Assembly: GCA_020628165.1 (NCBI GenBank)
Contig: JAHDFM010000016.1
Span: 18,542-82,541 of the forward strand
Source: Bdellovibrionales bacterium
GTDB taxonomy: Bacteria > Bdellovibrionota > Bdellovibrionia > Bdellovibrionales > UBA1609
DNA length: 64,000 bases
Reading direction: 5' to 3'
Position 1 is the first letter of the stretch. Each line of letters opens with the position of its first letter. Positions 1 through 64,000 of the stretch are shown here, piece after piece. The position numbers and the translations under genes are program-made. The notes below the pieces were generated by a model, which saw only the letters and a program-made list of their open reading frames with translations, was not told the origin of the DNA and did not search any database.

Positions 1-795
1 CACAACTGCTTTTAAACTTTCTGACAGTAAAGATCTAATTTGCGCTTGAGCCCCTTCGGGGAAAACATCAATAATACGGTCAACGGTTTTTGCAGCACTG
101 TTAGTGTGTAAAGTTCCAAAAACTAAGTGCCCAGTTTCAGCTGCCGTCAGTGCGAGTTCAATGGTTTCTAAATCACGCATCTCACCCACAAGGATGATAT
201 CTGGGTCTTCTCTAAGGGCAGCTTTCAGTGCGTTTTTAAAAGACTTAGTATGACTAGAAACTTCTCTTTGGCTGATGAGTGATTTTCTATTCTCATGAAC
301 AAATTCGATTGGGTCTTCCACAGTTAAAATGTGTTTTGACTTCGTTAAATTGATAGAGTGAATCATTGCTGCAAGAGTTGTTGATTTACCAGAACCTGTT
401 GGACCTGTAACAAGAACCAAACCTCTATGAAAAGCGGTGAAGGACTTTAGAATATCAGGCATACCTAGATCATCAAGTGACATAATCTCAGTAGGGATTT
501 GTCTGAACACAGCCGCAAGTCCACGACGCTGCATAAACACATTACAGCGAAAGCGCCCGACTCCTTCTAATGTGTAGCTGCAATCAAGCTCCCACTTTTC
601 TAAAAATTTCTTTTTTTGTTTTTCTGGCACAATAGAAAACACAAGATTTTGAACATCAGCTGAAGAAAGAGGTGCAATTTCAAGGGGAATCATATCACCA
701 CTGATACGCATAATGGGTGCTGCACCAGCACTTAAATGCAAATCGGAAGCATCTTTTTCAATCATAATTTTAAACAAATCATCAATGGCAGCCAT
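1..795 (-). CDS. pilT: Type IV pilus twitching motility ATPase PilT (partial, C-terminus off window edge)
   Basis: Reverse-strand translation begins MAAIDDLFKIMIEKDASDLHLSAGAAPIMRISGDMIPL and includes a Walker A (PVGSGKST/PTGSGKST-like) and VEDPIEFVHE...ALREDPDIILVGEMRDLETIELALTAAETGHLVFGTLHTNSA; no stop before base 1. Confidence 0.93.
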   Translation of the reverse strand, partial: MAAIDDLFKIMIEKDASDLHLSAGAAPIMRISGDMIPLEIAPLSSADVQNLVFSIVPEKQKKKFLEKWELDCSYTLEGVGRFRCNVFMQRRGLAAVFRQIPTEIMSLDDLGMPDILKSFTAFHRGLVLVTGPTGSGKSTTLAAMIHSINLTKSKHILTVEDPIEFVHENRKSLISQREVSSHTKSFKNALKAALREDPDIILVGEMRDLETIELALTAAETGHLVFGTLHTNSAAKTVDRIIDVFPEGAQAQIRSLLSESLKAVV

Positions 796-1013
796 ATTTT
801 ATCCCTCTTGTTATGTCTTTATATCGGAGGTAAATTGTTAAAATTAAAGGGGGAGTTTGAAAAAATATGGGTTTGCTACCGGCCTAAAGTATAATTAGAG
901 ATGATTGATTTTTGTTAATAAGCGAGTAATATCAAAGTCTAGTTTGTAAATTAGCTAAGAACTCAAGTGATATTAAGTATTAAGAAGCAATCCTGGCAAC
1001 CAACGGAGACAGC

Positions 1014-2549
1014 ATGTCTGAAATTTTAATCAATGTAAGACCAGGTCAAACACGTGTCGCCTATCTCGATGAAAAAGTGATCACCGACTTTAAAGTTCAG
1101 CGAAAAACAATGCCGACTCATGTAGGTTCAATTTTTAAGGGCAAGGTCATTCGAGTGCTTCCGGGCATGCAAGCCGCGTTTGTCGATATTGGTCTCGAGA
1201 AGGCAGCCTTTCTATATGTGGGTGACATAGTTTCACAAGGTTTGAAGGTTGACGAAAATATCGAAAGTGAAGCTCAAGAAGAAGAGCCATTTATAAAACG
1301 AGTTGAAGGAACGGCTCAGCAAACAAATGAAACTTTACCACCTATTCAAGATTTAATTTCACTAGGGCAGGAATTGATGGTGCAAGTTGCAAAAGACCCT
1401 CTGGGAACAAAGGGTGCCCGCATCACAACGCATATCACTTTACCAGGACGACACTTAGTTTATATGCCAACTGTGAATCACATTGGAGTTTCAAGAAAAA
1501 TTGAAAACGATGAAGAGCGCAAGCGCTTAGAAAAACTAATTAGTGGCTTAAATCCGAATGGAGGTGTGATTGTTCGTACCATCGGCGAAGGGCGCCAAGA
1601 AGATGACTTTAAGTCTGATTTAGCTTACTTGAGCAAAATTTGGAAAGACGTCGACAAAAACTATAACAATAAAAAAAATATTGGCCTCGTTCATTCAGAG
1701 ATAAATATGGAACTTGTCACTCTCAGAGATATGCTCAGCGATGAGGTTTCACGCGTTTTAGTTGATGATAAATCGACCTACAAAAAAGTAGTTCATTTTG
1801 TTGGACAATTTATGCCTAAGCTAAAATCAAGAGTGGTTTTATATGATGATGCCAAGCCACTTTTTGATATGTATGACATAGATTTAGAAATCTCGAGATC
1901 GTTAGGCCGAAGAGTATGGCTCAAATCTGGTGGTTATATTGTCTTTGATGAAGCTGAAGCCTTGGTGGTTGTCGATGTCAATACGGGAAGTTTCGTCGGT
2001 AAAAAAGACCTTGAAGAAACCATTTTTAAAACCAACATAGAAGCCGCCAAAGAGATCTCTCACCAATTGATGATCAGAAACTGTGGTGGCATTATCATTA
2101 TAGATTTCATCGATATGGAAAAACAGATCCATAGAGATAAAGTTTTGCTGGCACTGCAGTCTGAAATGCAAAAAGACAAAGCCAAACACACCATCGTTTC
2201 CATGTCTGATTTAGGCTTAGTGGAGATGACCAGGAAGCGCACTCGCCCAAGCTTGCGATCAACGATGTGTGAGCCTTGTCCTTATTGTGAGGGCAAGGGT
2301 TACGTAAAACAAAAGATGACGGTTGCACAAGAGATCCTACGAGAGATCGAACGAGAGTTAAGCCTTCAAACCAACAAAGAAAACTTACACGTACGCATTA
2401 GATGTCATGCCGAAGTGGCCGACTGGTTTTACTCCGAAGAGACCGACATGATCGATAAATTTGAAAGTAATAACAATACTTCTATCTCAGTAAAAATCGA
2501 ACCAAGCTTTCACATAGAACAGTATGAAATCAGCTGGGGCGAAGTATAA
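1014..2549 (+). CDS. rng: Ribonuclease G/E family protein
   Basis: 511 aa; MSEILINVRPGQTRVAYLDE, GSIFKGKVIRVLPGMQAAFVDIGLEKAAFLYVGDI (S1 domain), VVVDVNTGSFVGKKDLEETIFKTNIEAAKEISHQL and CPYCEGKGYV Zn-link motif. Confidence 0.95.
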   Translation: MSEILINVRPGQTRVAYLDEKVITDFKVQRKTMPTHVGSIFKGKVIRVLPGMQAAFVDIGLEKAAFLYVGDIVSQGLKVDENIESEAQEEEPFIKRVEGTAQQTNETLPPIQDLISLGQELMVQVAKDPLGTKGARITTHITLPGRHLVYMPTVNHIGVSRKIENDEERKRLEKLISGLNPNGGVIVRTIGEGRQEDDFKSDLAYLSKIWKDVDKNYNNKKNIGLVHSEINMELVTLRDMLSDEVSRVLVDDKSTYKKVVHFVGQFMPKLKSRVVLYDDAKPLFDMYDIDLEISRSLGRRVWLKSGGYIVFDEAEALVVVDVNTGSFVGKKDLEETIFKTNIEAAKEISHQLMIRNCGGIIIIDFIDMEKQIHRDKVLLALQSEMQKDKAKHTIVSMSDLGLVEMTRKRTRPSLRSTMCEPCPYCEGKGYVKQKMTVAQEILREIERELSLQTNKENLHVRIRCHAEVADWFYSEETDMIDKFESNNNTSISVKIEPSFHIEQYEISWGEV

Positions 2550-2955
2550 AGTGCCAAATTCTGTTAGTCTAAAGACTCATAAAGGGCAGTGCTTCTGCGG
2601 ACAGGTTGAGTTCACCATCCAAACCCAGCAAACAAAATTTTACATGTGTCACTGCTCAGGTTGCCAAAAAGTCTACGGCAACCTGTTTGCAAGTTACTTT
2701 CAAGTTAAAAAAAATCAATTTAAATTACATAAAGGTGAAATTAAAATTTTTAATTCATCAAAAAATAGACAGCGTGCATTCTGCTCCCATTGCGGAACAC
2801 AAATCTATTACGACAACAAAGAAACAGACAAATTAGATATCTCTGTTGGAATCCTCGAAAATTTTGAGGAGCTTGAACCCGTGGCTCACATTCATGTGAC
2901 CAACAAACATTTTAATCTAAAAAACATAGAGTGTCTTAAGCAGTATGATGACTAA
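2524..2955 (+). CDS. GFA (glutathione-dependent formaldehyde-activating-like) family zinc protein
   Basis: CFCGQVEFTI...MCHCSGCQKVYGNLFASYFQV...FCSHCGTQIYYD Cys-pair pattern. Confidence 0.85.
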   Translation: MKSAGAKYKVPNSVSLKTHKGQCFCGQVEFTIQTQQTKFYMCHCSGCQKVYGNLFASYFQVKKNQFKLHKGEIKIFNSSKNRQRAFCSHCGTQIYYDNKETDKLDISVGILENFEELEPVAHIHVTNKHFNLKNIECLKQYDD

Positions 2956-2996
2956 ATTTCGTTTTTATTAAATATATATTATAAGGGGTCTAAAAA

Positions 2997-3356
2997 ATGA
3001 CATTAAATCACCTCCATATTGGAAGTACAAATTTAGAGAAATCACAAAACTTCTATAAAACGTTTTTTGGTTTTAAAAAGAAATTCTCTCATGGAGATAA
3101 AGGCGTGTTTCTTGAAGATGATAAAGGTTTCTTAATGGCTATTGATGAATACGACATAGTCGAACCTTTCCCAAGTTGGTTTCATATTGGTTATTGCCTT
3201 GATAGCAAAGAACAGGTCAAAAATATTTACGATAACATGCTTAAAAACGACATTAAGATATTAAAAGATTACGAAGAGTATGGTGATGAAGCTGCCGCTT
3301 TTTACGCCTATGATCCTGATGGCAATAAGATTGAAGTGAGTTGGCATAAAGACTGA
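2997..3356 (+). CDS. VOC (glyoxalase/bleomycin resistance) family protein
   Basis: LNHLHIGSTNLEKSQNFYKTFFGFK...FYAYDPDGNKIEVSWH. Confidence 0.88.
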   Translation: MTLNHLHIGSTNLEKSQNFYKTFFGFKKKFSHGDKGVFLEDDKGFLMAIDEYDIVEPFPSWFHIGYCLDSKEQVKNIYDNMLKNDIKILKDYEEYGDEAAAFYAYDPDGNKIEVSWHKD

Positions 3357-3708
3357 TTTATGAGTTCGTTTTTTGAACTGTTTACATGATAGGTTTGTTT
3401 TTTCTCACTTAAATAGTCTTTGTAGATAGCATTTTACTTTAGGCTTTTAGTGTCTGATTCTAGCTCAGGGTTCGTTAATAATCTAATAATTTCAATAATA
3501 TATATGTTTTGGTTCCTTTCTTCTTAGGTTGTTATGGCTTGTGCTGGTGTTGAAAATGCGATTCATTACATTGCATTTTTTATAGTAATTTAAGATACTT
3601 ATGCTTGCTGTGGGCAAATGAAAATGATGTATTATTAGGCTTTAATTTGTTGACAGCAAACTGGAGACATGGCACTTATGACAATTCTACATCATATTTG
3701 GAGGAAGC

Positions 3709-4254
3709 ATGTACGCTATAGTACGAACAGGCGGAAAACAGTACAGAGTTAAAGCTGGCGATAAAGTTAGAGTTGAAAAGTTAAATAAAAATTTAGGTGA
3801 TGAATTCGAAATTCCTGAGGTTTTATGGATTGGTGGAGCTGATAGCTTCTCTGGTGATCCGGTGATTGATGGTGCAAAAGTTGTTGCTGTTGTGACTCAT
3901 CAAAACAAAGCCGCTAAAGTTTTAGTTTTTAAGAAAAAAAGACGTCAAGGTTACAGAAGAATGCGTGGTCACAGGCAGTGGTACACGGAGCTCTTCATTA
4001 AATCGATCACAAATCCAAAAGGTGAAGTGAGCCAAGCTGACGGTGAAGCTAAAGTCTACGACGAAGCTTACAAAGCAAAAATGAAAGAAGAGCGTTCTGC
4101 AGCTAAGAGCACTGATGCTTCAGAAAAAAAGCCTGCTAAAAAAGCAGCCGCTAAGAAAAAAACTAAGAAGAAGGCTTCTGCAAAAAAGAAAACCAAGAAA
4201 AAGGTAACTAAAAAGAAGTCGACAACTAAAAAAAAGACAACAAAAAAGAGTTAA
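3709..4254 (+). CDS. rplU: 50S ribosomal protein L21 with long Lys/Ala-rich C-terminal extension
   Basis: MYAIVRTGGKQYRVKAGDKVRVEKL...GYRRMRGHRQWYTELFIKSI, followed by ~75 aa Lys-rich tail; immediately upstream of rpmA. Confidence 0.95.
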   Translation: MYAIVRTGGKQYRVKAGDKVRVEKLNKNLGDEFEIPEVLWIGGADSFSGDPVIDGAKVVAVVTHQNKAAKVLVFKKKRRQGYRRMRGHRQWYTELFIKSITNPKGEVSQADGEAKVYDEAYKAKMKEERSAAKSTDASEKKPAKKAAAKKKTKKKASAKKKTKKKVTKKKSTTKKKTTKKS

Positions 4255-4267
4255 TTAGGAGTTAGTC

Positions 4268-4531
4268 ATGGCATCGAAAAAAGCCGCAGGTAGTACCAAG
4301 AACGGAAGAGATAGTAATAGTAAACGTTTAGGTGTTAAAAAATTTGGTGGTCAGAACGTTAAGCCTGGCATGATCCTAGTTAGACAACGTGGAACAAAAT
4401 TTCATGTTGGCAAAAACGTTGGGATTGGTAGAGACCATACAATTTTCTCTTTGATTGACGGTGTTGTTAAGTTTGAACACCTTGATAAAAGACGCCTTAA
4501 AGTGAGCGTTTATCCAAAAGCAGCTTCTTAA
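4268..4531 (+). CDS. rpmA: 50S ribosomal protein L27
   Basis: [65 protein letters not shown]. Confidence 0.97.
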
Positions 4532-4555
4532 GTTCTAAATAAAAAATCATAGACA

Positions 4556-5587
4556 GTGAAATTTATTGATGAGGTCCACATTACAGTTAAGTCTGGAAAA
4601 GGCGGGCCAGGATGCGTTAGTTTTCGCAGAGAATCTCACGTACCTCGCGGTGGCCCAGATGGTGGTGACGGCGGTAAAGGTGGCGATGTCATCATCCAAG
4701 TCAATAATCAGCTGTCATCCTTACTCGATTTAAAATTCAAAACAAAATACAGTGCTAAAAATGGTTTACCAGGTTCATCGAATAAAAAATCTGGGCAGAA
4801 TGGTGCAGATCTTGTTTTAGATGTGCCACCAGGCACCCTTGTTAAAGATAAAAATTCACAACTCATTGTTGATATGGCTGATTTTCAAGAATTCACTTTG
4901 CTGAAAGGTGGACTTGGAGGCAAAGGAAATTGTTTTTACAAAACAAGTGTTCACCAAGCACCAGAGATTGCACAAAAAGGAATGCCTGCTGAAGAAAGAG
5001 AAATTAGTTTGGAACTCAAGGTCCTTGCCGATATTGGTATCATTGGTTTGCCGAATGTTGGTAAGTCGACTTTAATTTCACGCATTTCATCTGCAAAACC
5101 AAAAATTGCTGACTATCATTTCACTACGTTAGTGCCTAACCTTGGTGTCGTGAAGGTGGAAGAGGGTAAAAACTTTGTAGTTGCAGATATTCCCGGGTTG
5201 ATCGAAGGCGCTCATACCGGTCAAGGTTTAGGCATTCAGTTTCTTCGTCACATTGAAAGAACCAAAGCGTTTGTTCATATGATTGATGCTTCTGATTTGA
5301 GTCCACAGCCACCGGTAAAGGCATATGAACTTATCAGTAATGAACTAGAAAAGTACGACCAAGAAAAGCAATTTCAAGAGCACTACCTTGATTTGTCAGA
5401 TCGCCAAGAGATTGTTGTTTTTAGTAAGATTGATACCTTGTCTGAAGAGGCCTTACAAATCAAGGTGGATGAATTCAAACAAAGTACAGGGATTGAACCA
5501 ATGGTGATATCTTCTGTCGTTGGTAAAAACATAGACGCACTTAAATATAAGATGTCAGATTTGGTGTATAAGGAAGAAGATGAGTAA
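4556..5587 (+). CDS. obgE: GTPase ObgE/CgtA (GTG start)
   Basis: MKFIDEVHITVKSGKGGPGCVSFRRE, GLPNVGKSTLI, DIPGLIEGAHTGQGLG; downstream of rplU-rpmA. Confidence 0.97.
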   Translation: MKFIDEVHITVKSGKGGPGCVSFRRESHVPRGGPDGGDGGKGGDVIIQVNNQLSSLLDLKFKTKYSAKNGLPGSSNKKSGQNGADLVLDVPPGTLVKDKNSQLIVDMADFQEFTLLKGGLGGKGNCFYKTSVHQAPEIAQKGMPAEEREISLELKVLADIGIIGLPNVGKSTLISRISSAKPKIADYHFTTLVPNLGVVKVEEGKNFVVADIPGLIEGAHTGQGLGIQFLRHIERTKAFVHMIDASDLSPQPPVKAYELISNELEKYDQEKQFQEHYLDLSDRQEIVVFSKIDTLSEEALQIKVDEFKQSTGIEPMVISSVVGKNIDALKYKMSDLVYKEEDE

Positions 5588-6584
5588 TTACATACTATTT
5601 GGTGGCAGTTTTAATCCCCTACACATTGGACATGTGAATGTCATAGAAAATTTGTTGCAGGCTTACCCTGAAGATCAAATGATTCTTCTTCCATCTTACA
5701 AAAGCCCACTCAAAGAGTACGACTACGACCCTGGTGTTGAGCACCGATATAACTTTTTAACGAGTTTTTTTGAGCATAATAAACAAATTAAGGTCGACGA
5801 TTTAGAACTGAAAAAAGGTGAGCGAGTTTTTACAATTGATGCTTTGCCAGCGCTTTTTGAAAAGTACAATATTGAAAATTTAAAGTTAGTGGTGGGAACA
5901 GATCAGTTGCTTCAGTTTCATAAATGGAAAGCCTATAAAGGCATTCTTGAAAAAGTAGATTTGGTGGTCGTTAGCCGTCCAGGCTTTGATTTTGCGGGTG
6001 TTGAAGACCTCAATGAGAATTTATTAGAGTTAGTTGAGGACTATCAAGATTCAACTTTAAAGTTAAAAAGTGGTCGAAATATTTATATTCATGAGCTTTC
6101 ACACAACATTGATATATCTTCGTCGTACATCAGGTCTCACTTGCGCAAAGGCGCTGATATGAGTGAGCACTTGCCAGAGGGTTCGCTTGAGTTTTTTGAA
6201 AAACATGAACTTTATAAACCAATTAAATTTAAAGTGGAGTCCTATGAAGATTTCACGAAAGATTGCTTTCATATTTTAAAAGAAAAAAACGCTCTTGGTG
6301 TTTTAGCGTATGATGTAAGAAGTATAACACAGCCTTCGGAGTTTAACTTAATCGCTTCTGGAACTAATATTAGGCAAACATCTGCTATCGCTGAAAACTT
6401 AATTAAAACAGTTAAGAAGAAATATGCCTTATCACCACTGACTGTTGAAGGTTTGTCAGAAGGTCGTTGGGTGGTGATTGATTACGGCTCTTTGATTGTG
6501 CATGTTTTTTATGATTTTATTCGCAGTGAATACAACCTTGAAGAGTTGTGGTCTAAGGGTGTGTTGCTAGAAAGTGATGAGTAG
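5580..6584 (+). CDS. nadD: Fusion of nicotinate-nucleotide adenylyltransferase (NadD) with ribosomal silencing factor RsfS
   Basis: N-term ILFGGSFNPLHIGHVNV ... ISSSYIRSHLRKG (NadD); C-term LGVLAYDVRSITQPSEFNLIASGTNIRQTSAIAENLI...EGRWVVIDYGSLIVHVFYDFIRSEYNLEELW (RsfS); 334 aa. Confidence 0.92.
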   Translation: MSNYILFGGSFNPLHIGHVNVIENLLQAYPEDQMILLPSYKSPLKEYDYDPGVEHRYNFLTSFFEHNKQIKVDDLELKKGERVFTIDALPALFEKYNIENLKLVVGTDQLLQFHKWKAYKGILEKVDLVVVSRPGFDFAGVEDLNENLLELVEDYQDSTLKLKSGRNIYIHELSHNIDISSSYIRSHLRKGADMSEHLPEGSLEFFEKHELYKPIKFKVESYEDFTKDCFHILKEKNALGVLAYDVRSITQPSEFNLIASGTNIRQTSAIAENLIKTVKKKYALSPLTVEGLSEGRWVVIDYGSLIVHVFYDFIRSEYNLEELWSKGVLLESDE

Positions 6585-7060
6585 TGAAAAAAGTTAAACT
6601 GATGTTCCTGCAGTCAGGAAGTGAAGACTGGCTAGGTGCCGCTCAAAAAGTGTATGAAAAAAAACTCAACCACTTTGCTAATTTTGAGTTAGTTGCCATA
6701 AAAACAAAATCGATCGCCAGAGATCAAAAAAATATCAAAATTGCTAAAGAAAAAGATTTAATCCTTAGTAAACTCACAGACAAAGACTACCTAATTGCCA
6801 TGTACGAAAAGGGAAAGGCTTTTAAGTCATCCGTGCAGTTTGCTGATTATTTCAAACAAAAAGTAGAAATGCCAGGAAAAGATATCGTGTTCTTAATTGG
6901 TGGTAGCTACGGCTTGCATGATGATGTTTTAAAAAGAGCCGACCAAGTGATGACCTTATCAAACTTAACTATGAGTCATCACATCGCTCAATCTGTATTA
7001 CTAGAGCAAATTTATAGAGCATTTACAATTATAAAAAATCTTCCTTACCACAATGAATAA
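6584..7060 (+). CDS. rlmH: 23S rRNA pseudouridine1915 N3-methyltransferase RlmH
   Basis: 158 aa; FLIGGSYGLHDDVLKRADQVMTLSNLTMSHHIAQSVLLEQIYRAFTIIKNLPYH; start overlaps the stop of the nadD-rsfS ORF. Confidence 0.95.
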   Translation: MKKVKLMFLQSGSEDWLGAAQKVYEKKLNHFANFELVAIKTKSIARDQKNIKIAKEKDLILSKLTDKDYLIAMYEKGKAFKSSVQFADYFKQKVEMPGKDIVFLIGGSYGLHDDVLKRADQVMTLSNLTMSHHIAQSVLLEQIYRAFTIIKNLPYHNE

Positions 7061-7241
7061 TTTTTAATTGATGACTTATATTTATGAAGTCGATTGTCAG
7101 AGATGAGTTAAAAAAGTTTTTTTGTTATTTTTGTCCCAATATTTTTAATAAAATACTACGAAAGTTTAGTAATATCCAAATAGGATTTTTGATTAACTAT
7201 AATATGTTACTTTTTAAAGTATTTTATTTTATTCTTTAGCT

Positions 7242-8114
7242 ATGAAATTTTTTTTATTAACAAGTATTTCCATAATCATTATTGGTTGTTCTACCTTTGA
7301 GATAGAAACATCTGGTCATAACAGAAGCATTAGCAGTGTGTCGGTTGAAAATATTGATGAGAATTCTTTATTTGATTATGGTAAAATTTATGATGTTTTA
7401 ATTAAATTTAAAAACTTAGACATTTTTCCTGTTATATCTGGAAGAATTGATACTATTGATCAAGAATATGAAATATGTAATCAAGACTTCTCAGATGAAT
7501 CAATAGTTTATAATATATTTAAAAATTTAATTTCTAAATTTAAAGCTACCGTGAGCGAAAGATTTAAATTATATCGCTGCGAAGAGAAGGGCTCAAGTTT
7601 TGTTGCTTGGTTTCCGAATTTATCAATTTATTATGAAGAACAGCTTGTCCAAAAAATTATTGATAAGTTCGGGCAAGAATATGGTAGTCGTATGATTAAT
7701 ACAGTCATAGCCCATGAGTTGGCCCACTTTATTCATGAGTTTTCAACAATAGAAAGTGTATCTGGTCATGAAGGGTTATCAGTTAATAATTTAGTTTCAG
7801 AAAATATTATTGATCGTCCTAAAAGATGTCTTGATGAAGACGAAAATCATGGAAGTAATAAAATTTTAGGTTGTATACAAGAATTGGGCGAGCTTTCACA
7901 TTTCGAAATAGATGCTTATGGTGCAGCACTTCTCTATGCAAATGGTTATAATGACTTCGAGAAGCCCTTTGTTGATTTTTTAAATTATCATACAGAACTA
8001 AAACTTCTGAATGAATCAGACGAAAAATATATCAAGAGAAAAAAAATTAGGCATAGGGTGAGAGTTAGATTTTTTAAACAATCTGTAAAAGGATTAAAAA
8101 AATATTTTAATTAA
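7242..8114 (+). CDS. Putative lipoprotein with HExxH zinc-metallopeptidase-like motif
   Basis: N-term signal with lipobox-like IIIIGCST; internal IAHELAHFIHE. Confidence 0.55.
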   Translation: MKFFLLTSISIIIIGCSTFEIETSGHNRSISSVSVENIDENSLFDYGKIYDVLIKFKNLDIFPVISGRIDTIDQEYEICNQDFSDESIVYNIFKNLISKFKATVSERFKLYRCEEKGSSFVAWFPNLSIYYEEQLVQKIIDKFGQEYGSRMINTVIAHELAHFIHEFSTIESVSGHEGLSVNNLVSENIIDRPKRCLDEDENHGSNKILGCIQELGELSHFEIDAYGAALLYANGYNDFEKPFVDFLNYHTELKLLNESDEKYIKRKKIRHRVRVRFFKQSVKGLKKYFN

Positions 8115-8135
8115 TAAAAAAGATCTATATAAAAC

Positions 8136-8399
8136 TTAGCTAACTTTTAATTTTAAACCCTCTTTTTTGAGTTGGTAGGTTAGAGCTACTTTTACAAGCC
8201 ACTCAGGGGGGAGATCTAGTTTTTCTGCTAGAGACTTGCAAAGTTTTATGCTTACATTTGAACGATTGGCTTCAAGGTCACAAAGTCGTTGCTTTGAAAT
8301 TCCTAAGGTCTTCGCAAAAGCAGATTGAGTTAATTCTTCTCCTTGTCTATGAGCTTTTAAAAACTCACCTAATGATAAAACTCTTTTTTTAGTACTCAT
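8136..8399 (-). CDS. XRE-family HTH antitoxin-like regulator
   Basis: LGEFLKAHRQGEELTQSAFAKTLGISKQRLCDLEANRSNVSIKLCKSLAEKLDLPPEWLVK. Confidence 0.85.
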   Translation of the reverse strand: MSTKKRVLSLGEFLKAHRQGEELTQSAFAKTLGISKQRLCDLEANRSNVSIKLCKSLAEKLDLPPEWLVKVALTYQLKKEGLKLKVS

Positions 8400-8695
8400 G
8401 CTTATTTACCTCAACTATTTGAATGATTTCATAACGACCACTTTCAATTTGTTTGTAAATTACGCGATATGCTTTGGAAAGGCGAACGGATCGTTGTCCA
8501 TTACGCTTGCCTATGAGTGGCTCATCATTAAAGCTCTTTATAGAGCCTACTTTTCCTGGGGCCAATTTCATTAATTAAATCACACCAATAATCAAATTTA
8601 GTTCTAATATGATTAGGAACTTTTTTAAGTTGCTTTTCGGCTTTAGTAGAAAGCAGTATTTTAACTTTGTTAGAGTACGCTAATTTTACGTACAT
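8389..8695 (-). pseudogene. RelE/HigB-like toxin, frameshifted (two frames needed)
   Basis: From ATG at 8695: MYVKLAYSNKVKILLSTKAEKQLKKVPNHIRTKFDYWCDLINEIG..., continuing in another frame as ...KVGSIKSFNDEPLIGKRNGQRSVRLSKAYRVIYKQIESGRYEIIQIVEVNKHEY (ORF 8389..8571); overlaps the start of the HTH gene. Confidence 0.65.
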
Positions 8696-8786
8696 GTCAA
8701 GTTTCCACTAAAGGTGTAACTTTATTATATTTTTGTATGTAATAAGTGTATTGCAATTTAAAGCTCCTTTTTTCGGGTTAGTCTAG

Positions 8787-9458
8787 TCATGAGTTCAGCG
8801 AGTTTAATTTTTCATTTCTGCTTTTAGCTGTTACTTCAAGAATGACCCACGATCGAAAGTGTTTGGGTTGGTTAAGGGCGCGGTAAACGGCTTCAGAAGT
8901 CGAGCCAGTTGTAATAACATCATCAACAAATATAATTTTTTTATTTTTTAAGACATCAGCTCGTTCACATGAAAAGACTTTTTTCATGCGTTCTCTTTTA
9001 TTTAAACGCTTTTGATTAGATGGAGTTTTGTCTATTAGTAGATTGTAAGCTGGCAAGCCAGTTTGCTTTGCTAGAGCTAGAGCGAGTAACTGAGCGTGAT
9101 TAGCTTTATATTTCTTTCCAGGGGCTGATAAAAAAACAGTGTCCTTACAGAGTGGTTTGTAGTCTTTAGCTTTAAACAATAACCAACTTGCAAAGTTGAT
9201 GTAGACTTCTTCACTATGACCGTATTTTAATTGGTAAACTATTTTTTTGAGGTAGTTATCAGAGGGGCTTTCCCAAGTGTATAACCTGCTAACGGATCTG
9301 TTGTAGTTCATGCTAAAAAAGCCAGTTTCAAGGGCTTTGTAATGAAGAGCTTTCCAGCAGCCATTACAAAAGCAATTGACCTGGCCGGTGCGGTCTAAAC
9401 AAATGCCACAACGGCGTATTAAATTGAGTTCTTTGTACATGTTGGTAGTTAGCTGCAA
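8787..9458 (-). CDS. comF: ComF family amidophosphoribosyltransferase-like protein
   Basis: CGICLDRTGQVNCFCNGCW zinc-finger-like N-term; KIIFVDDVITTGSTSEAVYRAL PRPP-binding motif. Confidence 0.88.
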   Translation of the reverse strand: MQLTTNMYKELNLIRRCGICLDRTGQVNCFCNGCWKALHYKALETGFFSMNYNRSVSRLYTWESPSDNYLKKIVYQLKYGHSEEVYINFASWLLFKAKDYKPLCKDTVFLSAPGKKYKANHAQLLALALAKQTGLPAYNLLIDKTPSNQKRLNKRERMKKVFSCERADVLKNKKIIFVDDVITTGSTSEAVYRALNQPKHFRSWVILEVTAKSRNEKLNSLNS

Positions 9459-9705
9459 GAGTCTAAACTGCTTATCTCTTTTACAATAAAGTTTTAGTGG
9501 AGGTTCGTGTTATGGATATTCTGGCTTTGGTTTTTCGCTTAACTTCGATAAGGTTTTAAAGTCGCAATAAGTATTTCGCTCTGCTCAAATGACCAACCTA
9601 GCTCAGAAAAATCGATTTTGTTTATAATGACCTGTCTAGATCAGAGTTTTTTACGTTAGCGCACACAAGGATAGTTTAATTTGGCAAAAAAGATTAAATA
9701 CTAAA

Positions 9706-9815
9706 AGAAGTCGAACACTTGTTTTCCGCACGGAGTTCCGAGGGAGCACTGCTCGCCATCGGCGAGCGGTGCTGCCCGAGGCTGTTTGAGTACGGAAAGC
9801 AAGTGTTCGACTTCT
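9706..9815. repeat. ~110-bp imperfect palindrome, GC-rich compared with flanks
   Basis: Outer arms AGAAGTCGAACACTTG (9706-9721) and CAAGTGTTCGACTTCT (9800-9815); inner hairpin AGCACTGCTCGCC (9745-9757)-ATC-GGCGAGCGGTGCT (9761-9773). Confidence 0.8.
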
Positions 9816-9986
9816 TTGGGTTAAACCACCGGGCAACCAAATAAACCTGTCAAAAGCCCGACTTAAGTGGAAGCAGGCGCCAGATCAATTGTAATTTATT
9901 CATAAAAATGTCGGGAATGTGTTAATTTCTCTCTGAGAAATTTGAGATCTGTGGACTCCTAAATTGAGCGTTGATAATATAAGTGT

Positions 9987-10628
9987 ATGAGATATCTATT
10001 TTTATTGATTTTAACCCCACTCGTTCTTTTTGCCAAAAATGCCAGTGAAGAGGTCACCGTTCATCAGGTGATCAACAAATATAGAAACGCACCTGCTGTT
10101 GAAATGGTTGTGGATAAAAACGTGACGATGAGTTTACTGGGTGAAAAAAAATCAAGTTCAGGAACTTTGTATTTAAGTAGTAATAAAATGCGTTATCAAA
10201 TCTCAAAACCTGAGCAGCACTTGATCGTAATGAATGATGATAGCATTTGGATAGAAAACAGATTGCCCAAAAAATTAGGCGGCAAGATTCAAGTGACTCA
10301 CTTGAAGTCAAAGTCGAGCCAAGATCAGGTTAAAGGTTTTCTGACAGCCTTTTTTGGCAATAAAAATATCAAAGACGATATGGACTTCACTCCTGTGAAC
10401 GACGACACTTTTAAAATTCAATTTAAAAAGAAAAACAAAATGACAGACATTAAGTCTGCCAAAATTGCTATTGATAAGAAAAAAGAAACCATTAAATTTT
10501 TAGAGTACACCAACAAGCTAAACAACGTCACACGGCACACCTTTTCTGAAGTGAACTTCAAAAAAGATAAAAAAACATCTAAGTTCAAGTACTCACCCCC
10601 TAAAAATGCTGAAGTGACGGAGATGTAA
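9987..10628 (+). CDS. lolA: LolA-like outer-membrane lipoprotein carrier
   Basis: Signal peptide MRYLFLLILTPLVLFAKNA; LSSNKMRYQISKPEQHLIVMNDDSIWIEN; ~213 aa LolA-like organisation. Confidence 0.65.
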   Translation: MRYLFLLILTPLVLFAKNASEEVTVHQVINKYRNAPAVEMVVDKNVTMSLLGEKKSSSGTLYLSSNKMRYQISKPEQHLIVMNDDSIWIENRLPKKLGGKIQVTHLKSKSSQDQVKGFLTAFFGNKNIKDDMDFTPVNDDTFKIQFKKKNKMTDIKSAKIAIDKKKETIKFLEYTNKLNNVTRHTFSEVNFKKDKKTSKFKYSPPKNAEVTEM

Positions 10629-11987
10629 GTGCCTGCTGAAAATAAAAAAGTTCATATTATTAGTTTGGGTTGTCCCAAAAATTTAGTTGATAGTGAAATT
10701 ATGTATGGGTCTTTGAATGACCAAGGGTATGAGCTTGTTCAGAATAAAGAAGACGCTGACACAGTCATTGTGAACACGTGTGGCTTTATCGAACAAGCCA
10801 AAGAAGAGTCCATCCAAACTGTGTTAGACACAGCAGAACTTAAAAAAACAGGCTCACTTAAAAAGCTTGTTGTGGCGGGCTGTTTGACTCAAAGATACAA
10901 AGACGAGCTTGTAGAAGGTTTGCCAGAAGCCGATTTGTTCGTTGGCTCCGGCCAATTTCAAAACATCACAGACATTTTAGGCAAGGCCTATGCTGGTGAA
11001 CAGAAGAAAACCTTCTTTCACTTGCCGACATACTTACAAGAAGAAACTACGCCGAGACTGAACTCTCAGTACAAACACCGGGCTTATTTAAAGATCTCTG
11101 AAGGCTGTAAAAAGCGCTGTGCGTTTTGTGCGATTCCATTGATTCGAGGAAACCTGCAATCACGCAAAGTAGAAAGTGTAGTCAGTGAAGCTAAATTGTT
11201 AGTGGCGTCTGGAGTGGAAGAGCTCATAGTGATTTCTCATGATTTTACTGATTATGGCTGGGATTTGCGCAAAAAAAATGCAGAAAGAGTAGATTCCCCG
11301 TATGAACTACTTAAAACTTTGTCTGAAGATAGTGGAGCTAAGTGGATCCGTGTGCTTTATTTGTACCCGGACGGTCTTAATGAGCGCATGATTCAATTGT
11401 TCAAAGAAAAAGACAATCTATTGCCTTATTTCGATATGCCATTACAGCACATCAATAATGAAATGCTCAAAAGAATGAATCGCCGCATGACCAAAGAAAA
11501 GATCCTTGAGTGCTTGCAAGCTATCCGAACTGAACTTCCTGAGGCTATCATTCGAACTCAGTTTATCGTTGGGTTTCCCGGCGAGACAGATGAAATGTTT
11601 AATGAGCTCTTAGAGTTCATCGAAGAGTTTCAATTTGATCGCGTAGGTGCTTTTACCTATTCACCTGAAGAAAACACCAAAGCCGCTACTCTCGATGGGC
11701 AGTTAGATGAAGAAACAAAGCTTGAGAGATTCAAAAAAGTGATGTCTTTACAAAGGCCTATAAGCAACAAGAAGCACGCTGACTTCATCGGTAAAACTAT
11801 TGATGTTCTTGTCGATGGCGTGAGTGAAGAGACAGAGTTGTTATTACAAGGACGATTTTTTGGACAAGCTCCCGATATAGATGGAGTTGTTTTGATCAAT
11901 GATGGAACTGCTAAGCAAGGTGAAATTGTAAAAGTCAAAGTGACCGAGAGTCATGATTATGACTTGGTGGGTGAAATCATAAGTTAG
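10629..11987 (+). CDS. rimO: Ribosomal protein S12 methylthiotransferase RimO (GTG start)
   Basis: VHIISLGCPKNLVDSEIMYG...VNTCGFIEQAKEESI...ISEGCKKRCAFCAIPLIRG...GFPGETDEMF; TRAM C-term. Confidence 0.95.
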   Translation: MPAENKKVHIISLGCPKNLVDSEIMYGSLNDQGYELVQNKEDADTVIVNTCGFIEQAKEESIQTVLDTAELKKTGSLKKLVVAGCLTQRYKDELVEGLPEADLFVGSGQFQNITDILGKAYAGEQKKTFFHLPTYLQEETTPRLNSQYKHRAYLKISEGCKKRCAFCAIPLIRGNLQSRKVESVVSEAKLLVASGVEELIVISHDFTDYGWDLRKKNAERVDSPYELLKTLSEDSGAKWIRVLYLYPDGLNERMIQLFKEKDNLLPYFDMPLQHINNEMLKRMNRRMTKEKILECLQAIRTELPEAIIRTQFIVGFPGETDEMFNELLEFIEEFQFDRVGAFTYSPEENTKAATLDGQLDEETKLERFKKVMSLQRPISNKKHADFIGKTIDVLVDGVSEETELLLQGRFFGQAPDIDGVVLINDGTAKQGEIVKVKVTESHDYDLVGEIIS

Positions 11988-12023
11988 GCCTGTGTCTAAG
12001 AAGTCCAATATAATTTTATACAC

Positions 12024-12053
12024 TTGACGGATCATGTCAGTATCTGGTGTAAT
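12024..12053 (+). promoter_or_regulatory. Putative sigma70-type promoter upstream of the small ORF
   Basis: TTGACG (12024-12029), 18-bp spacer, TGTAAT (12048-12053). Confidence 0.35.
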
Positions 12054-12124
12054 TACATTGTTAACTTGTTATTAAATCATTTTGACATTTCATAGAAAAC
12101 TTTAATCGATTTGGGGGAGATTAA

Positions 12125-12202
12125 ATGTTAGGCAACCAATTGGCAATGGTCTTTATCGTCTCAGTGATGGTCTTTTTCTTAGTTAACGTTATCGTTAATT
12201 AA
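12125..12202 (+). CDS. Small hydrophobic single-TM protein (25 aa)
   Basis: MLGNQLAMVFIVSVMVFFLVNVIVN* preceded by purine-rich SD-like ggggga about 8 nt upstream; not in ORF track because of length. Confidence 0.55.
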   Translation: MLGNQLAMVFIVSVMVFFLVNVIVN

Positions 12203-12265
12203 AAAAACATCAGTTCTTTTATTCAAAACTGTTTTTAAATAAAAAAGCACTTAACCTGTAAATCT

Positions 12266-12778
12266 CTAGTTTCTGTAATTGTAAATTTCTTTATAGTTTC
12301 TGCCGAGCTCTTCTGAATCCAACCCATAACCGATCACAAAGCGATCATCTATAGTGCGACCGGTGTAATCTGGTTGGACTGGCAGCTCTCTGCGTGCAGG
12401 TTTGTCTAGTAATGTGAGTATTTTAACTGAAGCCGGGTATGACGAAAGGATTCTGTTTCTTAAAAAGCTGAGAGTTCGTCCAGCATCTATGATTTCTTCA
12501 ACGATTAAAACATGTTTGTTAAAAATATCAGACTGAATGTCTTTATGGATCACAACACTTTTACCTTTAGCAGAAGACAAATGAACGAACTCAACAGTTG
12601 TGTTTAAGTTGATCTTGCGAACTAAGTCTGCCGTAAAAATGATAGATCCTTTGAGTGGAGAAATAACAACAAGATCTTTACCGTCGTAATCTCGGTCAAT
12701 CTGTTGAGCTAACTCTTCAACAATATCAGCGATCTCTTCTTCAGTGATAAATTTAACCAGGTCTTTTTTTAAGCTCAT
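12266..12778 (-). CDS. hpt: Hypoxanthine phosphoribosyltransferase
   Basis: DLVVISPLKGSIIFTADLVRKI...HVLIVEEIIDAGRTLSFLRNRI...LLDKPARRE. Confidence 0.9.
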   Translation of the reverse strand: MSLKKDLVKFITEEEIADIVEELAQQIDRDYDGKDLVVISPLKGSIIFTADLVRKINLNTTVEFVHLSSAKGKSVVIHKDIQSDIFNKHVLIVEEIIDAGRTLSFLRNRILSSYPASVKILTLLDKPARRELPVQPDYTGRTIDDRFVIGYGLDSEELGRNYKEIYNYRN

Positions 12779-12789
12779 AGGGAGTCCTT

Positions 12790-13512
12790 TTAAAATGTTC
12801 TTGCTAGGCTGTTTTGCTTTAAATCATTCAAAAGATTTTTAGCAACTTGATTATTAGGTTCAATTTTTAAAACTTTTTCGAGTTCATAAGTGGCTTCAGC
12901 CGTTTGCTTTTGATCGTAGAGAATTTCTCCAAGTGTTAGGCGAGCAGTCACAAAATCAGGATATTTTTTAATAAGATTCTTTAAGCGAAAAACAGCTTTA
13001 TCAGATTCACCAAGGCGTCTTAAGCATTTGACGACTTTTAAATTGAGTTCAGCTTTTCTTTTAGATAACAGCAGTGCTTTTAAGTACTGCTCCATGGCTT
13101 CTTTGTAACGTTTATAGCTTGAGTAAAGCTCGCCCAGCTCGTCGTGTTTGAGAGCGATCTTTTCATTGATATAATCGTCTTCGTTTTTGTCTTTACTGTT
13201 GAGCATGGCTTGGGCTTCTTGAAAGACTTTTTTACCTTCATCATATTTGCCGAGGTCGTTGAGTATAATACTCAAGCCGACACTTGAGTCGGTAAAAGCA
13301 GGGTCAATCTCTAAAGCTCTTTTAAAGGCACGTATGGCTTTGTTAAACTTGCCGCGGTCGTAGTAAATAGTGCCGAGCATATGAAAGACAAGCGGGGTCT
13401 TTTTGTTTTTAAGGATGAGCTGGTTTAAAATGGTTTCCGCTTGTTGATAATTACCTTCTTTGAAAAAATCTTCAGCCGTATCTAAGAGGTCGTTAAAGTC
13501 TTTATCATTCAT
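12790..13512 (-). CDS. TPR-repeat protein
   Basis: Repeated TPR pattern, e.g. AFHMLGTIYYDRGKFNKAIRAFKRALEIDPAF. Confidence 0.85.
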   Translation of the reverse strand: MNDKDFNDLLDTAEDFFKEGNYQQAETILNQLILKNKKTPLVFHMLGTIYYDRGKFNKAIRAFKRALEIDPAFTDSSVGLSIILNDLGKYDEGKKVFQEAQAMLNSKDKNEDDYINEKIALKHDELGELYSSYKRYKEAMEQYLKALLLSKRKAELNLKVVKCLRRLGESDKAVFRLKNLIKKYPDFVTARLTLGEILYDQKQTAEATYELEKVLKIEPNNQVAKNLLNDLKQNSLARTF

Positions 13513-14258
13513 TGAGATAACTTATCCTTTGCATTTTTATACTCATTAGAGTCAGGGTACTTGCTGGCTAGTTGAGCTAAGTAATTTTTGGCCTTTTCAA
13601 TCTCTTTGATTTCGTATGCAGAAACAGCGGCGCCGTAAAGAGCTCCTCGTTCTGTGTCTAAACCTTTAAAGCGAGTTAAGATGCCTTCATATCTCAGCAA
13701 AGCGCTTAAATAATGTTCTCTTATAAAATAAAAAGATGCAATATATTGTTCTTTCTCAGCGAGCATTTTAATGGTTTTGTTTTTGTGCTCTTTAGCTTCA
13801 GCAACGTACTTGCTGTTTGGGTATGAGTTGATCACGTCTTCAAAATAACGAATAGCTGTGTAAGCATCCGTAAGGTCGCGGTCTATGGTTGAAGGCAGTT
13901 GATTGAATTGACTGAGAGCCATGCGGTGGCTGACATAATCTGATCTCTCATGTTTTGGGTGAAACTCTTTGAATAAGCGATATGCTGTTTCGGCTTCAGG
14001 CCAGTACTCGCGGTCGTATTCAATGTCGGCAATTTTAAGTTCCGCTTCAACAGCCAGTTTGCTGTATGGAAATTTATTTTTTAATGTTCTAAGCCTAGCA
14101 AGGGCATCTTCATATCGGCTATTTTTGGCAAAGTAGTTTGCGAGATTATAAAGGCCTTCGGGAGTTTTTTCATCGATGTTTACATTTTGTAAATCGGGAG
14201 ATGTGCAGGCCGTAAAAAAGATAGATAGAACAATTGTTAATAAAACTTTCATTTTCAC
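13509..14258 (-). CDS. bamD: BamD-like outer-membrane assembly lipoprotein
   Basis: Lipobox FFTACTS; EGLYNLANYFAKNSRYEDALARLRTLKNKFPYSKLAVEAELKIADIEYDREYWPEAETAYRLFKEFHPKH; RYFEDVINSYPNSKYVAEA. Confidence 0.85.
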   Translation of the reverse strand: MKMKVLLTIVLSIFFTACTSPDLQNVNIDEKTPEGLYNLANYFAKNSRYEDALARLRTLKNKFPYSKLAVEAELKIADIEYDREYWPEAETAYRLFKEFHPKHERSDYVSHRMALSQFNQLPSTIDRDLTDAYTAIRYFEDVINSYPNSKYVAEAKEHKNKTIKMLAEKEQYIASFYFIREHYLSALLRYEGILTRFKGLDTERGALYGAAVSAYEIKEIEKAKNYLAQLASKYPDSNEYKNAKDKLSQ

Positions 14259-14405
14259 CTCTTACTAAGAACTGTGAAAGGTTACTACAAAAGCGCCCAA
14301 GAGTTAAGCTAAGAAAGCAAAAATAAACAGGCCTAAGTGATTAATATTACATATATTTTTATTTATTCACTAGTGCCTGTCAGCAATATGACTTAGCTTA
14401 ACAAT

Positions 14406-15455
14406 TTAAGCTCTAAAATTGATTAAGTGATGGTAAACGCTGTGGGCGGTGACTTTGATTACGCTGGCGGCAGGAATAGAAACTAGCATACCGACAACAC
14501 CCATTAGTTGCGCACCAATAATGATGGCAATCACCACGGTGATTGGGTGAAGGTTTACAATTTTTGCCACTACTAGCGGGATTATAAATAACATATCCAT
14601 CAATTGAGCAAAGGCATAAACACCAATCACTGGAAAAATGGAAACACCATTAATCAAGGCAATGATAATAGCAGGAATGGCACCGATGACCGGCCCAAGA
14701 TAAGGAATCAAGTTTGTAAGGGCTGCGAAAATAGCAAGTAAGTGTGAAAACGGAAAACCAATCAAACTCAAACCACCCCAAACGAGCACGCCCACAATAG
14801 TGGCTTCTAATAAACGCGCTCGAATGAACTGACCCATTTGATCATTAATTTGATGCTGTAGACTTAATACCAATTCAAAAAAACTGTTAGGCACTAAATC
14901 TAAAAGCCACTTTGAAATGGAGCGTCCATCTTTAAGCAAAAAGTATGCAAAAAACGGTGCTAACAAAAGTGTCGTTAAAGACTTAGATAAAAAGTTAGGC
15001 AGATCTTCAAAAATAGATTTGGTCCAACTGATCATTAGGCCTTCGGCTTGGGCACCTAAATTTAACTCAATGCTAGTGTTGATGAGCACTTCAATTTTGG
15101 ATTCAATATCAAATATTAAAGATTTGGTTCCTTCAATGTACCTAGGCACTTCACTTTGAAAGGCCTTAATTTGTGCCGAAATAAATGGCGACACCCAATA
15201 GATAAGTATGCAAAAGGCCGTAAATGCGATGGCAAAAACAATTAAGGTAGATTTTTCTGTCGAAATACCTCGTCGTTCAAATAAGTTTATGATTGGCGAA
15301 AGTGAGTACTTGATCACAAAGGCGAGTAAAAAGGACAACATCATATTGTCGACCTTCAAAAGAATCACCAGGCCAGATGTGATAATGCTCAAGAAAATAA
15401 TGAGCTTGTATATTTCTAATCGTTTTAAGCGGTTTTCTTGAATGGAATGATTCAC
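14406..15455 (-). CDS. AI-2E family transporter (PerM-like)
   Basis: Polytopic; LLAIFAALTNLIPYLGPVIGAIPAIIIALI...HPITVVIAIIIGAQLMGVVGMLVSIPAASVIKV. Confidence 0.9.
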   Translation of the reverse strand: MNHSIQENRLKRLEIYKLIIFLSIITSGLVILLKVDNMMLSFLLAFVIKYSLSPIINLFERRGISTEKSTLIVFAIAFTAFCILIYWVSPFISAQIKAFQSEVPRYIEGTKSLIFDIESKIEVLINTSIELNLGAQAEGLMISWTKSIFEDLPNFLSKSLTTLLLAPFFAYFLLKDGRSISKWLLDLVPNSFFELVLSLQHQINDQMGQFIRARLLEATIVGVLVWGGLSLIGFPFSHLLAIFAALTNLIPYLGPVIGAIPAIIIALINGVSIFPVIGVYAFAQLMDMLFIIPLVVAKIVNLHPITVVIAIIIGAQLMGVVGMLVSIPAASVIKVTAHSVYHHLINFRA

Positions 15456-15456
15456 A

Positions 15457-15984
15457 TTAACCCTTTATGCGCTCAACTTGTTTCTTTAGTGAAGTGATTT
15501 TGATGGCCGTTTCAGAAAGTCTTCGTCCGAGGACTTTGGCGATTTGTAAAAGCAAACGGGCACCAATGTCAGGGTAGGACTCAAGCAATCGTTTTAAGTC
15601 AGGTTGAAAAAGTCCAAGCACTGTTGTTTCCATAGTTGCTTTGGCAGATGCTGTGCGACGATGATTGTCTTCAATGAGGGCGATTTCACCCATGTGATCA
15701 CCAGCTTCTAGGCGAGTGATGAACAAGCTTTCTGTTTTATCACCATTGGGATTGGATTCTGTAAAAATATCAATACGACCTTTTAAAATAAAGTACATGC
15801 CAATGCCAATTTCATTTTGTCTGAATAAAAGTTCTCCCGGACGGTAATGCCTCACATGAATAAACTGAGTCACTTTTTTAAGATCTACGGGATTTAAATT
15901 TTTAAAAAAGAAGTTTTTGGACAGAAATTCAACTTGAGAGTCTTTGCGACGTTTGAACATATTGTCCCATAAAAAATTAATCAT
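15457..15984 (-). CDS. Cyclic nucleotide-binding domain protein
   Basis: YRPGELLFRQNEIGIGMYFILKGRIDIF...GDHMGEIALIEDNHRRTASAKATMETTVLGL. Confidence 0.88.
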   Translation of the reverse strand: MINFLWDNMFKRRKDSQVEFLSKNFFFKNLNPVDLKKVTQFIHVRHYRPGELLFRQNEIGIGMYFILKGRIDIFTESNPNGDKTESLFITRLEAGDHMGEIALIEDNHRRTASAKATMETTVLGLFQPDLKRLLESYPDIGARLLLQIAKVLGRRLSETAIKITSLKKQVERIKG

Positions 15985-16760
15985 TTATTTTTAACTCCTG
16001 AAATCTGCAATAAGTTGTTTTGTAAGACCCAGCCAAAGTTACCTGAAAAAGTTTTCACTTGGCTCCAGCCGTCTTGTGTTTTGGTAACAATGACCTCTTC
16101 GCCTTGAGAAACTTCCATAATTTGAATGTCTTTTTTGTCGGGGCTAATAAATAAAGGAGTGGTGTCACTAATTATAACAGCACGAGGGTTGTAGTGATCA
16201 TAAGTTTTCGCAACAACCACGATGAGCATAAAAGAAAATGCAGCAATTAAACCAATTGCGAGTTTGTTAAACTCAGGTAAGGGCAAGTAATTTTTGAGTG
16301 CAATATGACGTCTGGTAAAGTGCTGGATCAATAAAGCCATGGTCACACAAAAAAGAAGAGTGAAAATAATGTAGGCGACCTGAATGGGTAGAAAATTAAG
16401 TATATAGTTTCTGAATTTGTTCCAATATGTGTTTTTGTTGCGAAATGAAATTTTGTTTTCAATAAGTTTGAGTGAGTTGCGCGCGCTTTGGTGAAAGGGG
16501 TTGAGTGCTAATGTTTTTTTCCAATAAGCACTGGCCGTACCAAGCTGACCCAGACTGTATTCACTCAAACCCATGTTATATAAAGTGGATGTCGATTCCG
16601 GATTCAATTTTAGAGAGTTTAAAAAGTGAGCTTTGGCTTCTTCATAGTTTTTTTGTTTATGACTTTGGATGCCTTGTTCAAAATGCTCAACAGCGCTCAA
16701 GTCTTTAGCAATAACCTGTAAACTTAAAGATGAGAGAATTAAATAAATCAATAATTTCAT
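15981..16760 (-). CDS. TPR + TM + SH3-like domain protein
   Basis: TPR motif (STLYNMGLSEYSLGQLGTASAYWKKTLALNP), TM segments, C-terminal SH3-like (EVSQGEEVIVTKTQDGWSQVKTFSGNFGWV). Confidence 0.75.
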   Translation of the reverse strand: MKLLIYLILSSLSLQVIAKDLSAVEHFEQGIQSHKQKNYEEAKAHFLNSLKLNPESTSTLYNMGLSEYSLGQLGTASAYWKKTLALNPFHQSARNSLKLIENKISFRNKNTYWNKFRNYILNFLPIQVAYIIFTLLFCVTMALLIQHFTRRHIALKNYLPLPEFNKLAIGLIAAFSFMLIVVVAKTYDHYNPRAVIISDTTPLFISPDKKDIQIMEVSQGEEVIVTKTQDGWSQVKTFSGNFGWVLQNNLLQISGVKNK

Positions 16761-17015
16761 AACTGTAAGTCTAAAAACAATTTGTTAGGATGTAAAGATT
16801 ATACCAGTTCTATTGCATATTTACCGGACTCTATAGCTTTGAAGTCAGCTTTTTACAGAATCTGGTCTCATGTCGTCTGTCATTTGATTTCAGCGTAAGT
16901 TTTTTTTTGCAGTTTTGCCTTTATGCAAACTTATATTTTACCAAAATTTAACAGTGTCTTATTAGAGTTTTTTTGTTAAAGTCTTGAGCATTAACCAGTA
17001 TTTAGAGAGGAAATT

Positions 17016-18392
17016 ATGTCTGCAGAGTTAGTTGGTCAGCAATTAGATCACTCCAAAGAGATTCATCAGAAAGTTAACGAAATTGTCGAAACCGTTTTGC
17101 AAATCAATTCTCAAGTCACCGGTGTGCGACCCGCAGATGATAAATATAAAGAAAAAGCTCAACAACATGTGGATAAAGTTGGGCATAACCGTGGACGACC
17201 ACTTTTTTACCCATACATTGGAACTGGCTCAGGGCAAGGGCCTTACGTTGAACTTGAAGACGGCAGTGTAAAAATTGACCTTATCAATGGCATCGGAATA
17301 CATATTCTTGGCCACGCTCATCCTGAAATTCTTAAAGCGTGCGTTAAAGCGTCCGTCGCAGATATTGTCATGCAGGGGAACTTACAACCTAACAAAGAGT
17401 ATTCCATTCTTGGAGAAAAACTCCTTAAACTTGCAAGTAAAAAAAGTCGATTGAGTAAGGTTTGGTTAACCACCTCTGGCTCAATGTCTAACGAAAATGC
17501 CTTGAAAGCTTGTAGGCAGTATAAATCCGCCAAAATGGTAATATCTATGGAAAATGCTTTTGCCGGGCGTTCTCAAGCGATGGCAGAGCTGACTGACAAC
17601 GCAAACTACCGAGTTGGCTTGCCGGTTCACAATGAAATTCTGCGCATTCCTTTTTACGACAGAAAAGATCCAAGAAGCATTGAAACATCTTTTGAAAAAT
17701 TTAAAGAGCTCGTTGGCAATCACGAAGGCGACATCAGTTGCTTTTGTTTTGAGCCTATGCAAGGTGAGGGTGGTTATAATTCAGCACCGAGAGAATACTT
17801 TATTCCGATCTTAGATTTTTGTAAAAGCAAAGGAATACCGGTCTGGGCGGATGAGGTTCAAACATTTTGCAGAACGGGCGAGTTTTTTGCCTTCGACACC
17901 TTAGATATTGCTGAGTACGTTGATGTTTGCTCTATAGCTAAAACATTACAAGCTGGTGCTACCTTATACACAGATGAACTCAATCCAAAGCCAGGGTTAG
18001 TTTCTGGAACTTTTGCCGGATCAACAGTTGCATTGTCTGCTGGTATTGCTGCTTTAACAGAGCTTGAAGATGGCTATATGGGGCCTGCAGGAAAAATTCA
18101 AAAAATTCATGATGGCTTCGTTGGAATGTTGAACGAATTGAATGAAGGTTCATGCCGAGGCTTGCTTCAGGACGCTGGAGGCATGGGCTTGATGGTAGCT
18201 GTGACAGCTCTTGATGGTTCAAAAGAAAAGATGCTTGAGCTCTTAAAAACTCTTTATAAAAACGGCCTCATGACATTTGGCTGCGGGCGTGGGCCATTTA
18301 GATTGCGATTTTTATTGCCGGCTATTTTAAATGAAGAGCACATTCAAGTTTGTAAAGACATCATCGAAAAATCAGTGTTGGAGATCAATTGA
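17016..18392 (+). CDS. Class III aminotransferase (acetyl-/succinyl-ornithine aminotransferase-like)
   Basis: GIGIHILGHAHPEILKA, GSMSNENALKACRQY, WADEVQTFCRTGEFFAF, SIAKTLQAG; neighbour of AstA-like and AstD-like genes. Confidence 0.85.
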   Translation: MSAELVGQQLDHSKEIHQKVNEIVETVLQINSQVTGVRPADDKYKEKAQQHVDKVGHNRGRPLFYPYIGTGSGQGPYVELEDGSVKIDLINGIGIHILGHAHPEILKACVKASVADIVMQGNLQPNKEYSILGEKLLKLASKKSRLSKVWLTTSGSMSNENALKACRQYKSAKMVISMENAFAGRSQAMAELTDNANYRVGLPVHNEILRIPFYDRKDPRSIETSFEKFKELVGNHEGDISCFCFEPMQGEGGYNSAPREYFIPILDFCKSKGIPVWADEVQTFCRTGEFFAFDTLDIAEYVDVCSIAKTLQAGATLYTDELNPKPGLVSGTFAGSTVALSAGIAALTELEDGYMGPAGKIQKIHDGFVGMLNELNEGSCRGLLQDAGGMGLMVAVTALDGSKEKMLELLKTLYKNGLMTFGCGRGPFRLRFLLPAILNEEHIQVCKDIIEKSVLEIN

Positions 18393-19729
18393 TTGAACTG
18401 GCTAAGAAATTAATAGCCATTGATAGCTCTCCGACGTTCGGAACCTCGAAAATTTGTAATTTTCTTAATGAACATTTGGCTCTTGAGCAAAGTGGTATGT
18501 CAGTCGAAGTGCAAGACTCCGAAAGCCGAGGCACGGAAAATTGTAACATCATCATAAAAATCAATCAGCAGTCAAAAAAACAAGGCCTGCTCTTTGTAGC
18601 ACACTTAGACACTCCAGATCCAGGCATCCACGGTTTGTGGGAAAAGAACAATGGCAACCCTTTTGAGATGTCCATTTACGGTGATTACTCATATGGACTT
18701 GGAGTTGTTGCAAAATTTAATTTCTTATCTGTACTTAAGGCAATGGAAGTTATTTTAGCAAAAAAAATAGATACACCTGTGACTCTTGTAGGGACTCATA
18801 GCGAAGAAGACGGGCTGGTTGGTGTTAAAGAATTCTTAGAGCAAGACTCTTCTAGTTATTTTGGTTCTGTTGTTTTACATCCAACGAACTTACAGCTCCT
18901 AAGCGAAGGTTTGGGTTTGTCTGTTTTTGAAATAGAAATTCCTTTCAGTGATGAAGAAAAATCTTTGCTTCATGAGTTTAATCAAAAAGACAATTCCTTT
19001 ACTCAAAGTAAAGTGTTTCGTGGCCGAGCGGCGCACTCATCGACTCCAAACTTAGGTGAAAGTGCTATTCAAAAAATGTTTCATTTTTTAGAAAACATGC
19101 CCAATGTTTTGATCACATCAATGGATGGGGGAGTGCTGCACAATACTGTGCCAGAGCATTCGATTTTAGAGTTCATCACTGTTGGCAACGTCCATTCAAA
19201 TACCGCTATGAAAGCTTTAGAAATTTATAAAATGTTAGAAACAGTGGAAGAAAAATTTAAAGACTATCCACATAAGAACTATCCAACGCAAGTATCAACT
19301 TTAAATGTGGGCAAGATTCGAACAGACAATCAGTCAATAAAGTTAACGACAGGTTGTCGTTTGTTACCCTCAATTCCTGAAAAAACTTATAGAAATTGGG
19401 TTTTAGATATCAAAAAGCAATGTGAAAAATTGGGTGCTGAGGTTAAATTTAGAAAACACTTTCCTTCTTTCAATCAAAACAGAGATTCCGAGTGGGTGAC
19501 TCATTTGCTTGAAGTCGTCAAAGTGGATAACCTTACTCAGACTGGTCTGATTTCAGCCATGAGCTGCAGCGAGGCAAACATAATTGCCAAGCATGGCATT
19601 GCTACGGTTTTATTTGGAGCTGGGGAGGGGGCAGGTAACACTCATCAACCGAATGAGTCCATTTCATTAAAAGATGTTAAATTAGCTAGTCAATTATTTG
19701 AGCATTTGATAACTAAATCTTGCTTATGA
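18389..19729 (+). CDS. M20-family peptidase/deacylase (DapE/ArgE-like)
   Basis: LLFVAHLDTPDPG...GTHSEEDGLVGVKEFLE...FRGRAAHSSTPNLGESAI; overlaps aminotransferase stop. Confidence 0.85.
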   Translation: MIELAKKLIAIDSSPTFGTSKICNFLNEHLALEQSGMSVEVQDSESRGTENCNIIIKINQQSKKQGLLFVAHLDTPDPGIHGLWEKNNGNPFEMSIYGDYSYGLGVVAKFNFLSVLKAMEVILAKKIDTPVTLVGTHSEEDGLVGVKEFLEQDSSSYFGSVVLHPTNLQLLSEGLGLSVFEIEIPFSDEEKSLLHEFNQKDNSFTQSKVFRGRAAHSSTPNLGESAIQKMFHFLENMPNVLITSMDGGVLHNTVPEHSILEFITVGNVHSNTAMKALEIYKMLETVEEKFKDYPHKNYPTQVSTLNVGKIRTDNQSIKLTTGCRLLPSIPEKTYRNWVLDIKKQCEKLGAEVKFRKHFPSFNQNRDSEWVTHLLEVVKVDNLTQTGLISAMSCSEANIIAKHGIATVLFGAGEGAGNTHQPNESISLKDVKLASQLFEHLITKSCL

Positions 19730-20748
19730 ATTTTTTAGTAAGACCAGCCAAAGAAAGCGATAAAAACAGTTTGCTAAATTTAGCAGCTCAGTTTTCGTTA
19801 TTAAATTTGCCAAATGATGAAAAAAAGATCGTTGACAAAATAAAGCTCAGTGAAGAGTCCTTTGCTGGCGAGGCACCTTTAGAAACAGCAAATTATTTAT
19901 TTGTGTGTGAGGACATTGAAAATAAGTGGGTCATCGGAAGCTCACAAATTAAAGCGCAGCACGGCAGTGAAAAAAACCCGACCTACAGTTTTGAACTCAA
20001 GAAAAAAGAAAAATTTAGTAAATCTTTAGGGGTAGGCTTCATTCACCAAGTATTAAAATTAAAGATTACAACCGAGGGTCCAACAGAGTTGGGTGGTTTG
20101 GTCGTTCACAGAGATTTTAGAAGTCGCCCTGAAAAGGTGGGCAAATTAACTAGCTTTGCTCGTTTTCTTTATATCGGGATGAACTCAAGTAAGTTCAAGC
20201 AAGAGCTTCACTCCGAGATGGCGCCACCTCTTACTAAAGACGGTCGCAGTGAGTTCTGGGAGTCTCTCGGGCGACGCTTTACAGGAATGCCTTATTGGGA
20301 AGCGGATGCTTTAAGTCATCGCAACAAAGAGTTCATTCAAAGTTTATTTCCAAAAGAAGAGATTTACCTAGCTTTGTTAGACCCAAAAGCACGTCTTGTG
20401 ATAGGACGCGTGAGTGAGCAAACATCAGGTGCTTTGCATCTATTAAATAAACTGGGTTTTGTCGAAAAAAACGAAGTGGACCCTTTTGATGGGGGGCCTC
20501 ACCTAAAAGCTATGCAAGAAGACACAACCCTTATAAAAAACGGACATACTTGTCAGGTGGATTTCAATATTAAGCTTGAAGACGGCTTTGATAAGTTTGG
20601 TTACATGGGAATTAACACTGCAAATGGTCCTATCTTTTTTCAATCAGCTTATCGACAATCAGGTGACAAAGTTTTATTACCAGATCCTGTATCTATGAGG
20701 TTAGGCATCGCTGACCAGCAAGATATTTTTGTGACCTATCAACTATAA
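19720..20748 (+). CDS. astA: Arginine/ornithine N-succinyltransferase (AstA-like)
   Basis: VRPAKESDKNSLLNLA...ELGGLVVHRDFRSRPEKVGKLTSFARFLYIG...EMAPPLTKDGRSEFWESLGRRFTGMPYWEADALS. Confidence 0.88.
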   Translation: MLMNFLVRPAKESDKNSLLNLAAQFSLLNLPNDEKKIVDKIKLSEESFAGEAPLETANYLFVCEDIENKWVIGSSQIKAQHGSEKNPTYSFELKKKEKFSKSLGVGFIHQVLKLKITTEGPTELGGLVVHRDFRSRPEKVGKLTSFARFLYIGMNSSKFKQELHSEMAPPLTKDGRSEFWESLGRRFTGMPYWEADALSHRNKEFIQSLFPKEEIYLALLDPKARLVIGRVSEQTSGALHLLNKLGFVEKNEVDPFDGGPHLKAMQEDTTLIKNGHTCQVDFNIKLEDGFDKFGYMGINTANGPIFFQSAYRQSGDKVLLPDPVSMRLGIADQQDIFVTYQL

Positions 20749-20865
20749 ATTTCGATGAGAGTTTTGTTCTGTAGTGAGAAAAAGGTGCGTTATAAAAAAG
20801 TCTCTAGTGTTTTTATCTAGATGCAGTGTAAAATGGCCATTGAATTTTCAGCTTTCGAGGGATCT

Positions 20866-22374
20866 ATGGCAACATCACAAATTAATTTTCTTGGAAACTA
20901 TATCAATGGTGAGTTTATCAAAACTCAGAAATCGGACGAATCTTGGCAGGTAGTCTCTCCTGCAGACACTAGCGATGAAGTGATAGCTATTGAGACAAGT
21001 TACACGCATGTCGATCAAGCTTGCGAAGCAGCTTTCAATGCCTATAAAAAATGGCGCTTCACTAGTCTTGATGAACGTAAGAACGCACTCATGAGGTTGC
21101 AGGAAGTTTATTTAGCTAACAGTGAAAAGATGGCCAGCATTATTTCGAGAGAAACAGGTAAGCCGACATGGGAAGCCATGACCGAAGCCAAGGCTTTGGC
21201 TGGTAAAATTAAAATCACCATCGAACATTCTTTAAAACTTGTTGAAGAAGGCCGAATTGAAAATGCTCTTCCAAATACGGACGGAGTGATTCGTTATAAA
21301 TCTAGGGGAGTCATGGCAGTTGTTGGCCCGTTTAACTTTCCAGCACACTTACCTAACGGGCATATTGTACCGGCATTACTAACGGGCAATACCGTTGTGT
21401 TTAAACCTTCAGATAAAACTCCAGCTGTGGCTCAATTCATGGCTGAGATGTTTCATGAGGCTGGGTTTCCAGAAGGCGTATTCAACTTAGTACAAGGGCT
21501 CGGCGAAACCGGCAAGCGTTTAGTCGGTCACAAATTAGTGAGTGGTGTGTTATTTACGGGCTCTTATGATGTTGGCCTTCGTATCAAACAAGAAACAATC
21601 AATCAGTACTGGAAAATTTTAGCTCTTGAAATGGGTGGTAAAAACACGACGATTGTATGGGATGATGCCGATCTTAAAAAAGGAATTTACGACACTTTGA
21701 TTGGCAGTTTTTTAACGGCAGGTCAGAGGTGCTCTTGTACAAGTAAACTTGTTTTGCATGAAAGCATTTATGATGAGTTTGTTGAAAAATTTCATGCAGC
21801 CGCCAAAAAAATAAAAGTGGACCACTGGTCAAACAGTCCGTTTATGGGCCCACTCATTAGCAAAGATTCTCTCGATAAATACGTGCGTTTTCAAGAAATT
21901 GCAGGACGAGAAGGAGCTGAGAGCTTAATGCGTGGAAAAGCTTTAGCACCGAGTGGTTACAATGGTTATTACGTATCACCGAGTATTAATTTGGTCAGCC
22001 AGTTTGATCCAGCTTCGGTTTATCAAAAAAGTGAAATTTTTGGACCGAATGTAGCTGTTTACAAAGTAAAGGAGCTCGAAGAAGCCACAGAAATTACCAA
22101 TGCTTCTGGGTTTGGTCTTGCCATGTCTGTGTTTACTAAAGACAGAGCTATTTACGAGCAACTCTTGGTAGAGGCACAAGTGGGTTTACTCAATTGGAAC
22201 AGAACCACCAATGGTGCAAGTTCAAGGTTACCGTTTGGAGGTATGGGCAAATCAGGCAATGATCGACCATCAGCTCACTTTGCCGTGAACTATTGTACGT
22301 CACCGATAGCAAGCCTGGAAGATCGCAATGACTTTGATCCAAATGCCGTTTTGCCGGGGATAGAGTATAGCTAG
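20866..22374 (+). CDS. astD: Succinylglutamate-semialdehyde dehydrogenase (AstD-like)
   Basis: Aldehyde dehydrogenase: AVVGPFNFPAHLPNGHIVPALLTGNTVVFKPSDKTP, LEMGGKNTTIVWDDAD, GQRCSCTSKLV; internal ATG at 20866 after gaggga preferred over 20821. Confidence 0.9.
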   Translation: MATSQINFLGNYINGEFIKTQKSDESWQVVSPADTSDEVIAIETSYTHVDQACEAAFNAYKKWRFTSLDERKNALMRLQEVYLANSEKMASIISRETGKPTWEAMTEAKALAGKIKITIEHSLKLVEEGRIENALPNTDGVIRYKSRGVMAVVGPFNFPAHLPNGHIVPALLTGNTVVFKPSDKTPAVAQFMAEMFHEAGFPEGVFNLVQGLGETGKRLVGHKLVSGVLFTGSYDVGLRIKQETINQYWKILALEMGGKNTTIVWDDADLKKGIYDTLIGSFLTAGQRCSCTSKLVLHESIYDEFVEKFHAAAKKIKVDHWSNSPFMGPLISKDSLDKYVRFQEIAGREGAESLMRGKALAPSGYNGYYVSPSINLVSQFDPASVYQKSEIFGPNVAVYKVKELEEATEITNASGFGLAMSVFTKDRAIYEQLLVEAQVGLLNWNRTTNGASSRLPFGGMGKSGNDRPSAHFAVNYCTSPIASLEDRNDFDPNAVLPGIEYS

Positions 22375-22456
22375 TTTCTGTTCATAGAAGCTATTGTTTA
22401 ATTAGGTCAGTGAATTTAATTTTAGTAATTATTCCAGATAAAATTAAGAGGTCGTC

Positions 22457-23479
22457 TTGAAACATTTATTGTTAATTACATTTGTTTTTATAATTGGTTT
22501 GTGTGGTTATTTTTATCTTGGCTTTCAGAGTTTGAAAACACCATTCAGCCCTCAGGGGGGTGAGTATGTGTACGAGCTTAGAAAGGGAGCTAGTTTTAAC
22601 TCAGTATTGAAAGACTTGGCGGGTGTTGGTTTTCTTGAAGACTCACCCATAATTAAATTATACACAAGGTACACGAAGTATAATTCAAGACTCAAAGCTG
22701 GAACTTATAAGTTAACGTCTGCAATGTCTCAGCTATCAATCTTGGAAGAGTTGACCAAGGGTAAGTCTATTGATGAAAAAATCACTTTTCAAGAAGGCTT
22801 GAATATAAATGACATCGCAGAATTAATAGCTAAAAATTCTATTGCAAGTAAAAAAGAAGCCCTTGATCTCTTGCGAGATAAAAAATTAGTCAAAGAGCTA
22901 ACGGGTTTAGATTTGCCAAGTTTTGAAGGCTATTTGTTTCCTGAAACTTACTTTATAAATAAGAGCACAACTCTTCTTGGCTTAGTTAAAAAAATGGTGA
23001 AAAATTTTGAGGTCAACTATCAAAAAAGTTTAGAAGGGGCTCAGTTAAAATTGGATAAAAGAACTCATATTGTTCTTGCCAGTATGATAGAAAAAGAAAC
23101 GGGTGCCGCCGAAGAAAGACCATTGATTTCTTCAGTTTTTCATAATCGCATTAAGAAAAATATGAAGTTTCAGAGCGACCCGACCATTCTTTATGGCATG
23201 TTTGATAAAACAGGTGTTTTTCCAACCAACATTCGCAAAAAAGACATTCTAGAAAAAACTAGGTACAACACTTATGCTATAAAAGGGCTCCCGTATGGGC
23301 CGATTGCAAATCCAGGCCTAGAATCTCTGAAGGCGGCTTTAAATCCTGTAAAGTCTAATAAACTCTACTTTGTTAGTAGAAACGATGGCACCCATGTGTT
23401 TTCAGCTACTTTGGCAGAGCATGAGCGAGCGGTTAGAAAGTGGCAGATTGAATATTTTCGTAAGAAAAGAAATAAGTAA
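22457..23479 (+). CDS. mltG: Endolytic transglycosylase MltG
   Basis: N-term TM; RLKAGTYKL, EGYLFPETYFI, IVLASMIEKETGAAEERPLISSVFHNRIKKNMKFQSDPTILYG, KGLPYGPIANPGLESLKAALNP. Confidence 0.95.
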   Translation: MKHLLLITFVFIIGLCGYFYLGFQSLKTPFSPQGGEYVYELRKGASFNSVLKDLAGVGFLEDSPIIKLYTRYTKYNSRLKAGTYKLTSAMSQLSILEELTKGKSIDEKITFQEGLNINDIAELIAKNSIASKKEALDLLRDKKLVKELTGLDLPSFEGYLFPETYFINKSTTLLGLVKKMVKNFEVNYQKSLEGAQLKLDKRTHIVLASMIEKETGAAEERPLISSVFHNRIKKNMKFQSDPTILYGMFDKTGVFPTNIRKKDILEKTRYNTYAIKGLPYGPIANPGLESLKAALNPVKSNKLYFVSRNDGTHVFSATLAEHERAVRKWQIEYFRKKRNK

Positions 23480-23654
23480 ATATTTTTATTAGAAAAGTAA
23501 TTCATTCATTAGTGTTTACTTCATTTTAAAAAAGTTGTTTAAAATTAAAAATAAACTGCATTTATTTTAAATCTGAAAACTCATATTTGAGTTGGGTCTA
23601 GTAAAGTTGGTTATATCTAAAATTTTGTAATAACTAGTGTTAAAGTTAATTTAT

Positions 23655-25004
23655 ATGTTTTTTCAATTTTTTAGAATTTTTCTAATATTACAAGTTTGTT
23701 TATTTTCTTTAGAAGCTTTTAGCGAGTCAGCTCTTTTTTTTCAAAATTTATCTAAGAAAATTAACAAAAACCCTTCAATGGCAGCAAAAATATGTAATAA
23801 ACGGTTGGCATTTGAAATTTCTGACAAGAGATTTAAATATCTAAATAAGACATATCAAAAAAAGAAATTAGACCCAAAAAGAACATTATTTTTTGAAAAG
23901 CTAATTAGTTTTTGTGTTAACGAAGTAATGCCAAAATCTTACAAAAAAGACAGAATAACATTTAGAGAAAATCTAGTGAAATTTGTAGGTGGAATTATAT
24001 CTCGGAGACTATTAAATTATGACAAGGCTTTCCTGGTTGCTATAAATTACATATACTCCAAAAATGATAATTTTGTGAAGCAAGCAAATAACAATATACT
24101 AAAGAGTTTAACTAAACTTACCAACTTAAATGATTTTACAAAAGTGTATAAAGTTTATTTAACAAGTATACTTGAAAAAATTATTCTACAAGGCAATTTA
24201 AATATTTCTAATAAATTTATCGACTTGATAAAATTTAAAAACAGAGAATCAAAAGAAATAAAACTTGATTTAGAAATGACAACAGCGAGATTACTGACAT
24301 TGCATGGTAAATTTTTAGAAAGTAAATCTTTGTATGAAAAAATTTTAAAAGATAATGAAAAGACAAATAATAGATCTGTTCTTATAGCTAAGATTGAATA
24401 TGCTTCAACTTTAAGAAGCCTTGAAAAGAATAAAGAGTCTATGAAGGTTATGCTGTCAATAGAGTCTGGCTTAGAGTCCAATGCAAGTGATGCCTTAAAG
24501 GCATGGTTTTTTTTAGAAAAATCGCAACTTGATTTTGAAGTAAATAAAAATTTTAAATCTGCAAATAAATTACTTAAAAAATCTGAAAATTTTTATTTAA
24601 AATCCAAAAGAACTAAGAATTTATATTTTGTACATTTAAAAAGAGCAGAGTTTTTTAGAAGGCTTGGTAGCTATAGAGAATCAAAAAGTGAGCTTAAAAA
24701 TGCTGCAAGTTATCTAAAGAATTATCAAAATAGTCCCATGTATTTATTTGAGTACTACTACCAATTAGCGATTACAGATTTTTATTTGAAAAAACTAAAT
24801 GCTTTAAGTAAAACAATAAATAAAATTAATGGAATCATGTTTTTAACAGCTGAAGCATCTAAGTACAGTGCGTTGCTTGCTCCCTTAAAGGCTTTCTTAA
24901 AGAATGATAAATCATTGTTGTCTGCTGCTATAAAGCAGAAGAATAAGTATCAACAAAACCCATTAAAAAATAGAGATATTGATAGGTGTTTAGATCAAAA
25001 TTAA
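23655..25004 (+). CDS. Predicted exported TPR-like helical-repeat protein, unknown function
   Basis: Signal peptide MFFQFFRIFLILQVCLFSLEAFSES; repeated alpha-helical A/Y/L pattern. Confidence 0.55.
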   Translation: MFFQFFRIFLILQVCLFSLEAFSESALFFQNLSKKINKNPSMAAKICNKRLAFEISDKRFKYLNKTYQKKKLDPKRTLFFEKLISFCVNEVMPKSYKKDRITFRENLVKFVGGIISRRLLNYDKAFLVAINYIYSKNDNFVKQANNNILKSLTKLTNLNDFTKVYKVYLTSILEKIILQGNLNISNKFIDLIKFKNRESKEIKLDLEMTTARLLTLHGKFLESKSLYEKILKDNEKTNNRSVLIAKIEYASTLRSLEKNKESMKVMLSIESGLESNASDALKAWFFLEKSQLDFEVNKNFKSANKLLKKSENFYLKSKRTKNLYFVHLKRAEFFRRLGSYRESKSELKNAASYLKNYQNSPMYLFEYYYQLAITDFYLKKLNALSKTINKINGIMFLTAEASKYSALLAPLKAFLKNDKSLLSAAIKQKNKYQQNPLKNRDIDRCLDQN

Positions 25005-25450
25005 GTTATTACATCTATTGAGAGAAGTTCTTTAGATGAGCATATATATTGTGAACTTCCTTTTTGTTTTACTTTTAAACCATACTTTTCAGATAAAAAC
25101 TGCAAATGTGATAAATAGGCATCTCTATTTTTATATTGTACACGAGAGATGATGTTTCCGGTTTTATTGCAAATTTTCATGAAAACTCTTTTCCTCTGAG
25201 TCAGTAGGTTGGGCTTATCGAAGGAATCTTCATCAATTGAGTTACATTCACTATGTGCATTCCAAAAATCATTGATATTTGTATAACTTATATTAGGGTG
25301 CTTAAGAGATTGAAATTGTGTATCAACAGTTATTACTTCAGAAGAGTTAAATCTAAAAAAACCTATGATTCCACTAAGTGAAACTGTAGATGTGCCAAAG
25401 ATAATATTTTTTATGAACTTTCTTCTAAGGAAATAATGATTTTTTAGCAA
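25001..25450 (-). CDS. Hypothetical protein with Tat-like signal (RRKFIKN)
   Basis: MLKNHYFLRRKFIKNIIFGTSTVSLSGIIGFF twin-Arg then hydrophobic stretch. Confidence 0.45.
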   Translation of the reverse strand: MLKNHYFLRRKFIKNIIFGTSTVSLSGIIGFFRFNSSEVITVDTQFQSLKHPNISYTNINDFWNAHSECNSIDEDSFDKPNLLTQRKRVFMKICNKTGNIISRVQYKNRDAYLSHLQFLSEKYGLKVKQKGSSQYICSSKELLSIDVIT

Positions 25451-25560
25451 ATTGACTCCATATAATTTCTCCAGAAAGCATTACAACACAGTGCTCATCC
25501 ATATTGCCTTATTTACCTAATAAAACTATAATTAATTATAACTTTAACATCTTACATGTC

Positions 25561-27378
25561 ATGAGAAAAGTCTATACACTACAACTTTCAGATTTTTATC
25601 CATCTGCAACTCTACCACAAGCAATGGGGAGTTTACTTGGGTATGTGTTTCAAAATGAATCAATAAAAAAAAATTTTGAGGTCTGCCGTACCTTCTGGGA
25701 AAACGAGACTTTTGACCAGATTATCAAGGAAATTGAGGGCCCAGATGTTTTACTTTGTAGTTGTTATGTTTGGAATTGGGATCGTACCTATCAGGTTATA
25801 AAATTTATTCGAAAGCATTATCCTAGTTGCTTAATAATTATAGGAGGGCCAGAGCCGGAATATACTTCTAATTGGTTATGTGCTCACCCTGAGGTGGATT
25901 TACTAATTCCTTATTATGGCGAAAGTGTCTTAGAGTCAGTACTTGTAGAGAGCTTAATGGAATGTGAATATAGCAAGCTTCCTGGTGTTATAACTAAAAA
26001 ATCAATGCCTCAACAATTCCCTAAGCCAAATTTTGATAAAATGGTTAGTCCATTTTTAAATGGTTTTTTTGAAAATTTACTAAATAACAAACGAAGCGAG
26101 ACGACATCAATTAGAGCTGTATTTGAAAGCAATCGCGGATGTCCGTTCTCATGTACTTTTTGTGATGTTGGCGCTAGCATATACACAAAAGTAAATAGAT
26201 TTGAACTTCAAAAGTGCTTTGATGAACTAGAGTGGATGGTACAAAACGGAGTTGATGCTATAGACGTTGCAGATGCTAATTTTGGAATTTTATCTAGAGA
26301 TGAAGATATTGTTAATAAAATGATAGAATTGAAAAAGAAGTATAATTGGCAAGGTCGATTTTTACCTACATGGAGCAAGGTAAAAGGAGACAGGGTCCTT
26401 AGGATAGCTAAAAATATTATTCATAATAAGTTAGATAGTGTGTTTGGATTAAGTCTGCAGTCATTGTCACCAGAGGTTTTATTCAAAATTAAAAGAAAAA
26501 ATGCATTTAATTTGTCAGATCTTAGTGCCATTATTTCAGATTTAAGTGAAAATAATGTGCCTGTTTATACAGAAGTAATTTTTCCTCTTCCTGGAGAAAC
26601 TATAGATAGTTTTTTGAGTGGTATTCACTCTGTTTTAGACATGAAAAACGTATTTGATAAATTTCAAGTTAATCAATTGAGTAAATATAATAATGCAGAA
26701 ATCGCATCAGTAGATCAGACTAAAAAATTTGGAATTGAGTGGAAAAAAATAAACGGGTTTACCAGGCATTATTATGGAGATAATTCTAAAGATATTATTG
26801 CTGTAAAAACAGAAGATATTAATAAGGAAGACGTCTTTGAAGGACTATTTTATGTGAAGTGCTTTATAATACCATTATACTTTTATGGAACTGTTCGTAG
26901 TATTGCAGACCATTTACTTAAGTTTCATGGTTTGTTACGTTCACAATTTTTTAAAACATTATACAAGAACCTTGAATCAGAACCTTGGTTTATAAAATTT
27001 AAAAATGCTCAAAGAGATCACTATTTTTCTGCTATAGAAGGAAAAGTTCAATTTGGGCAAATATTAACTAAGGATCCATTAGATTTTTTTCCTGAATTTT
27101 CAATAGCTCATCAATTTTATTTAAAGAGCCCTTTATTTGATAAGTTGGAGGAGATATATCCAGAGCATAGGCAAGCCATTATTTTTTCAAAAAATTCTTT
27201 ATGGACTAATAAAGCAGATGAGGTGTTTCAGAACATAAAATTTGGCCAAAAAGAAGAAACATGGCGTTTTGTAGATAATAGAGTTATGGATAAAGATAGT
27301 TACTTTAGGGAATTGTATATCTCAGGCAGGTTTGATCAACGCTGGAGAAAGAAATTAATTGAAAGAGTTAAATCATGA
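25561..27378 (+). CDS. B12-binding-type radical SAM protein
   Basis: N-term Rossmann-like domain (DVLLCSCYVWNWDRTY...IIIGGPEPEYTS), NRGCPFSCTFCDVG CxxxCxxC; ORF extends to TTG at 25504 but ATG 25561 is more likely. Confidence 0.85.
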   Translation: MRKVYTLQLSDFYPSATLPQAMGSLLGYVFQNESIKKNFEVCRTFWENETFDQIIKEIEGPDVLLCSCYVWNWDRTYQVIKFIRKHYPSCLIIIGGPEPEYTSNWLCAHPEVDLLIPYYGESVLESVLVESLMECEYSKLPGVITKKSMPQQFPKPNFDKMVSPFLNGFFENLLNNKRSETTSIRAVFESNRGCPFSCTFCDVGASIYTKVNRFELQKCFDELEWMVQNGVDAIDVADANFGILSRDEDIVNKMIELKKKYNWQGRFLPTWSKVKGDRVLRIAKNIIHNKLDSVFGLSLQSLSPEVLFKIKRKNAFNLSDLSAIISDLSENNVPVYTEVIFPLPGETIDSFLSGIHSVLDMKNVFDKFQVNQLSKYNNAEIASVDQTKKFGIEWKKINGFTRHYYGDNSKDIIAVKTEDINKEDVFEGLFYVKCFIIPLYFYGTVRSIADHLLKFHGLLRSQFFKTLYKNLESEPWFIKFKNAQRDHYFSAIEGKVQFGQILTKDPLDFFPEFSIAHQFYLKSPLFDKLEEIYPEHRQAIIFSKNSLWTNKADEVFQNIKFGQKEETWRFVDNRVMDKDSYFRELYISGRFDQRWRKKLIERVKS

Positions 27379-28115
27379 TAGCTCAAATAAAAAAGATGTA
27401 CATTGATTTAGACAGATATTTGCCACTACATACTTTGCCAAACAATATTGTTGAAGCTATAGGTGAAAGCTATGATCTCATAAAGCAGAACACATGGCAA
27501 AAAACTACAAAACTAAATGGAGATGTTTCAAACTGTAATTGGCAGAGTAAAGAGTCAAGGGCCAAAGAGTCTTCACAATTTTTTGAAATTGAAGTTAAAA
27601 ATAGAACTGTTGCACCAATGTGGATCTTAGATTTATCTATAGATTTAAATAAAAATAGTAAAAATTTATATGACAGTATCGAAAACTCTTCTGAAGACTG
27701 GGATAATATTTATTTTAGGAAAGATTTACCTACAGCCTGGGATCCTTTTTTAGAATGGGTACGTAGTTTGTACTGTTTTAATCAAATAGGAAGAACGAGT
27801 TTGCTGTTGACTCGCCCAGGTGTTCCCCCTCAATACCATAGAGATATTGGTGTAGGTGATGAGAGTTATAAGCCATATTCGCATAGACAAGAGTTTATAT
27901 GGTTAAAAATTACAGATGAAAAAACACTTTTTATTCTTGATGAGAATCGAAATCCTACTCAAGTAGAAAGTAGATCTGCCTTTTTTAACCATCACAATTG
28001 GCACGGTTCTCATAAGTCGTTACCATATTGGTCCTTTAGTTTTAAAATAGAAGGAGTATTTAGCGAAAAATTTCGTAAGGATCTTAATTTAGATGGAATA
28101 AGTAGCTATGGTTAG
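27375..28115 (+). CDS. 2OG-Fe(II)/Asp-Asn beta-hydroxylase-like protein
   Basis: LLLTRPGVPPQYHRDIGVG...AFFNHHNWHGSHKSLPYWSFSFKIEG (HxD...H); overlaps upstream stop. Confidence 0.6.
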   Translation: MIAQIKKMYIDLDRYLPLHTLPNNIVEAIGESYDLIKQNTWQKTTKLNGDVSNCNWQSKESRAKESSQFFEIEVKNRTVAPMWILDLSIDLNKNSKNLYDSIENSSEDWDNIYFRKDLPTAWDPFLEWVRSLYCFNQIGRTSLLLTRPGVPPQYHRDIGVGDESYKPYSHRQEFIWLKITDEKTLFILDENRNPTQVESRSAFFNHHNWHGSHKSLPYWSFSFKIEGVFSEKFRKDLNLDGISSYG

Positions 28116-29736
28116 CCATAATCAAACTGTTCCATTGATACTTGGGTTCAATGGAAGTCATGATGGCTCTGTAGCGCTATTAAAGGGTGGAAAAATTCTT
28201 GGAACAATGAGTTGTGAACGTATAACTCGAAAAAAAAAAGATGGAAATGGTAATCAAAAATTTCTAATAGATAGATTATTAAGTAGGTTTTCTACTTCAA
28301 TTGAAGATATAGATTATATAGCATTCTGTGATGACTATTTAAATTTAGATACGTCATATTTGAAAATCATTGATCAAGATGGATTAAATCTACCTAGAAG
28401 TAATATTTATGGGACTCTAAAGCCTGACCACCAAAAAACTAATTCACATCAAACATTATCTTTAAAAATTGATGATCGTAGTATTCCTTGTTACTTTGTT
28501 AATCACCATCTTGGACACATTGCGTATTCATTTTTTACTTCTAATTTTGATAAATCACTTTGTTTGAGTTTAGATGGCTCTCCTTCAGAGTATTCGATGT
28601 TTGCTAAAGCAGAGAATAATTCGATTTATAAAGAGTCTGTGAATCACCTTAAGACTAGCTTAGTATATGATTGGTTTACATATTATACTCTAGGCAATCC
28701 TCTTTTTAAGGCTGGTTCCATGATGGGTTTAGCATCTCATGGAGAACCTTCAGGGAAGCTTGACTTGGAGATGCTGTTAAATGACTCTATAAAAAACTCA
28801 TGGAGAAGCTTAACAAACAAAGTGCCGCGAAAAGTGAAAAAGCCTCGATCTGATGTTGATAATGAGGATATTAAAATTGCTTCTACTTTGCAGTATCTTT
28901 TTGAACAGGAAATCTTAAAATACCTTTCTTCAGTGCCAATAGATTTACTTGAAAATTTTAATTATAACTTATCGCTATCTGGTGGAAGTTTTTTGAATTG
29001 TAAGTTAAATGGCAAAATTAAGGGCCAAACTAAATTCAAAAACATTTATATACCACCTGCTTGTGGAGATGATGGCCTAGCAGTAGGTGCAGCGCTCTAC
29101 ACTGCACATGTAATTCTAAACTTGCCAAGGCATTTACATAAACCAAGCGATGTAATGTATAGTGGTCAGGATTTCAATATCAATTCTAAATTGGGTGAGA
29201 AATATGATGAAAAATTTGTTGTTGATCAACTTTTAAATGGAAAAATTGTTGGTTTTTTTCAAGGGAAATCTGAGTTTGGTCCAAGGGCCTTAGGTAACAG
29301 ATCCCTACTTGCTGATCCGAGATGCCCAAAAATGAAAGATTATCTAAATAATGTTATCAAAAAAAGAGAGTGGTTTCGACCTTATGGAGCTTCAGTTCTT
29401 CAAGAAGAAGCTTTAAATTGGTTTGCTCTTGATTGTTATGACAGCCCGTATATGCTTAAGGCTTTTTCTGTACTTAAACCAGAAGATATTCCTGCAGTAA
29501 CTCATGTAGATAACACATCAAGAATTCAGACTGTTGATAAAAAAGACAATCCAAAGTTTTATAGCTTAATTAAAAGTTTTTATAAACAGAGCTCTGTACC
29601 TATGCTTTTAAATACAAGTCTTAATGATTCAGATGAACCTATAGTAGAATCTCCTGAAGACGCGATTCGGTTTTTTCATAAATCTTCTATTGATTTACTG
29701 GTACTGGAAGATAGAATGATAAAAAAAGGTGAATAA
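28108..29736 (+). CDS. Carbamoyltransferase, NodU/CmcH family
   Basis: LGFNGSHDGSVALLKGGKI, NHHLGHIAYSFF, FQGKSEFGPRALGNRSLLADPR, LLNTSLNDSDEPIVESPEDAI. Confidence 0.93.
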   Translation: MVSHNQTVPLILGFNGSHDGSVALLKGGKILGTMSCERITRKKKDGNGNQKFLIDRLLSRFSTSIEDIDYIAFCDDYLNLDTSYLKIIDQDGLNLPRSNIYGTLKPDHQKTNSHQTLSLKIDDRSIPCYFVNHHLGHIAYSFFTSNFDKSLCLSLDGSPSEYSMFAKAENNSIYKESVNHLKTSLVYDWFTYYTLGNPLFKAGSMMGLASHGEPSGKLDLEMLLNDSIKNSWRSLTNKVPRKVKKPRSDVDNEDIKIASTLQYLFEQEILKYLSSVPIDLLENFNYNLSLSGGSFLNCKLNGKIKGQTKFKNIYIPPACGDDGLAVGAALYTAHVILNLPRHLHKPSDVMYSGQDFNINSKLGEKYDEKFVVDQLLNGKIVGFFQGKSEFGPRALGNRSLLADPRCPKMKDYLNNVIKKREWFRPYGASVLQEEALNWFALDCYDSPYMLKAFSVLKPEDIPAVTHVDNTSRIQTVDKKDNPKFYSLIKSFYKQSSVPMLLNTSLNDSDEPIVESPEDAIRFFHKSSIDLLVLEDRMIKKGE

Positions 29737-30717
29737 ATGAGTCGTATACTTGGTTGGCATTTAGAGCTCACACGTCGCTGCTCATTAAAGTGTCCCGCTT
29801 GTCCGAGAACTTATAAAGCTGATCAAATTGCTAATTTAAGTCAAGATTTAAACTTTTCAGAATTACAATCTTTTTTTAAAAAAGAAGAGTTGAAAAAAAT
29901 AAAATTTTTATTTTTTCAAGGAAACTTAGGTGAGCCTATTTTACATCCTGAATTTCACAAAATTTCAGAATACTTTTTTGATGTCCAACACCTTAGTGTC
30001 ATTACTAATGGAATACAAACTCAGCAGTTTTGGACTCAAGTACTAAGTACATGGCCAGAAAACAGTCTTATCACTTTCAGTATTGATGGGCTTCAAGACA
30101 CAAATTCAATTTATCGTGTTGGTGCTCCTTGGTCAAAAATACAAAATTTATTCGAAATTATTTCTCAAACAAAAAGAAAATGTAAAATAGAGTGGAAATA
30201 CTTAGTTTTTGAACACAATAAACACCAGATCGAGAAAGCGTCAAAGTTAGCAAAAAAATTGGGAATTGATTCATTTAGAATACAGCAAAGTCGCTCACTA
30301 GACAAAATAACAAGTCTAGGGGGAAAAATTAAAGAAGTAAAATTTAATGAGTTTGATCCACATATAACCTCAGATGAAGTGTCTAAAAAAATAATTATTC
30401 CTTTTTGTAAAACGTTAGACCTTCATTACATAGATGCTAACGGGCATTATTACCCTTGTTGTTGGTGGTCCGGGCACTATGAAGAAAACAATAAACATAA
30501 TGATAATTGGGATTCGCCTCATATTTCTGAAATGAACATCGACCAAGCCTATTTTTTGTTTAACAAGTTTACACAAGTATTTGATGATGCAGACCAGGCT
30601 CCTTCTGTTTGTCAGAAAAACTGTTCAAAAACTCATGCAAATTTATCACCATTAAAAACTCCAAACTCACAGGTTAATAGAAAATTTTTGAGTAGTAAAA
30701 AGCCAACATGGGAGTAA
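29737..30717 (+). CDS. Radical SAM/SPASM-like protein
   Basis: LTRRCSLKCPACPRT CxxxCxxC; C-term YYPCCWWSGHYEEN...CQKNCSK. Confidence 0.85.
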   Translation: MSRILGWHLELTRRCSLKCPACPRTYKADQIANLSQDLNFSELQSFFKKEELKKIKFLFFQGNLGEPILHPEFHKISEYFFDVQHLSVITNGIQTQQFWTQVLSTWPENSLITFSIDGLQDTNSIYRVGAPWSKIQNLFEIISQTKRKCKIEWKYLVFEHNKHQIEKASKLAKKLGIDSFRIQQSRSLDKITSLGGKIKEVKFNEFDPHITSDEVSKKIIIPFCKTLDLHYIDANGHYYPCCWWSGHYEENNKHNDNWDSPHISEMNIDQAYFLFNKFTQVFDDADQAPSVCQKNCSKTHANLSPLKTPNSQVNRKFLSSKKPTWE

Positions 30718-30748
30718 CTTATAAACACAGGTTTATTATAAAAGTTAT

Positions 30749-31402
30749 TTAAATAATGCCAAAGCCATAAAGTCTTTCTAAGCAAGACCAACATTTTTTA
30801 CAATGAACTATATTAGTTGATTTAATTTTATTACATGTTCTTGTTAGTGGAAATAAATCAGACAAAAGGTTGTTGTGACTATAAAAAATTGCAATTTCTT
30901 TTTTGTCTAGATTTACAAACGGAGTATAGATGGGTCCATCCCAAATTATTTGAAACTTACCGATACGGTTTTCAATGGGTCCTTGTCCTTCAGGGGGGCA
31001 AAAGTCGTCTGTCTTGGGGAAATGTATTGCACCTGATGCTATCATGTTTACTTTTTTTAACTTTAATAACTCCTTTTCTATATCCCTCATTTTAGGTATA
31101 AGATCATTCCCAGACTGTACAGAATAGGTGATTAAATTAGAAAAACTAACATTTGTCCGGTCTTGTATTTTTTTAATAATTTTTTTAACTATATTAATTT
31201 GATAATTAAATTCATTCACTTCGATCACAATAGGAACTAGCTTTAGTTTAAGATTTGCTAGATGAGAAAATTTAGCTAAAGCAAAGGCAACTAAAGTACT
31301 GTCTGTTCCTCCACTCATTTTAATGCCAACCGTTTTTGTGTGCTCTGGAAATGTATCAGCTATAAGTTGTAACATTTTATTATCAGCGAATAGATCTTTC
31401 AC
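30749..31402 (-). CDS. PP-loop ATPase (QueC/N-type ATP pyrophosphatase-like)
   Basis: VGIKMSGGTDSTLVAFALAKF PP-loop; C-terminal CxxxxxxxxxxxCKKCWSCLERLYGF Cys cluster. Confidence 0.75.
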   Translation of the reverse strand: MKDLFADNKMLQLIADTFPEHTKTVGIKMSGGTDSTLVAFALAKFSHLANLKLKLVPIVIEVNEFNYQINIVKKIIKKIQDRTNVSFSNLITYSVQSGNDLIPKMRDIEKELLKLKKVNMIASGAIHFPKTDDFCPPEGQGPIENRIGKFQIIWDGPIYTPFVNLDKKEIAIFYSHNNLLSDLFPLTRTCNKIKSTNIVHCKKCWSCLERLYGFGII

Positions 31403-31408
31403 TTAAAG

Positions 31409-32671
31409 CTAGGACCCTTTAATATAGCCAGCAACGGCAGTTTCAGCAGCAACTTGAGGAGATGCTAAATATATTGAAGATTTGGGGTTACCCATTCTTC
31501 CAACAAAATTGCGATTGATAGTTGCTAAACAATTTTCATTAGATCGTGTAACGCCACCATGCACACCATAACAAGCTTTACACCCAGGAGACTCAATAGC
31601 TACACCTTGTTCCATTAGGTTTTGTGCAATTTTGAGTTGAAATAATTCTTTATATATTTCAATTGTCGCTGGGACAACAATTGTTGTGACTTTTTCGTTT
31701 ACACTTCTTCCTTTTAAAGAGTTATAAAAATTTTTGATGTCGTCAAGTTTTCCGCCTGTACAGCTTCCTACATAGACTTGATGAATTTGGATATTATTAG
31801 CTTTAGAAACTGGACCTACATTATCTGGTCTGTGAGGCTTAGCAATCATTTGCTCGAGATTGTCCAAATTAATTTCGATAGTTTTAGAATATGTATACCC
31901 ACAATCAGTAGAAACTTCTTCAATTGATTGATTATTTTCTGTTAAGAACTTACGAGTTTCTTGATTGAGTGACATTATGCTATTTGTGGCACCTGCTTCG
32001 ACAGACATATTACAAAGTGTTGATCGCTCATCCATACTCATGTGCTCAAGAGCTTCTCCCTCCCACTCTAGACTGCAATACTTAGCACCATCTAGTTTAA
32101 GTTGTCCGACTAGATATAAAATCAGGTCTTTTGCACCAACGTCTTTTTTAAACTGTCCTTGGAGTGAAATTTTAATTGTTTCAGGCACACGAAACCATGC
32201 CTTACCTAAACCTAAAGCAACTGCCATATCAAATACGCCAACTCCAGTTGCAAAACAATTATATGAACCACAAGTGACTGTATGAGAGTCGGTGCCCACA
32301 ATAATCTCACCCGGCAGAGCTAATTTTTTTTCCATAATTAGTATATGGCAGACACCATAATTTTTTCCGTATGGAAAATAATGCTTTATTTTTTGTTCAT
32401 CGACAAATGATTGCATAATTTGAATCATTTGTGTGGCCTCTATACATTTAGCAGGTACCAAGTGATCCTGAAAAAATGCTATCTTTTCAGGATTCCAAAC
32501 TTTTCCATTTTTTCCAAAAGTATCATAGAATTTATTAGTTAAAACTGCCATTACAGGATCATGTGCAAAAGCAAGATCTAAATCAGCAACAATATGATCA
32601 CCTGGTTTCACAAAACTTTTTTTTGAATGTGATGACAATATTTTTTGGGTCATACTCATTTTTAAAGACAA
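31409..32671 (-). CDS. leuC: 3-isopropylmalate/homoaconitate dehydratase large subunit-like (aconitase family)
   Basis: GEIIVGTDSHTVTCGSYNCFATGVGVFDMAVALGLGKAWFRVPETI; GSCTGGKLDDIKNF and GCKACYGVHGG cluster ligands. Confidence 0.9.
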   Translation of the reverse strand: MSLKMSMTQKILSSHSKKSFVKPGDHIVADLDLAFAHDPVMAVLTNKFYDTFGKNGKVWNPEKIAFFQDHLVPAKCIEATQMIQIMQSFVDEQKIKHYFPYGKNYGVCHILIMEKKLALPGEIIVGTDSHTVTCGSYNCFATGVGVFDMAVALGLGKAWFRVPETIKISLQGQFKKDVGAKDLILYLVGQLKLDGAKYCSLEWEGEALEHMSMDERSTLCNMSVEAGATNSIMSLNQETRKFLTENNQSIEEVSTDCGYTYSKTIEINLDNLEQMIAKPHRPDNVGPVSKANNIQIHQVYVGSCTGGKLDDIKNFYNSLKGRSVNEKVTTIVVPATIEIYKELFQLKIAQNLMEQGVAIESPGCKACYGVHGGVTRSNENCLATINRNFVGRMGNPKSSIYLASPQVAAETAVAGYIKGS

Positions 32672-33180
32672 TCAAAACCTCCTTGTTTGATAACAAGTTC
32701 ACTTAAGCCACCAACTTGGTAGATAGAATCTAATACACCTAAACTCCCAAATGTATAGTCGATGTCTTTTAGATGAAAAAGGCGTTGTTCAAAATTAACA
32801 TGAGCCTTGAGTCCATGAACACTTTCATCAAAGTTGTGTTTCATTTCTAAAGGGTAAATTTGTCCTAGGTTTATACAATTACGAAAAAAAATACGTGCAA
32901 AAGATTTCGCAACAATAACTTTAACACCAGCAGCAGCAAGAGCGAGTGGGGCGGTTTCGCGGCTAGAGCCACATCCAAAATCTTCACCAGCGACTATGAT
33001 TTGAAATTTAGATTTACCTGTTAATTTATCAACAAAAGGCTCTAATCCGTCATAATCGATCAATGCTATTTTAGCGAGTTTTTCATCTTCATATATTGGG
33101 TCATAACGCCCAGGAGCCATTACATCTGTGTTTGTATAATCTCGGCAGTAAAAGACGTTACCACTTTTAATATTATCCAT
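32662..33180 (-). CDS. leuD: 3-isopropylmalate/homoaconitate dehydratase small subunit-like
   Basis: [46 protein letters not shown]; start MDNIK at 33180 preferred. Confidence 0.9.
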
Positions 33181-34360
33181 GTTTTGTCCTTTGATTAATC
33201 CAAAGTAAAATTTCACTATCTTGCATGACTCTATCTTGTTTCTTTATCCAAGAAAATAGTGATTCTACAAGACAAGGTTCGTATGTAAAACCTAAATCAA
33301 TAATTTTTTCTTTACACATTCGCCTCCCACTTTGTGGTCCAAGCTTGAATTTAACTTTCTTTTGTACCTGTTCATAGTTGAATGGAGTGTAAACTGCTTC
33401 ATTTTTGTTACTCTGTTTTCTTGCTTTAATTAATGCAGCGCCATGAGTTCCTACTTGTGTTTGATAACAATATTCACCAATCAAAGGAGAGTATTTACTA
33501 ACGTTATAATCAAATTTATTCATTAAAAACGTGCAACACTCTATTGCTGTTAATAAATCAAATTTATATCCAAATCTTTCATTTAAGATTAAAATTAACT
33601 GCTCGAGTGGTAAATTACCAGCTCTTTCACCAACTCCTGTGAATGTGCCACTAATGATATCTGCACCAGACTGCCATGCTGCTAGTGAGTTAGCTGTTGC
33701 TAACCCAAAGTCATTGTGACCATGCCAACCAAGCTTCTCACTAGGTGGTCTATTTTGTTTAAAAGTTGAAACCAACTTAGTTACGTCGCTTGGCAGGCAT
33801 ATGCCGAGTGAATCACATAAAAATAAGCTGTAAAATTCAAACCCAGATAGTGAGTTTAATATATTCTCAAGCTCCAGTGGCTTTACTCTAGAGATTCCTT
33901 CTAAGTTTAATGATACATATTGTACTTGAAAAGGTTGTAGTTTTTCAAAAACTTGTTTCAGTCGAACAACAATTTCCTCTAAAGACCAATTCTCTAGCTT
34001 AAGCCGCTCGTTATCTACTGATATAAAATATGAAACTCCTAATTTTTTATGCTCTGTTGTTTTTTTTAACTTTAAAAACTGGTTGGTGCTATCTAATCTT
34101 AATCGAGTTAAAACCCAAGGAATGGCATTGGAATTATTTTCAATCATTTTTTTTAATAAAACTCTTATACATTCAAATTCAGTGCTAGAAATTTCTGGAA
34201 AACCACAGATAAAATGATCTACACCGAGTCGATCAAGATTTTGTACAAAAGTGAACCTATCTTTAGCAGAAAGAGTGCGCCCATGTAGGCTTTGAGCTCC
34301 TTCGCGAAGGGAATCATCTTCAAGTTCAATTCTGTTTTTTTTATTTATTTTTGTATTCAT
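33173..34360 (-). CDS. Isopropylmalate/homocitrate synthase-like (HMGL-like/DRE-TIM) protein
   Basis: ELEDDSLREGAQSLHGR, GWHGHNDFGLATANSLAAWQSGADIISGTFTGVGERAGNLPLEQLI. Confidence 0.88.
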   Translation of the reverse strand: MNTKINKKNRIELEDDSLREGAQSLHGRTLSAKDRFTFVQNLDRLGVDHFICGFPEISSTEFECIRVLLKKMIENNSNAIPWVLTRLRLDSTNQFLKLKKTTEHKKLGVSYFISVDNERLKLENWSLEEIVVRLKQVFEKLQPFQVQYVSLNLEGISRVKPLELENILNSLSGFEFYSLFLCDSLGICLPSDVTKLVSTFKQNRPPSEKLGWHGHNDFGLATANSLAAWQSGADIISGTFTGVGERAGNLPLEQLILILNERFGYKFDLLTAIECCTFLMNKFDYNVSKYSPLIGEYCYQTQVGTHGAALIKARKQSNKNEAVYTPFNYEQVQKKVKFKLGPQSGRRMCKEKIIDLGFTYEPCLVESLFSWIKKQDRVMQDSEILLWINQRTKHG

Positions 34361-35339
34361 ATGAATCTACCTTTGCTAACTTTTGAAACTCCTTCATTGC
34401 CGATAAAAAAATAGTATTGTTTTCTTTTGTTGATGTTGAAACTCTAATCAAGCCATATTCGTTGAAGTCAGCAACAAAAATATTTTTATTTTTTAGGAAC
34501 TTAAGAAGATTATTTGCATTGGTGCATGAGTTCAGATCAATGCAGAAAAAATAAGTTTCAGAAGTAGGTACTGTAAACCCTATTTTTTTTAGTTCGTTTT
34601 GTAGAAATAGACATTTTTTTTTCAATTCAGCTAGAAAGATATCAAAAGTACTCTTGTTTTTTAATATTTCAATTGCACAGTAAATAGCTAGATTAGATAC
34701 AGGGTAGTCTAGGCTTCGTTTATTAAGTTCATGAATTTTATCTTGTGATGTTATGATATACCCTAACCTTAATCCAGGTATAGCATACGATTTACTGAAT
34801 GTTCTAACAATAAAGAGATTAGAATTCATAGCTAATAAAGAAGTCAGACTTTTTTTATGACAACATTCGATGTATGACTCATCAATGAGGACTTTTGCTT
34901 TAGTTTTTAAAATAAATTGTTCAATATTATCAGCAATTACACCGGTTGGATTATCAGGTCTGCATATAAAAATAATATCTTCTGTGGTTGCAGTTTTAAG
35001 TATTTCAACAATATTAGAAGGAGAGTAAAATCTGCGACAAATATTATGAATTTCCGCTATTTTTTGAAAGCCTTTATATGAAGGAGCTGGTAAATAAAAA
35101 AAATTTTGCTTAAAAGATTTGAAAACAAGCTCTAAAGCTCCATCTGCACCTAACGTAAGAGTAATATTATCGGGGTTGACTTGATTATATGATGCAATGT
35201 TATTAATTAGCGTCTGTTTATGTTGTGTGTTGTAAAATTTTGTTGCAATAGTTCCGGCATCTAATTTTAAAATACCATCAATAGAATAAGGTACTTCATT
35301 TAAATCCATATATACAGGTGATGAGTTAAATTTTGTCAA
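34341..35339 (-). CDS. Class I/II aminotransferase (HisC-like)
   Basis: ITLTLGADGALELVFKSF, CRPDNPTGVIADN, VLIDESYIECC, VRTFSKSYAIPGLRLGYII (PLP Lys). Confidence 0.85.
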   Translation of the reverse strand: MTKFNSSPVYMDLNEVPYSIDGILKLDAGTIATKFYNTQHKQTLINNIASYNQVNPDNITLTLGADGALELVFKSFKQNFFYLPAPSYKGFQKIAEIHNICRRFYSPSNIVEILKTATTEDIIFICRPDNPTGVIADNIEQFILKTKAKVLIDESYIECCHKKSLTSLLAMNSNLFIVRTFSKSYAIPGLRLGYIITSQDKIHELNKRSLDYPVSNLAIYCAIEILKNKSTFDIFLAELKKKCLFLQNELKKIGFTVPTSETYFFCIDLNSCTNANNLLKFLKNKNIFVADFNEYGLIRVSTSTKENNTIFLSAMKEFQKLAKVDSYEYKNK

Positions 35340-35340
35340 A

Positions 35341-36252
35341 TTAAGTTTCTTTATGCTTTAATTCACAAAAAAGGCGCCACATAGGAGGTCTATAACAACC
35401 ACAATCATCATACTGCATTTTGCCTGTAGATAATCCGCAAAAATCTGCAATAGTTTCTAACGCTTCTTCTGTCCAATTAAAGTATTGGTTATATTTCCAT
35501 TGCCTGTCATAAAAGTAAAATGCATTATTTCTGAATGCATCTTCAAGATCACCAGCTTTCCAAGTATGTGCTCTATTTGCATCTTTTTGGAAAACTTTAT
35601 AATAATTGTGAACATGACTCCAATAACAAACTCCATTTTCAGCTAGACATTCTTTAATCTTTCTCATGTTTTTTACTTGAAGATCAAAGGTGTACCAATT
35701 CATTGGACCAAAACAGATTATGATGTCGTATTTTTGTGGAGGCTCAAAGTCTTCAATTCGACACAAATAATCAACACCATTTATGTAAGGGTCTACACCG
35801 GTAACATTTTTCAAGTGCTTTTTATATAGATTATAGCCACAACCAAGGTCTAAGATTTGTAAATCTGGGTTTTTTAATTGTAGTTTTTTTATTTTATCTA
35901 TTAAATTTTTTCCACGGATTTGCCATTTATGCTCTATATCATTTATTTTTTCACCTTTGAAATTTTCTACATTGATAAGTCCGTTATATGTTCCATTTTC
36001 ACTTTGAAAATAATTTTTTGTATATTGATAGTCTAACTCTGCAACAAGCTCCTTGATAGTTTGGCAATCTCGAGGTGCTTTGACACTGTATTGATTGCCA
36101 CGAATGTTCATAAAAAGTTCATCTTCGAGTGCTTTGTAAAATTTATCGTTGAGTGGCAAATCAGAAATTTTACTATCTGGCTCAAGAGGCCATCCGAACA
36201 AGGAATTGACTAATTTAAAGATATTCATATTTATCGGATTGTTATATTTCAT
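35341..36252 (-). CDS. Class I SAM-dependent methyltransferase
   Basis: LQILDLGCGYNLYKKHLKNVTGVDPYI...YDIIICFGPMNWYTFDLQVKNMRKIKECLAENG; start MKYNN at 36252 preferred. Confidence 0.75.
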   Translation of the reverse strand: MKYNNPINMNIFKLVNSLFGWPLEPDSKISDLPLNDKFYKALEDELFMNIRGNQYSVKAPRDCQTIKELVAELDYQYTKNYFQSENGTYNGLINVENFKGEKINDIEHKWQIRGKNLIDKIKKLQLKNPDLQILDLGCGYNLYKKHLKNVTGVDPYINGVDYLCRIEDFEPPQKYDIIICFGPMNWYTFDLQVKNMRKIKECLAENGVCYWSHVHNYYKVFQKDANRAHTWKAGDLEDAFRNNAFYFYDRQWKYNQYFNWTEEALETIADFCGLSTGKMQYDDCGCYRPPMWRLFCELKHKET

Positions 36253-38161
36253 AAGAAACCTCATTAGATAAAGCTCTCTGGCTCTTTCTACCATACCAAT
36301 ATACATTTAAAGCATGATCTCTGTAATCACTATATTTCTTTGTTTTCACCTTAATTTTAGTTTCTTTAGCGATAAGTTCAGATTGAATACTAAAATATTT
36401 AAGCCAATCATGCTGTAGTGTTGTTGATATTTGCTCCTCAGACTCTGGTTTTTCTAGAAGAAGATGGTTAAAATTCATAATGTCTTCAATAACTTTAGAA
36501 TTGATATGCCATGATCTTTGAATACTACAAAATTTAATAATATCAGCTTTAAACTCGTTATATTGTTTTAATGCAGCCATTGCTGATGCGGCTTGATCAG
36601 ACCAATACATATCGGTATCACCAAAAATTTTTCGTCCCCAAGGTCTTAATTCAAAAAGTGTTTGCTTTAAAAGCTTTGTCGAAATGTTGTATTCTTGGTT
36701 TAAAAAACCATGACTTGATTTTATATAATGCAAAAGTGATTCAAAAAATTTCCCCCGACTTACTATTTTTTGATCATTTAGAAATTCTACAAGATGGTAA
36801 CAAAGTCTGTGATAATAATAAGCACCAACAACAGTTTTCCCAAAATAATAAGAGTCTATCCAGTCATTTAAGCTCATGGTGTCACTGCTATAACAGATGT
36901 ATTCTCTTTCTTCTGGTGATTCTGTACCAAAACAAAACCCTTGTGCCGGGCTCCTGGTTTTTGTGTATTTTAATCCAAATTTATTTTTGTACTCTGAATT
37001 TGAAAAAGGAGTATTTGGTACAATTGAAAGTGGATGAATTAAGAGGGTCCCTTTGTAGCTTTGATCTAGAAGCCAGCTAATTCCATTAATCCAAGTTTTT
37101 TTAGACTCCATAGGAAGCCCTAGTATTAACTCAACATAGCTCTCATAGTTTTTATCAGAATATGATTTAAGTTTTGATGTTAAATGTTCAGGTTTTTCAT
37201 TCCAGCGCTTAATTGCTTTCTGAACATCAGAGTTAAAGCTTTGAAGAGAAACAGAGATACCTCTTTTTAAACCATTATTAATTAAAAGGTCTTGAATTTT
37301 TTCGACATGTTTTGGTTGATTCTTAGCAGATGTAAAATTAAAGCTACGTGGACTACCTGTCTCTTGTCTTAGCTTACAAACATGTTGGATAATTTCGACA
37401 TCTCTTTTAAAAATACCAAAGTTAGAATCAGCACATTCTATATATTCAATTTGATTTTTTGATGCCCAATTGATTTCTTCTTTCACTCTTTCCAGGTCAA
37501 AACATCTAAGCTTGGTGTAAAAGCTATCCTGCATATCGCAAAACGTGCAAGTGTAAGGACAGCCCCTGTTAGTCTCTATAATCATGTTGAATATACCAGG
37601 ATCATTTTCAGAAATTAGTTTATCAAAAAAACCATTTAAATAAGGGCTAGGTATGTCATTAATATTTTTTTGAGCTTTTCTTTTAAGTTGTTTGGGTGCT
37701 CCTTTGAACATCAAGCCTTCAATACTTTTATACTCAGGGTCAGGTTTATTCAGTTCTTGAAGTAATTCAGCAAATTGTAATTCACCTTCATAAGTAACAA
37801 TGAAGTCAACATACGGGAACTCATCAAAGAAGCTTAACTCATATGGGACTTGAGGGCCGCCCATTACAATCTTGGCTTCAGGCCATTTATTTTTAACCCT
37901 TTTAGCAAATTTTTTTGAAACCTCCCAGTTCCAAACGTAAGTACTGATTCCAACAACAAATGGTGAGTTCATCTTTTCTATATATTCATCAATTTGATCT
38001 CGGAAAATAAAAACACCATCTAAGCAATAAGAAGATGTAATGTCTTGAACTGTAGAGCAGTAACTCCATAAGTAACCTAAAGGCAAAGGTAGAAAAAATT
38101 TTTCTGAAATTTTATTTTGAATTTGCATGAGATAGATATTCTTTTTTTTATTATTGGTCAT
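36242..38161 (-). CDS. B12-binding-type radical SAM protein
   Basis: VVGISTYVWNWEVSKKFAKRVKNKWPEAKIVMGGPQVPYE...ETNRGCPYTCTFCDMQ; paralogue of the 25561 ORF. Confidence 0.87.
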   Translation of the reverse strand: MTNNKKKNIYLMQIQNKISEKFFLPLPLGYLWSYCSTVQDITSSYCLDGVFIFRDQIDEYIEKMNSPFVVGISTYVWNWEVSKKFAKRVKNKWPEAKIVMGGPQVPYELSFFDEFPYVDFIVTYEGELQFAELLQELNKPDPEYKSIEGLMFKGAPKQLKRKAQKNINDIPSPYLNGFFDKLISENDPGIFNMIIETNRGCPYTCTFCDMQDSFYTKLRCFDLERVKEEINWASKNQIEYIECADSNFGIFKRDVEIIQHVCKLRQETGSPRSFNFTSAKNQPKHVEKIQDLLINNGLKRGISVSLQSFNSDVQKAIKRWNEKPEHLTSKLKSYSDKNYESYVELILGLPMESKKTWINGISWLLDQSYKGTLLIHPLSIVPNTPFSNSEYKNKFGLKYTKTRSPAQGFCFGTESPEEREYICYSSDTMSLNDWIDSYYFGKTVVGAYYYHRLCYHLVEFLNDQKIVSRGKFFESLLHYIKSSHGFLNQEYNISTKLLKQTLFELRPWGRKIFGDTDMYWSDQAASAMAALKQYNEFKADIIKFCSIQRSWHINSKVIEDIMNFNHLLLEKPESEEQISTTLQHDWLKYFSIQSELIAKETKIKVKTKKYSDYRDHALNVYWYGRKSQRALSNEVSYEI

Positions 38162-38166
38162 AGAAG

Positions 38167-38784
38167 TTACTTCCTCACCTTAATATATTTATTACTTGCA
38201 TTTACTTTCCAATCGATTATTGAACCATCAAGCCATCCTTTAAGAAAATCTTGATAACTTATATTTCTCCACCATATTGTAAGTAGACATCGCTCAAAAT
38301 CACTTTCATTAATGACTCCATGTATTTTTTGTGGATTGAATAAAAGGGCAGTAGGTTTATTAGTAATAGGACTTATTTCAGAATGATAAAATCGCGTGAC
38401 CTCAGTTTCTTTATCAAAATTCTCAAACCATAAGATTGGAGAGTCTTTAAAATTACCTGTAACGGGTATGTTCAAGGCGACAGGTCTGTTCCTATCCACA
38501 TGAGGTGGGATTCCTGGGGGAGGTGTTCGAGTAAATAACACATCACCAAAATTAATTTTTATATTAAATAAATTATAGAGCTCATGAAACCACTCAGTTC
38601 TAGGAAATGACGTGCACTCAGTCCTAGCGGTTCCGTACTCCTCTTGAACTGTCCAGCGTAATTTACCACAGTCAAAGACATACCAATTATCAGTAGGTAA
38701 AACTGTTTCTACAAATTTTTGTAAGTACTCTTGGCAAAAGTCAAGTTGATCAAGTGTTGAAAAGTACTGATTAGACTCGGCCAT
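38167..38784 (-). CDS. 2OG-Fe(II)/Asp-Asn beta-hydroxylase-like protein
   Basis: FTRTPPPGIPPHVDRNRPVALNIPVTGNF...ALLFNPQKIHGVINESDFERCLLTIWW. Confidence 0.65.
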   Translation of the reverse strand: MAESNQYFSTLDQLDFCQEYLQKFVETVLPTDNWYVFDCGKLRWTVQEEYGTARTECTSFPRTEWFHELYNLFNIKINFGDVLFTRTPPPGIPPHVDRNRPVALNIPVTGNFKDSPILWFENFDKETEVTRFYHSEISPITNKPTALLFNPQKIHGVINESDFERCLLTIWWRNISYQDFLKGWLDGSIIDWKVNASNKYIKVRK

Positions 38785-39337
38785 GATTCTCTTTTGTTTT
38801 GGAAAATTGATACCAAGTATTTTGATTCTTTTCTAAAAAATCTAGTATTGATTCAGGGTTCGTTTCTGTAAAGCAAGTGTGTGGGTCATGAGTAAAGTCT
38901 TCGTAGAAGATTTTTTTTATTAAGCAGTTCTCAAGTATCATAACGTATCGATGACTTCGGTGGCCAAATCCTTCGTTGGTCATATCTACGCAAAAACCAA
39001 TAGACTTAGCCCACTCAGCATTTCCATCAGGCAATCCTTTAAGATTTTTAATACCTAAACTTCTGAACCAATTGTTAAGGACATAGCCATCGTTTGTAGT
39101 TGTCACAAATATGTCTTGAATACCTAATTCAACAAACTTATTAAAATGGTAATCATACCCTGGGATCATTGATGAAGGGTAGTCAGACCAAAAAGCGCCA
39201 GGTGCACCTACGATGAGTATTCTTTTATCTTTAAAATTTTCAAGTGAATTGAAGGTTTCAAAATTTGCACCATCTTTTATGTAAAATTGAACATTTGGTA
39301 TTTGGTCACCATTTTTTAATATTTTTATAGCATTCAT
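38771..39337 (-). CDS. Peroxiredoxin (Prx5)-like protein with peroxidatic Cys position substituted
   Basis: LIVGAPGAFWSDYPSSMIPGYDYHFNKFVELGIQDIFVTTTNDGYVLNNWFRSLGI...HTCFTETNPESILDFL; aligns by eye with Prx5 PGAFTPxCSxxHLPGY; start MNAIK at 39337. Confidence 0.75.
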   Translation of the reverse strand: MNAIKILKNGDQIPNVQFYIKDGANFETFNSLENFKDKRILIVGAPGAFWSDYPSSMIPGYDYHFNKFVELGIQDIFVTTTNDGYVLNNWFRSLGIKNLKGLPDGNAEWAKSIGFCVDMTNEGFGHRSHRYVMILENCLIKKIFYEDFTHDPHTCFTETNPESILDFLEKNQNTWYQFSKTKENHGRV

Positions 39338-39350
39338 AATTACCCTATCA

Positions 39351-40625
39351 TCAAAAGCCAATACTCTTTGCAGCTTGAGGTATGTAATCCCCGATAAATA
39401 TATTCCTATGTGTATCAATTTTTTGGATGAATTTTTTTAATCTAGGTTTTAAATGGCTTTTGTCTTCCAAATTGGCTAATAAGTTGATTATTCCTGTTAT
39501 CTCTGCCAATAGGTTTATGTCTCTTTGACAGCTAATTTTGTGTTTAAGAATGTTGTAAACTCTTTCAAGTTCTATGATGACTTTCTCTGCTTCATGCTTT
39601 GTTAAAACGTCTGGCTGTTGAAACTCGGGATTAAATACCTGGAATAAGTGAAAACCAAATTTTTTGTATGGCCACATCCATTGAAAATAATCAGATAACC
39701 CCCAGACACTGTAAACACTTATACTATGCTGGAAATATAGATTTAAGTTTGAGTTGGCTGAAGTTCGTACTTTTTCCACATTTTTCAGCCAAGACTTCCA
39801 TTTAGTTGGATACCTTATATACTCATTTTGCTTGCCAACCCCATCAACACTGAAGTTTATTTCAACCTCTTTGAATAAGGGGAGCATATCTATAAATTTT
39901 TTTGGAACAACAATACCATTAGTTGTTACCTGAAGCCGAATGGACTTGGAGCGTCCTGAGCTTATGATGGTTTCTAGATACTTCATCATATGGCGATTAA
40001 TTAGTGGTTCACCACCAGTAAATTTCAAGTTTGTAATATTGCAAGATAAGTTTTTAAGTTCCTCCCAGAAGCTAGGGTCTTCAGCCCAATTATAATTTAT
40101 ATTAAAAAGCTCAGGGCTAACTTTTCCAGTTAAACCAAAGTCAAATGGGGTTTTCTTATCCCAACCTATTTGTTTCCACTCATTCAGTACCCGACTTGAT
40201 GAACTAGGATCACAAAAGAGGCAAGAGGCATTGCAATTATTGCCAAGCTTTAAGTCTAAACTGGTTGGTTGATCTAAGGCTTTAGTAAATTGCCCCAACT
40301 CTTTTATAGCTCTTTCTCGATAACTTTCAGAGCCATTTTTTTCATATTTATAGCAAGCTTCACACTCTTTTATTGGGGTGCCCTCTTGATGATTTTTTCT
40401 TACCCAATTCATATAGGGGCTATTCCAATAATCCATAACACTGTGACTTGATGCTTCATATGAGTATTTGCCAGAAAAGTCTGATATTGGTCCATAGGCT
40501 TCAGACGATGAGCAGCAAAGTTTAAATTGTCCAGTTGGTGTTGTTGTAAGTTGTGCAAATGGGTAAGGACAGCTTCTTTTATTTATAAAATGCTTTGAGG
40601 GTTCACTTTTCAACTTGAAACTCAT
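39351..40625 (-). CDS. N-terminal twitch radical SAM protein
   Basis: N-term CPYPFAQLTTTPTGQFKLCCSSS...ECEACYKYE; LGNNCNASCLFCDPSSSSR; LKFTGGEPLI; start MSFKL at 40625. Confidence 0.88.
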   Translation of the reverse strand: MSFKLKSEPSKHFINKRSCPYPFAQLTTTPTGQFKLCCSSSEAYGPISDFSGKYSYEASSHSVMDYWNSPYMNWVRKNHQEGTPIKECEACYKYEKNGSESYRERAIKELGQFTKALDQPTSLDLKLGNNCNASCLFCDPSSSSRVLNEWKQIGWDKKTPFDFGLTGKVSPELFNINYNWAEDPSFWEELKNLSCNITNLKFTGGEPLINRHMMKYLETIISSGRSKSIRLQVTTNGIVVPKKFIDMLPLFKEVEINFSVDGVGKQNEYIRYPTKWKSWLKNVEKVRTSANSNLNLYFQHSISVYSVWGLSDYFQWMWPYKKFGFHLFQVFNPEFQQPDVLTKHEAEKVIIELERVYNILKHKISCQRDINLLAEITGIINLLANLEDKSHLKPRLKKFIQKIDTHRNIFIGDYIPQAAKSIGF

Positions 40626-40648
40626 TTTTAATTTAGTAATTAAGAATA

Positions 40649-41209
40649 ATGTTCTATCACAGAAAACTTTCGAAGTATAAATACAAACTTGATTCATTTA
40701 AGGAGATTCTTGCGTTTGCTTCGTCTTCTGCTGCTCAATGGAAAAAGGGTATAGATCAAAATGGTGTAGTATGGAATATTGAAGAGCTTCCCTTGGAATA
40801 TTCAAGTTTTTCTGTACTCAAAGAAATATATGAAGCACTAAACCTCAATTTTAAACGTCCTTCGTTTTTTTTGAGCAGGGTGCCATTATCTGGACTTGGC
40901 AATCATGTAGACCATAGAAAATGGGGAAATTTAGGGTTTCCATTAACATCGGGGTTTGGGTTATCCAAAATTAACTTTCATGATCCATTTAATCAAATTG
41001 TCGAAGAATTGGTTATAAACGAACCAATTAATGGGCAATATATACCATTTATAATTAACACAAGAATGACACACTCCGTTGTTTACGAGCAGCAGCCAGT
41101 GCGCGAAAGAATTACTCTTATGCATGATCTTTTTGAATGGCCAGGACATATTTTTGAAAAAGTTGATAATGGGACACTCTTTAAAAGTGATCCTTCGATT
41201 TTTATTTAA
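40649..41209 (+). CDS. 2OG-Fe(II)/Asp-Asn beta-hydroxylase-like protein
   Basis: LSRVPLSGLGNHVDHRKWGNLGFPLTSGFG...PFIINTRMTHSVVYEQQPVRERITLMHDL. Confidence 0.6.
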   Translation: MFYHRKLSKYKYKLDSFKEILAFASSSAAQWKKGIDQNGVVWNIEELPLEYSSFSVLKEIYEALNLNFKRPSFFLSRVPLSGLGNHVDHRKWGNLGFPLTSGFGLSKINFHDPFNQIVEELVINEPINGQYIPFIINTRMTHSVVYEQQPVRERITLMHDLFEWPGHIFEKVDNGTLFKSDPSIFI

Positions 41210-42543
41210 AATATTAAATGGTCAGGTAGTTTTATATTCTCATTAATAAGGTCATTAAAATTCCTTATACTTAAATCTTTAATATTACTGTTGAGCTTTT
41301 GTAGAAAAGAAGGGTTGCTATTTTTAACTTTAAGATATGGAGATATAAGTTGATTAACTTTAGGTAGAATAAAATCCCTATTTTGGACTTTGAAACCGCG
41401 ATCAAAAGAAAAAGATTTTTTGATCACCTTGCTGTTTAAGCAATGTATAATGATTTTATGATCCATTTTGCAAATTTTATTGTCTGTAAAAACTCTAATT
41501 TTTTTTGCAAAAGAGGTTTCAAAATTATTACGAACTTCATTTTTATTGATAAATAGATGAGAGTTATCTTTTAAACCAAATTCAGACAAAGAATAAGGGA
41601 TACTAAACTTAGCTTCTTGAGAAGTTTTAGGATTATCAAAGTTAAGTATACTTCTGGAGTATTCAGATATGTGTACCTCTACAAGTTTTATTTGGTTTTT
41701 ACAAATTTCATTCATTTTTAATATTTCTTTAAATGAAAAGATTATTGGGTCTAAACAATGGCACACAGGAAAATGCTTGGCTTTAACAAACGAAAAAGTA
41801 TTTGCAGTCACCTTTGGTGTAAGGTGTGACTTTCCGTTAAACATAGCTTGAAAACCTTTTGGGCCTGTATATTGAATTGGTTTTGCCTCCATACCATTTT
41901 TTATGAGATCTGTTGCTAGTATTGCATTTGCTGCGGCTCTCCCAGCAGCTAAAAACTTTGCTTCCGTACCGAAATTCATATGCAGTCCTGAAATGAGATT
42001 TGATGTTATACCAAGGCTTCGGCTTGTTGAATCAGAGTTCAATTTGTGTAAATGACATAAAGCAAGTGTTGCTGCTAAAGATGTAAGAGTTCCAGTTCCA
42101 TGCCAACCCTTTTCATAGTGGTTGGGGTTAAGTTGTTTTCCCAGAGTGATTAGTGACAAATAGCCAACACTTGCAGACATAAAGATTTCTTTAATCGTTA
42201 TAGTTTTATCGTTAATTGATGAAAAAAGTGCACTAAATAAAACAGAGCTTGGGTGAGTTTCACTAATAAATTCAGAGTCATCTAACTCTAAACAATGACT
42301 AGAGAAGCCAAATAACATGGCTTTATCAGCTGTGCTATATTGATTGGTGACAGCATTATTTTTAAAAGATTGTAAAGATTGTATCAATGGTTTGGTTATT
42401 GGGGAGTTCAACCCTGCGATTAAGCAACCGAGCCAGTCTTGAAAAAATGAGAACAAAATATGTTCATTCCTTTGGTAGCACTGTTCAGCTAGCAGAAAGT
42501 GTTCTTTTATTGTTGATTTGTCCAAAACTAAAGAACTTCCCAT
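41206..42543 (-). CDS. MmgE/PrpD family protein (2-methylcitrate dehydratase/cis-aconitate decarboxylase-type fold)
   Basis: HCLELDDSEFISETHPSSV, GWHGTGTLTSLAATLALCHL, NFGTEAKFLAAGRAAANAILATDLIKNGMEA. Confidence 0.87.
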   Translation of the reverse strand: MGSSLVLDKSTIKEHFLLAEQCYQRNEHILFSFFQDWLGCLIAGLNSPITKPLIQSLQSFKNNAVTNQYSTADKAMLFGFSSHCLELDDSEFISETHPSSVLFSALFSSINDKTITIKEIFMSASVGYLSLITLGKQLNPNHYEKGWHGTGTLTSLAATLALCHLHKLNSDSTSRSLGITSNLISGLHMNFGTEAKFLAAGRAAANAILATDLIKNGMEAKPIQYTGPKGFQAMFNGKSHLTPKVTANTFSFVKAKHFPVCHCLDPIIFSFKEILKMNEICKNQIKLVEVHISEYSRSILNFDNPKTSQEAKFSIPYSLSEFGLKDNSHLFINKNEVRNNFETSFAKKIRVFTDNKICKMDHKIIIHCLNSKVIKKSFSFDRGFKVQNRDFILPKVNQLISPYLKVKNSNPSFLQKLNSNIKDLSIRNFNDLINENIKLPDHLIF

Positions 42544-43046
42544 ATATTTTGTTTGCAAAAAAAATAGGTATGGTTAGCTTGAATAAGTTTAACTCTTCCC
42601 ATGGGCAACAATACATTTTGTACAACTTGGTTGGCTTTTAAACTTCCGTTGTACCCATCGTAATCTGAGTTTGTTGTAAAAAATAATTTTGAAGCACCTT
42701 GTTTCTTTGCATATTTTTTTTGTACTTTAAGGAGGTGACCAAAACAAAAATCATGGTTTAAATCTTTGGAGAACTTGCCAGCCTTTCCGCGGTAGTTACG
42801 CAGAGTTACTGACCTAAAAAGTAGTCTCCAGCCGCCAGCTCCAAAATCATCACTTGGATAACAGCCACTGATTGAAATAAACTTGCCATTGTCAGAGTAT
42901 GCCCACCAATGTTGATTGGGAAAAGCCCCTACTTTCATTGCCTTCTCTGATGAGTTATTTATATTTCCCTCAATACTACATTGATGGTAAAACTCATTTA
43001 AAGGGTCTTGCATGTTTTCAAAATCAACTTTTACTAGTTCAAACAT
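42528..43046 (-). CDS. Putative GNAT-like acetyltransferase
   Basis: Size and FRSVTLRNYRGKAGKFSKDLNHDFCFGHLLKVQKKYAKKQGASKLFFTTN...NGSLKANQVVQNVLLPMGRV pattern; weak. Confidence 0.35.
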   Translation of the reverse strand: MFELVKVDFENMQDPLNEFYHQCSIEGNINNSSEKAMKVGAFPNQHWWAYSDNGKFISISGCYPSDDFGAGGWRLLFRSVTLRNYRGKAGKFSKDLNHDFCFGHLLKVQKKYAKKQGASKLFFTTNSDYDGYNGSLKANQVVQNVLLPMGRVKLIQANHTYFFCKQNIWEVL

Positions 43047-43047
43047 T

Positions 43048-43794
43048 GTGGTTACGTCTCAAGAAAATTATTTTTTAATTAGTAAAAAAAACAGTAACAG
43101 AATTTATCATAAAACATTAGCAATTAGCCATGGCAGTGGAGGTCTCTCTTTGTCTGAGGTCAAGATTGCCGATTTTTTCTTGGAAAAAGGCTTTGAAATC
43201 CAACTGTTTGATCACTTTACGCCGCTCCGTATTAGCAAGTTGAATTGGGGACATACAAATGAGCTTTTGGATACATACAGTACTACATTGCTAGAGCTTA
43301 TTGAAACGATGGAGTCACTTCAATGTGTGAGCAAGTATCATCTTGGCTTTAGTCTTGGAGGGTATCTAGGGATTAATAATTCTCATTTATTTAAGGGGGT
43401 GTTTTGTTGTTATCCTGGGGTCTTACCTTTCATAAAAAAACGTATTGTTGAAAATCGAGAAAAAATATACATATTTGAGGGTAGCGAAGATTCGTGGACT
43501 AAATTTCCAAATGAACTTAAAAGCTTAATTTCTAAAAGAAACTTATTAACTATTGACGGTGCTCACCATAGTTTTATGAGCTTTAATAAAGATAAAGATT
43601 GCCAAGTCTATAGTTACGAATTTGATGATCTCTTGACAGATAGGAATACTTTGGCTCAAATTCAACTAAACCACTTATCCATTGCAAAGTTTGGAACTTT
43701 TAAAAAGGTTACTAGTAAAAACAAAACTCATCATGCTGGAATGAACATAGTGTTAAATAAAATTCTTAAAGAGATAGAAAAAAATGAACAATAA
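43048..43794 (+). CDS. Alpha/beta hydrolase (dienelactone-hydrolase-like); GTG start preferred
   Basis: LAISHGSGGLSLSEVKIADFFLEKGFEIQLFDHFTP, HLGFSLGGYLG nucleophile elbow, DGAHHSF. Confidence 0.75.
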   Translation: MVTSQENYFLISKKNSNRIYHKTLAISHGSGGLSLSEVKIADFFLEKGFEIQLFDHFTPLRISKLNWGHTNELLDTYSTTLLELIETMESLQCVSKYHLGFSLGGYLGINNSHLFKGVFCCYPGVLPFIKKRIVENREKIYIFEGSEDSWTKFPNELKSLISKRNLLTIDGAHHSFMSFNKDKDCQVYSYEFDDLLTDRNTLAQIQLNHLSIAKFGTFKKVTSKNKTHHAGMNIVLNKILKEIEKNEQ

Positions 43795-44428
43795 GTTTAT
43801 AGCAATGCAGAGACTAGCAATGATGGGCGATTGGCTTAAATTAAATAGCTTCGATAATAAGACAATGATTAAAGAGATAAGTCGCTATAAAAGTGAATGG
43901 AAAAGGTACAATCCAAGAAAACCAAACAATAGGTTTGGACTTAGTATAACAAGTTTAGATGGTGACCTAAGTGGAAAACCAGATCTTGATAGTTTGTATG
44001 AATTTAATAGAGAAAATGGAACAAATTATGATAATCAGTCTTTTAAAAAAACAACCATAGTCTATCAAAACTCTTTATCTTTAAGGTCTGCCATTAAGCC
44101 ATACATGCCTTGGTTGGGGCGGTCTCATTTTATAAAGCTAAATGCTGGCGGCTATTTCCCTGAGCATTATGACATACATAAAACGAAATTTGATAAAGAT
44201 GAAATTAGATTAATTGGTTTTGTTAACAATACATCGTCTAATCATTTCAAATTCTGTTATGAAGATAAGTTGATAACAAATTATTCTGATGGTGATTTGT
44301 TTTATTTTAATGCTAATAAGAGGCACTCTGTTTTTGCTACCGACAATGAAGTTATATTGCTGGTTGTTACTTTGAAGTTCGATGAAAATCTTTTTGAAAC
44401 TATAATCAACAATTATGATTGTAAATAA
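43784..44428 (+). CDS. 2OG-Fe(II)/Asp-Asn beta-hydroxylase-like protein
   Basis: FIKLNAGGYFPEHYDIHKTKFDKDEIRLIGFVNN...DGDLFYFNANKRHSVFATDNEVILLVVTLKF. Confidence 0.55.
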   Translation: MNNKFIAMQRLAMMGDWLKLNSFDNKTMIKEISRYKSEWKRYNPRKPNNRFGLSITSLDGDLSGKPDLDSLYEFNRENGTNYDNQSFKKTTIVYQNSLSLRSAIKPYMPWLGRSHFIKLNAGGYFPEHYDIHKTKFDKDEIRLIGFVNNTSSNHFKFCYEDKLITNYSDGDLFYFNANKRHSVFATDNEVILLVVTLKFDENLFETIINNYDCK

Positions 44429-45713
44429 TATGAAAATTGTAGTTATTTCTCATGAAAGGTCACTCAATAAAGCTGAAACAATAATTAATAATTTACATAT
44501 ATCTAATGAAATTTTTCTAGTAGTTGAACAAAAAATTTCTGCACATAAAACATATGCAAATAAATGTCATCAAATTATAGAGGCTCCAAGCTTTGATGTT
44601 GAAATAATTAAGAGTAAAATTTCACATTGTGACAAGGTGTTCTGTGTTAGTGAGAATTTAATACCTGTTCAAAGTGAGCTTGAAAAATATTTTGGTATTT
44701 CGAATATTTCTAATTTGGCGTCTAAAGTTCTCTCAAATAAATTTGAACTTCACAAATTTTGTATGTCTAATCAATTAGAGAATTTTTGCCCGAAAACAAT
44801 CATTCCATGTTCTGAAGAAATGTTAGATGTGTTCAGTGGCAAAGTTATTGTAAAGCCAGATATAGGGACCGGCAGTAATCGTTTTTTGCCTAATAAGTTT
44901 TGTGATCTGGAATATAAAGTATGGGATTCAGCCAGAGACTTAATTAGCTTCTTAAAAAAATTAGATCTTGCAGATTTATTTTTTCAGATAAATAAAGAAT
45001 CTATAAAAATAAATAGATTTAATTATAAGCCTTGTAAAATGCTAGTTCAGAGTTTCATTACAAATGATGTACCTGTTTATGCCCCTTGTGGTCTTTATAA
45101 AAATGGTGTAGCAAAAATTTCATTTTTTGTGAAAACTAATCCAGCGTTGGTAAACTATTCGAAAGGTATGGCAGATGTAGGCAATAAAGAGGTCTATTCT
45201 GTACCTGTTCATGAAGTGCCTCAGGAAATTTTGAGCAAATCCAAAGTGTTCATAGAGAAACTTTTGACGAGTTTAAATGTTAAAGAAATTTTTTTTTCTG
45301 GCCCTGATATTTATCCTTCAAAAGGGTCATTTTATGCTATTGATTTTAATCCTAGGCCTGGACACTTTTTTAATTTGATTGATAAAATTAATAATGGTTC
45401 GGTATTTGAATCCACTTGGTCTGGCAAGCGAGCTGATATTTTTAAGAATTTGCATTGGAAGGCTATTAAAGTAGATCAAACTGATGTCACAAGTTTAAAT
45501 TGGATTCAAAGGTACATTTCATGCATTCCACCAGAGGCCAGAAACTTTAAAGTAGGAGACTCTCTACCAAGGTATCCTACATTACAGTCTAATCCACGTG
45601 CTATACAACTTATGGTTAGTGGTGACTCGGACCTTGATATTCGTAATAAGCTTGATCAAATTAGTAATGAAATAAACTTTGAACTGAACTCATCAAGCAT
45701 ATCAATAACATAG
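44415..45713 (+). CDS. ATP-grasp domain ligase
   Basis: NKFELHKFCMSNQLENFCPKTI...GKVIVKPDIGTGSNRF...SFYAIDFNPRPGHFF. Confidence 0.8.
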   Translation: MIVNNMKIVVISHERSLNKAETIINNLHISNEIFLVVEQKISAHKTYANKCHQIIEAPSFDVEIIKSKISHCDKVFCVSENLIPVQSELEKYFGISNISNLASKVLSNKFELHKFCMSNQLENFCPKTIIPCSEEMLDVFSGKVIVKPDIGTGSNRFLPNKFCDLEYKVWDSARDLISFLKKLDLADLFFQINKESIKINRFNYKPCKMLVQSFITNDVPVYAPCGLYKNGVAKISFFVKTNPALVNYSKGMADVGNKEVYSVPVHEVPQEILSKSKVFIEKLLTSLNVKEIFFSGPDIYPSKGSFYAIDFNPRPGHFFNLIDKINNGSVFESTWSGKRADIFKNLHWKAIKVDQTDVTSLNWIQRYISCIPPEARNFKVGDSLPRYPTLQSNPRAIQLMVSGDSDLDIRNKLDQISNEINFELNSSSISIT

Positions 45714-45794
45714 AGCCAATGAACTATATCTTTGTATGATTGTTAATAGTTTACTTGAACTTAATACCTTGAATCACTCAACGTGCATGAGTTT

Positions 45795-45823
45795 TTGACA
45801 CTAAATATAAATATTGGTTTTAA
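45795..45823 (+). promoter_or_regulatory. Putative promoter for the 45873-51578 gene block
   Basis: Perfect TTGACA (45795-45800), 17-bp AT-rich spacer, weak -10 TTTTAA (45818-45823) in the largest intergenic gap of this block. Confidence 0.3.
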
Positions 45824-45872
45824 GAGGTTTTAAGCAATTGATTTTAACAGTGTTATTCAATATGTATTTAAT

Positions 45873-47234
45873 ATGGGGATTAATTACAAAACTTCGGCTT
45901 CTTTTCACTGTGTCAACGATTTTAATTATCAAACACGAGGGGCCAACTATTTTGCATATAATATAGCTGAATACTGGGTTCTTGAATTTAGGCATTTGGG
46001 TATCAGGTCAGATGCTCACTCTAGTTGGCATGAGGCATTTAAAAGCGCACTGGATTGTGGAAGTCAGTGGGCTATTTTTTATCGACCAGGAAATCAATTT
46101 TATTTCAAATCAGAATTTTTGAACCACCTTTCGGATTACCTTTTAGAGGACACAATGTGTTTAGGGCATATTCTCGATAAAGAGAATGAGTACCTTGAGC
46201 TCCATCCACAATGTTTTGTATTGAATATGGACCTATACAAGAAGATAGGTCGACCAAATTATGAAAATCATCGTGTCATTGATAATTTACAAAAATATCA
46301 AAGAAGCACGGAGAATTTTCATGATAATTACACTCCTATGTGGATCAAAAAAGATTCCGGTCAAATTTCAAGTTATACTACTTTTGGTAGTGAGATTATT
46401 TCACGGGCCTTGTGTGAAGGGTATAACGTTGTCCCATTCAATGAGACATTAAGAAATGCAAAGATTTTTTTGTATGATGGTGATGACTTTTTAGATACTT
46501 TTTCTAAATTTAAGAAAATAAGTGATCATGCAGCTAGAGGTTACTATGGAGTGAATACAGAACGATTATTGAAAGACCCATTTCCGGATAAAAAATTAGA
46601 GACTCTTTATATACCCCCAAGTGGGCTTTTACCATTTAAGCTTTTCAGAGAAAAAGGTTATTTGAGTCGAAAAAAAGGAGATCATGTTACCTCGAGATTA
46701 ACGTTATATGATATTTCTGAACCAGCACTCGATATTTACAGAAATTTGCTGTCAAACTGGAGTGGTGAAAATTACCCAGATTATTTACAGCACATCAACA
46801 AAAATTATAGTATTAAAGAAAAAGGGCGACTTGATAAGGAGTGGCACAGTTTCTTGAACTTATTTGGTGGCGAATCGAATTGGTTAAACTGGTTTCATGA
46901 CTTCAAATATAATTGCGAGTTTAAATTTAGAGATATTAATATACTAAGTCGAGATGTCTATAATCGTCTATTCTTAACTAAGCCAGAGGTTGGAGTTAAC
47001 ATTATGTGGTTGAGTAATATTTTTCATTACATGCCAACTCATCTCTACTATTCTAACGAACAATTGATGAATCACCTTAATAAATTTATGAAATTCCTAA
47101 AGCTCAATCACCCAGATTGGGTTGTGCGCTATAATACTACAGAAAAAGGAACTGCTGATGTTGGTGAGTATTATGATAAAGTGACTAGTTACAAAGACCT
47201 AACACCAGCAAAATTCCCATGGAGTTCAAACTGA
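45873..47234 (+). CDS. Protein of unknown function (453 aa), glycosyltransferase-like N-half suspected
   Basis: Long intact ORF in a same-strand block; SFHCVNDFNYQTRGANYFAYNIAEYW...CLGHILDKENEYLELHPQCFVLNMDLYKKIGRP; no confident family. Confidence 0.7.
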   Translation: MGINYKTSASFHCVNDFNYQTRGANYFAYNIAEYWVLEFRHLGIRSDAHSSWHEAFKSALDCGSQWAIFYRPGNQFYFKSEFLNHLSDYLLEDTMCLGHILDKENEYLELHPQCFVLNMDLYKKIGRPNYENHRVIDNLQKYQRSTENFHDNYTPMWIKKDSGQISSYTTFGSEIISRALCEGYNVVPFNETLRNAKIFLYDGDDFLDTFSKFKKISDHAARGYYGVNTERLLKDPFPDKKLETLYIPPSGLLPFKLFREKGYLSRKKGDHVTSRLTLYDISEPALDIYRNLLSNWSGENYPDYLQHINKNYSIKEKGRLDKEWHSFLNLFGGESNWLNWFHDFKYNCEFKFRDINILSRDVYNRLFLTKPEVGVNIMWLSNIFHYMPTHLYYSNEQLMNHLNKFMKFLKLNHPDWVVRYNTTEKGTADVGEYYDKVTSYKDLTPAKFPWSSN

Positions 47235-47235
47235 C

Positions 47236-47961
47236 ATGCAGCTAGAACACCAGAATTATCTTTTAAAAAAATACGAAGCTCACCTTCAGCAATTAATAAG
47301 TGATAAGACTAAAAGGTTTATGAAAGCAAATTGGTTTTCTGACAATAGCATCAATGATCAGTCTGTTAGTAAAAAAGATATAAAAGCGATACGAGATCGA
47401 AGCTCTATCAAATTAAAAATCAATTTTAATGAAAATAAAATGCTTTCAGAGGCAAAAAAAATACAACATTTATTTGTGAATCATCGAAAAGACCCTAGTT
47501 ATGGTTGGAAATCAATTTGTCTTCACGGAATGTCTTTTAAGCAAACAGAAAACTTTAAAGAGTATGGCTACGAAGAGCGGCCTGTAGAAAAGTTTCATTG
47601 GACCGAGATTTCTACATTGTGTCCTTACACCACTTATTTTTTTAAAAATCTTTTTCCATACTCACATTATTTTAGAGTAAGATATATGATGCTCGAGCCA
47701 GGCGGGTTTATATCACCGCACAATGACCTTGGTGGAGAGCGAGGATTTGCAGCTATTAATATGAGCTTAAACCAGCCTGATGGCTGTTTTATGATTATGG
47801 AAAATTTTGGCATAGTCCCGTGGCAGCCAGGAGAAGCACGCTTATTAGATATTGGTTTAAATCATTCTGTTGTGAATTTTTCGGACGAAAATAGGTATCA
47901 TATCATTGTCCACGGGTATGCAGATGAGACCAAGAAACAAGACTACTCGGCGGTTTTATAA
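47236..47961 (+). CDS. 2OG-Fe(II)/Asp-Asn beta-hydroxylase-like protein
   Basis: LEPGGFISPHNDLGGERGFAAINMSLNQPDGCFMIMENFGIVPWQPGEARLLDIGLNHSVVNFSDENRYHIIVHG (HxD...H...R). Confidence 0.78.
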   Translation: MQLEHQNYLLKKYEAHLQQLISDKTKRFMKANWFSDNSINDQSVSKKDIKAIRDRSSIKLKINFNENKMLSEAKKIQHLFVNHRKDPSYGWKSICLHGMSFKQTENFKEYGYEERPVEKFHWTEISTLCPYTTYFFKNLFPYSHYFRVRYMMLEPGGFISPHNDLGGERGFAAINMSLNQPDGCFMIMENFGIVPWQPGEARLLDIGLNHSVVNFSDENRYHIIVHGYADETKKQDYSAVL

Positions 47962-47965
47962 AAAA

Positions 47966-50536
47966 ATGGACTTTAGATCACAATCTTCCTCACTTTGTAT
48001 TCACCCATTTGCTAGCTTAACAGTGCATGCAACTGGTCACGTAACTCGATGTATGATGAGTGAAGAAAGCATGGGAAAGGTGAGTGGTGCTGAGGGGAGC
48101 CTACCCCACCAGCTTTTTCAAAATGAAAAAATGTCGTCTTTAAGAAAAAAAATGCTCACCTCACAGTGGGATGGAAATTGTCGGAGTTGTATACGTAAAG
48201 AAAATGATGGAATCACTTCCAAGCGACAACATTGGCAAAATATCAATGCTACGAAAGATCTGTGGAATAAGTCAGATATTTTTAACCCAGAGGGTAGTGA
48301 ACATGTTTATTTTTTAAATATTGCTTTTAATAATTATTGTAATTTTAAGTGTAGGATGTGCAGCTCTGCTTATAGCAGTAAATGGGTTCAAGATGAAAAA
48401 CTCTTGAAGCAAAAAGGTCTGAGAGGTGGCTCGGGGACCTGGTCGGATAAAAAAGCTGTTTTACTTGGTGAATCTATGCGTTCACTCGATGATAAGGTGA
48501 TAGAAAATATAGTTTCCACACTAAGGCATGTGAGAAAGATAGATGTTGTTGGTGGTGAACCCTTTTTTAGTAAGGATTTTTTATACTTTAATAGGCTAAT
48601 GAATGAAAAGAAATACGGTTCATCTGCTCGCATAGCGGTCACCACTAATGGGAGTATTTTTAATCAAGACTATTTGCAAAGCTTACTTTTATATAAAGAA
48701 GTAGAAATAAACATATCTGTTGATGGTATTAATAAATTATTTAATTACATTCGTGCAGGCAAAGCAATCACATGGGAAGAGTTCAATCAAAATATCGATC
48801 GAATTATAGCCTTTTGTGAATATGTTAATTCAAATTATGCCGGCAAAAAATGGAAGGTGAACTTAAATTCTGCCTTTCAAATATACAACGCTCTAGATTT
48901 TTATAATTTTATTGACTGGGTTGAAGAAAAATTTTCTTGGAAAAATAAAAAAATTGAGTTCAGTAGTAAATTGCGTAACAGCTTTGAGAAACGTGTTTTG
49001 ATGACTCCGTCTCATTTAAGTGTCAAGGCTGCGCCTACTGGTATCTTAAAAAAATCATTATCTATAATAAAGTATACGCTTCAAGAAAAACCTTATCTTG
49101 CTGACATAAGAGAGTTTGATTATATTAAGGATATAGTTAAAGTCTTAGAGAGATCTTTAAGACTTAATAATGATAAAGAAAAGAAATGGCATATATTTAA
49201 TGCATACACAAATGCCTTAGATGATATTAGAAATCAAAGTTATGAAGATTCACTCGAAAGTTCATTAGTCGATGAAATTAATAATTACAAGCTGAGCTCT
49301 ATAAAAGATAAAAATGAAAAGTTTCTTGAAACTAAAACTAAATGGGGTGCTGAATTTTGTCCAATGCCATGGGAGGCATTAAGTATCACTGCCCAAGGAA
49401 AAGTAAAGCCTTGCTGTCAAATGAGAGGTAATTTTGAATCTCTTCATGATTCAGATATATCTAACATTTATAACTCTAAAACGATTTCTAAGGTTCGTAA
49501 AGAATTTATCATTGAAAATAAACCGGAAGCTTGCTCTTCGTGCTGGGAGAGAGAGGAACAAATTGGTCACTCTCGTAGAAAATGGTTTTATGGAAAATTT
49601 AAAGATAATATAAAAAATGGAATTGAATATTCTGATGTTATTTTAAAAAAGCCACAATGGTTGCAGATGGATATTAACTTGTCCAACAGATGTAATTTAA
49701 AATGCAGAATGTGTGGCGTGTGGGGCTCACATAAATGGATTGAAGATGAAAAAAGGTTAGCACAAGATGGTAATCCATTTAAGCGAGAGATGAACCCTAG
49801 CCATTTAGCTCTAAAGGAATTAACACTTGAAAAGTTAGAGTCATTACTGCCTCATATGCAGAAAGTAAAAAGAATTGATTTTAAAGGCGGAGAGCCTATG
49901 CTCGCCAAAAATCACATTCCTTTTTTAGAAATGTTAATTGATAGAAAAATTAATGAAAACGTCATTCTGCACTACACGACAAATGGCACGGTTATTAATC
50001 AAAAAATTCTGAAAGTACTGAGTCAATTTAAGCAAGTAGAGCTTGTATTTTCTATTGAGGGCACTGACCCTTTGTATACTTACATTCGAGGTGATGGACA
50101 GTACACAACGAAGGATCTTATCAAAAACCTAACAGTTTATGACCAATTAGATAACATCAAAATTATGACAAATGTAAGTATGCAAGCTTATAATTTACCG
50201 AATTTGTTAGAGCTTTATAATTTCTTACACTCTTTGCCTCTTAAGAACTATTCACCCAAGAAGTCTTTTCAATGCATCGTCAATTCTCCAAAATATTTAA
50301 GTCCTTTTATTTGGCCTCTTGAAATTAGAAACAAGTATGCACAGCAACTAGAGAGAATTGGTGAGTTTAAAACCTTTGCCCAGCAGTTGCAGACAAAGCC
50401 ATTTGAACCAAAGCACTACAGCCAGTTTTTACAATTTACTAAAAAATTAGACGATATCAGATCTGAGAATTACTTTTCTATTTATCCAGAGTTGCTCACC
50501 TATGATGACAAACATTTTGAAGGCCTATCATTATGA
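47966..50536 (+). CDS. Tandem double N-terminal-twitch radical SAM protein
   Basis: Module 1: LCIHPFASLTVHATGHVTRCMMS ... NNYCNFKCRMCSSA; module 2: FCPMPWEALSITAQGKVKPCCQMRG ... SNRCNLKCRMCGVWGSHKW; ATG at 47966. Confidence 0.9.
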   Translation: MDFRSQSSSLCIHPFASLTVHATGHVTRCMMSEESMGKVSGAEGSLPHQLFQNEKMSSLRKKMLTSQWDGNCRSCIRKENDGITSKRQHWQNINATKDLWNKSDIFNPEGSEHVYFLNIAFNNYCNFKCRMCSSAYSSKWVQDEKLLKQKGLRGGSGTWSDKKAVLLGESMRSLDDKVIENIVSTLRHVRKIDVVGGEPFFSKDFLYFNRLMNEKKYGSSARIAVTTNGSIFNQDYLQSLLLYKEVEINISVDGINKLFNYIRAGKAITWEEFNQNIDRIIAFCEYVNSNYAGKKWKVNLNSAFQIYNALDFYNFIDWVEEKFSWKNKKIEFSSKLRNSFEKRVLMTPSHLSVKAAPTGILKKSLSIIKYTLQEKPYLADIREFDYIKDIVKVLERSLRLNNDKEKKWHIFNAYTNALDDIRNQSYEDSLESSLVDEINNYKLSSIKDKNEKFLETKTKWGAEFCPMPWEALSITAQGKVKPCCQMRGNFESLHDSDISNIYNSKTISKVRKEFIIENKPEACSSCWEREEQIGHSRRKWFYGKFKDNIKNGIEYSDVILKKPQWLQMDINLSNRCNLKCRMCGVWGSHKWIEDEKRLAQDGNPFKREMNPSHLALKELTLEKLESLLPHMQKVKRIDFKGGEPMLAKNHIPFLEMLIDRKINENVILHYTTNGTVINQKILKVLSQFKQVELVFSIEGTDPLYTYIRGDGQYTTKDLIKNLTVYDQLDNIKIMTNVSMQAYNLPNLLELYNFLHSLPLKNYSPKKSFQCIVNSPKYLSPFIWPLEIRNKYAQQLERIGEFKTFAQQLQTKPFEPKHYSQFLQFTKKLDDIRSENYFSIYPELLTYDDKHFEGLSL

Positions 50537-51237
50537 TTATCGGGGTTGAAGATAATTATGCACCTAAGGACAAAGTTTTTAGAGTAGAGTGGAACCTAGG
50601 TAAAAGGTGTAACTTTGACTGTTCTTACTGTTCGCCTTCAATACATGATAAAAAATCAGAGCATATTGATCTTGAGTTATTTAAGAAAACAAGTCGAAAA
50701 TTGGTGGAACACTCAAAGCAATTAAATAAAAAAATTAAGGTGAGCTTAACTGGGGGAGAACCATATCTACATCCAAAGTTCATTGATATGATTACTTATC
50801 TCAAGAAAATAGGTTTTTATCGGGTGTCTGTAACTAGCAATGCGAGTGTTCCTTTATCCCTTTACTCCAAAAGCTTGCAATATGTTGATTATTTGATTTT
50901 ATCTTTACATTTCGAGTTCATCAAAGTGGATAAGATTGTGGAAAAGATTATTAAAATTAAAAAAGCGTGTACAAATGGTCAAGGTTTTCATGTTCATCTA
51001 ATGGCACTGCCTGGAAAAACACATTATTTAGAAAGGATTAAACTGCAGCTTGCTCAAAACAATATTTCATATGTTGTTAGAAGAATTAGACCACAATTTG
51101 ACAGAGAAGGTTTATACAATATGCCTTTTACAAGTGGCCAAGAGGGCGATCATAAGCCTAATTATGATCTCATTAAGAAAAAAAATATGACATATTACAG
51201 TCGTGCTGACTTAAACTATTTAGGGGTTATTAAGTGA
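50533..51237 (+). CDS. Radical SAM core protein lacking its own auxiliary-cluster domain
   Basis: WNLGKRCNFDCSYCSPSIHD; KVSLTGGEPYLHPKF; 234 aa; stop overlaps next start (GTGA). Confidence 0.88.
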   Translation: MIIGVEDNYAPKDKVFRVEWNLGKRCNFDCSYCSPSIHDKKSEHIDLELFKKTSRKLVEHSKQLNKKIKVSLTGGEPYLHPKFIDMITYLKKIGFYRVSVTSNASVPLSLYSKSLQYVDYLILSLHFEFIKVDKIVEKIIKIKKACTNGQGFHVHLMALPGKTHYLERIKLQLAQNNISYVVRRIRPQFDREGLYNMPFTSGQEGDHKPNYDLIKKKNMTYYSRADLNYLGVIK

Positions 51238-51578
51238 GTTCATCTTCGTTTAAAAATATAATTATACATGAAGAAATAGATGGGCAAGTTAAGTCCTACG
51301 AAAGCAATGTAAATGATTTATTAATGCAAGAAAAAAATCAATTCACAGGTTTTGAATGTTGGGCAGGGGTTCAAAATATTACGATAGACAATAAGGGTGA
51401 TGTTTACAGGGCTATTTGTAAGCAGGGAAACAAGCTAGGTAATATAGAAACAGGTTTTACCTTGCCTGGTGAAACAATCATTTGCCAAAAGAAGTTTTGC
51501 AATTGTGCTGCAGACATTCAACTGACCAAACAAAAAGTCGGGGCACCCAAAGTAACCCGCACTGTGACAGGCAATTAA
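51234..51578 (+). CDS. Stand-alone SPASM/twitch-like auxiliary Fe-S domain protein
   Basis: FTGFECWAGVQNITIDNKGDVYRAICKQGNKLGNIETGFTLPGETIICQKKFCNCAADI; Cys spacing typical of rSAM C-terminal auxiliary domains. Confidence 0.65.
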   Translation: MSSSSFKNIIIHEEIDGQVKSYESNVNDLLMQEKNQFTGFECWAGVQNITIDNKGDVYRAICKQGNKLGNIETGFTLPGETIICQKKFCNCAADIQLTKQKVGAPKVTRTVTGN

Positions 51579-52837
51579 TAGATTTCTAAGATTTGATTCA
51601 TCTCAGGGAAAACCTTAGCAAAGCTTTCCTTGCGATAAAGATCTAACTTTTTGATAGTGTTTTTTCTAGTTGTATCTATTTTTTCAGACCACAAATCTTT
51701 TGAATCAATAAACTCTATTACTTTTTGATTCATATCTAGCTGTGAGATTTGCCCTTGCACATGACTCTTTTGTACTGGAGTTAAGGACCGAACTGAGTTG
51801 ATGCCCGTTTTTACAAAATGATTGAAAGGGTAGAAATTCCATTTTTGCTCAGCAAAAGTCTCGACGATTTCTTGTAAGTACAAAATATTATAGATACTTA
51901 CAGTTGCGTCCATGACTGTTTTATGTTGTCGATGTTTTGAAGCTAATTCGTGGAAGTAATTAATGTTTTCTTTGGTGTTTTCCCATTTGGCATTACGTCT
52001 TTGGTACTCAAAACGATCGCCGATATCGTCAATGCTCAAGCTCCATTGAATCTTTGCAAAACGATTTAAAATTTCAAGGTGCTCACCTTTGAGCTTTTGA
52101 GTGCCATTTGTGTTGTACCAAATTGTGAGTTCACCGTTGTTGAGGCTGCGTGAAAGCTCGTCTAAGAGCTCAAAGTGTTCTTTGACCATCAAGGGTTCTC
52201 CACCCATGATATGAATCGTCTTAAGATCTTTCAGGCCTTCAATATTTTTATAGTATTTAAGATCATTAATCCATAAACAATCTTGATTGAATTGAAATTG
52301 TTTGCTTTCAGAATATTTGTCTGTTTCATTTTGTTTTTGCAATTGAAAGTCATCTTTTGCCCAAGAACTGCTATTAATGGTTCCGCAGATACGACACTTT
52401 AAATTGCACTTGTTGCCGAGCTTTATTTCAAGCCAGGTGAGATCAGCTTTTATTGGGACATCGTTCTTTTTTTGAGCCATATACTCATAGGTCTGAGCAA
52501 TGACACTCTTGCTAGTAGAAAAATTTATTCGTGGCGAGAATTTAGAGGTGTCTTTCCAACAGCGGTGGCAGTTTTTAAACTGTTGATTTTTTTTAAAAGC
52601 AGTGATCATTTCTTGTCGACTAGGATGATTGATCAATTCATTAATACTATCGTAGTTTTTAATATTAACATCAGATCCATCAGGCTCTTTGAGAGCTTGT
52701 CCTTGGCAGCAGGGCAATAGGTTACCATCAGCTTCTATAGCAAGGTGAGCAAAAGGCAGAGTACAAAAGTTATTGCCTTCTTCTAATAGCCAATCAATGA
52801 TTTCATTTTTTTGTTGAGTGTTGATTGAATTAGGCAT
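51575..52837 (-). CDS. N-terminal twitch radical SAM protein
   Basis: FCTLPFAHLAIEADGNLLPCCQG ... GNKCNLKCRICGTINSSSW; start MPNSIN at 52837. Confidence 0.9.
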   Translation of the reverse strand: MPNSINTQQKNEIIDWLLEEGNNFCTLPFAHLAIEADGNLLPCCQGQALKEPDGSDVNIKNYDSINELINHPSRQEMITAFKKNQQFKNCHRCWKDTSKFSPRINFSTSKSVIAQTYEYMAQKKNDVPIKADLTWLEIKLGNKCNLKCRICGTINSSSWAKDDFQLQKQNETDKYSESKQFQFNQDCLWINDLKYYKNIEGLKDLKTIHIMGGEPLMVKEHFELLDELSRSLNNGELTIWYNTNGTQKLKGEHLEILNRFAKIQWSLSIDDIGDRFEYQRRNAKWENTKENINYFHELASKHRQHKTVMDATVSIYNILYLQEIVETFAEQKWNFYPFNHFVKTGINSVRSLTPVQKSHVQGQISQLDMNQKVIEFIDSKDLWSEKIDTTRKNTIKKLDLYRKESFAKVFPEMNQILEIY

Positions 52838-54080
52838 CGAGCAATTGGAAGAGTTCAGGGTTAATATGTTTAAGGTCTTCTCCTCGTCTGGCATCGAGGT
52901 TAAAAGTATACTTTTTAAGTTCATTCAATTTATGAGACCAATCATCTTTCAGCATATACTGAATCACTTTATTTAATGAATGTTGAGAAATGTCAGCATT
53001 TGGATCTTTTGCATTTAACCAAGTTAGCATAGATTCTTTAACGCTTAACTTAAAATCTATTGGTAAGTTTTTTATGTTGAGATACTCAGGGTGATTTAAA
53101 ATATTTAAAAAAGGCTCTGGGTTAATGGATTTAAAGCCACTTAAATAATCGTAAATGTCAGTCAAATAATTGATATTATAAACTTGAACTGTTGAGTGTA
53201 TGTTAACGAATATATGTTTATGATCTGTCGCTAAACGGTCAAATTTATTTAAAATGTCTTTGGTAACGTTCCAATCAGAGGGGTTGCGGATATAATCATT
53301 CACCTTGCCGACACCATCGATGCTTACATTGAGTGTGACTCGCTTAAAATGATGCCAAAGTGGTGGTAGTTTTTCTGGTAAGGTAGTCGCGTTGGTGTTG
53401 TATTTTAATTTAATCTTAGACGCTTTTCCTGCTTCGACAAGGAACTTTAATAATTTTAAATGTTGATGAATTAAAAAGGGCTCTCCTCCAGTAAAGTAAA
53501 TTTCTTCTAGACTGAGGCTTAACTGTGACAAGTGATCCCATGTTGAATCATCTTTAAACCACTCAATACGATTGAGATAATCAATGTCTTGGATTTGTAG
53601 AGCTGTGCCCTGCACTTGATTCCAGTCTTCTATCCATTTTTTACTGGAGTAAGGGTTGCACATACGGCATTTTAAGTTACAAAGATTGCCAAGTCTCAAA
53701 TCTATATAAAGAGGTTTGAACTCTTTTAATGACCCATCGTCACTAGTGTTTTCAATTTGAGTAGTAATATGCTTTTGAAATTTATTGTTCCAGCCAGTTC
53801 TTGGGCTCTGACCACTAGCGCTCTCTTCACGGTAACAGCGAGTACAAATATCAATACGTTCGCCTTTTAACATTTTGCTTCGAATGTCATTAATCATATT
53901 AGAATTTTGTAATTTTAAAATCGACTTATCTTTGTTGACATGAAGTTTTCTATTTTCATGAGTAAGAATATTTTTACCTGGAGTTGAACTGCAACAGAGT
54001 CGAAGGTAACCAGTGGTGTTGGTAGCTATCTGTACCCACGGTAGTATGCAAAATGTCTTAGAAATCTCATGTTTTGCCAT
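52830..54080 (-). CDS. N-terminal twitch radical SAM protein
   Basis: FCILPWVQIATNTTGYLRLCCSS ... GNLCNLKCRMCNPYSSKKW. Confidence 0.92.
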   Translation of the reverse strand: MAKHEISKTFCILPWVQIATNTTGYLRLCCSSTPGKNILTHENRKLHVNKDKSILKLQNSNMINDIRSKMLKGERIDICTRCYREESASGQSPRTGWNNKFQKHITTQIENTSDDGSLKEFKPLYIDLRLGNLCNLKCRMCNPYSSKKWIEDWNQVQGTALQIQDIDYLNRIEWFKDDSTWDHLSQLSLSLEEIYFTGGEPFLIHQHLKLLKFLVEAGKASKIKLKYNTNATTLPEKLPPLWHHFKRVTLNVSIDGVGKVNDYIRNPSDWNVTKDILNKFDRLATDHKHIFVNIHSTVQVYNINYLTDIYDYLSGFKSINPEPFLNILNHPEYLNIKNLPIDFKLSVKESMLTWLNAKDPNADISQHSLNKVIQYMLKDDWSHKLNELKKYTFNLDARRGEDLKHINPELFQLLDA

Positions 54081-54287
54081 TATTTGTTTTTACCAATAAT
54101 AGCTTGTGAAGGTCAATATTTTGAGTTGATATGAGCTCTGACAAGGCGTTGTGGCGACAACTGTTAATTAAATGATATCAAGTGTTTAAATATGAGCAAA
54201 TAAAATCTACGAATGAATAGCACCTTATGTTTACTAAAGAATGTAGTATAAGGAAAGCTCACTCATTTGAAATAAAACACACTAGGC

Positions 54288-55553
54288 TCAGTTACTGGAA
54301 TAAGGTTTTAGTAATTTATGCAACCTGGGAAAGCAGTCTGGAAACTTTAATTTCCTGTTCTGATCAACTTTGTGAGTGTATTCAAAAAACTGTTGTAAAA
54401 GCTTTGGATCGAAAGACTCCATATGTTGCGAGACATATTTTTTCATCGACTCAATCTGCTGTTGAATCTGTTCAGAAGAGCTTTCAAAATTTTCAAGGTG
54501 AGAATATATTTCTTGCTTCAAAGGCTTTGGCAAAATTTTAATGTCTAAATATTTTGGTGAGGAAAGTGTTCGAACACTTCCAAGATGGCTATATTTTTGC
54601 CAAATGTCAGTAACAGAAAAGGCATTGTATATTTGCCAAGTTATAGAAAAGTTAAGTCGGACATTATCTAAGCCTGAGACAACATTTAAATTCTCAGAAA
54701 TTTTGTCCCACTGACTAGGGTAGCGAATATAATTATTTTGTAGTTCAATGGAGTCTATGGAGGCCCTTAAGATGACTTTTTTAAAAGGTTTCCATATTTT
54801 AAGTATTTTTTCGTCAAGGATAGTTAAATTAGTGTCATATTCCAAGGTGATATTTTTTGCACAGTCTTTTTCGATAAGAAGTTGTAAAAATTTAAAATGT
54901 TGTGGGATAAGTAAGGGCTCTCCTCCAACGAGGTAGATTTGTTTGATGTTGGTGAGATGCTCATTCAATTGTTCCCAAATAGAGTCTTGTTCATACCAGT
55001 CGTAGTCACCGATAAGATCGAGATTTTTACTTTTGTCAAAAAATATTTTTTCTCCGGTGTCATAAAAATAATCTTGATCAAAGATTTTATTATAGTCCTT
55101 GTACCACTTACTTGAACTTGCTGGGTGGCACATGATGCACTTTAAATTGCACTTGTTGCCGAAGCGGAGGTCAAGATAACTAATTTTAATTTCAGAGAGT
55201 TTTCCCTCTGCACTAGTAGTTTGTATAAAGGTGTTGGACTCTATTTCTCTACGGTACATTTTATTAGTTGTTATGCGTTTTGACTTTAAGCCAATGGCTT
55301 CTTTATCCCAACAGGTTTTACAAAGAGGGTTTTGAACTCCATTCATTAGATCTTTACGAAGTTGGCAGATCTTTTGGGCATTAAAAGCTTCATTAATATT
55401 AGCATTTTTAGCGTTAAAAATTTGCCCTTCTGGATTTCGCAAAACACCTTTGTCTGAATCTTCAGAGTTTGACATTAAACAACAACCGCGGATATTGCCG
55501 TTGGGTTTTGTCGATAGTTGCGTCCAAGGAACTGCACAAAAAGTGTCCTTCAT
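54288..55553 (-). CDS. N-terminal twitch radical SAM protein
   Basis: FCAVPWTQLSTKPNGNIRGCCLM ... GNKCNLKCIMCHPASSSKW. Confidence 0.92.
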   Translation of the reverse strand: MKDTFCAVPWTQLSTKPNGNIRGCCLMSNSEDSDKGVLRNPEGQIFNAKNANINEAFNAQKICQLRKDLMNGVQNPLCKTCWDKEAIGLKSKRITTNKMYRREIESNTFIQTTSAEGKLSEIKISYLDLRFGNKCNLKCIMCHPASSSKWYKDYNKIFDQDYFYDTGEKIFFDKSKNLDLIGDYDWYEQDSIWEQLNEHLTNIKQIYLVGGEPLLIPQHFKFLQLLIEKDCAKNITLEYDTNLTILDEKILKIWKPFKKVILRASIDSIELQNNYIRYPSQWDKISENLNVVSGLDNVRLNFSITWQIYNAFSVTDIWQKYSHLGSVRTLSSPKYLDIKILPKPLKQEIYSHLENFESSSEQIQQQIESMKKYVSQHMESFDPKLLQQFFEYTHKVDQNRKLKFPDCFPRLHKLLKPYSSN

Positions 55554-56875
55554 GGCAAGACTCCTAAGGAAGCTAATGGAGCGCTACAATCACTGCACTT
55601 AGATTTAACTTTTTCATAAAAATTAAAATGATTCTTGTCGGGAGTGAGTCGTATAAACTCATGAAATTTGCTTTCCAAATGTGACAGGTCAGAGTCATCA
55701 TTCATCCACAATTTAAAATCATTGATGTGTCTTTCTAGTTGGATGTTTGCTTTTGCTGATAAGTTGTTATCTTTAAAATGTGAGAGCTCTAATTCTTTGG
55801 CAAACTGGGTTCTCATTGTCTTAGGCCAAACACGTGCATCGAGAAAATCTGGAGAGACTACTCGCGATGTGTGCCATGGAATTTGTAAATCAAAAACAAC
55901 ATAATCGATGATTTCTTTTATAAAAGGGGCATTGAGAGCACTGATCGTTGTGGTGCATTTTAAATTTTTCACGTTAGCGATACCTTTCACTAATTTTATG
56001 TTATTTTTTATCTTCAGACTGTCACTGCCCTTGCGAATATAATCATTCAATTCAGGGTAACCATCTAGAGAAATAGTCAAATCGATTTGTTTAAATTGAC
56101 TCCACAACTCTAAAATAGAGAATTTTTCAAAAGAGAGTACGGTTAAATTAGTTGAGTATCTCAAAGTTGTTTCTTTGGGATTACCATATTTTACAATGGC
56201 TTCTAAGAAATTGTAGTGAAGTGGGTCAATTAAAGGTTCTCCACCGGCAAAATCTACTAGCTTTAAATTGGCTGCGATCAACTTTATCTCTTTATTGAAG
56301 AGAGTGTTTTCGGAAAATAAATCAAGAAAACCTTGATCATTTTGTTTGGTGATGACCTTATCAATCCAGCTTTGGTAACCATGGTCATAAAGGTGTTTAA
56401 ATGTGCTCCAGTCCCTGTTCCAACGATTTGAAGCTGCAGGTGAGCACATTGTGCATTTTAAATTGCAACGATTAGAAAGTTTAAGCTCTATGGTTGGTAA
56501 CTCTAAAGCCTCTTTTGCTAGGTATTGTTTAACATTGCTTTGATAGTCTTTAGTTCGGGCGCAGTTTTGACCGTGCCTGAGACTTGTCATACCTTTATCT
56601 TCTATGTCCCAACACTTTCTACAAGCATCAGGTCTTTGACCCTGCAATAATTTTGTGCGGATGTTGTCCATCTTGTCGCTATTCCAAACTTGCAGCAAGC
56701 TGTTGTTTTCAATGAGATCAATTTTCTTAGAGCGACAACAGAGCCTGACTTCTCCAGTGGTGGTTGTTGAAAGATGTGAAAAAGGTAAAATACAAAAGGT
56801 TTTAGGATCTGCCGAGATTGCAAGATCCTGATTTAATTGATGAATAACTTTGTTATTTAATTCCTGTATTGACAC
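55550..56875 (-). CDS. N-terminal twitch radical SAM protein
   Basis: FCILPFSHLSTTTTGEVRLCCRS ... SNRCNLKCTMCSPAASNRW; ATGA overlap with next gene. Confidence 0.92.
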   Translation of the reverse strand: MSIQELNNKVIHQLNQDLAISADPKTFCILPFSHLSTTTTGEVRLCCRSKKIDLIENNSLLQVWNSDKMDNIRTKLLQGQRPDACRKCWDIEDKGMTSLRHGQNCARTKDYQSNVKQYLAKEALELPTIELKLSNRCNLKCTMCSPAASNRWNRDWSTFKHLYDHGYQSWIDKVITKQNDQGFLDLFSENTLFNKEIKLIAANLKLVDFAGGEPLIDPLHYNFLEAIVKYGNPKETTLRYSTNLTVLSFEKFSILELWSQFKQIDLTISLDGYPELNDYIRKGSDSLKIKNNIKLVKGIANVKNLKCTTTISALNAPFIKEIIDYVVFDLQIPWHTSRVVSPDFLDARVWPKTMRTQFAKELELSHFKDNNLSAKANIQLERHINDFKLWMNDDSDLSHLESKFHEFIRLTPDKNHFNFYEKVKSKCSDCSAPLASLGVLP

Positions 56876-56978
56876 TTCTCATAAATCTAATTCAAACAAG
56901 TGAAAGTTTCAAATTAAAAAGAGGAATGTTATTTCCTCATGAGAGCAATAAAGGGCGACGACTTAAGTGTCATAAATT

Positions 56979-58472
56979 TTATTGATAGGTCATGATATAG
57001 GCGCTCGTATTTTTTTGATAGGATGGAATAGTAAATTGCTCAACCAAAGACTTATCTTTTACAAGAGTCTGCACTCCTTTTTGTGGGCAGTTGACACTAT
57101 CATAGGCATGACAACGGCGAGACATCTTACTATTAAAGTAAACCAAATACAAAGTGTCGAATTCTACAGTTTTTTTGTTTTTAATTATTTTTTTACAATT
57201 ATTGGCATTCTTAAAAATCATTTTATTGGCTATCGGGTCATTCTTTGCTCCCCAAAAGTAATTCCAAAGCTTTTCTCCTTGGGAAAGATCTTCTGGGAAA
57301 CAAATTAGGGACGCACTCAAGTTCTTATTTTCAAAATATTTTGCTAGGGATTGTATAGGCTCGTAATAAATATTACTGACTTGATTTTTTACTTTATAAA
57401 AGTGAACAAAGTAAGATGTCGAAAAAAATAGGATTGCAAGTGTGATGCCTTTAAAGCTTTTAAATCTTGCTAAATAATATTGAGTATTTAAGAGGTAAAA
57501 AAGAGGAAGAAGCCCAATGAAGTAAGTTATTTTAATTTCACGAGCACCCGTAAGGCTCATTATAAAAAATAATAAAAAGGTCGAGTAGAGGTAATACTTA
57601 AAAAATAAGTTAAGTTTATCATTTGTCTTGTTTTTAAGAATTTTTATTGTTGAGTAAAAAATGAGAGCCGCAAAAATGAAGTAGACTGCTGAAATGGTGA
57701 AATGAGATTCGAGCATATTGCTCCAACCAAGGCTAAATAACTCAAGCAGTGAATTTAAAAATATGTGGGGACTATTTTCATAAAATCCAGATTGACCCAG
57801 TCGGACATAAAATCGAAACAAAACAATCATTATGCCTTTGACTATAAGGGTAGTTAAAAAAGGGAAGTAAAAGATTCTATATTTTTTGTGAATGTCCTTA
57901 CGGAGCAAAAATAAAACTAAACAACATGGCAACGCGTTTGTATAAAAGGAGGCTGTGGCAGCAAAGGCGACTGTTGCTAAAAGAGCATTTGCCACTATGC
58001 TTTTATCAAATTTTTGGTAAATGAGGGTAACTACAAATATCAGTAGTAAGTTGAACATATAGGGTGAGATAGATGTTATATAATAAAAGAGGAGTTCATT
58101 TGTAAACAAAAGGGCTAGGCTTGAGAGAATAACAAAAAAAGGAAATTGATATTTAAGATAATAGAAAGCTAATAGTGCAAGAATAAAAAAGCTAAACAAT
58201 GAAATATACCTTAGCTGATAAAGGTGACTCTCATCACTGCTTTTCAACAAGCGAATAAGAAGAGGGTAGAGAGGGCCTCTATCAGCTATGACAGAGTCAT
58301 ATTTTAAAATATTAAAATAATCTAAAATGGGAAGGTTTGCCTCGTACATTTCGTGCGTTTCAGCGCGAGAAATCTCATGTTGCTGTAAATTTATTTGATG
58401 GAGTTGTATGGCATTGAAGCTGTAGATTAATAAAATTACTAATACTATGAAATAAAAAGATTTTTTCGCCAT
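56979..58472 (-). CDS. Polytopic membrane protein, GT-C/ArnT-like glycosyltransferase candidate
   Basis: Many TM segments; DSVIADRGPLYPLLIRLL luminal-loop motif; SLTGAREIKITYFIGLLPLFYLL. Confidence 0.6.
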   Translation of the reverse strand: MAKKSFYFIVLVILLIYSFNAIQLHQINLQQHEISRAETHEMYEANLPILDYFNILKYDSVIADRGPLYPLLIRLLKSSDESHLYQLRYISLFSFFILALLAFYYLKYQFPFFVILSSLALLFTNELLFYYITSISPYMFNLLLIFVVTLIYQKFDKSIVANALLATVAFAATASFYTNALPCCLVLFLLRKDIHKKYRIFYFPFLTTLIVKGIMIVLFRFYVRLGQSGFYENSPHIFLNSLLELFSLGWSNMLESHFTISAVYFIFAALIFYSTIKILKNKTNDKLNLFFKYYLYSTFLLFFIMSLTGAREIKITYFIGLLPLFYLLNTQYYLARFKSFKGITLAILFFSTSYFVHFYKVKNQVSNIYYEPIQSLAKYFENKNLSASLICFPEDLSQGEKLWNYFWGAKNDPIANKMIFKNANNCKKIIKNKKTVEFDTLYLVYFNSKMSRRCHAYDSVNCPQKGVQTLVKDKSLVEQFTIPSYQKNTSAYIMTYQ

Positions 58473-58474
58473 AT

Positions 58475-59908
58475 TTACTCATTTAAACTATAAAGTTGAA
58501 AATATATTTTTTGATTCTTATATTTTTTGGCAAGAATCTCTGTGCGTTTAAGGTCATACTTCATCATATTAGTATTGAATGAGGGCTTTAAACAATAGCT
58601 TTTATCAGACTCTGTGCAGTTGGTGTTTGAAGAATATGGTTGGTTCCAGGTGATAATTATTGGGCGTTCTCCCAAATTACTTTGAGTGCATTTGTAGTGT
58701 TCGATGTAATTATTTTGATCATTAAAAAACAAGTGAATTCTATTGAGATGATGTATACGACTTGGGTATTGAGGTAGACACACGGAAGTGGGTTTAAAGT
58801 TGTATGTTCTGAGAGATTGATTCATTGAAAGCAGAGGGGTCATTTGTAGTGATGAGAAATGACTTATGAATGGGTGGCAAATTAATACAAGTAGGGTTGC
58901 TGTAGAGATGAATTTGATAGGTAAAGATTTAAAGTTGAGAAGTAATTTAGCGACATGAATATTGAAAAGCACTAAGAGTGGAAAGTAGTATCTTGTTTCA
59001 ATTTCTTCAGCACCGGTTAAGCTCATTAAAGTAAATGTTGATAAAAAAATAAAATTATAAATAATAAAAAATCTGGCTTTTATATCAGTTGATTTTAGGT
59101 AATAAATGACGATTTTTAGTATGAAAATAATAATACATAATGCAGCAAGAAGTTTAAATGGAGGTTGTATGAAACTGAGTGAAAAGCCGTAAAAATCAAG
59201 TACTTTTAAGACTTTCTCATTAAAACCAAGTTGTAAAAAATCTGAGTAATGCATTCTATCTACAAAACGATAACGGACGATCATAAGACCTTTGATGATT
59301 GAGTAGACAAAAAGAGGAATGTTCCAGCCTAACAGTTGTGTAGCTGTAACCTTTTTATATTTTATAAGGAATAAGAATCCTAAGCAGACTGGCAAAATCG
59401 CGCTGAAGAAAGACATTACGGATAAAAGAGCGCAGGTAGATAAAATTGCAAGAGATTTTTTAGAGGTCTTAAATTCAAAGATTTTGTATATGAAAACCAA
59501 TGTGATCATAGTATTAAAAGAATAAATTGAGATGAGATGAGTCTTGTGAAAAAAATCAATATTCAAAAATGTCAATAAGACAGTGAAAAGAGCAATTTGT
59601 AGGTTCTCTTTTTTTATAAGCAAATAAATCAGTAATAAGTTAAAGCTTATAAAAAAAAGTCTAAAAACATAGATATTATCTTGATTAATAAATTTAAAAA
59701 GGTTCATTAACAGCCACTCTATAGGGCCCCTGTCTGGAGCTACAAGCCACTGGTAAGAGGTAAAATTGACATCAAAGTATGGTATTAATGAAAGGTTCGA
59801 CTGAAATAAACGAAAAGTTTCATTCCAGCCAACTTCAAAAATGAAGGCATATAAAATGGCACAGATTGTATACGTGAAGATGATGAAGTTTTTTAATATT
59901 GAATTCAA
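58475..59908 (-). CDS. Polytopic membrane protein, GT-C-like, paralogue of neighbours
   Basis: APDRGPIEWLLMNLFKFI; IIKGLMIVRYRFVDRMHYSDF; SLTGAEEIETRYYFPLLVLF. Confidence 0.6.
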   Translation of the reverse strand: MNSILKNFIIFTYTICAILYAFIFEVGWNETFRLFQSNLSLIPYFDVNFTSYQWLVAPDRGPIEWLLMNLFKFINQDNIYVFRLFFISFNLLLIYLLIKKENLQIALFTVLLTFLNIDFFHKTHLISIYSFNTMITLVFIYKIFEFKTSKKSLAILSTCALLSVMSFFSAILPVCLGFLFLIKYKKVTATQLLGWNIPLFVYSIIKGLMIVRYRFVDRMHYSDFLQLGFNEKVLKVLDFYGFSLSFIQPPFKLLAALCIIIFILKIVIYYLKSTDIKARFFIIYNFIFLSTFTLMSLTGAEEIETRYYFPLLVLFNIHVAKLLLNFKSLPIKFISTATLLVLICHPFISHFSSLQMTPLLSMNQSLRTYNFKPTSVCLPQYPSRIHHLNRIHLFFNDQNNYIEHYKCTQSNLGERPIIITWNQPYSSNTNCTESDKSYCLKPSFNTNMMKYDLKRTEILAKKYKNQKIYFQLYSLNE

Positions 59909-59910
59909 AT

Positions 59911-61422
59911 TTAAAAGGCTCCAGTCTTACTAATTTTGTAAATATCAAATGAGAAATTATTTAGGTGACGTTTTTTAGAGTACACTAACTCATGAGAGTG
60001 ATTTGTTTCACAGTTTTTTAGATCTAAAATTTTTTGACAGACATTGTCCATTTTAAAATCATACTTGAGCGTGAGTAAGTAGAAAAAATCTTTCTCGAAC
60101 ACTTTTTTTGAGTCGCAAATAAAATTTGTTTTATTTAAGTGATCATTCCTTGATTCAAAATTTTTGTGTGTATGTAAATACAAAATGTATTCGGCAAAGT
60201 GGCCTTCAGGGAAAAAGCAAATACGATCTTCTGATTTGAGCTCAAGTTGGTTGAAAAGCGCTTTGTGCATAGATATCAACGGTTCTCGAAGCATTTGATT
60301 TAAGTTAATGTTAATATTGTGTTGCTTTGTATAAGCTATGGAAAGTAAAACTGAGAGGCTTAATATAACCTTTTTAATAGATTGAATCCGAAAAATATTT
60401 TGAGATAAGTAAAAATAAAGTAGAGGGAGCACACCAAAGAAGTAGCGTGTGACAATTTCACGATAACTCAATAAATTGAGAGTAAAATAAATAACTACAA
60501 ATAAGAGTAAATATATTTTGAGAAACTTAGTAAGTTCGCTGTCATCTTTTTGTAGGGCTAATTTACCTACCAAGTAAAGAAGGAAAAATAAAGCAATTAG
60601 TGATCCTATGATATAAAGAGCAGACATTTCGGAAGACCCAAAAATGATTTCACCAGGTGGTAAATAAATGTCAAAATGCTGCAGAAACTTTTTTATATTA
60701 AATATAACCCCCTCATCATAAAAGCGTGTGCTTTTTTTTCTGTAAAACAAACGAAAATAAATGATCATTGGAGTTTTTAGGAGGAGATAGAGAAGTAGGG
60801 GAGAGTAATAGATATAATCGCGTCTTATCTTTAGGTCATTTTTCTTGTACAGAAGATATAAGCTGATAAGAATTGGTAATGCTGTCGAAAAATGAATTAA
60901 AACACACATTAAACAAACAATGGCATGTATAAATTTGTGCAAAAGAGATTTATTAAAATTAAAGTGAATCAAATATAACAAAGAAAGAGCAAACATCGCT
61001 GTTGCATATGGGGAGACGATCGTAAATAAATCAAATATTTGATAGTGGAACGCAAATAATAAACAGGTAGTTAGAGCAATGATTGGCTTACTTAACTTGA
61101 GGAATAAGACGTAGAAAATAAGAAGGCTAAAAATAAAGAAAAAAATACTTAGATACCGGAGTTGGAAAAACTGTTCACCAACAAAAGGCACAAAAAATTT
61201 AGTAAGATTGTGATAGCCAGGACCATGATCAAAATTATTTTTATGATCAGAAAACGGATTTAATGTGTCATAATAAGGGAGGTTAGTTTGATCGAGAAGC
61301 AAAGGCTCTTGAAAAGTCATTTCAAAGGTTTGACTATGCTGAATGCTGATATAGGATAAAATACAAAGAGCTATGATGAAGGCGAGATGTATTAAATTAT
61401 TTAAAGCATTAGAACTTTGCAT
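59911..61422 (-). CDS. Polytopic membrane protein, GT-C-like, paralogue of neighbours
   Basis: NNFDHGPGYHNLTKFF; LLKTPMIIYFRLFYRKKSTRFYDEG; NLLSYREIVTRYFFGVLPLLYFYL. Confidence 0.6.
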   Translation of the reverse strand: MQSSNALNNLIHLAFIIALCILSYISIQHSQTFEMTFQEPLLLDQTNLPYYDTLNPFSDHKNNFDHGPGYHNLTKFFVPFVGEQFFQLRYLSIFFFIFSLLIFYVLFLKLSKPIIALTTCLLFAFHYQIFDLFTIVSPYATAMFALSLLYLIHFNFNKSLLHKFIHAIVCLMCVLIHFSTALPILISLYLLYKKNDLKIRRDYIYYSPLLLYLLLKTPMIIYFRLFYRKKSTRFYDEGVIFNIKKFLQHFDIYLPPGEIIFGSSEMSALYIIGSLIALFFLLYLVGKLALQKDDSELTKFLKIYLLLFVVIYFTLNLLSYREIVTRYFFGVLPLLYFYLSQNIFRIQSIKKVILSLSVLLSIAYTKQHNININLNQMLREPLISMHKALFNQLELKSEDRICFFPEGHFAEYILYLHTHKNFESRNDHLNKTNFICDSKKVFEKDFFYLLTLKYDFKMDNVCQKILDLKNCETNHSHELVYSKKRHLNNFSFDIYKISKTGAF

Positions 61423-61437
61423 ATGGTTTTATGATTC

Positions 61438-62127
61438 ATGAGTAAAATTAATATTATAACTCCAGTCTACAATGAATTTGATACAATACAACCGTTTATT
61501 ACGAGTCTAAAAAACTATATAAATAGTCAAAATGCGGATGATTGCTTCCATATTATTGTGGTCGATGACGGGAGTGCTCCATCATTTAAGACACATCTTA
61601 AAGAACTCCAAGTTCAACATAATTTTCATCTGATTTCACTCCAGTTAAATCAGGGTCAGCAAATAGCTTTGATTAAGGGATTACAAGCTAGTAGAGCAGA
61701 CGCTTATATTACTATGGATTCTGATTTTCAAGACCCGATAGAATATATAGGTGCTTTAGTATATAAATGGAAACAGGGTTATGATGTTGTTAATATGGTG
61801 AGGGAATCACGTTCGCAGGATAGTTTTTTTAAAAAAGCATTTGCCAGAGTTTTTTATTATTTTTTTCATTTATTGAGTTTCGGCAATAATAAAATAGATA
61901 GTGGTGACTATAGGCTTATTGATCATTCCGTTGTTAAAAAGCTCCTAATTAAAAAAAGTCAGCGCCACTATTTAAGAGCAGAGTTGAATTGGCTCAGTAA
62001 TAACTCGTTTGATTTGAAATATGCAAGGCCAGCCAGAAAGTATGGTAGAAGTAAGTACACATTTTATAAAAGTCTTAAGTTGGCTTACTCTGCACTCTTA
62101 GTTCGTTTAGAGTATAAATTGAAGTGA
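61438..62127 (+). CDS. GT2-family glycosyltransferase (DPM1/ArnC-like, no C-terminal TM pair)
   Basis: INIITPVYNEFDTIQPFI...IIVVDDGSAPS...LNQGQQIALIKGLQASRADAYITMDSDFQDPIEYI. Confidence 0.9.
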   Translation: MSKINIITPVYNEFDTIQPFITSLKNYINSQNADDCFHIIVVDDGSAPSFKTHLKELQVQHNFHLISLQLNQGQQIALIKGLQASRADAYITMDSDFQDPIEYIGALVYKWKQGYDVVNMVRESRSQDSFFKKAFARVFYYFFHLLSFGNNKIDSGDYRLIDHSVVKKLLIKKSQRHYLRAELNWLSNNSFDLKYARPARKYGRSKYTFYKSLKLAYSALLVRLEYKLK

Positions 62128-62136
62128 ATTTGTTTT

Positions 62137-63957
62137 TTATATTAAGTTCATTTTATGTGCTATGATGAGGTTCCATAAAATGGATTTGTTGTTTTGTTTT
62201 AGGCTAAGATGTTCTACCCATTTATTTTTATAACTTTTTAGATTTGAATTAAAAATGTGTTCATATGTATTAGAATTATTAATTAAATGTTCACTTATGG
62301 GGCTAGCAAATCCATGTTTGGCCTCTGTTAGTAAATGCTTCGGGTATTTTTTATTAATCTTAAATAGAATTTTTTTTCTTCGTTTGAATTGACTTGTCTT
62401 GTGTGATGCCGGGATGATGATGAGTTTATTGAAAACGTCTTTGTTCAAATAAGGGCTGCGGTTTTCTACAGAGTTGAGTTGAGAAGCTCTGTCACGAGTC
62501 ATAAGTATACCATTAGGCAGGTAAACGCGGAGAAGTTGGTAGCTCATACACTTTTCAACATTATTTCTAAGTGTTTTGGGAACATTTAAAAATGGTTCAA
62601 ATAGTTCTTCAGTGGTTACGTTTAAACCTAGGTTTCTATTGCTTTCTGATAGGTGAGTGTTACTCATCCAAAGAGGCAGCCATAAGTGAGGGTTTTGATT
62701 TTTGACTCTTGTAAAGCGAGATAGCTTCAACTTCATTGGCATATAGCTTGAGTTATTTTTAACCACGGGTTGGATTATTTGAGTCAGAGGCAATAAAAAT
62801 TTTCTACTGATTTTATTTTTTAATAAATTGAGTGCTGTAAAAAGATTATAACCATTTAAAATTTCATCGAGACCATCACCAGATAAATAAAATTTATGAT
62901 TTAATGAGATTTTCTGAGTAAGGAAATAGTTTGGAATAAGACTGGTGTCTCCTATTGGAATATCAATTTTGTTATAAATCTCGTTCAATGCAATCTTAAT
63001 GTCAATATCAGAAACGTTGATGTCATTTGTGTCTGTCTTTAAAAAATCACATGTTTTTAGAATAGTATTTTGCTCTGAGTAAGAAGGAGAATTAAATTTT
63101 ACAGAATAGTTGATCGATTTGAGAGTTTTTTGAGTTAAATGGCAAAGAGTGAAGGAGTCAATGCCACCAGAAAGAGCCAAGGGGTAAATTTTACTGCGTG
63201 ATGTTTTATGTATAGATTCTACCAAGATTCTTCGTAGTTCATTGATGTTATAGTTTGTATTTATGTTACTAAGTTGCTCTTCAGGGTTATAATAAGTTGA
63301 GGACTGCAAGTTAATTTCTGAAAACTTGCTTTCAATAATTTGTCCTGGAAGAACTGACTTAATCTCTTTGTATTGTGTGCGCGGGGCAGGGATATAGTCA
63401 AAGTGAAGAAATTGAGTAAGGCCAATGGGGTCAATTTCTACTTTATCATTTAACAAGACTTTAAGGGGAGTGACCTCAGAAGAAAAGTACAAGTGATCAT
63501 TTATATGAGTGCAATAGTACAGAGGCTTTTGCCCATGAGGATCTCTGCAGGCTATTATATGATCTTGATCTAAATCAATAAAAACAAAGCTCCACATACC
63601 GTCAAAAAGTTCTATTGCCTTACTTCCTAAGGTTTTCAGAGCATGAAATACGACGGATGTATCAGACTCTTCAGCAGCAACGCCATGTTTTTTTTCTAAA
63701 TAGTCTCTAATTTCTAGGTAGTTATATATTTGTCCATTGAAAAGGAGATAATTGCTTTGATTGTTATCTGTATAAGGTTGAGAGCTTTGATTCTTATCAA
63801 AAAAGCTAAGTAGTGAGTGACCCATAGATAAGTGCTTTCCTTGAAATGTTTGATTTTTAATCGAAAGCTGATCTGGACCTCGGTGCCTTAGGTGAGATAA
63901 AGCATGATCAAATTGATCTATTTTTTTAGAAGAAACTGAACTCAATAGCCCACACAT
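62137..63957 (-). CDS. asnB: Asparagine synthase (glutamine-hydrolysing)-like amidotransferase
   Basis: MCGLLSSVSS (Cys2 nucleophile), LRHRGPDQLSI, LLFNGQIYNYLEIRDYL, LALSGGIDSFTLCHL PP-loop. Confidence 0.92.
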   Translation of the reverse strand: MCGLLSSVSSKKIDQFDHALSHLRHRGPDQLSIKNQTFQGKHLSMGHSLLSFFDKNQSSQPYTDNNQSNYLLFNGQIYNYLEIRDYLEKKHGVAAEESDTSVVFHALKTLGSKAIELFDGMWSFVFIDLDQDHIIACRDPHGQKPLYYCTHINDHLYFSSEVTPLKVLLNDKVEIDPIGLTQFLHFDYIPAPRTQYKEIKSVLPGQIIESKFSEINLQSSTYYNPEEQLSNINTNYNINELRRILVESIHKTSRSKIYPLALSGGIDSFTLCHLTQKTLKSINYSVKFNSPSYSEQNTILKTCDFLKTDTNDINVSDIDIKIALNEIYNKIDIPIGDTSLIPNYFLTQKISLNHKFYLSGDGLDEILNGYNLFTALNLLKNKISRKFLLPLTQIIQPVVKNNSSYMPMKLKLSRFTRVKNQNPHLWLPLWMSNTHLSESNRNLGLNVTTEELFEPFLNVPKTLRNNVEKCMSYQLLRVYLPNGILMTRDRASQLNSVENRSPYLNKDVFNKLIIIPASHKTSQFKRRKKILFKINKKYPKHLLTEAKHGFASPISEHLINNSNTYEHIFNSNLKSYKNKWVEHLSLKQNNKSILWNLIIAHKMNLI

Positions 63958-64000
63958 AGAATTATTATTACATTTTCTGAAAATTTATTACAAGCAGTTG

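Follow-up and report, generated by a model that had tools for sequence, protein, structure and literature searches.

The window analysed here, a 64,000-nucleotide stretch of a Bdellovibrionales contig, holds four consecutive, paralogous genes for N-twitch radical SAM enzymes on its minus strand (A to D; Table 1). An earlier note made from the sequence alone had proposed such a run, and we confirmed its position, strand and both cysteine motifs, with scores of 252 to 401 bits against the NF033640 profile (N_Twi_rSAM; curated cut-off 170 bits, whole-protein score). All four proteins exceed this cut-off, and the E-values of the profile search (8e-75 to 7e-120) rule out a chance motif match. Specifically, each carries FCxxP[WF]...G....CC...CxxC[WY] followed by CNLKCxxC, i.e., a four-cysteine N-terminal twitch and then the CxxxCxxC of a radical SAM core; radical SAM sequence motifs and PF04055 are present. 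Further family members in the window are a gene in a separate left-hand block (E) and a gene with two fused copies (F; likely start ATG 47966), and in A to D, E and both F halves the profile aligned across nearly its full length, above the cut-off. The genome has 11 NF033640 domains above the cut-off in total. In the window's N-twitch proteins C11, C29, C79, C82, C134, C138 and C141 (B numbering) are invariant, and the AlphaFold2 model of B is confident (pLDDT 92.3, pTM 0.91).

The overlapping start and stop codons that the note had placed at 52830-52837 and at an ATGA (55550-55553) are both real: the start ATG of A (52837-52835) overlaps the stop TAA of B (52832-52830), and the ATGA forms the C/D junction. 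The genes are indeed consecutive and on one strand, but 207 bp separate B from C, and the tandem run of four is therefore two overlapping pairs; the likely start of A also moves, from the opening of the listed ORF at 52924 to an internal ATG at 52837.

A to D lie on the strand opposite to F and its neighbours. Among the latter, we rejected a frameshift or assembly error as the origin of the split between the radical SAM gene at 50533 and the SPASM-like gene at 51234, since the same split recurs in two related bacterial genomes (G051 and G058) and in phages, in two of which (L211 and L167) other genes lie between them. The family of the protein at 45873-47234 was found at 16 viral and 5 bacterial loci; its model (pLDDT 77.9) has weak PDB fold matches only, to methyltransferases and COLGALT1 (best E 6e-3). 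PHROG, Pfam and PDB searches gave nothing useful for the GT-like and methyltransferase-like partners, and a conserved GT-like family (cluster 2) had no Pfam or PDB match.

The window's ORFs start with housekeeping genes, and the island has a low G+C content and a sporadic distribution. Its host is an uncultured relative of predatory bacteria. A prophage was considered and rejected, as a non-exhaustive look at the window ORFs recognised no phage structural gene or tRNA.

Table 1. Radical SAM genes and their neighbours in the window, with identities to relatives (G051/G058 unless named) and to phage copies.
Gene	Position	Strand	Assignment	Profile or fold match	Identity to relatives	Phage identity
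E	39351-40697	-	N-twitch radical SAM enzyme, separate left-hand block	NF033640, 297 bits	61-63% (L110/L117)	
	45873-47234	+	Two-domain protein, tentative GT-A-like N-terminus and methyltransferase-like C-terminus	Weak PDB fold matches		
	47236-47961	+	Asp/Asn beta-hydroxylase-like 2OG oxygenase	PF05118, 50.7 bits	54%	36-40%
F	47906-50536	+	Two fused N-twitch radical SAM domains	Two NF033640 stretches, 505 bits together		46% and 34-35% (L159/L174)
	50533-51237	+	Radical SAM core protein lacking an auxiliary-cluster domain of its own	PF04055	52%	42-44%
	51234-51578	+	Free-standing SPASM-like partner of 50533-51237	Weak STM4011 SPASM-region match	65-67%	57-61% (L159, L174, L211, L167)
A	51575-52837	-	N-twitch radical SAM enzyme	NF033640, 252 bits		42%, 38%, 36% (L159, L174, L211)
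B	52830-54080	-	N-twitch radical SAM enzyme	NF033640, 401 bits	44%	37-41%
C	54288-55553	-	N-twitch radical SAM enzyme	NF033640, 362 bits	57-58%	
D	55550-56875	-	N-twitch radical SAM enzyme	NF033640, 302 bits	49-50%	35-42% (L153, L154, L159, L174, L211)

Each copy belongs to an ancient, separate orthologue group

Pairwise identities among A to D are only 24-32%, far from the near-identity expected of a recent amplification, and each of the four falls in a separate clade of the tree, which together rule out recent or local tandem amplification and support the proposal that the copies are specialised rather than recent duplicates. In a more careful tree, bacterial and phage sequences were mixed within the clades of A (support 100/99), B (100/97), D (100/99), F1 (99/96) and F2 (100/99). 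We also found 24 alignment columns fixed differently between groups, against a mean of 0.007 with shuffled labels (a shuffle that ignores relatedness); some of these columns adjoin the GGE, TN and SID motifs. Each copy belongs to a separate orthologue group of ancient origin.

Runs elsewhere mostly mix different clades too, for example in 11 g3-g1 pairs and in g2-g2-g0-g0-g5 arrays. Copies of g5, g7 or g11 stood last in 11 of 14 runs (permutation P 0.0007), an ordering that is suggestive only, because we picked the test with the data already in view and the runs share ancestry.

The conserved unit extends beyond the run

Two Bdellovibrionia MAGs from a different family, G051 and G058, combine orthologues of A, B, D and both F halves. 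There F1, F2, the radical SAM gene, the SPASM-like gene, D and C are contiguous, A- and B-type copies lie no more than about 20 kb away (the A orthologue is present in G051), and F consists of two overlapping genes instead of a fusion. Of 142 genomes of the order, these two alone had an orthologue of C. No clear counterpart of C was seen in phages, and in the loci and tree examined it is common to the window and the two MAGs only.

The remaining groups extend to phages, A, B, D and F being found together in L159, L174 and L211; the groups do co-occur, and neither outcome that the note had named as refuting its proposal, near-identical copies or groups never found together, was seen. In L159 and L174 the order is A, F (fused, as in the window), radical SAM gene, separate SPASM-like gene, D, 45873, 47236 and B, all on a single strand with genes overlapping or abutting, i.e., a tightly packed operon. 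L159 lies in a 172-kb contig with matches to the Gp23 capsid protein and a terminase, and L174 in a 235-kb contig with a Gp23 match; the terminase family (phrog_2) is weak viral evidence because it also matches 11 of 14 cellular controls, while Gp23 matches none. The carriers that we call T4-like are large uncultured phage contigs. For 28 viral loci, at identities of 35% or more, B was the window protein that matched best. N-twitch radical SAM enzymes are abundant in environmental viral contigs, with at least 581 relatives in one scan. Among isolated phages, 35 of 50,697 records matched B (identity up to 29%), and a query with cluster 1, a partner radical SAM family, found no match.

A, B, D and F therefore co-occur, in bacteria and phages alike, with the radical SAM/SPASM pair, the 2OG hydroxylase-like protein and the GT/methyltransferase-like protein. 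The A to D run is not self-contained; the conserved unit reaches beyond it and, in the window, is divided between the two strands.

Possible roles of the cassette

We found no described substrate for N-twitch radical SAM enzymes. The best PDB match of their N-terminal domain was the auxiliary-cluster domain of BtrN, with cysteines aligned, at marginal significance (E 0.044, or 0.0014 with the full profile); in whole-protein profile and fold searches SkfB, CteB and anSME (peptides) as well as viperin and BlsE (nucleotides) ranked above BtrN. In favour of a glycan, the neighbourhoods of N-twitch arrays contain GT2, NodU carbamoyltransferase, nucleotide-sugar epimerases, SGNH/GDSL and UDP-glucose dehydrogenase.

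The reading that we favour, at a probability of roughly 0.45, places A to D in a multi-radical-SAM tailoring cassette spread by horizontal exchange. Its copies would each carry out a distinct step on a common scaffold, for which a surface glycan is the likeliest candidate. A cassette with specialised steps is highly probable, and about half of that likelihood falls to a glycan or glycoconjugate as the scaffold. The cassette, common to Bdellovibrionota chromosomal islands and large T4-like phages, would have moved by horizontal exchange. All copies retain the cysteines of the SAM cluster and all four of the BtrN-like N-terminal domain. Each may be a catalytically active radical enzyme with its own site of hydrogen abstraction, leading to dehydrogenation, epimerisation or cross-linking. 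With a different position or residue and a different step for each copy, the array would decorate one large scaffold in series. That A to D serially modify one scaffold, as the earlier note suggested, is plausible given the conserved co-occurrence and the tight phage operon. Less certainly, the scaffold may sit on the bacterial cell surface and, in phages, on the surface of the infected host or on the virion. Counting against the favoured reading are the mixed closest enzymes, the weak GT fold match of 45873, the lack of a clear phage orthologue of C and the split strands.

A bolder version, which we advance tentatively, sees 5-13 radical SAM enzymes, each specialised relative to the others, as a mobile assembly line common to large T4-like phages and Bdellovibrionota. 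This line, which would include the fused double enzyme and the split radical SAM/SPASM pair, might build a heavily radical-modified polymer of an undescribed class and so alter host or predator surfaces.

The cassette could instead modify a peptide or protein, be it a RiPP whose precursor is encoded elsewhere or a structural protein of a phage, for instance a tail fibre. Residues would then be cross-linked or epimerised by the radical SAM enzymes, and side chains hydroxylated by the Asp/Asn-hydroxylase-like oxygenase. This account fits the profile and fold matches to SkfB, CteB, PapB-type and anSME maturases as well as the hydroxylase-like partner; a comparable module in phage CP220 comes after baseplate genes, and the radical SAM cassettes of pelagimyophages lie within a host recognition cluster with tail fibres (PMC7029224). 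However, the three intergenic gaps examined in the window hold no convincing small ORF that could be a linked RiPP precursor, the packed L159/L174 core operon has no room for one, and no RiPP recognition or transporter gene was recognised. We regard this account as less likely.

Slightly further down we place a small-molecule natural product, with the left-hand block (2-oxo-acid elongation genes, an aminotransferase, B12 radical SAM enzymes and an ATP-grasp-like gene) making an unusual amino acid that the N-twitch enzymes would tailor. This block (31409-45713) is conserved with its own N-twitch enzyme E in L110 and L117, and viral contig L170 holds relatives of the left-block genes 25504, 27375, 36242, 38167, 38771 and 40649 beside a B copy. 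Yet the two blocks lie on different contigs in G051, the left block is missing from the visible stretch of most phages that carry B or D, and we recognised no assembly enzyme such as an NRPS or PKS.

Hypermodification of nucleic acid (phage DNA or tRNA) would suit the abundance in large T4-like phages, the QueC-like and thymidylate synthase genes that several loci have close by and the presence of viperin among the nearest folds, but is improbable given that the same gene sets occur in bacterial chromosomal islands and that related genomes differ widely in how many radical SAM genes they have and of which types, unlike a fixed base modification. Most improbable is neutral clustering by transfer and duplication, with no common pathway, which the sporadic, low-G+C island might suggest and which is already disfavoured by intact active-site cysteines in all copies, co-occurring groups conserved between bacteria and phages, gene overlaps and a clade order that recurs.

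Comparison with known systems

NF033640 is a subfamily label whose description gives no substrate and is silent on the tandem arrays and partners seen here. BtrN, the aminocyclitol dehydrogenase of the butirosin pathway (PDB 4m7s/4m7t), resembles the N-twitch enzymes in its auxiliary-cluster domain alone, a marginal match that includes the cysteines; this domain is C-terminal in BtrN, and the domain order is thus reversed.

The T4-like Campylobacter phages CP220 and CPt10 carry five clustered radical SAM genes with an amidinotransferase as an interchangeable module, which in CP220 also has nucleotide-sugar transferase-like genes (PMC2853527). Their module and the present cassettes have in common the amidinotransferase family and two families of partner radical SAM enzymes (clusters 0 and 1). 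In the window itself, 50533 belongs to cluster 1 and 29737 is cluster-0-like; we saw no amidinotransferase there, but one is present in the related region of G051. The CP220 module differs in having no N-twitch enzyme and in not being described as common to bacterial chromosomes; the window cassette differs in its setting, as we recognised no gene for a phage structural protein in the window's ORFs. Pelagimyophages (marine T4-like phages) have variable radical SAM cassettes with glycosyltransferases near tail fibres, a likeness by description, as the part of that source covered here names no families or gene order (PMC7029224).

Our finding defines a set of separate orthologue groups with named partners, common to a bacterial island and phages. 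With the genes that belong together, the partner of the split enzyme and the copies for joint expression now named, the 2010 puzzle of radical SAM-rich phages becomes testable, and if the product is a surface polymer it would matter for phage competition and for how Bdellovibrio-like predators and their prey recognise each other. Multi-radical-SAM phage modules were already known from CP220/CPt10 and pelagimyophages; in the literature searched, none had the NF033640 family with this conserved set or was common to bacterial islands.

Four diverged N-twitch genes in one run

The earlier note had read from the sequence four paralogous N-terminal-twitch (N-twitch) radical SAM genes in tandem, A to D, and all four are present (contig C47 of a 3.19-Mb assembly, which its named relatives place with the Bdellovibrionota), with near full-length matches to the N-twitch subfamily NF033640 of 252 to 401 bits (cut-off 170 bits). 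The start/stop overlaps that it described are found in the A/B and C/D pairs, with a 207-bp gap between B and C; the seven cysteines expected for the auxiliary and SAM clusters are invariant across the window's N-twitch copies. Its view that the genes are not recent duplicates, to be checked by pairwise identity, holds as well: identities are 24-32%, no near-identical copies were seen, and both a FastTree tree of 223 domains and a careful IQ-TREE tree of 73 domains assign A, B, C and D to separate clades, where each has relatives of its own. Local amplification of the run is ruled out by this separation, which argues instead for assembly from already diverged lineages, or for duplication long before the groups spread.

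In the careful tree, the clades of A, B, D and both halves of the fused gene F (F1, F2) each hold bacterial and phage members with 99-100 bootstrap support, and C has partners only in G051 and G058, two Bdellovibrionia MAGs from the window's order and another family. Group-specific fixed residues include sites adjoining the GGE, TN and SID motifs, as would be expected if the enzymes had adapted to different substrates, although some such residues would turn up in any set of clades. Of the three large membrane proteins in tandem upstream of D, one has a weak PMT_2 match, and they are not conserved in G051/G058.

Coordinates of the features (window positions unless a locus is named)
Feature	Coordinates	Strand	Description
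A	51575-52837	-	N-twitch
B	52830-54080	-	N-twitch
C	54288-55553	-	N-twitch
D	55550-56875	-	N-twitch
E	39351-40697	-	N-twitch
F	47906-50536	+	two fused N-twitch domains
Radical SAM enzyme with SPASM-like domain as separate gene	50533-51578; L041:12294-13399; L159:3543-4579; L211:11659-14039		kept in bacteria and phages
Site downstream of mltG-like gene	downstream of 22457-23479; L239, L241, L242		different in every congener
Left-hand block	31409-45713; 25504-28115		separate conserved block
Membrane proteins	56979-61422	-	three in tandem
G051 array (L041-L042)	G051 C1:742001-782000		thirteen N-twitch genes in about 30 kb

A transferable cassette in bacteria and phages

A to D and F represent enzyme groups that are separate and intact and occur together, in a transferable cassette. 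Joint occurrence, which the earlier note had left to be checked, was found in G051/G058 and, for A, B, D and F, in the phage contigs L159 and L174. The best G051/G058 matches lie in one region (A 32-33%, B 44%, C 57-58%, D 49-50%, F1 41%, F2 54-55%), in which F1-F2-radical SAM-SPASM-D-C form a contiguous stretch, with F as two overlapping genes rather than fused. Among the order's 142 genomes, only these two have C at >40% identity or the SPASM partner at 67%. This sporadic distribution, with close copies absent from the three congeners of the window genome, points to horizontal transfer. G+C drops from about 0.32-0.41 on the window's left to 0.29-0.35 beyond about 22 kb.

Because two congeners (G002, G003) hold different N-twitch genes directly downstream of the same mltG-like gene, this site looks like a variable hotspot; G003 has a transposase-like ORF there too. 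Where bacteria carry two to five N-twitch genes in a run, the members mostly come from different clades, in an order that recurs. The G051 array also contains several proteins of the 45873 family (tentatively GT-A-like/methyltransferase-like), two Asp/Asn-hydroxylase-like genes, an amidinotransferase and an aminotransferase-like gene.

An IMG/VR scan gave at least 581 N-twitch relatives, with up to seven N-twitch genes in 17 kb among the matches listed. The T4-type capsid protein Gp23 occurred in 8 of 30 IMG/VR records tested from this set and in 0/14 cellular controls. It is encoded by both L159 (172 kb, with a terminase match containing stop codons) and L174 (235 kb), where overlapping or abutting cassette genes follow the one-strand order A - F - radical SAM - SPASM - D - 45873 family - Asp/Asn hydroxylase-like - B, with F fused as in the window. 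Loci L106, L112, L115, L099 and L082, which have been assigned to MAGs of Pelagibacter, Betaproteobacteria, Rickettsiales or Legionellales, are possibly misbinned phage contigs, given a fibre-like family in L106 known from viral loci and arrays like the viral ones.

Partner families were counted in 74 non-redundant viral loci, chosen by N-twitch match, so that the counts describe co-occurrence and are no test of it: cluster 0 radical SAM (64/74), cluster 1, the family of the radical SAM gene 50533 (60/74), methyltransferase-like (53/74) and GT-like (41/74). Since other genes separate radical SAM and SPASM genes in L211 and L167, the two are evidently real, distinct proteins; in most other relatives both domains lie in one chain.

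The left-hand block comprises homocitrate/isopropylmalate synthase-like, both aconitase-type subunits, aminotransferase, methyltransferase, KedN5-like B12 radical SAM, several 2OG-like proteins, redoxin, E, an MmgE/PrpD-like protein and, by eye, an ATP-grasp-like one. Most of its genes recur in L110/L117, in G051 on a contig other than the right-hand cassette's. In L170, a 164.8-kb viral contig, six left-hand window genes, both B12 radical SAM genes among them, have relatives (36-46%) next to a B copy.

Possible substrates

The confident model of B (pLDDT 92.3, pTM 0.91) matched solved structures partially (SkfB, viperin, CteB, anSME, BlsE; TM by query length ≤0.39) and predicted proteins of uncultured Caudovirales over its full length (TM 0.7-0.8). 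For the N-terminal domain alone the first match was BtrN, with cysteines aligned at an E of 0.044, which is marginal; the full profile gave 0.0014. BtrN oxidises an aminocyclitol, which lends modest support to sugar-like substrates. The enzymes would act serially on one scaffold, perhaps, and least certainly, a surface glycan; the glycan is suggested by the BtrN-like domain, the array neighbours (glycosyltransferases, carbamoyltransferase, sugar epimerases, UDP-glucose dehydrogenase, SGNH proteins) and the failure to find a linked precursor peptide gene in window gaps or the packed phage operon. Modification of a peptide or protein and a small-molecule product are both live alternatives.

Comparison with known systems

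The literature searched, with low coverage of subscription papers, contained no description of N-twitch arrays or of a cassette shared between phages and bacterial islands. The isolated Vibrio phage K566 has five distantly related N-twitch-like genes, including one adjacent pair, and one study describes variation by radical SAM cassettes in the host recognition cluster of pelagimyophages (PMC7029224). The Campylobacter phages CP220 and CPt10, reported in 2010, encode 11 and 12 radical SAM proteins, respectively, and have an interchangeable module of five radical SAM genes and an amidinotransferase (PMC2853527). The genes of that module fall in our clusters 0, 1 and 19 but, unlike the present cassette, include no N-twitch enzyme.
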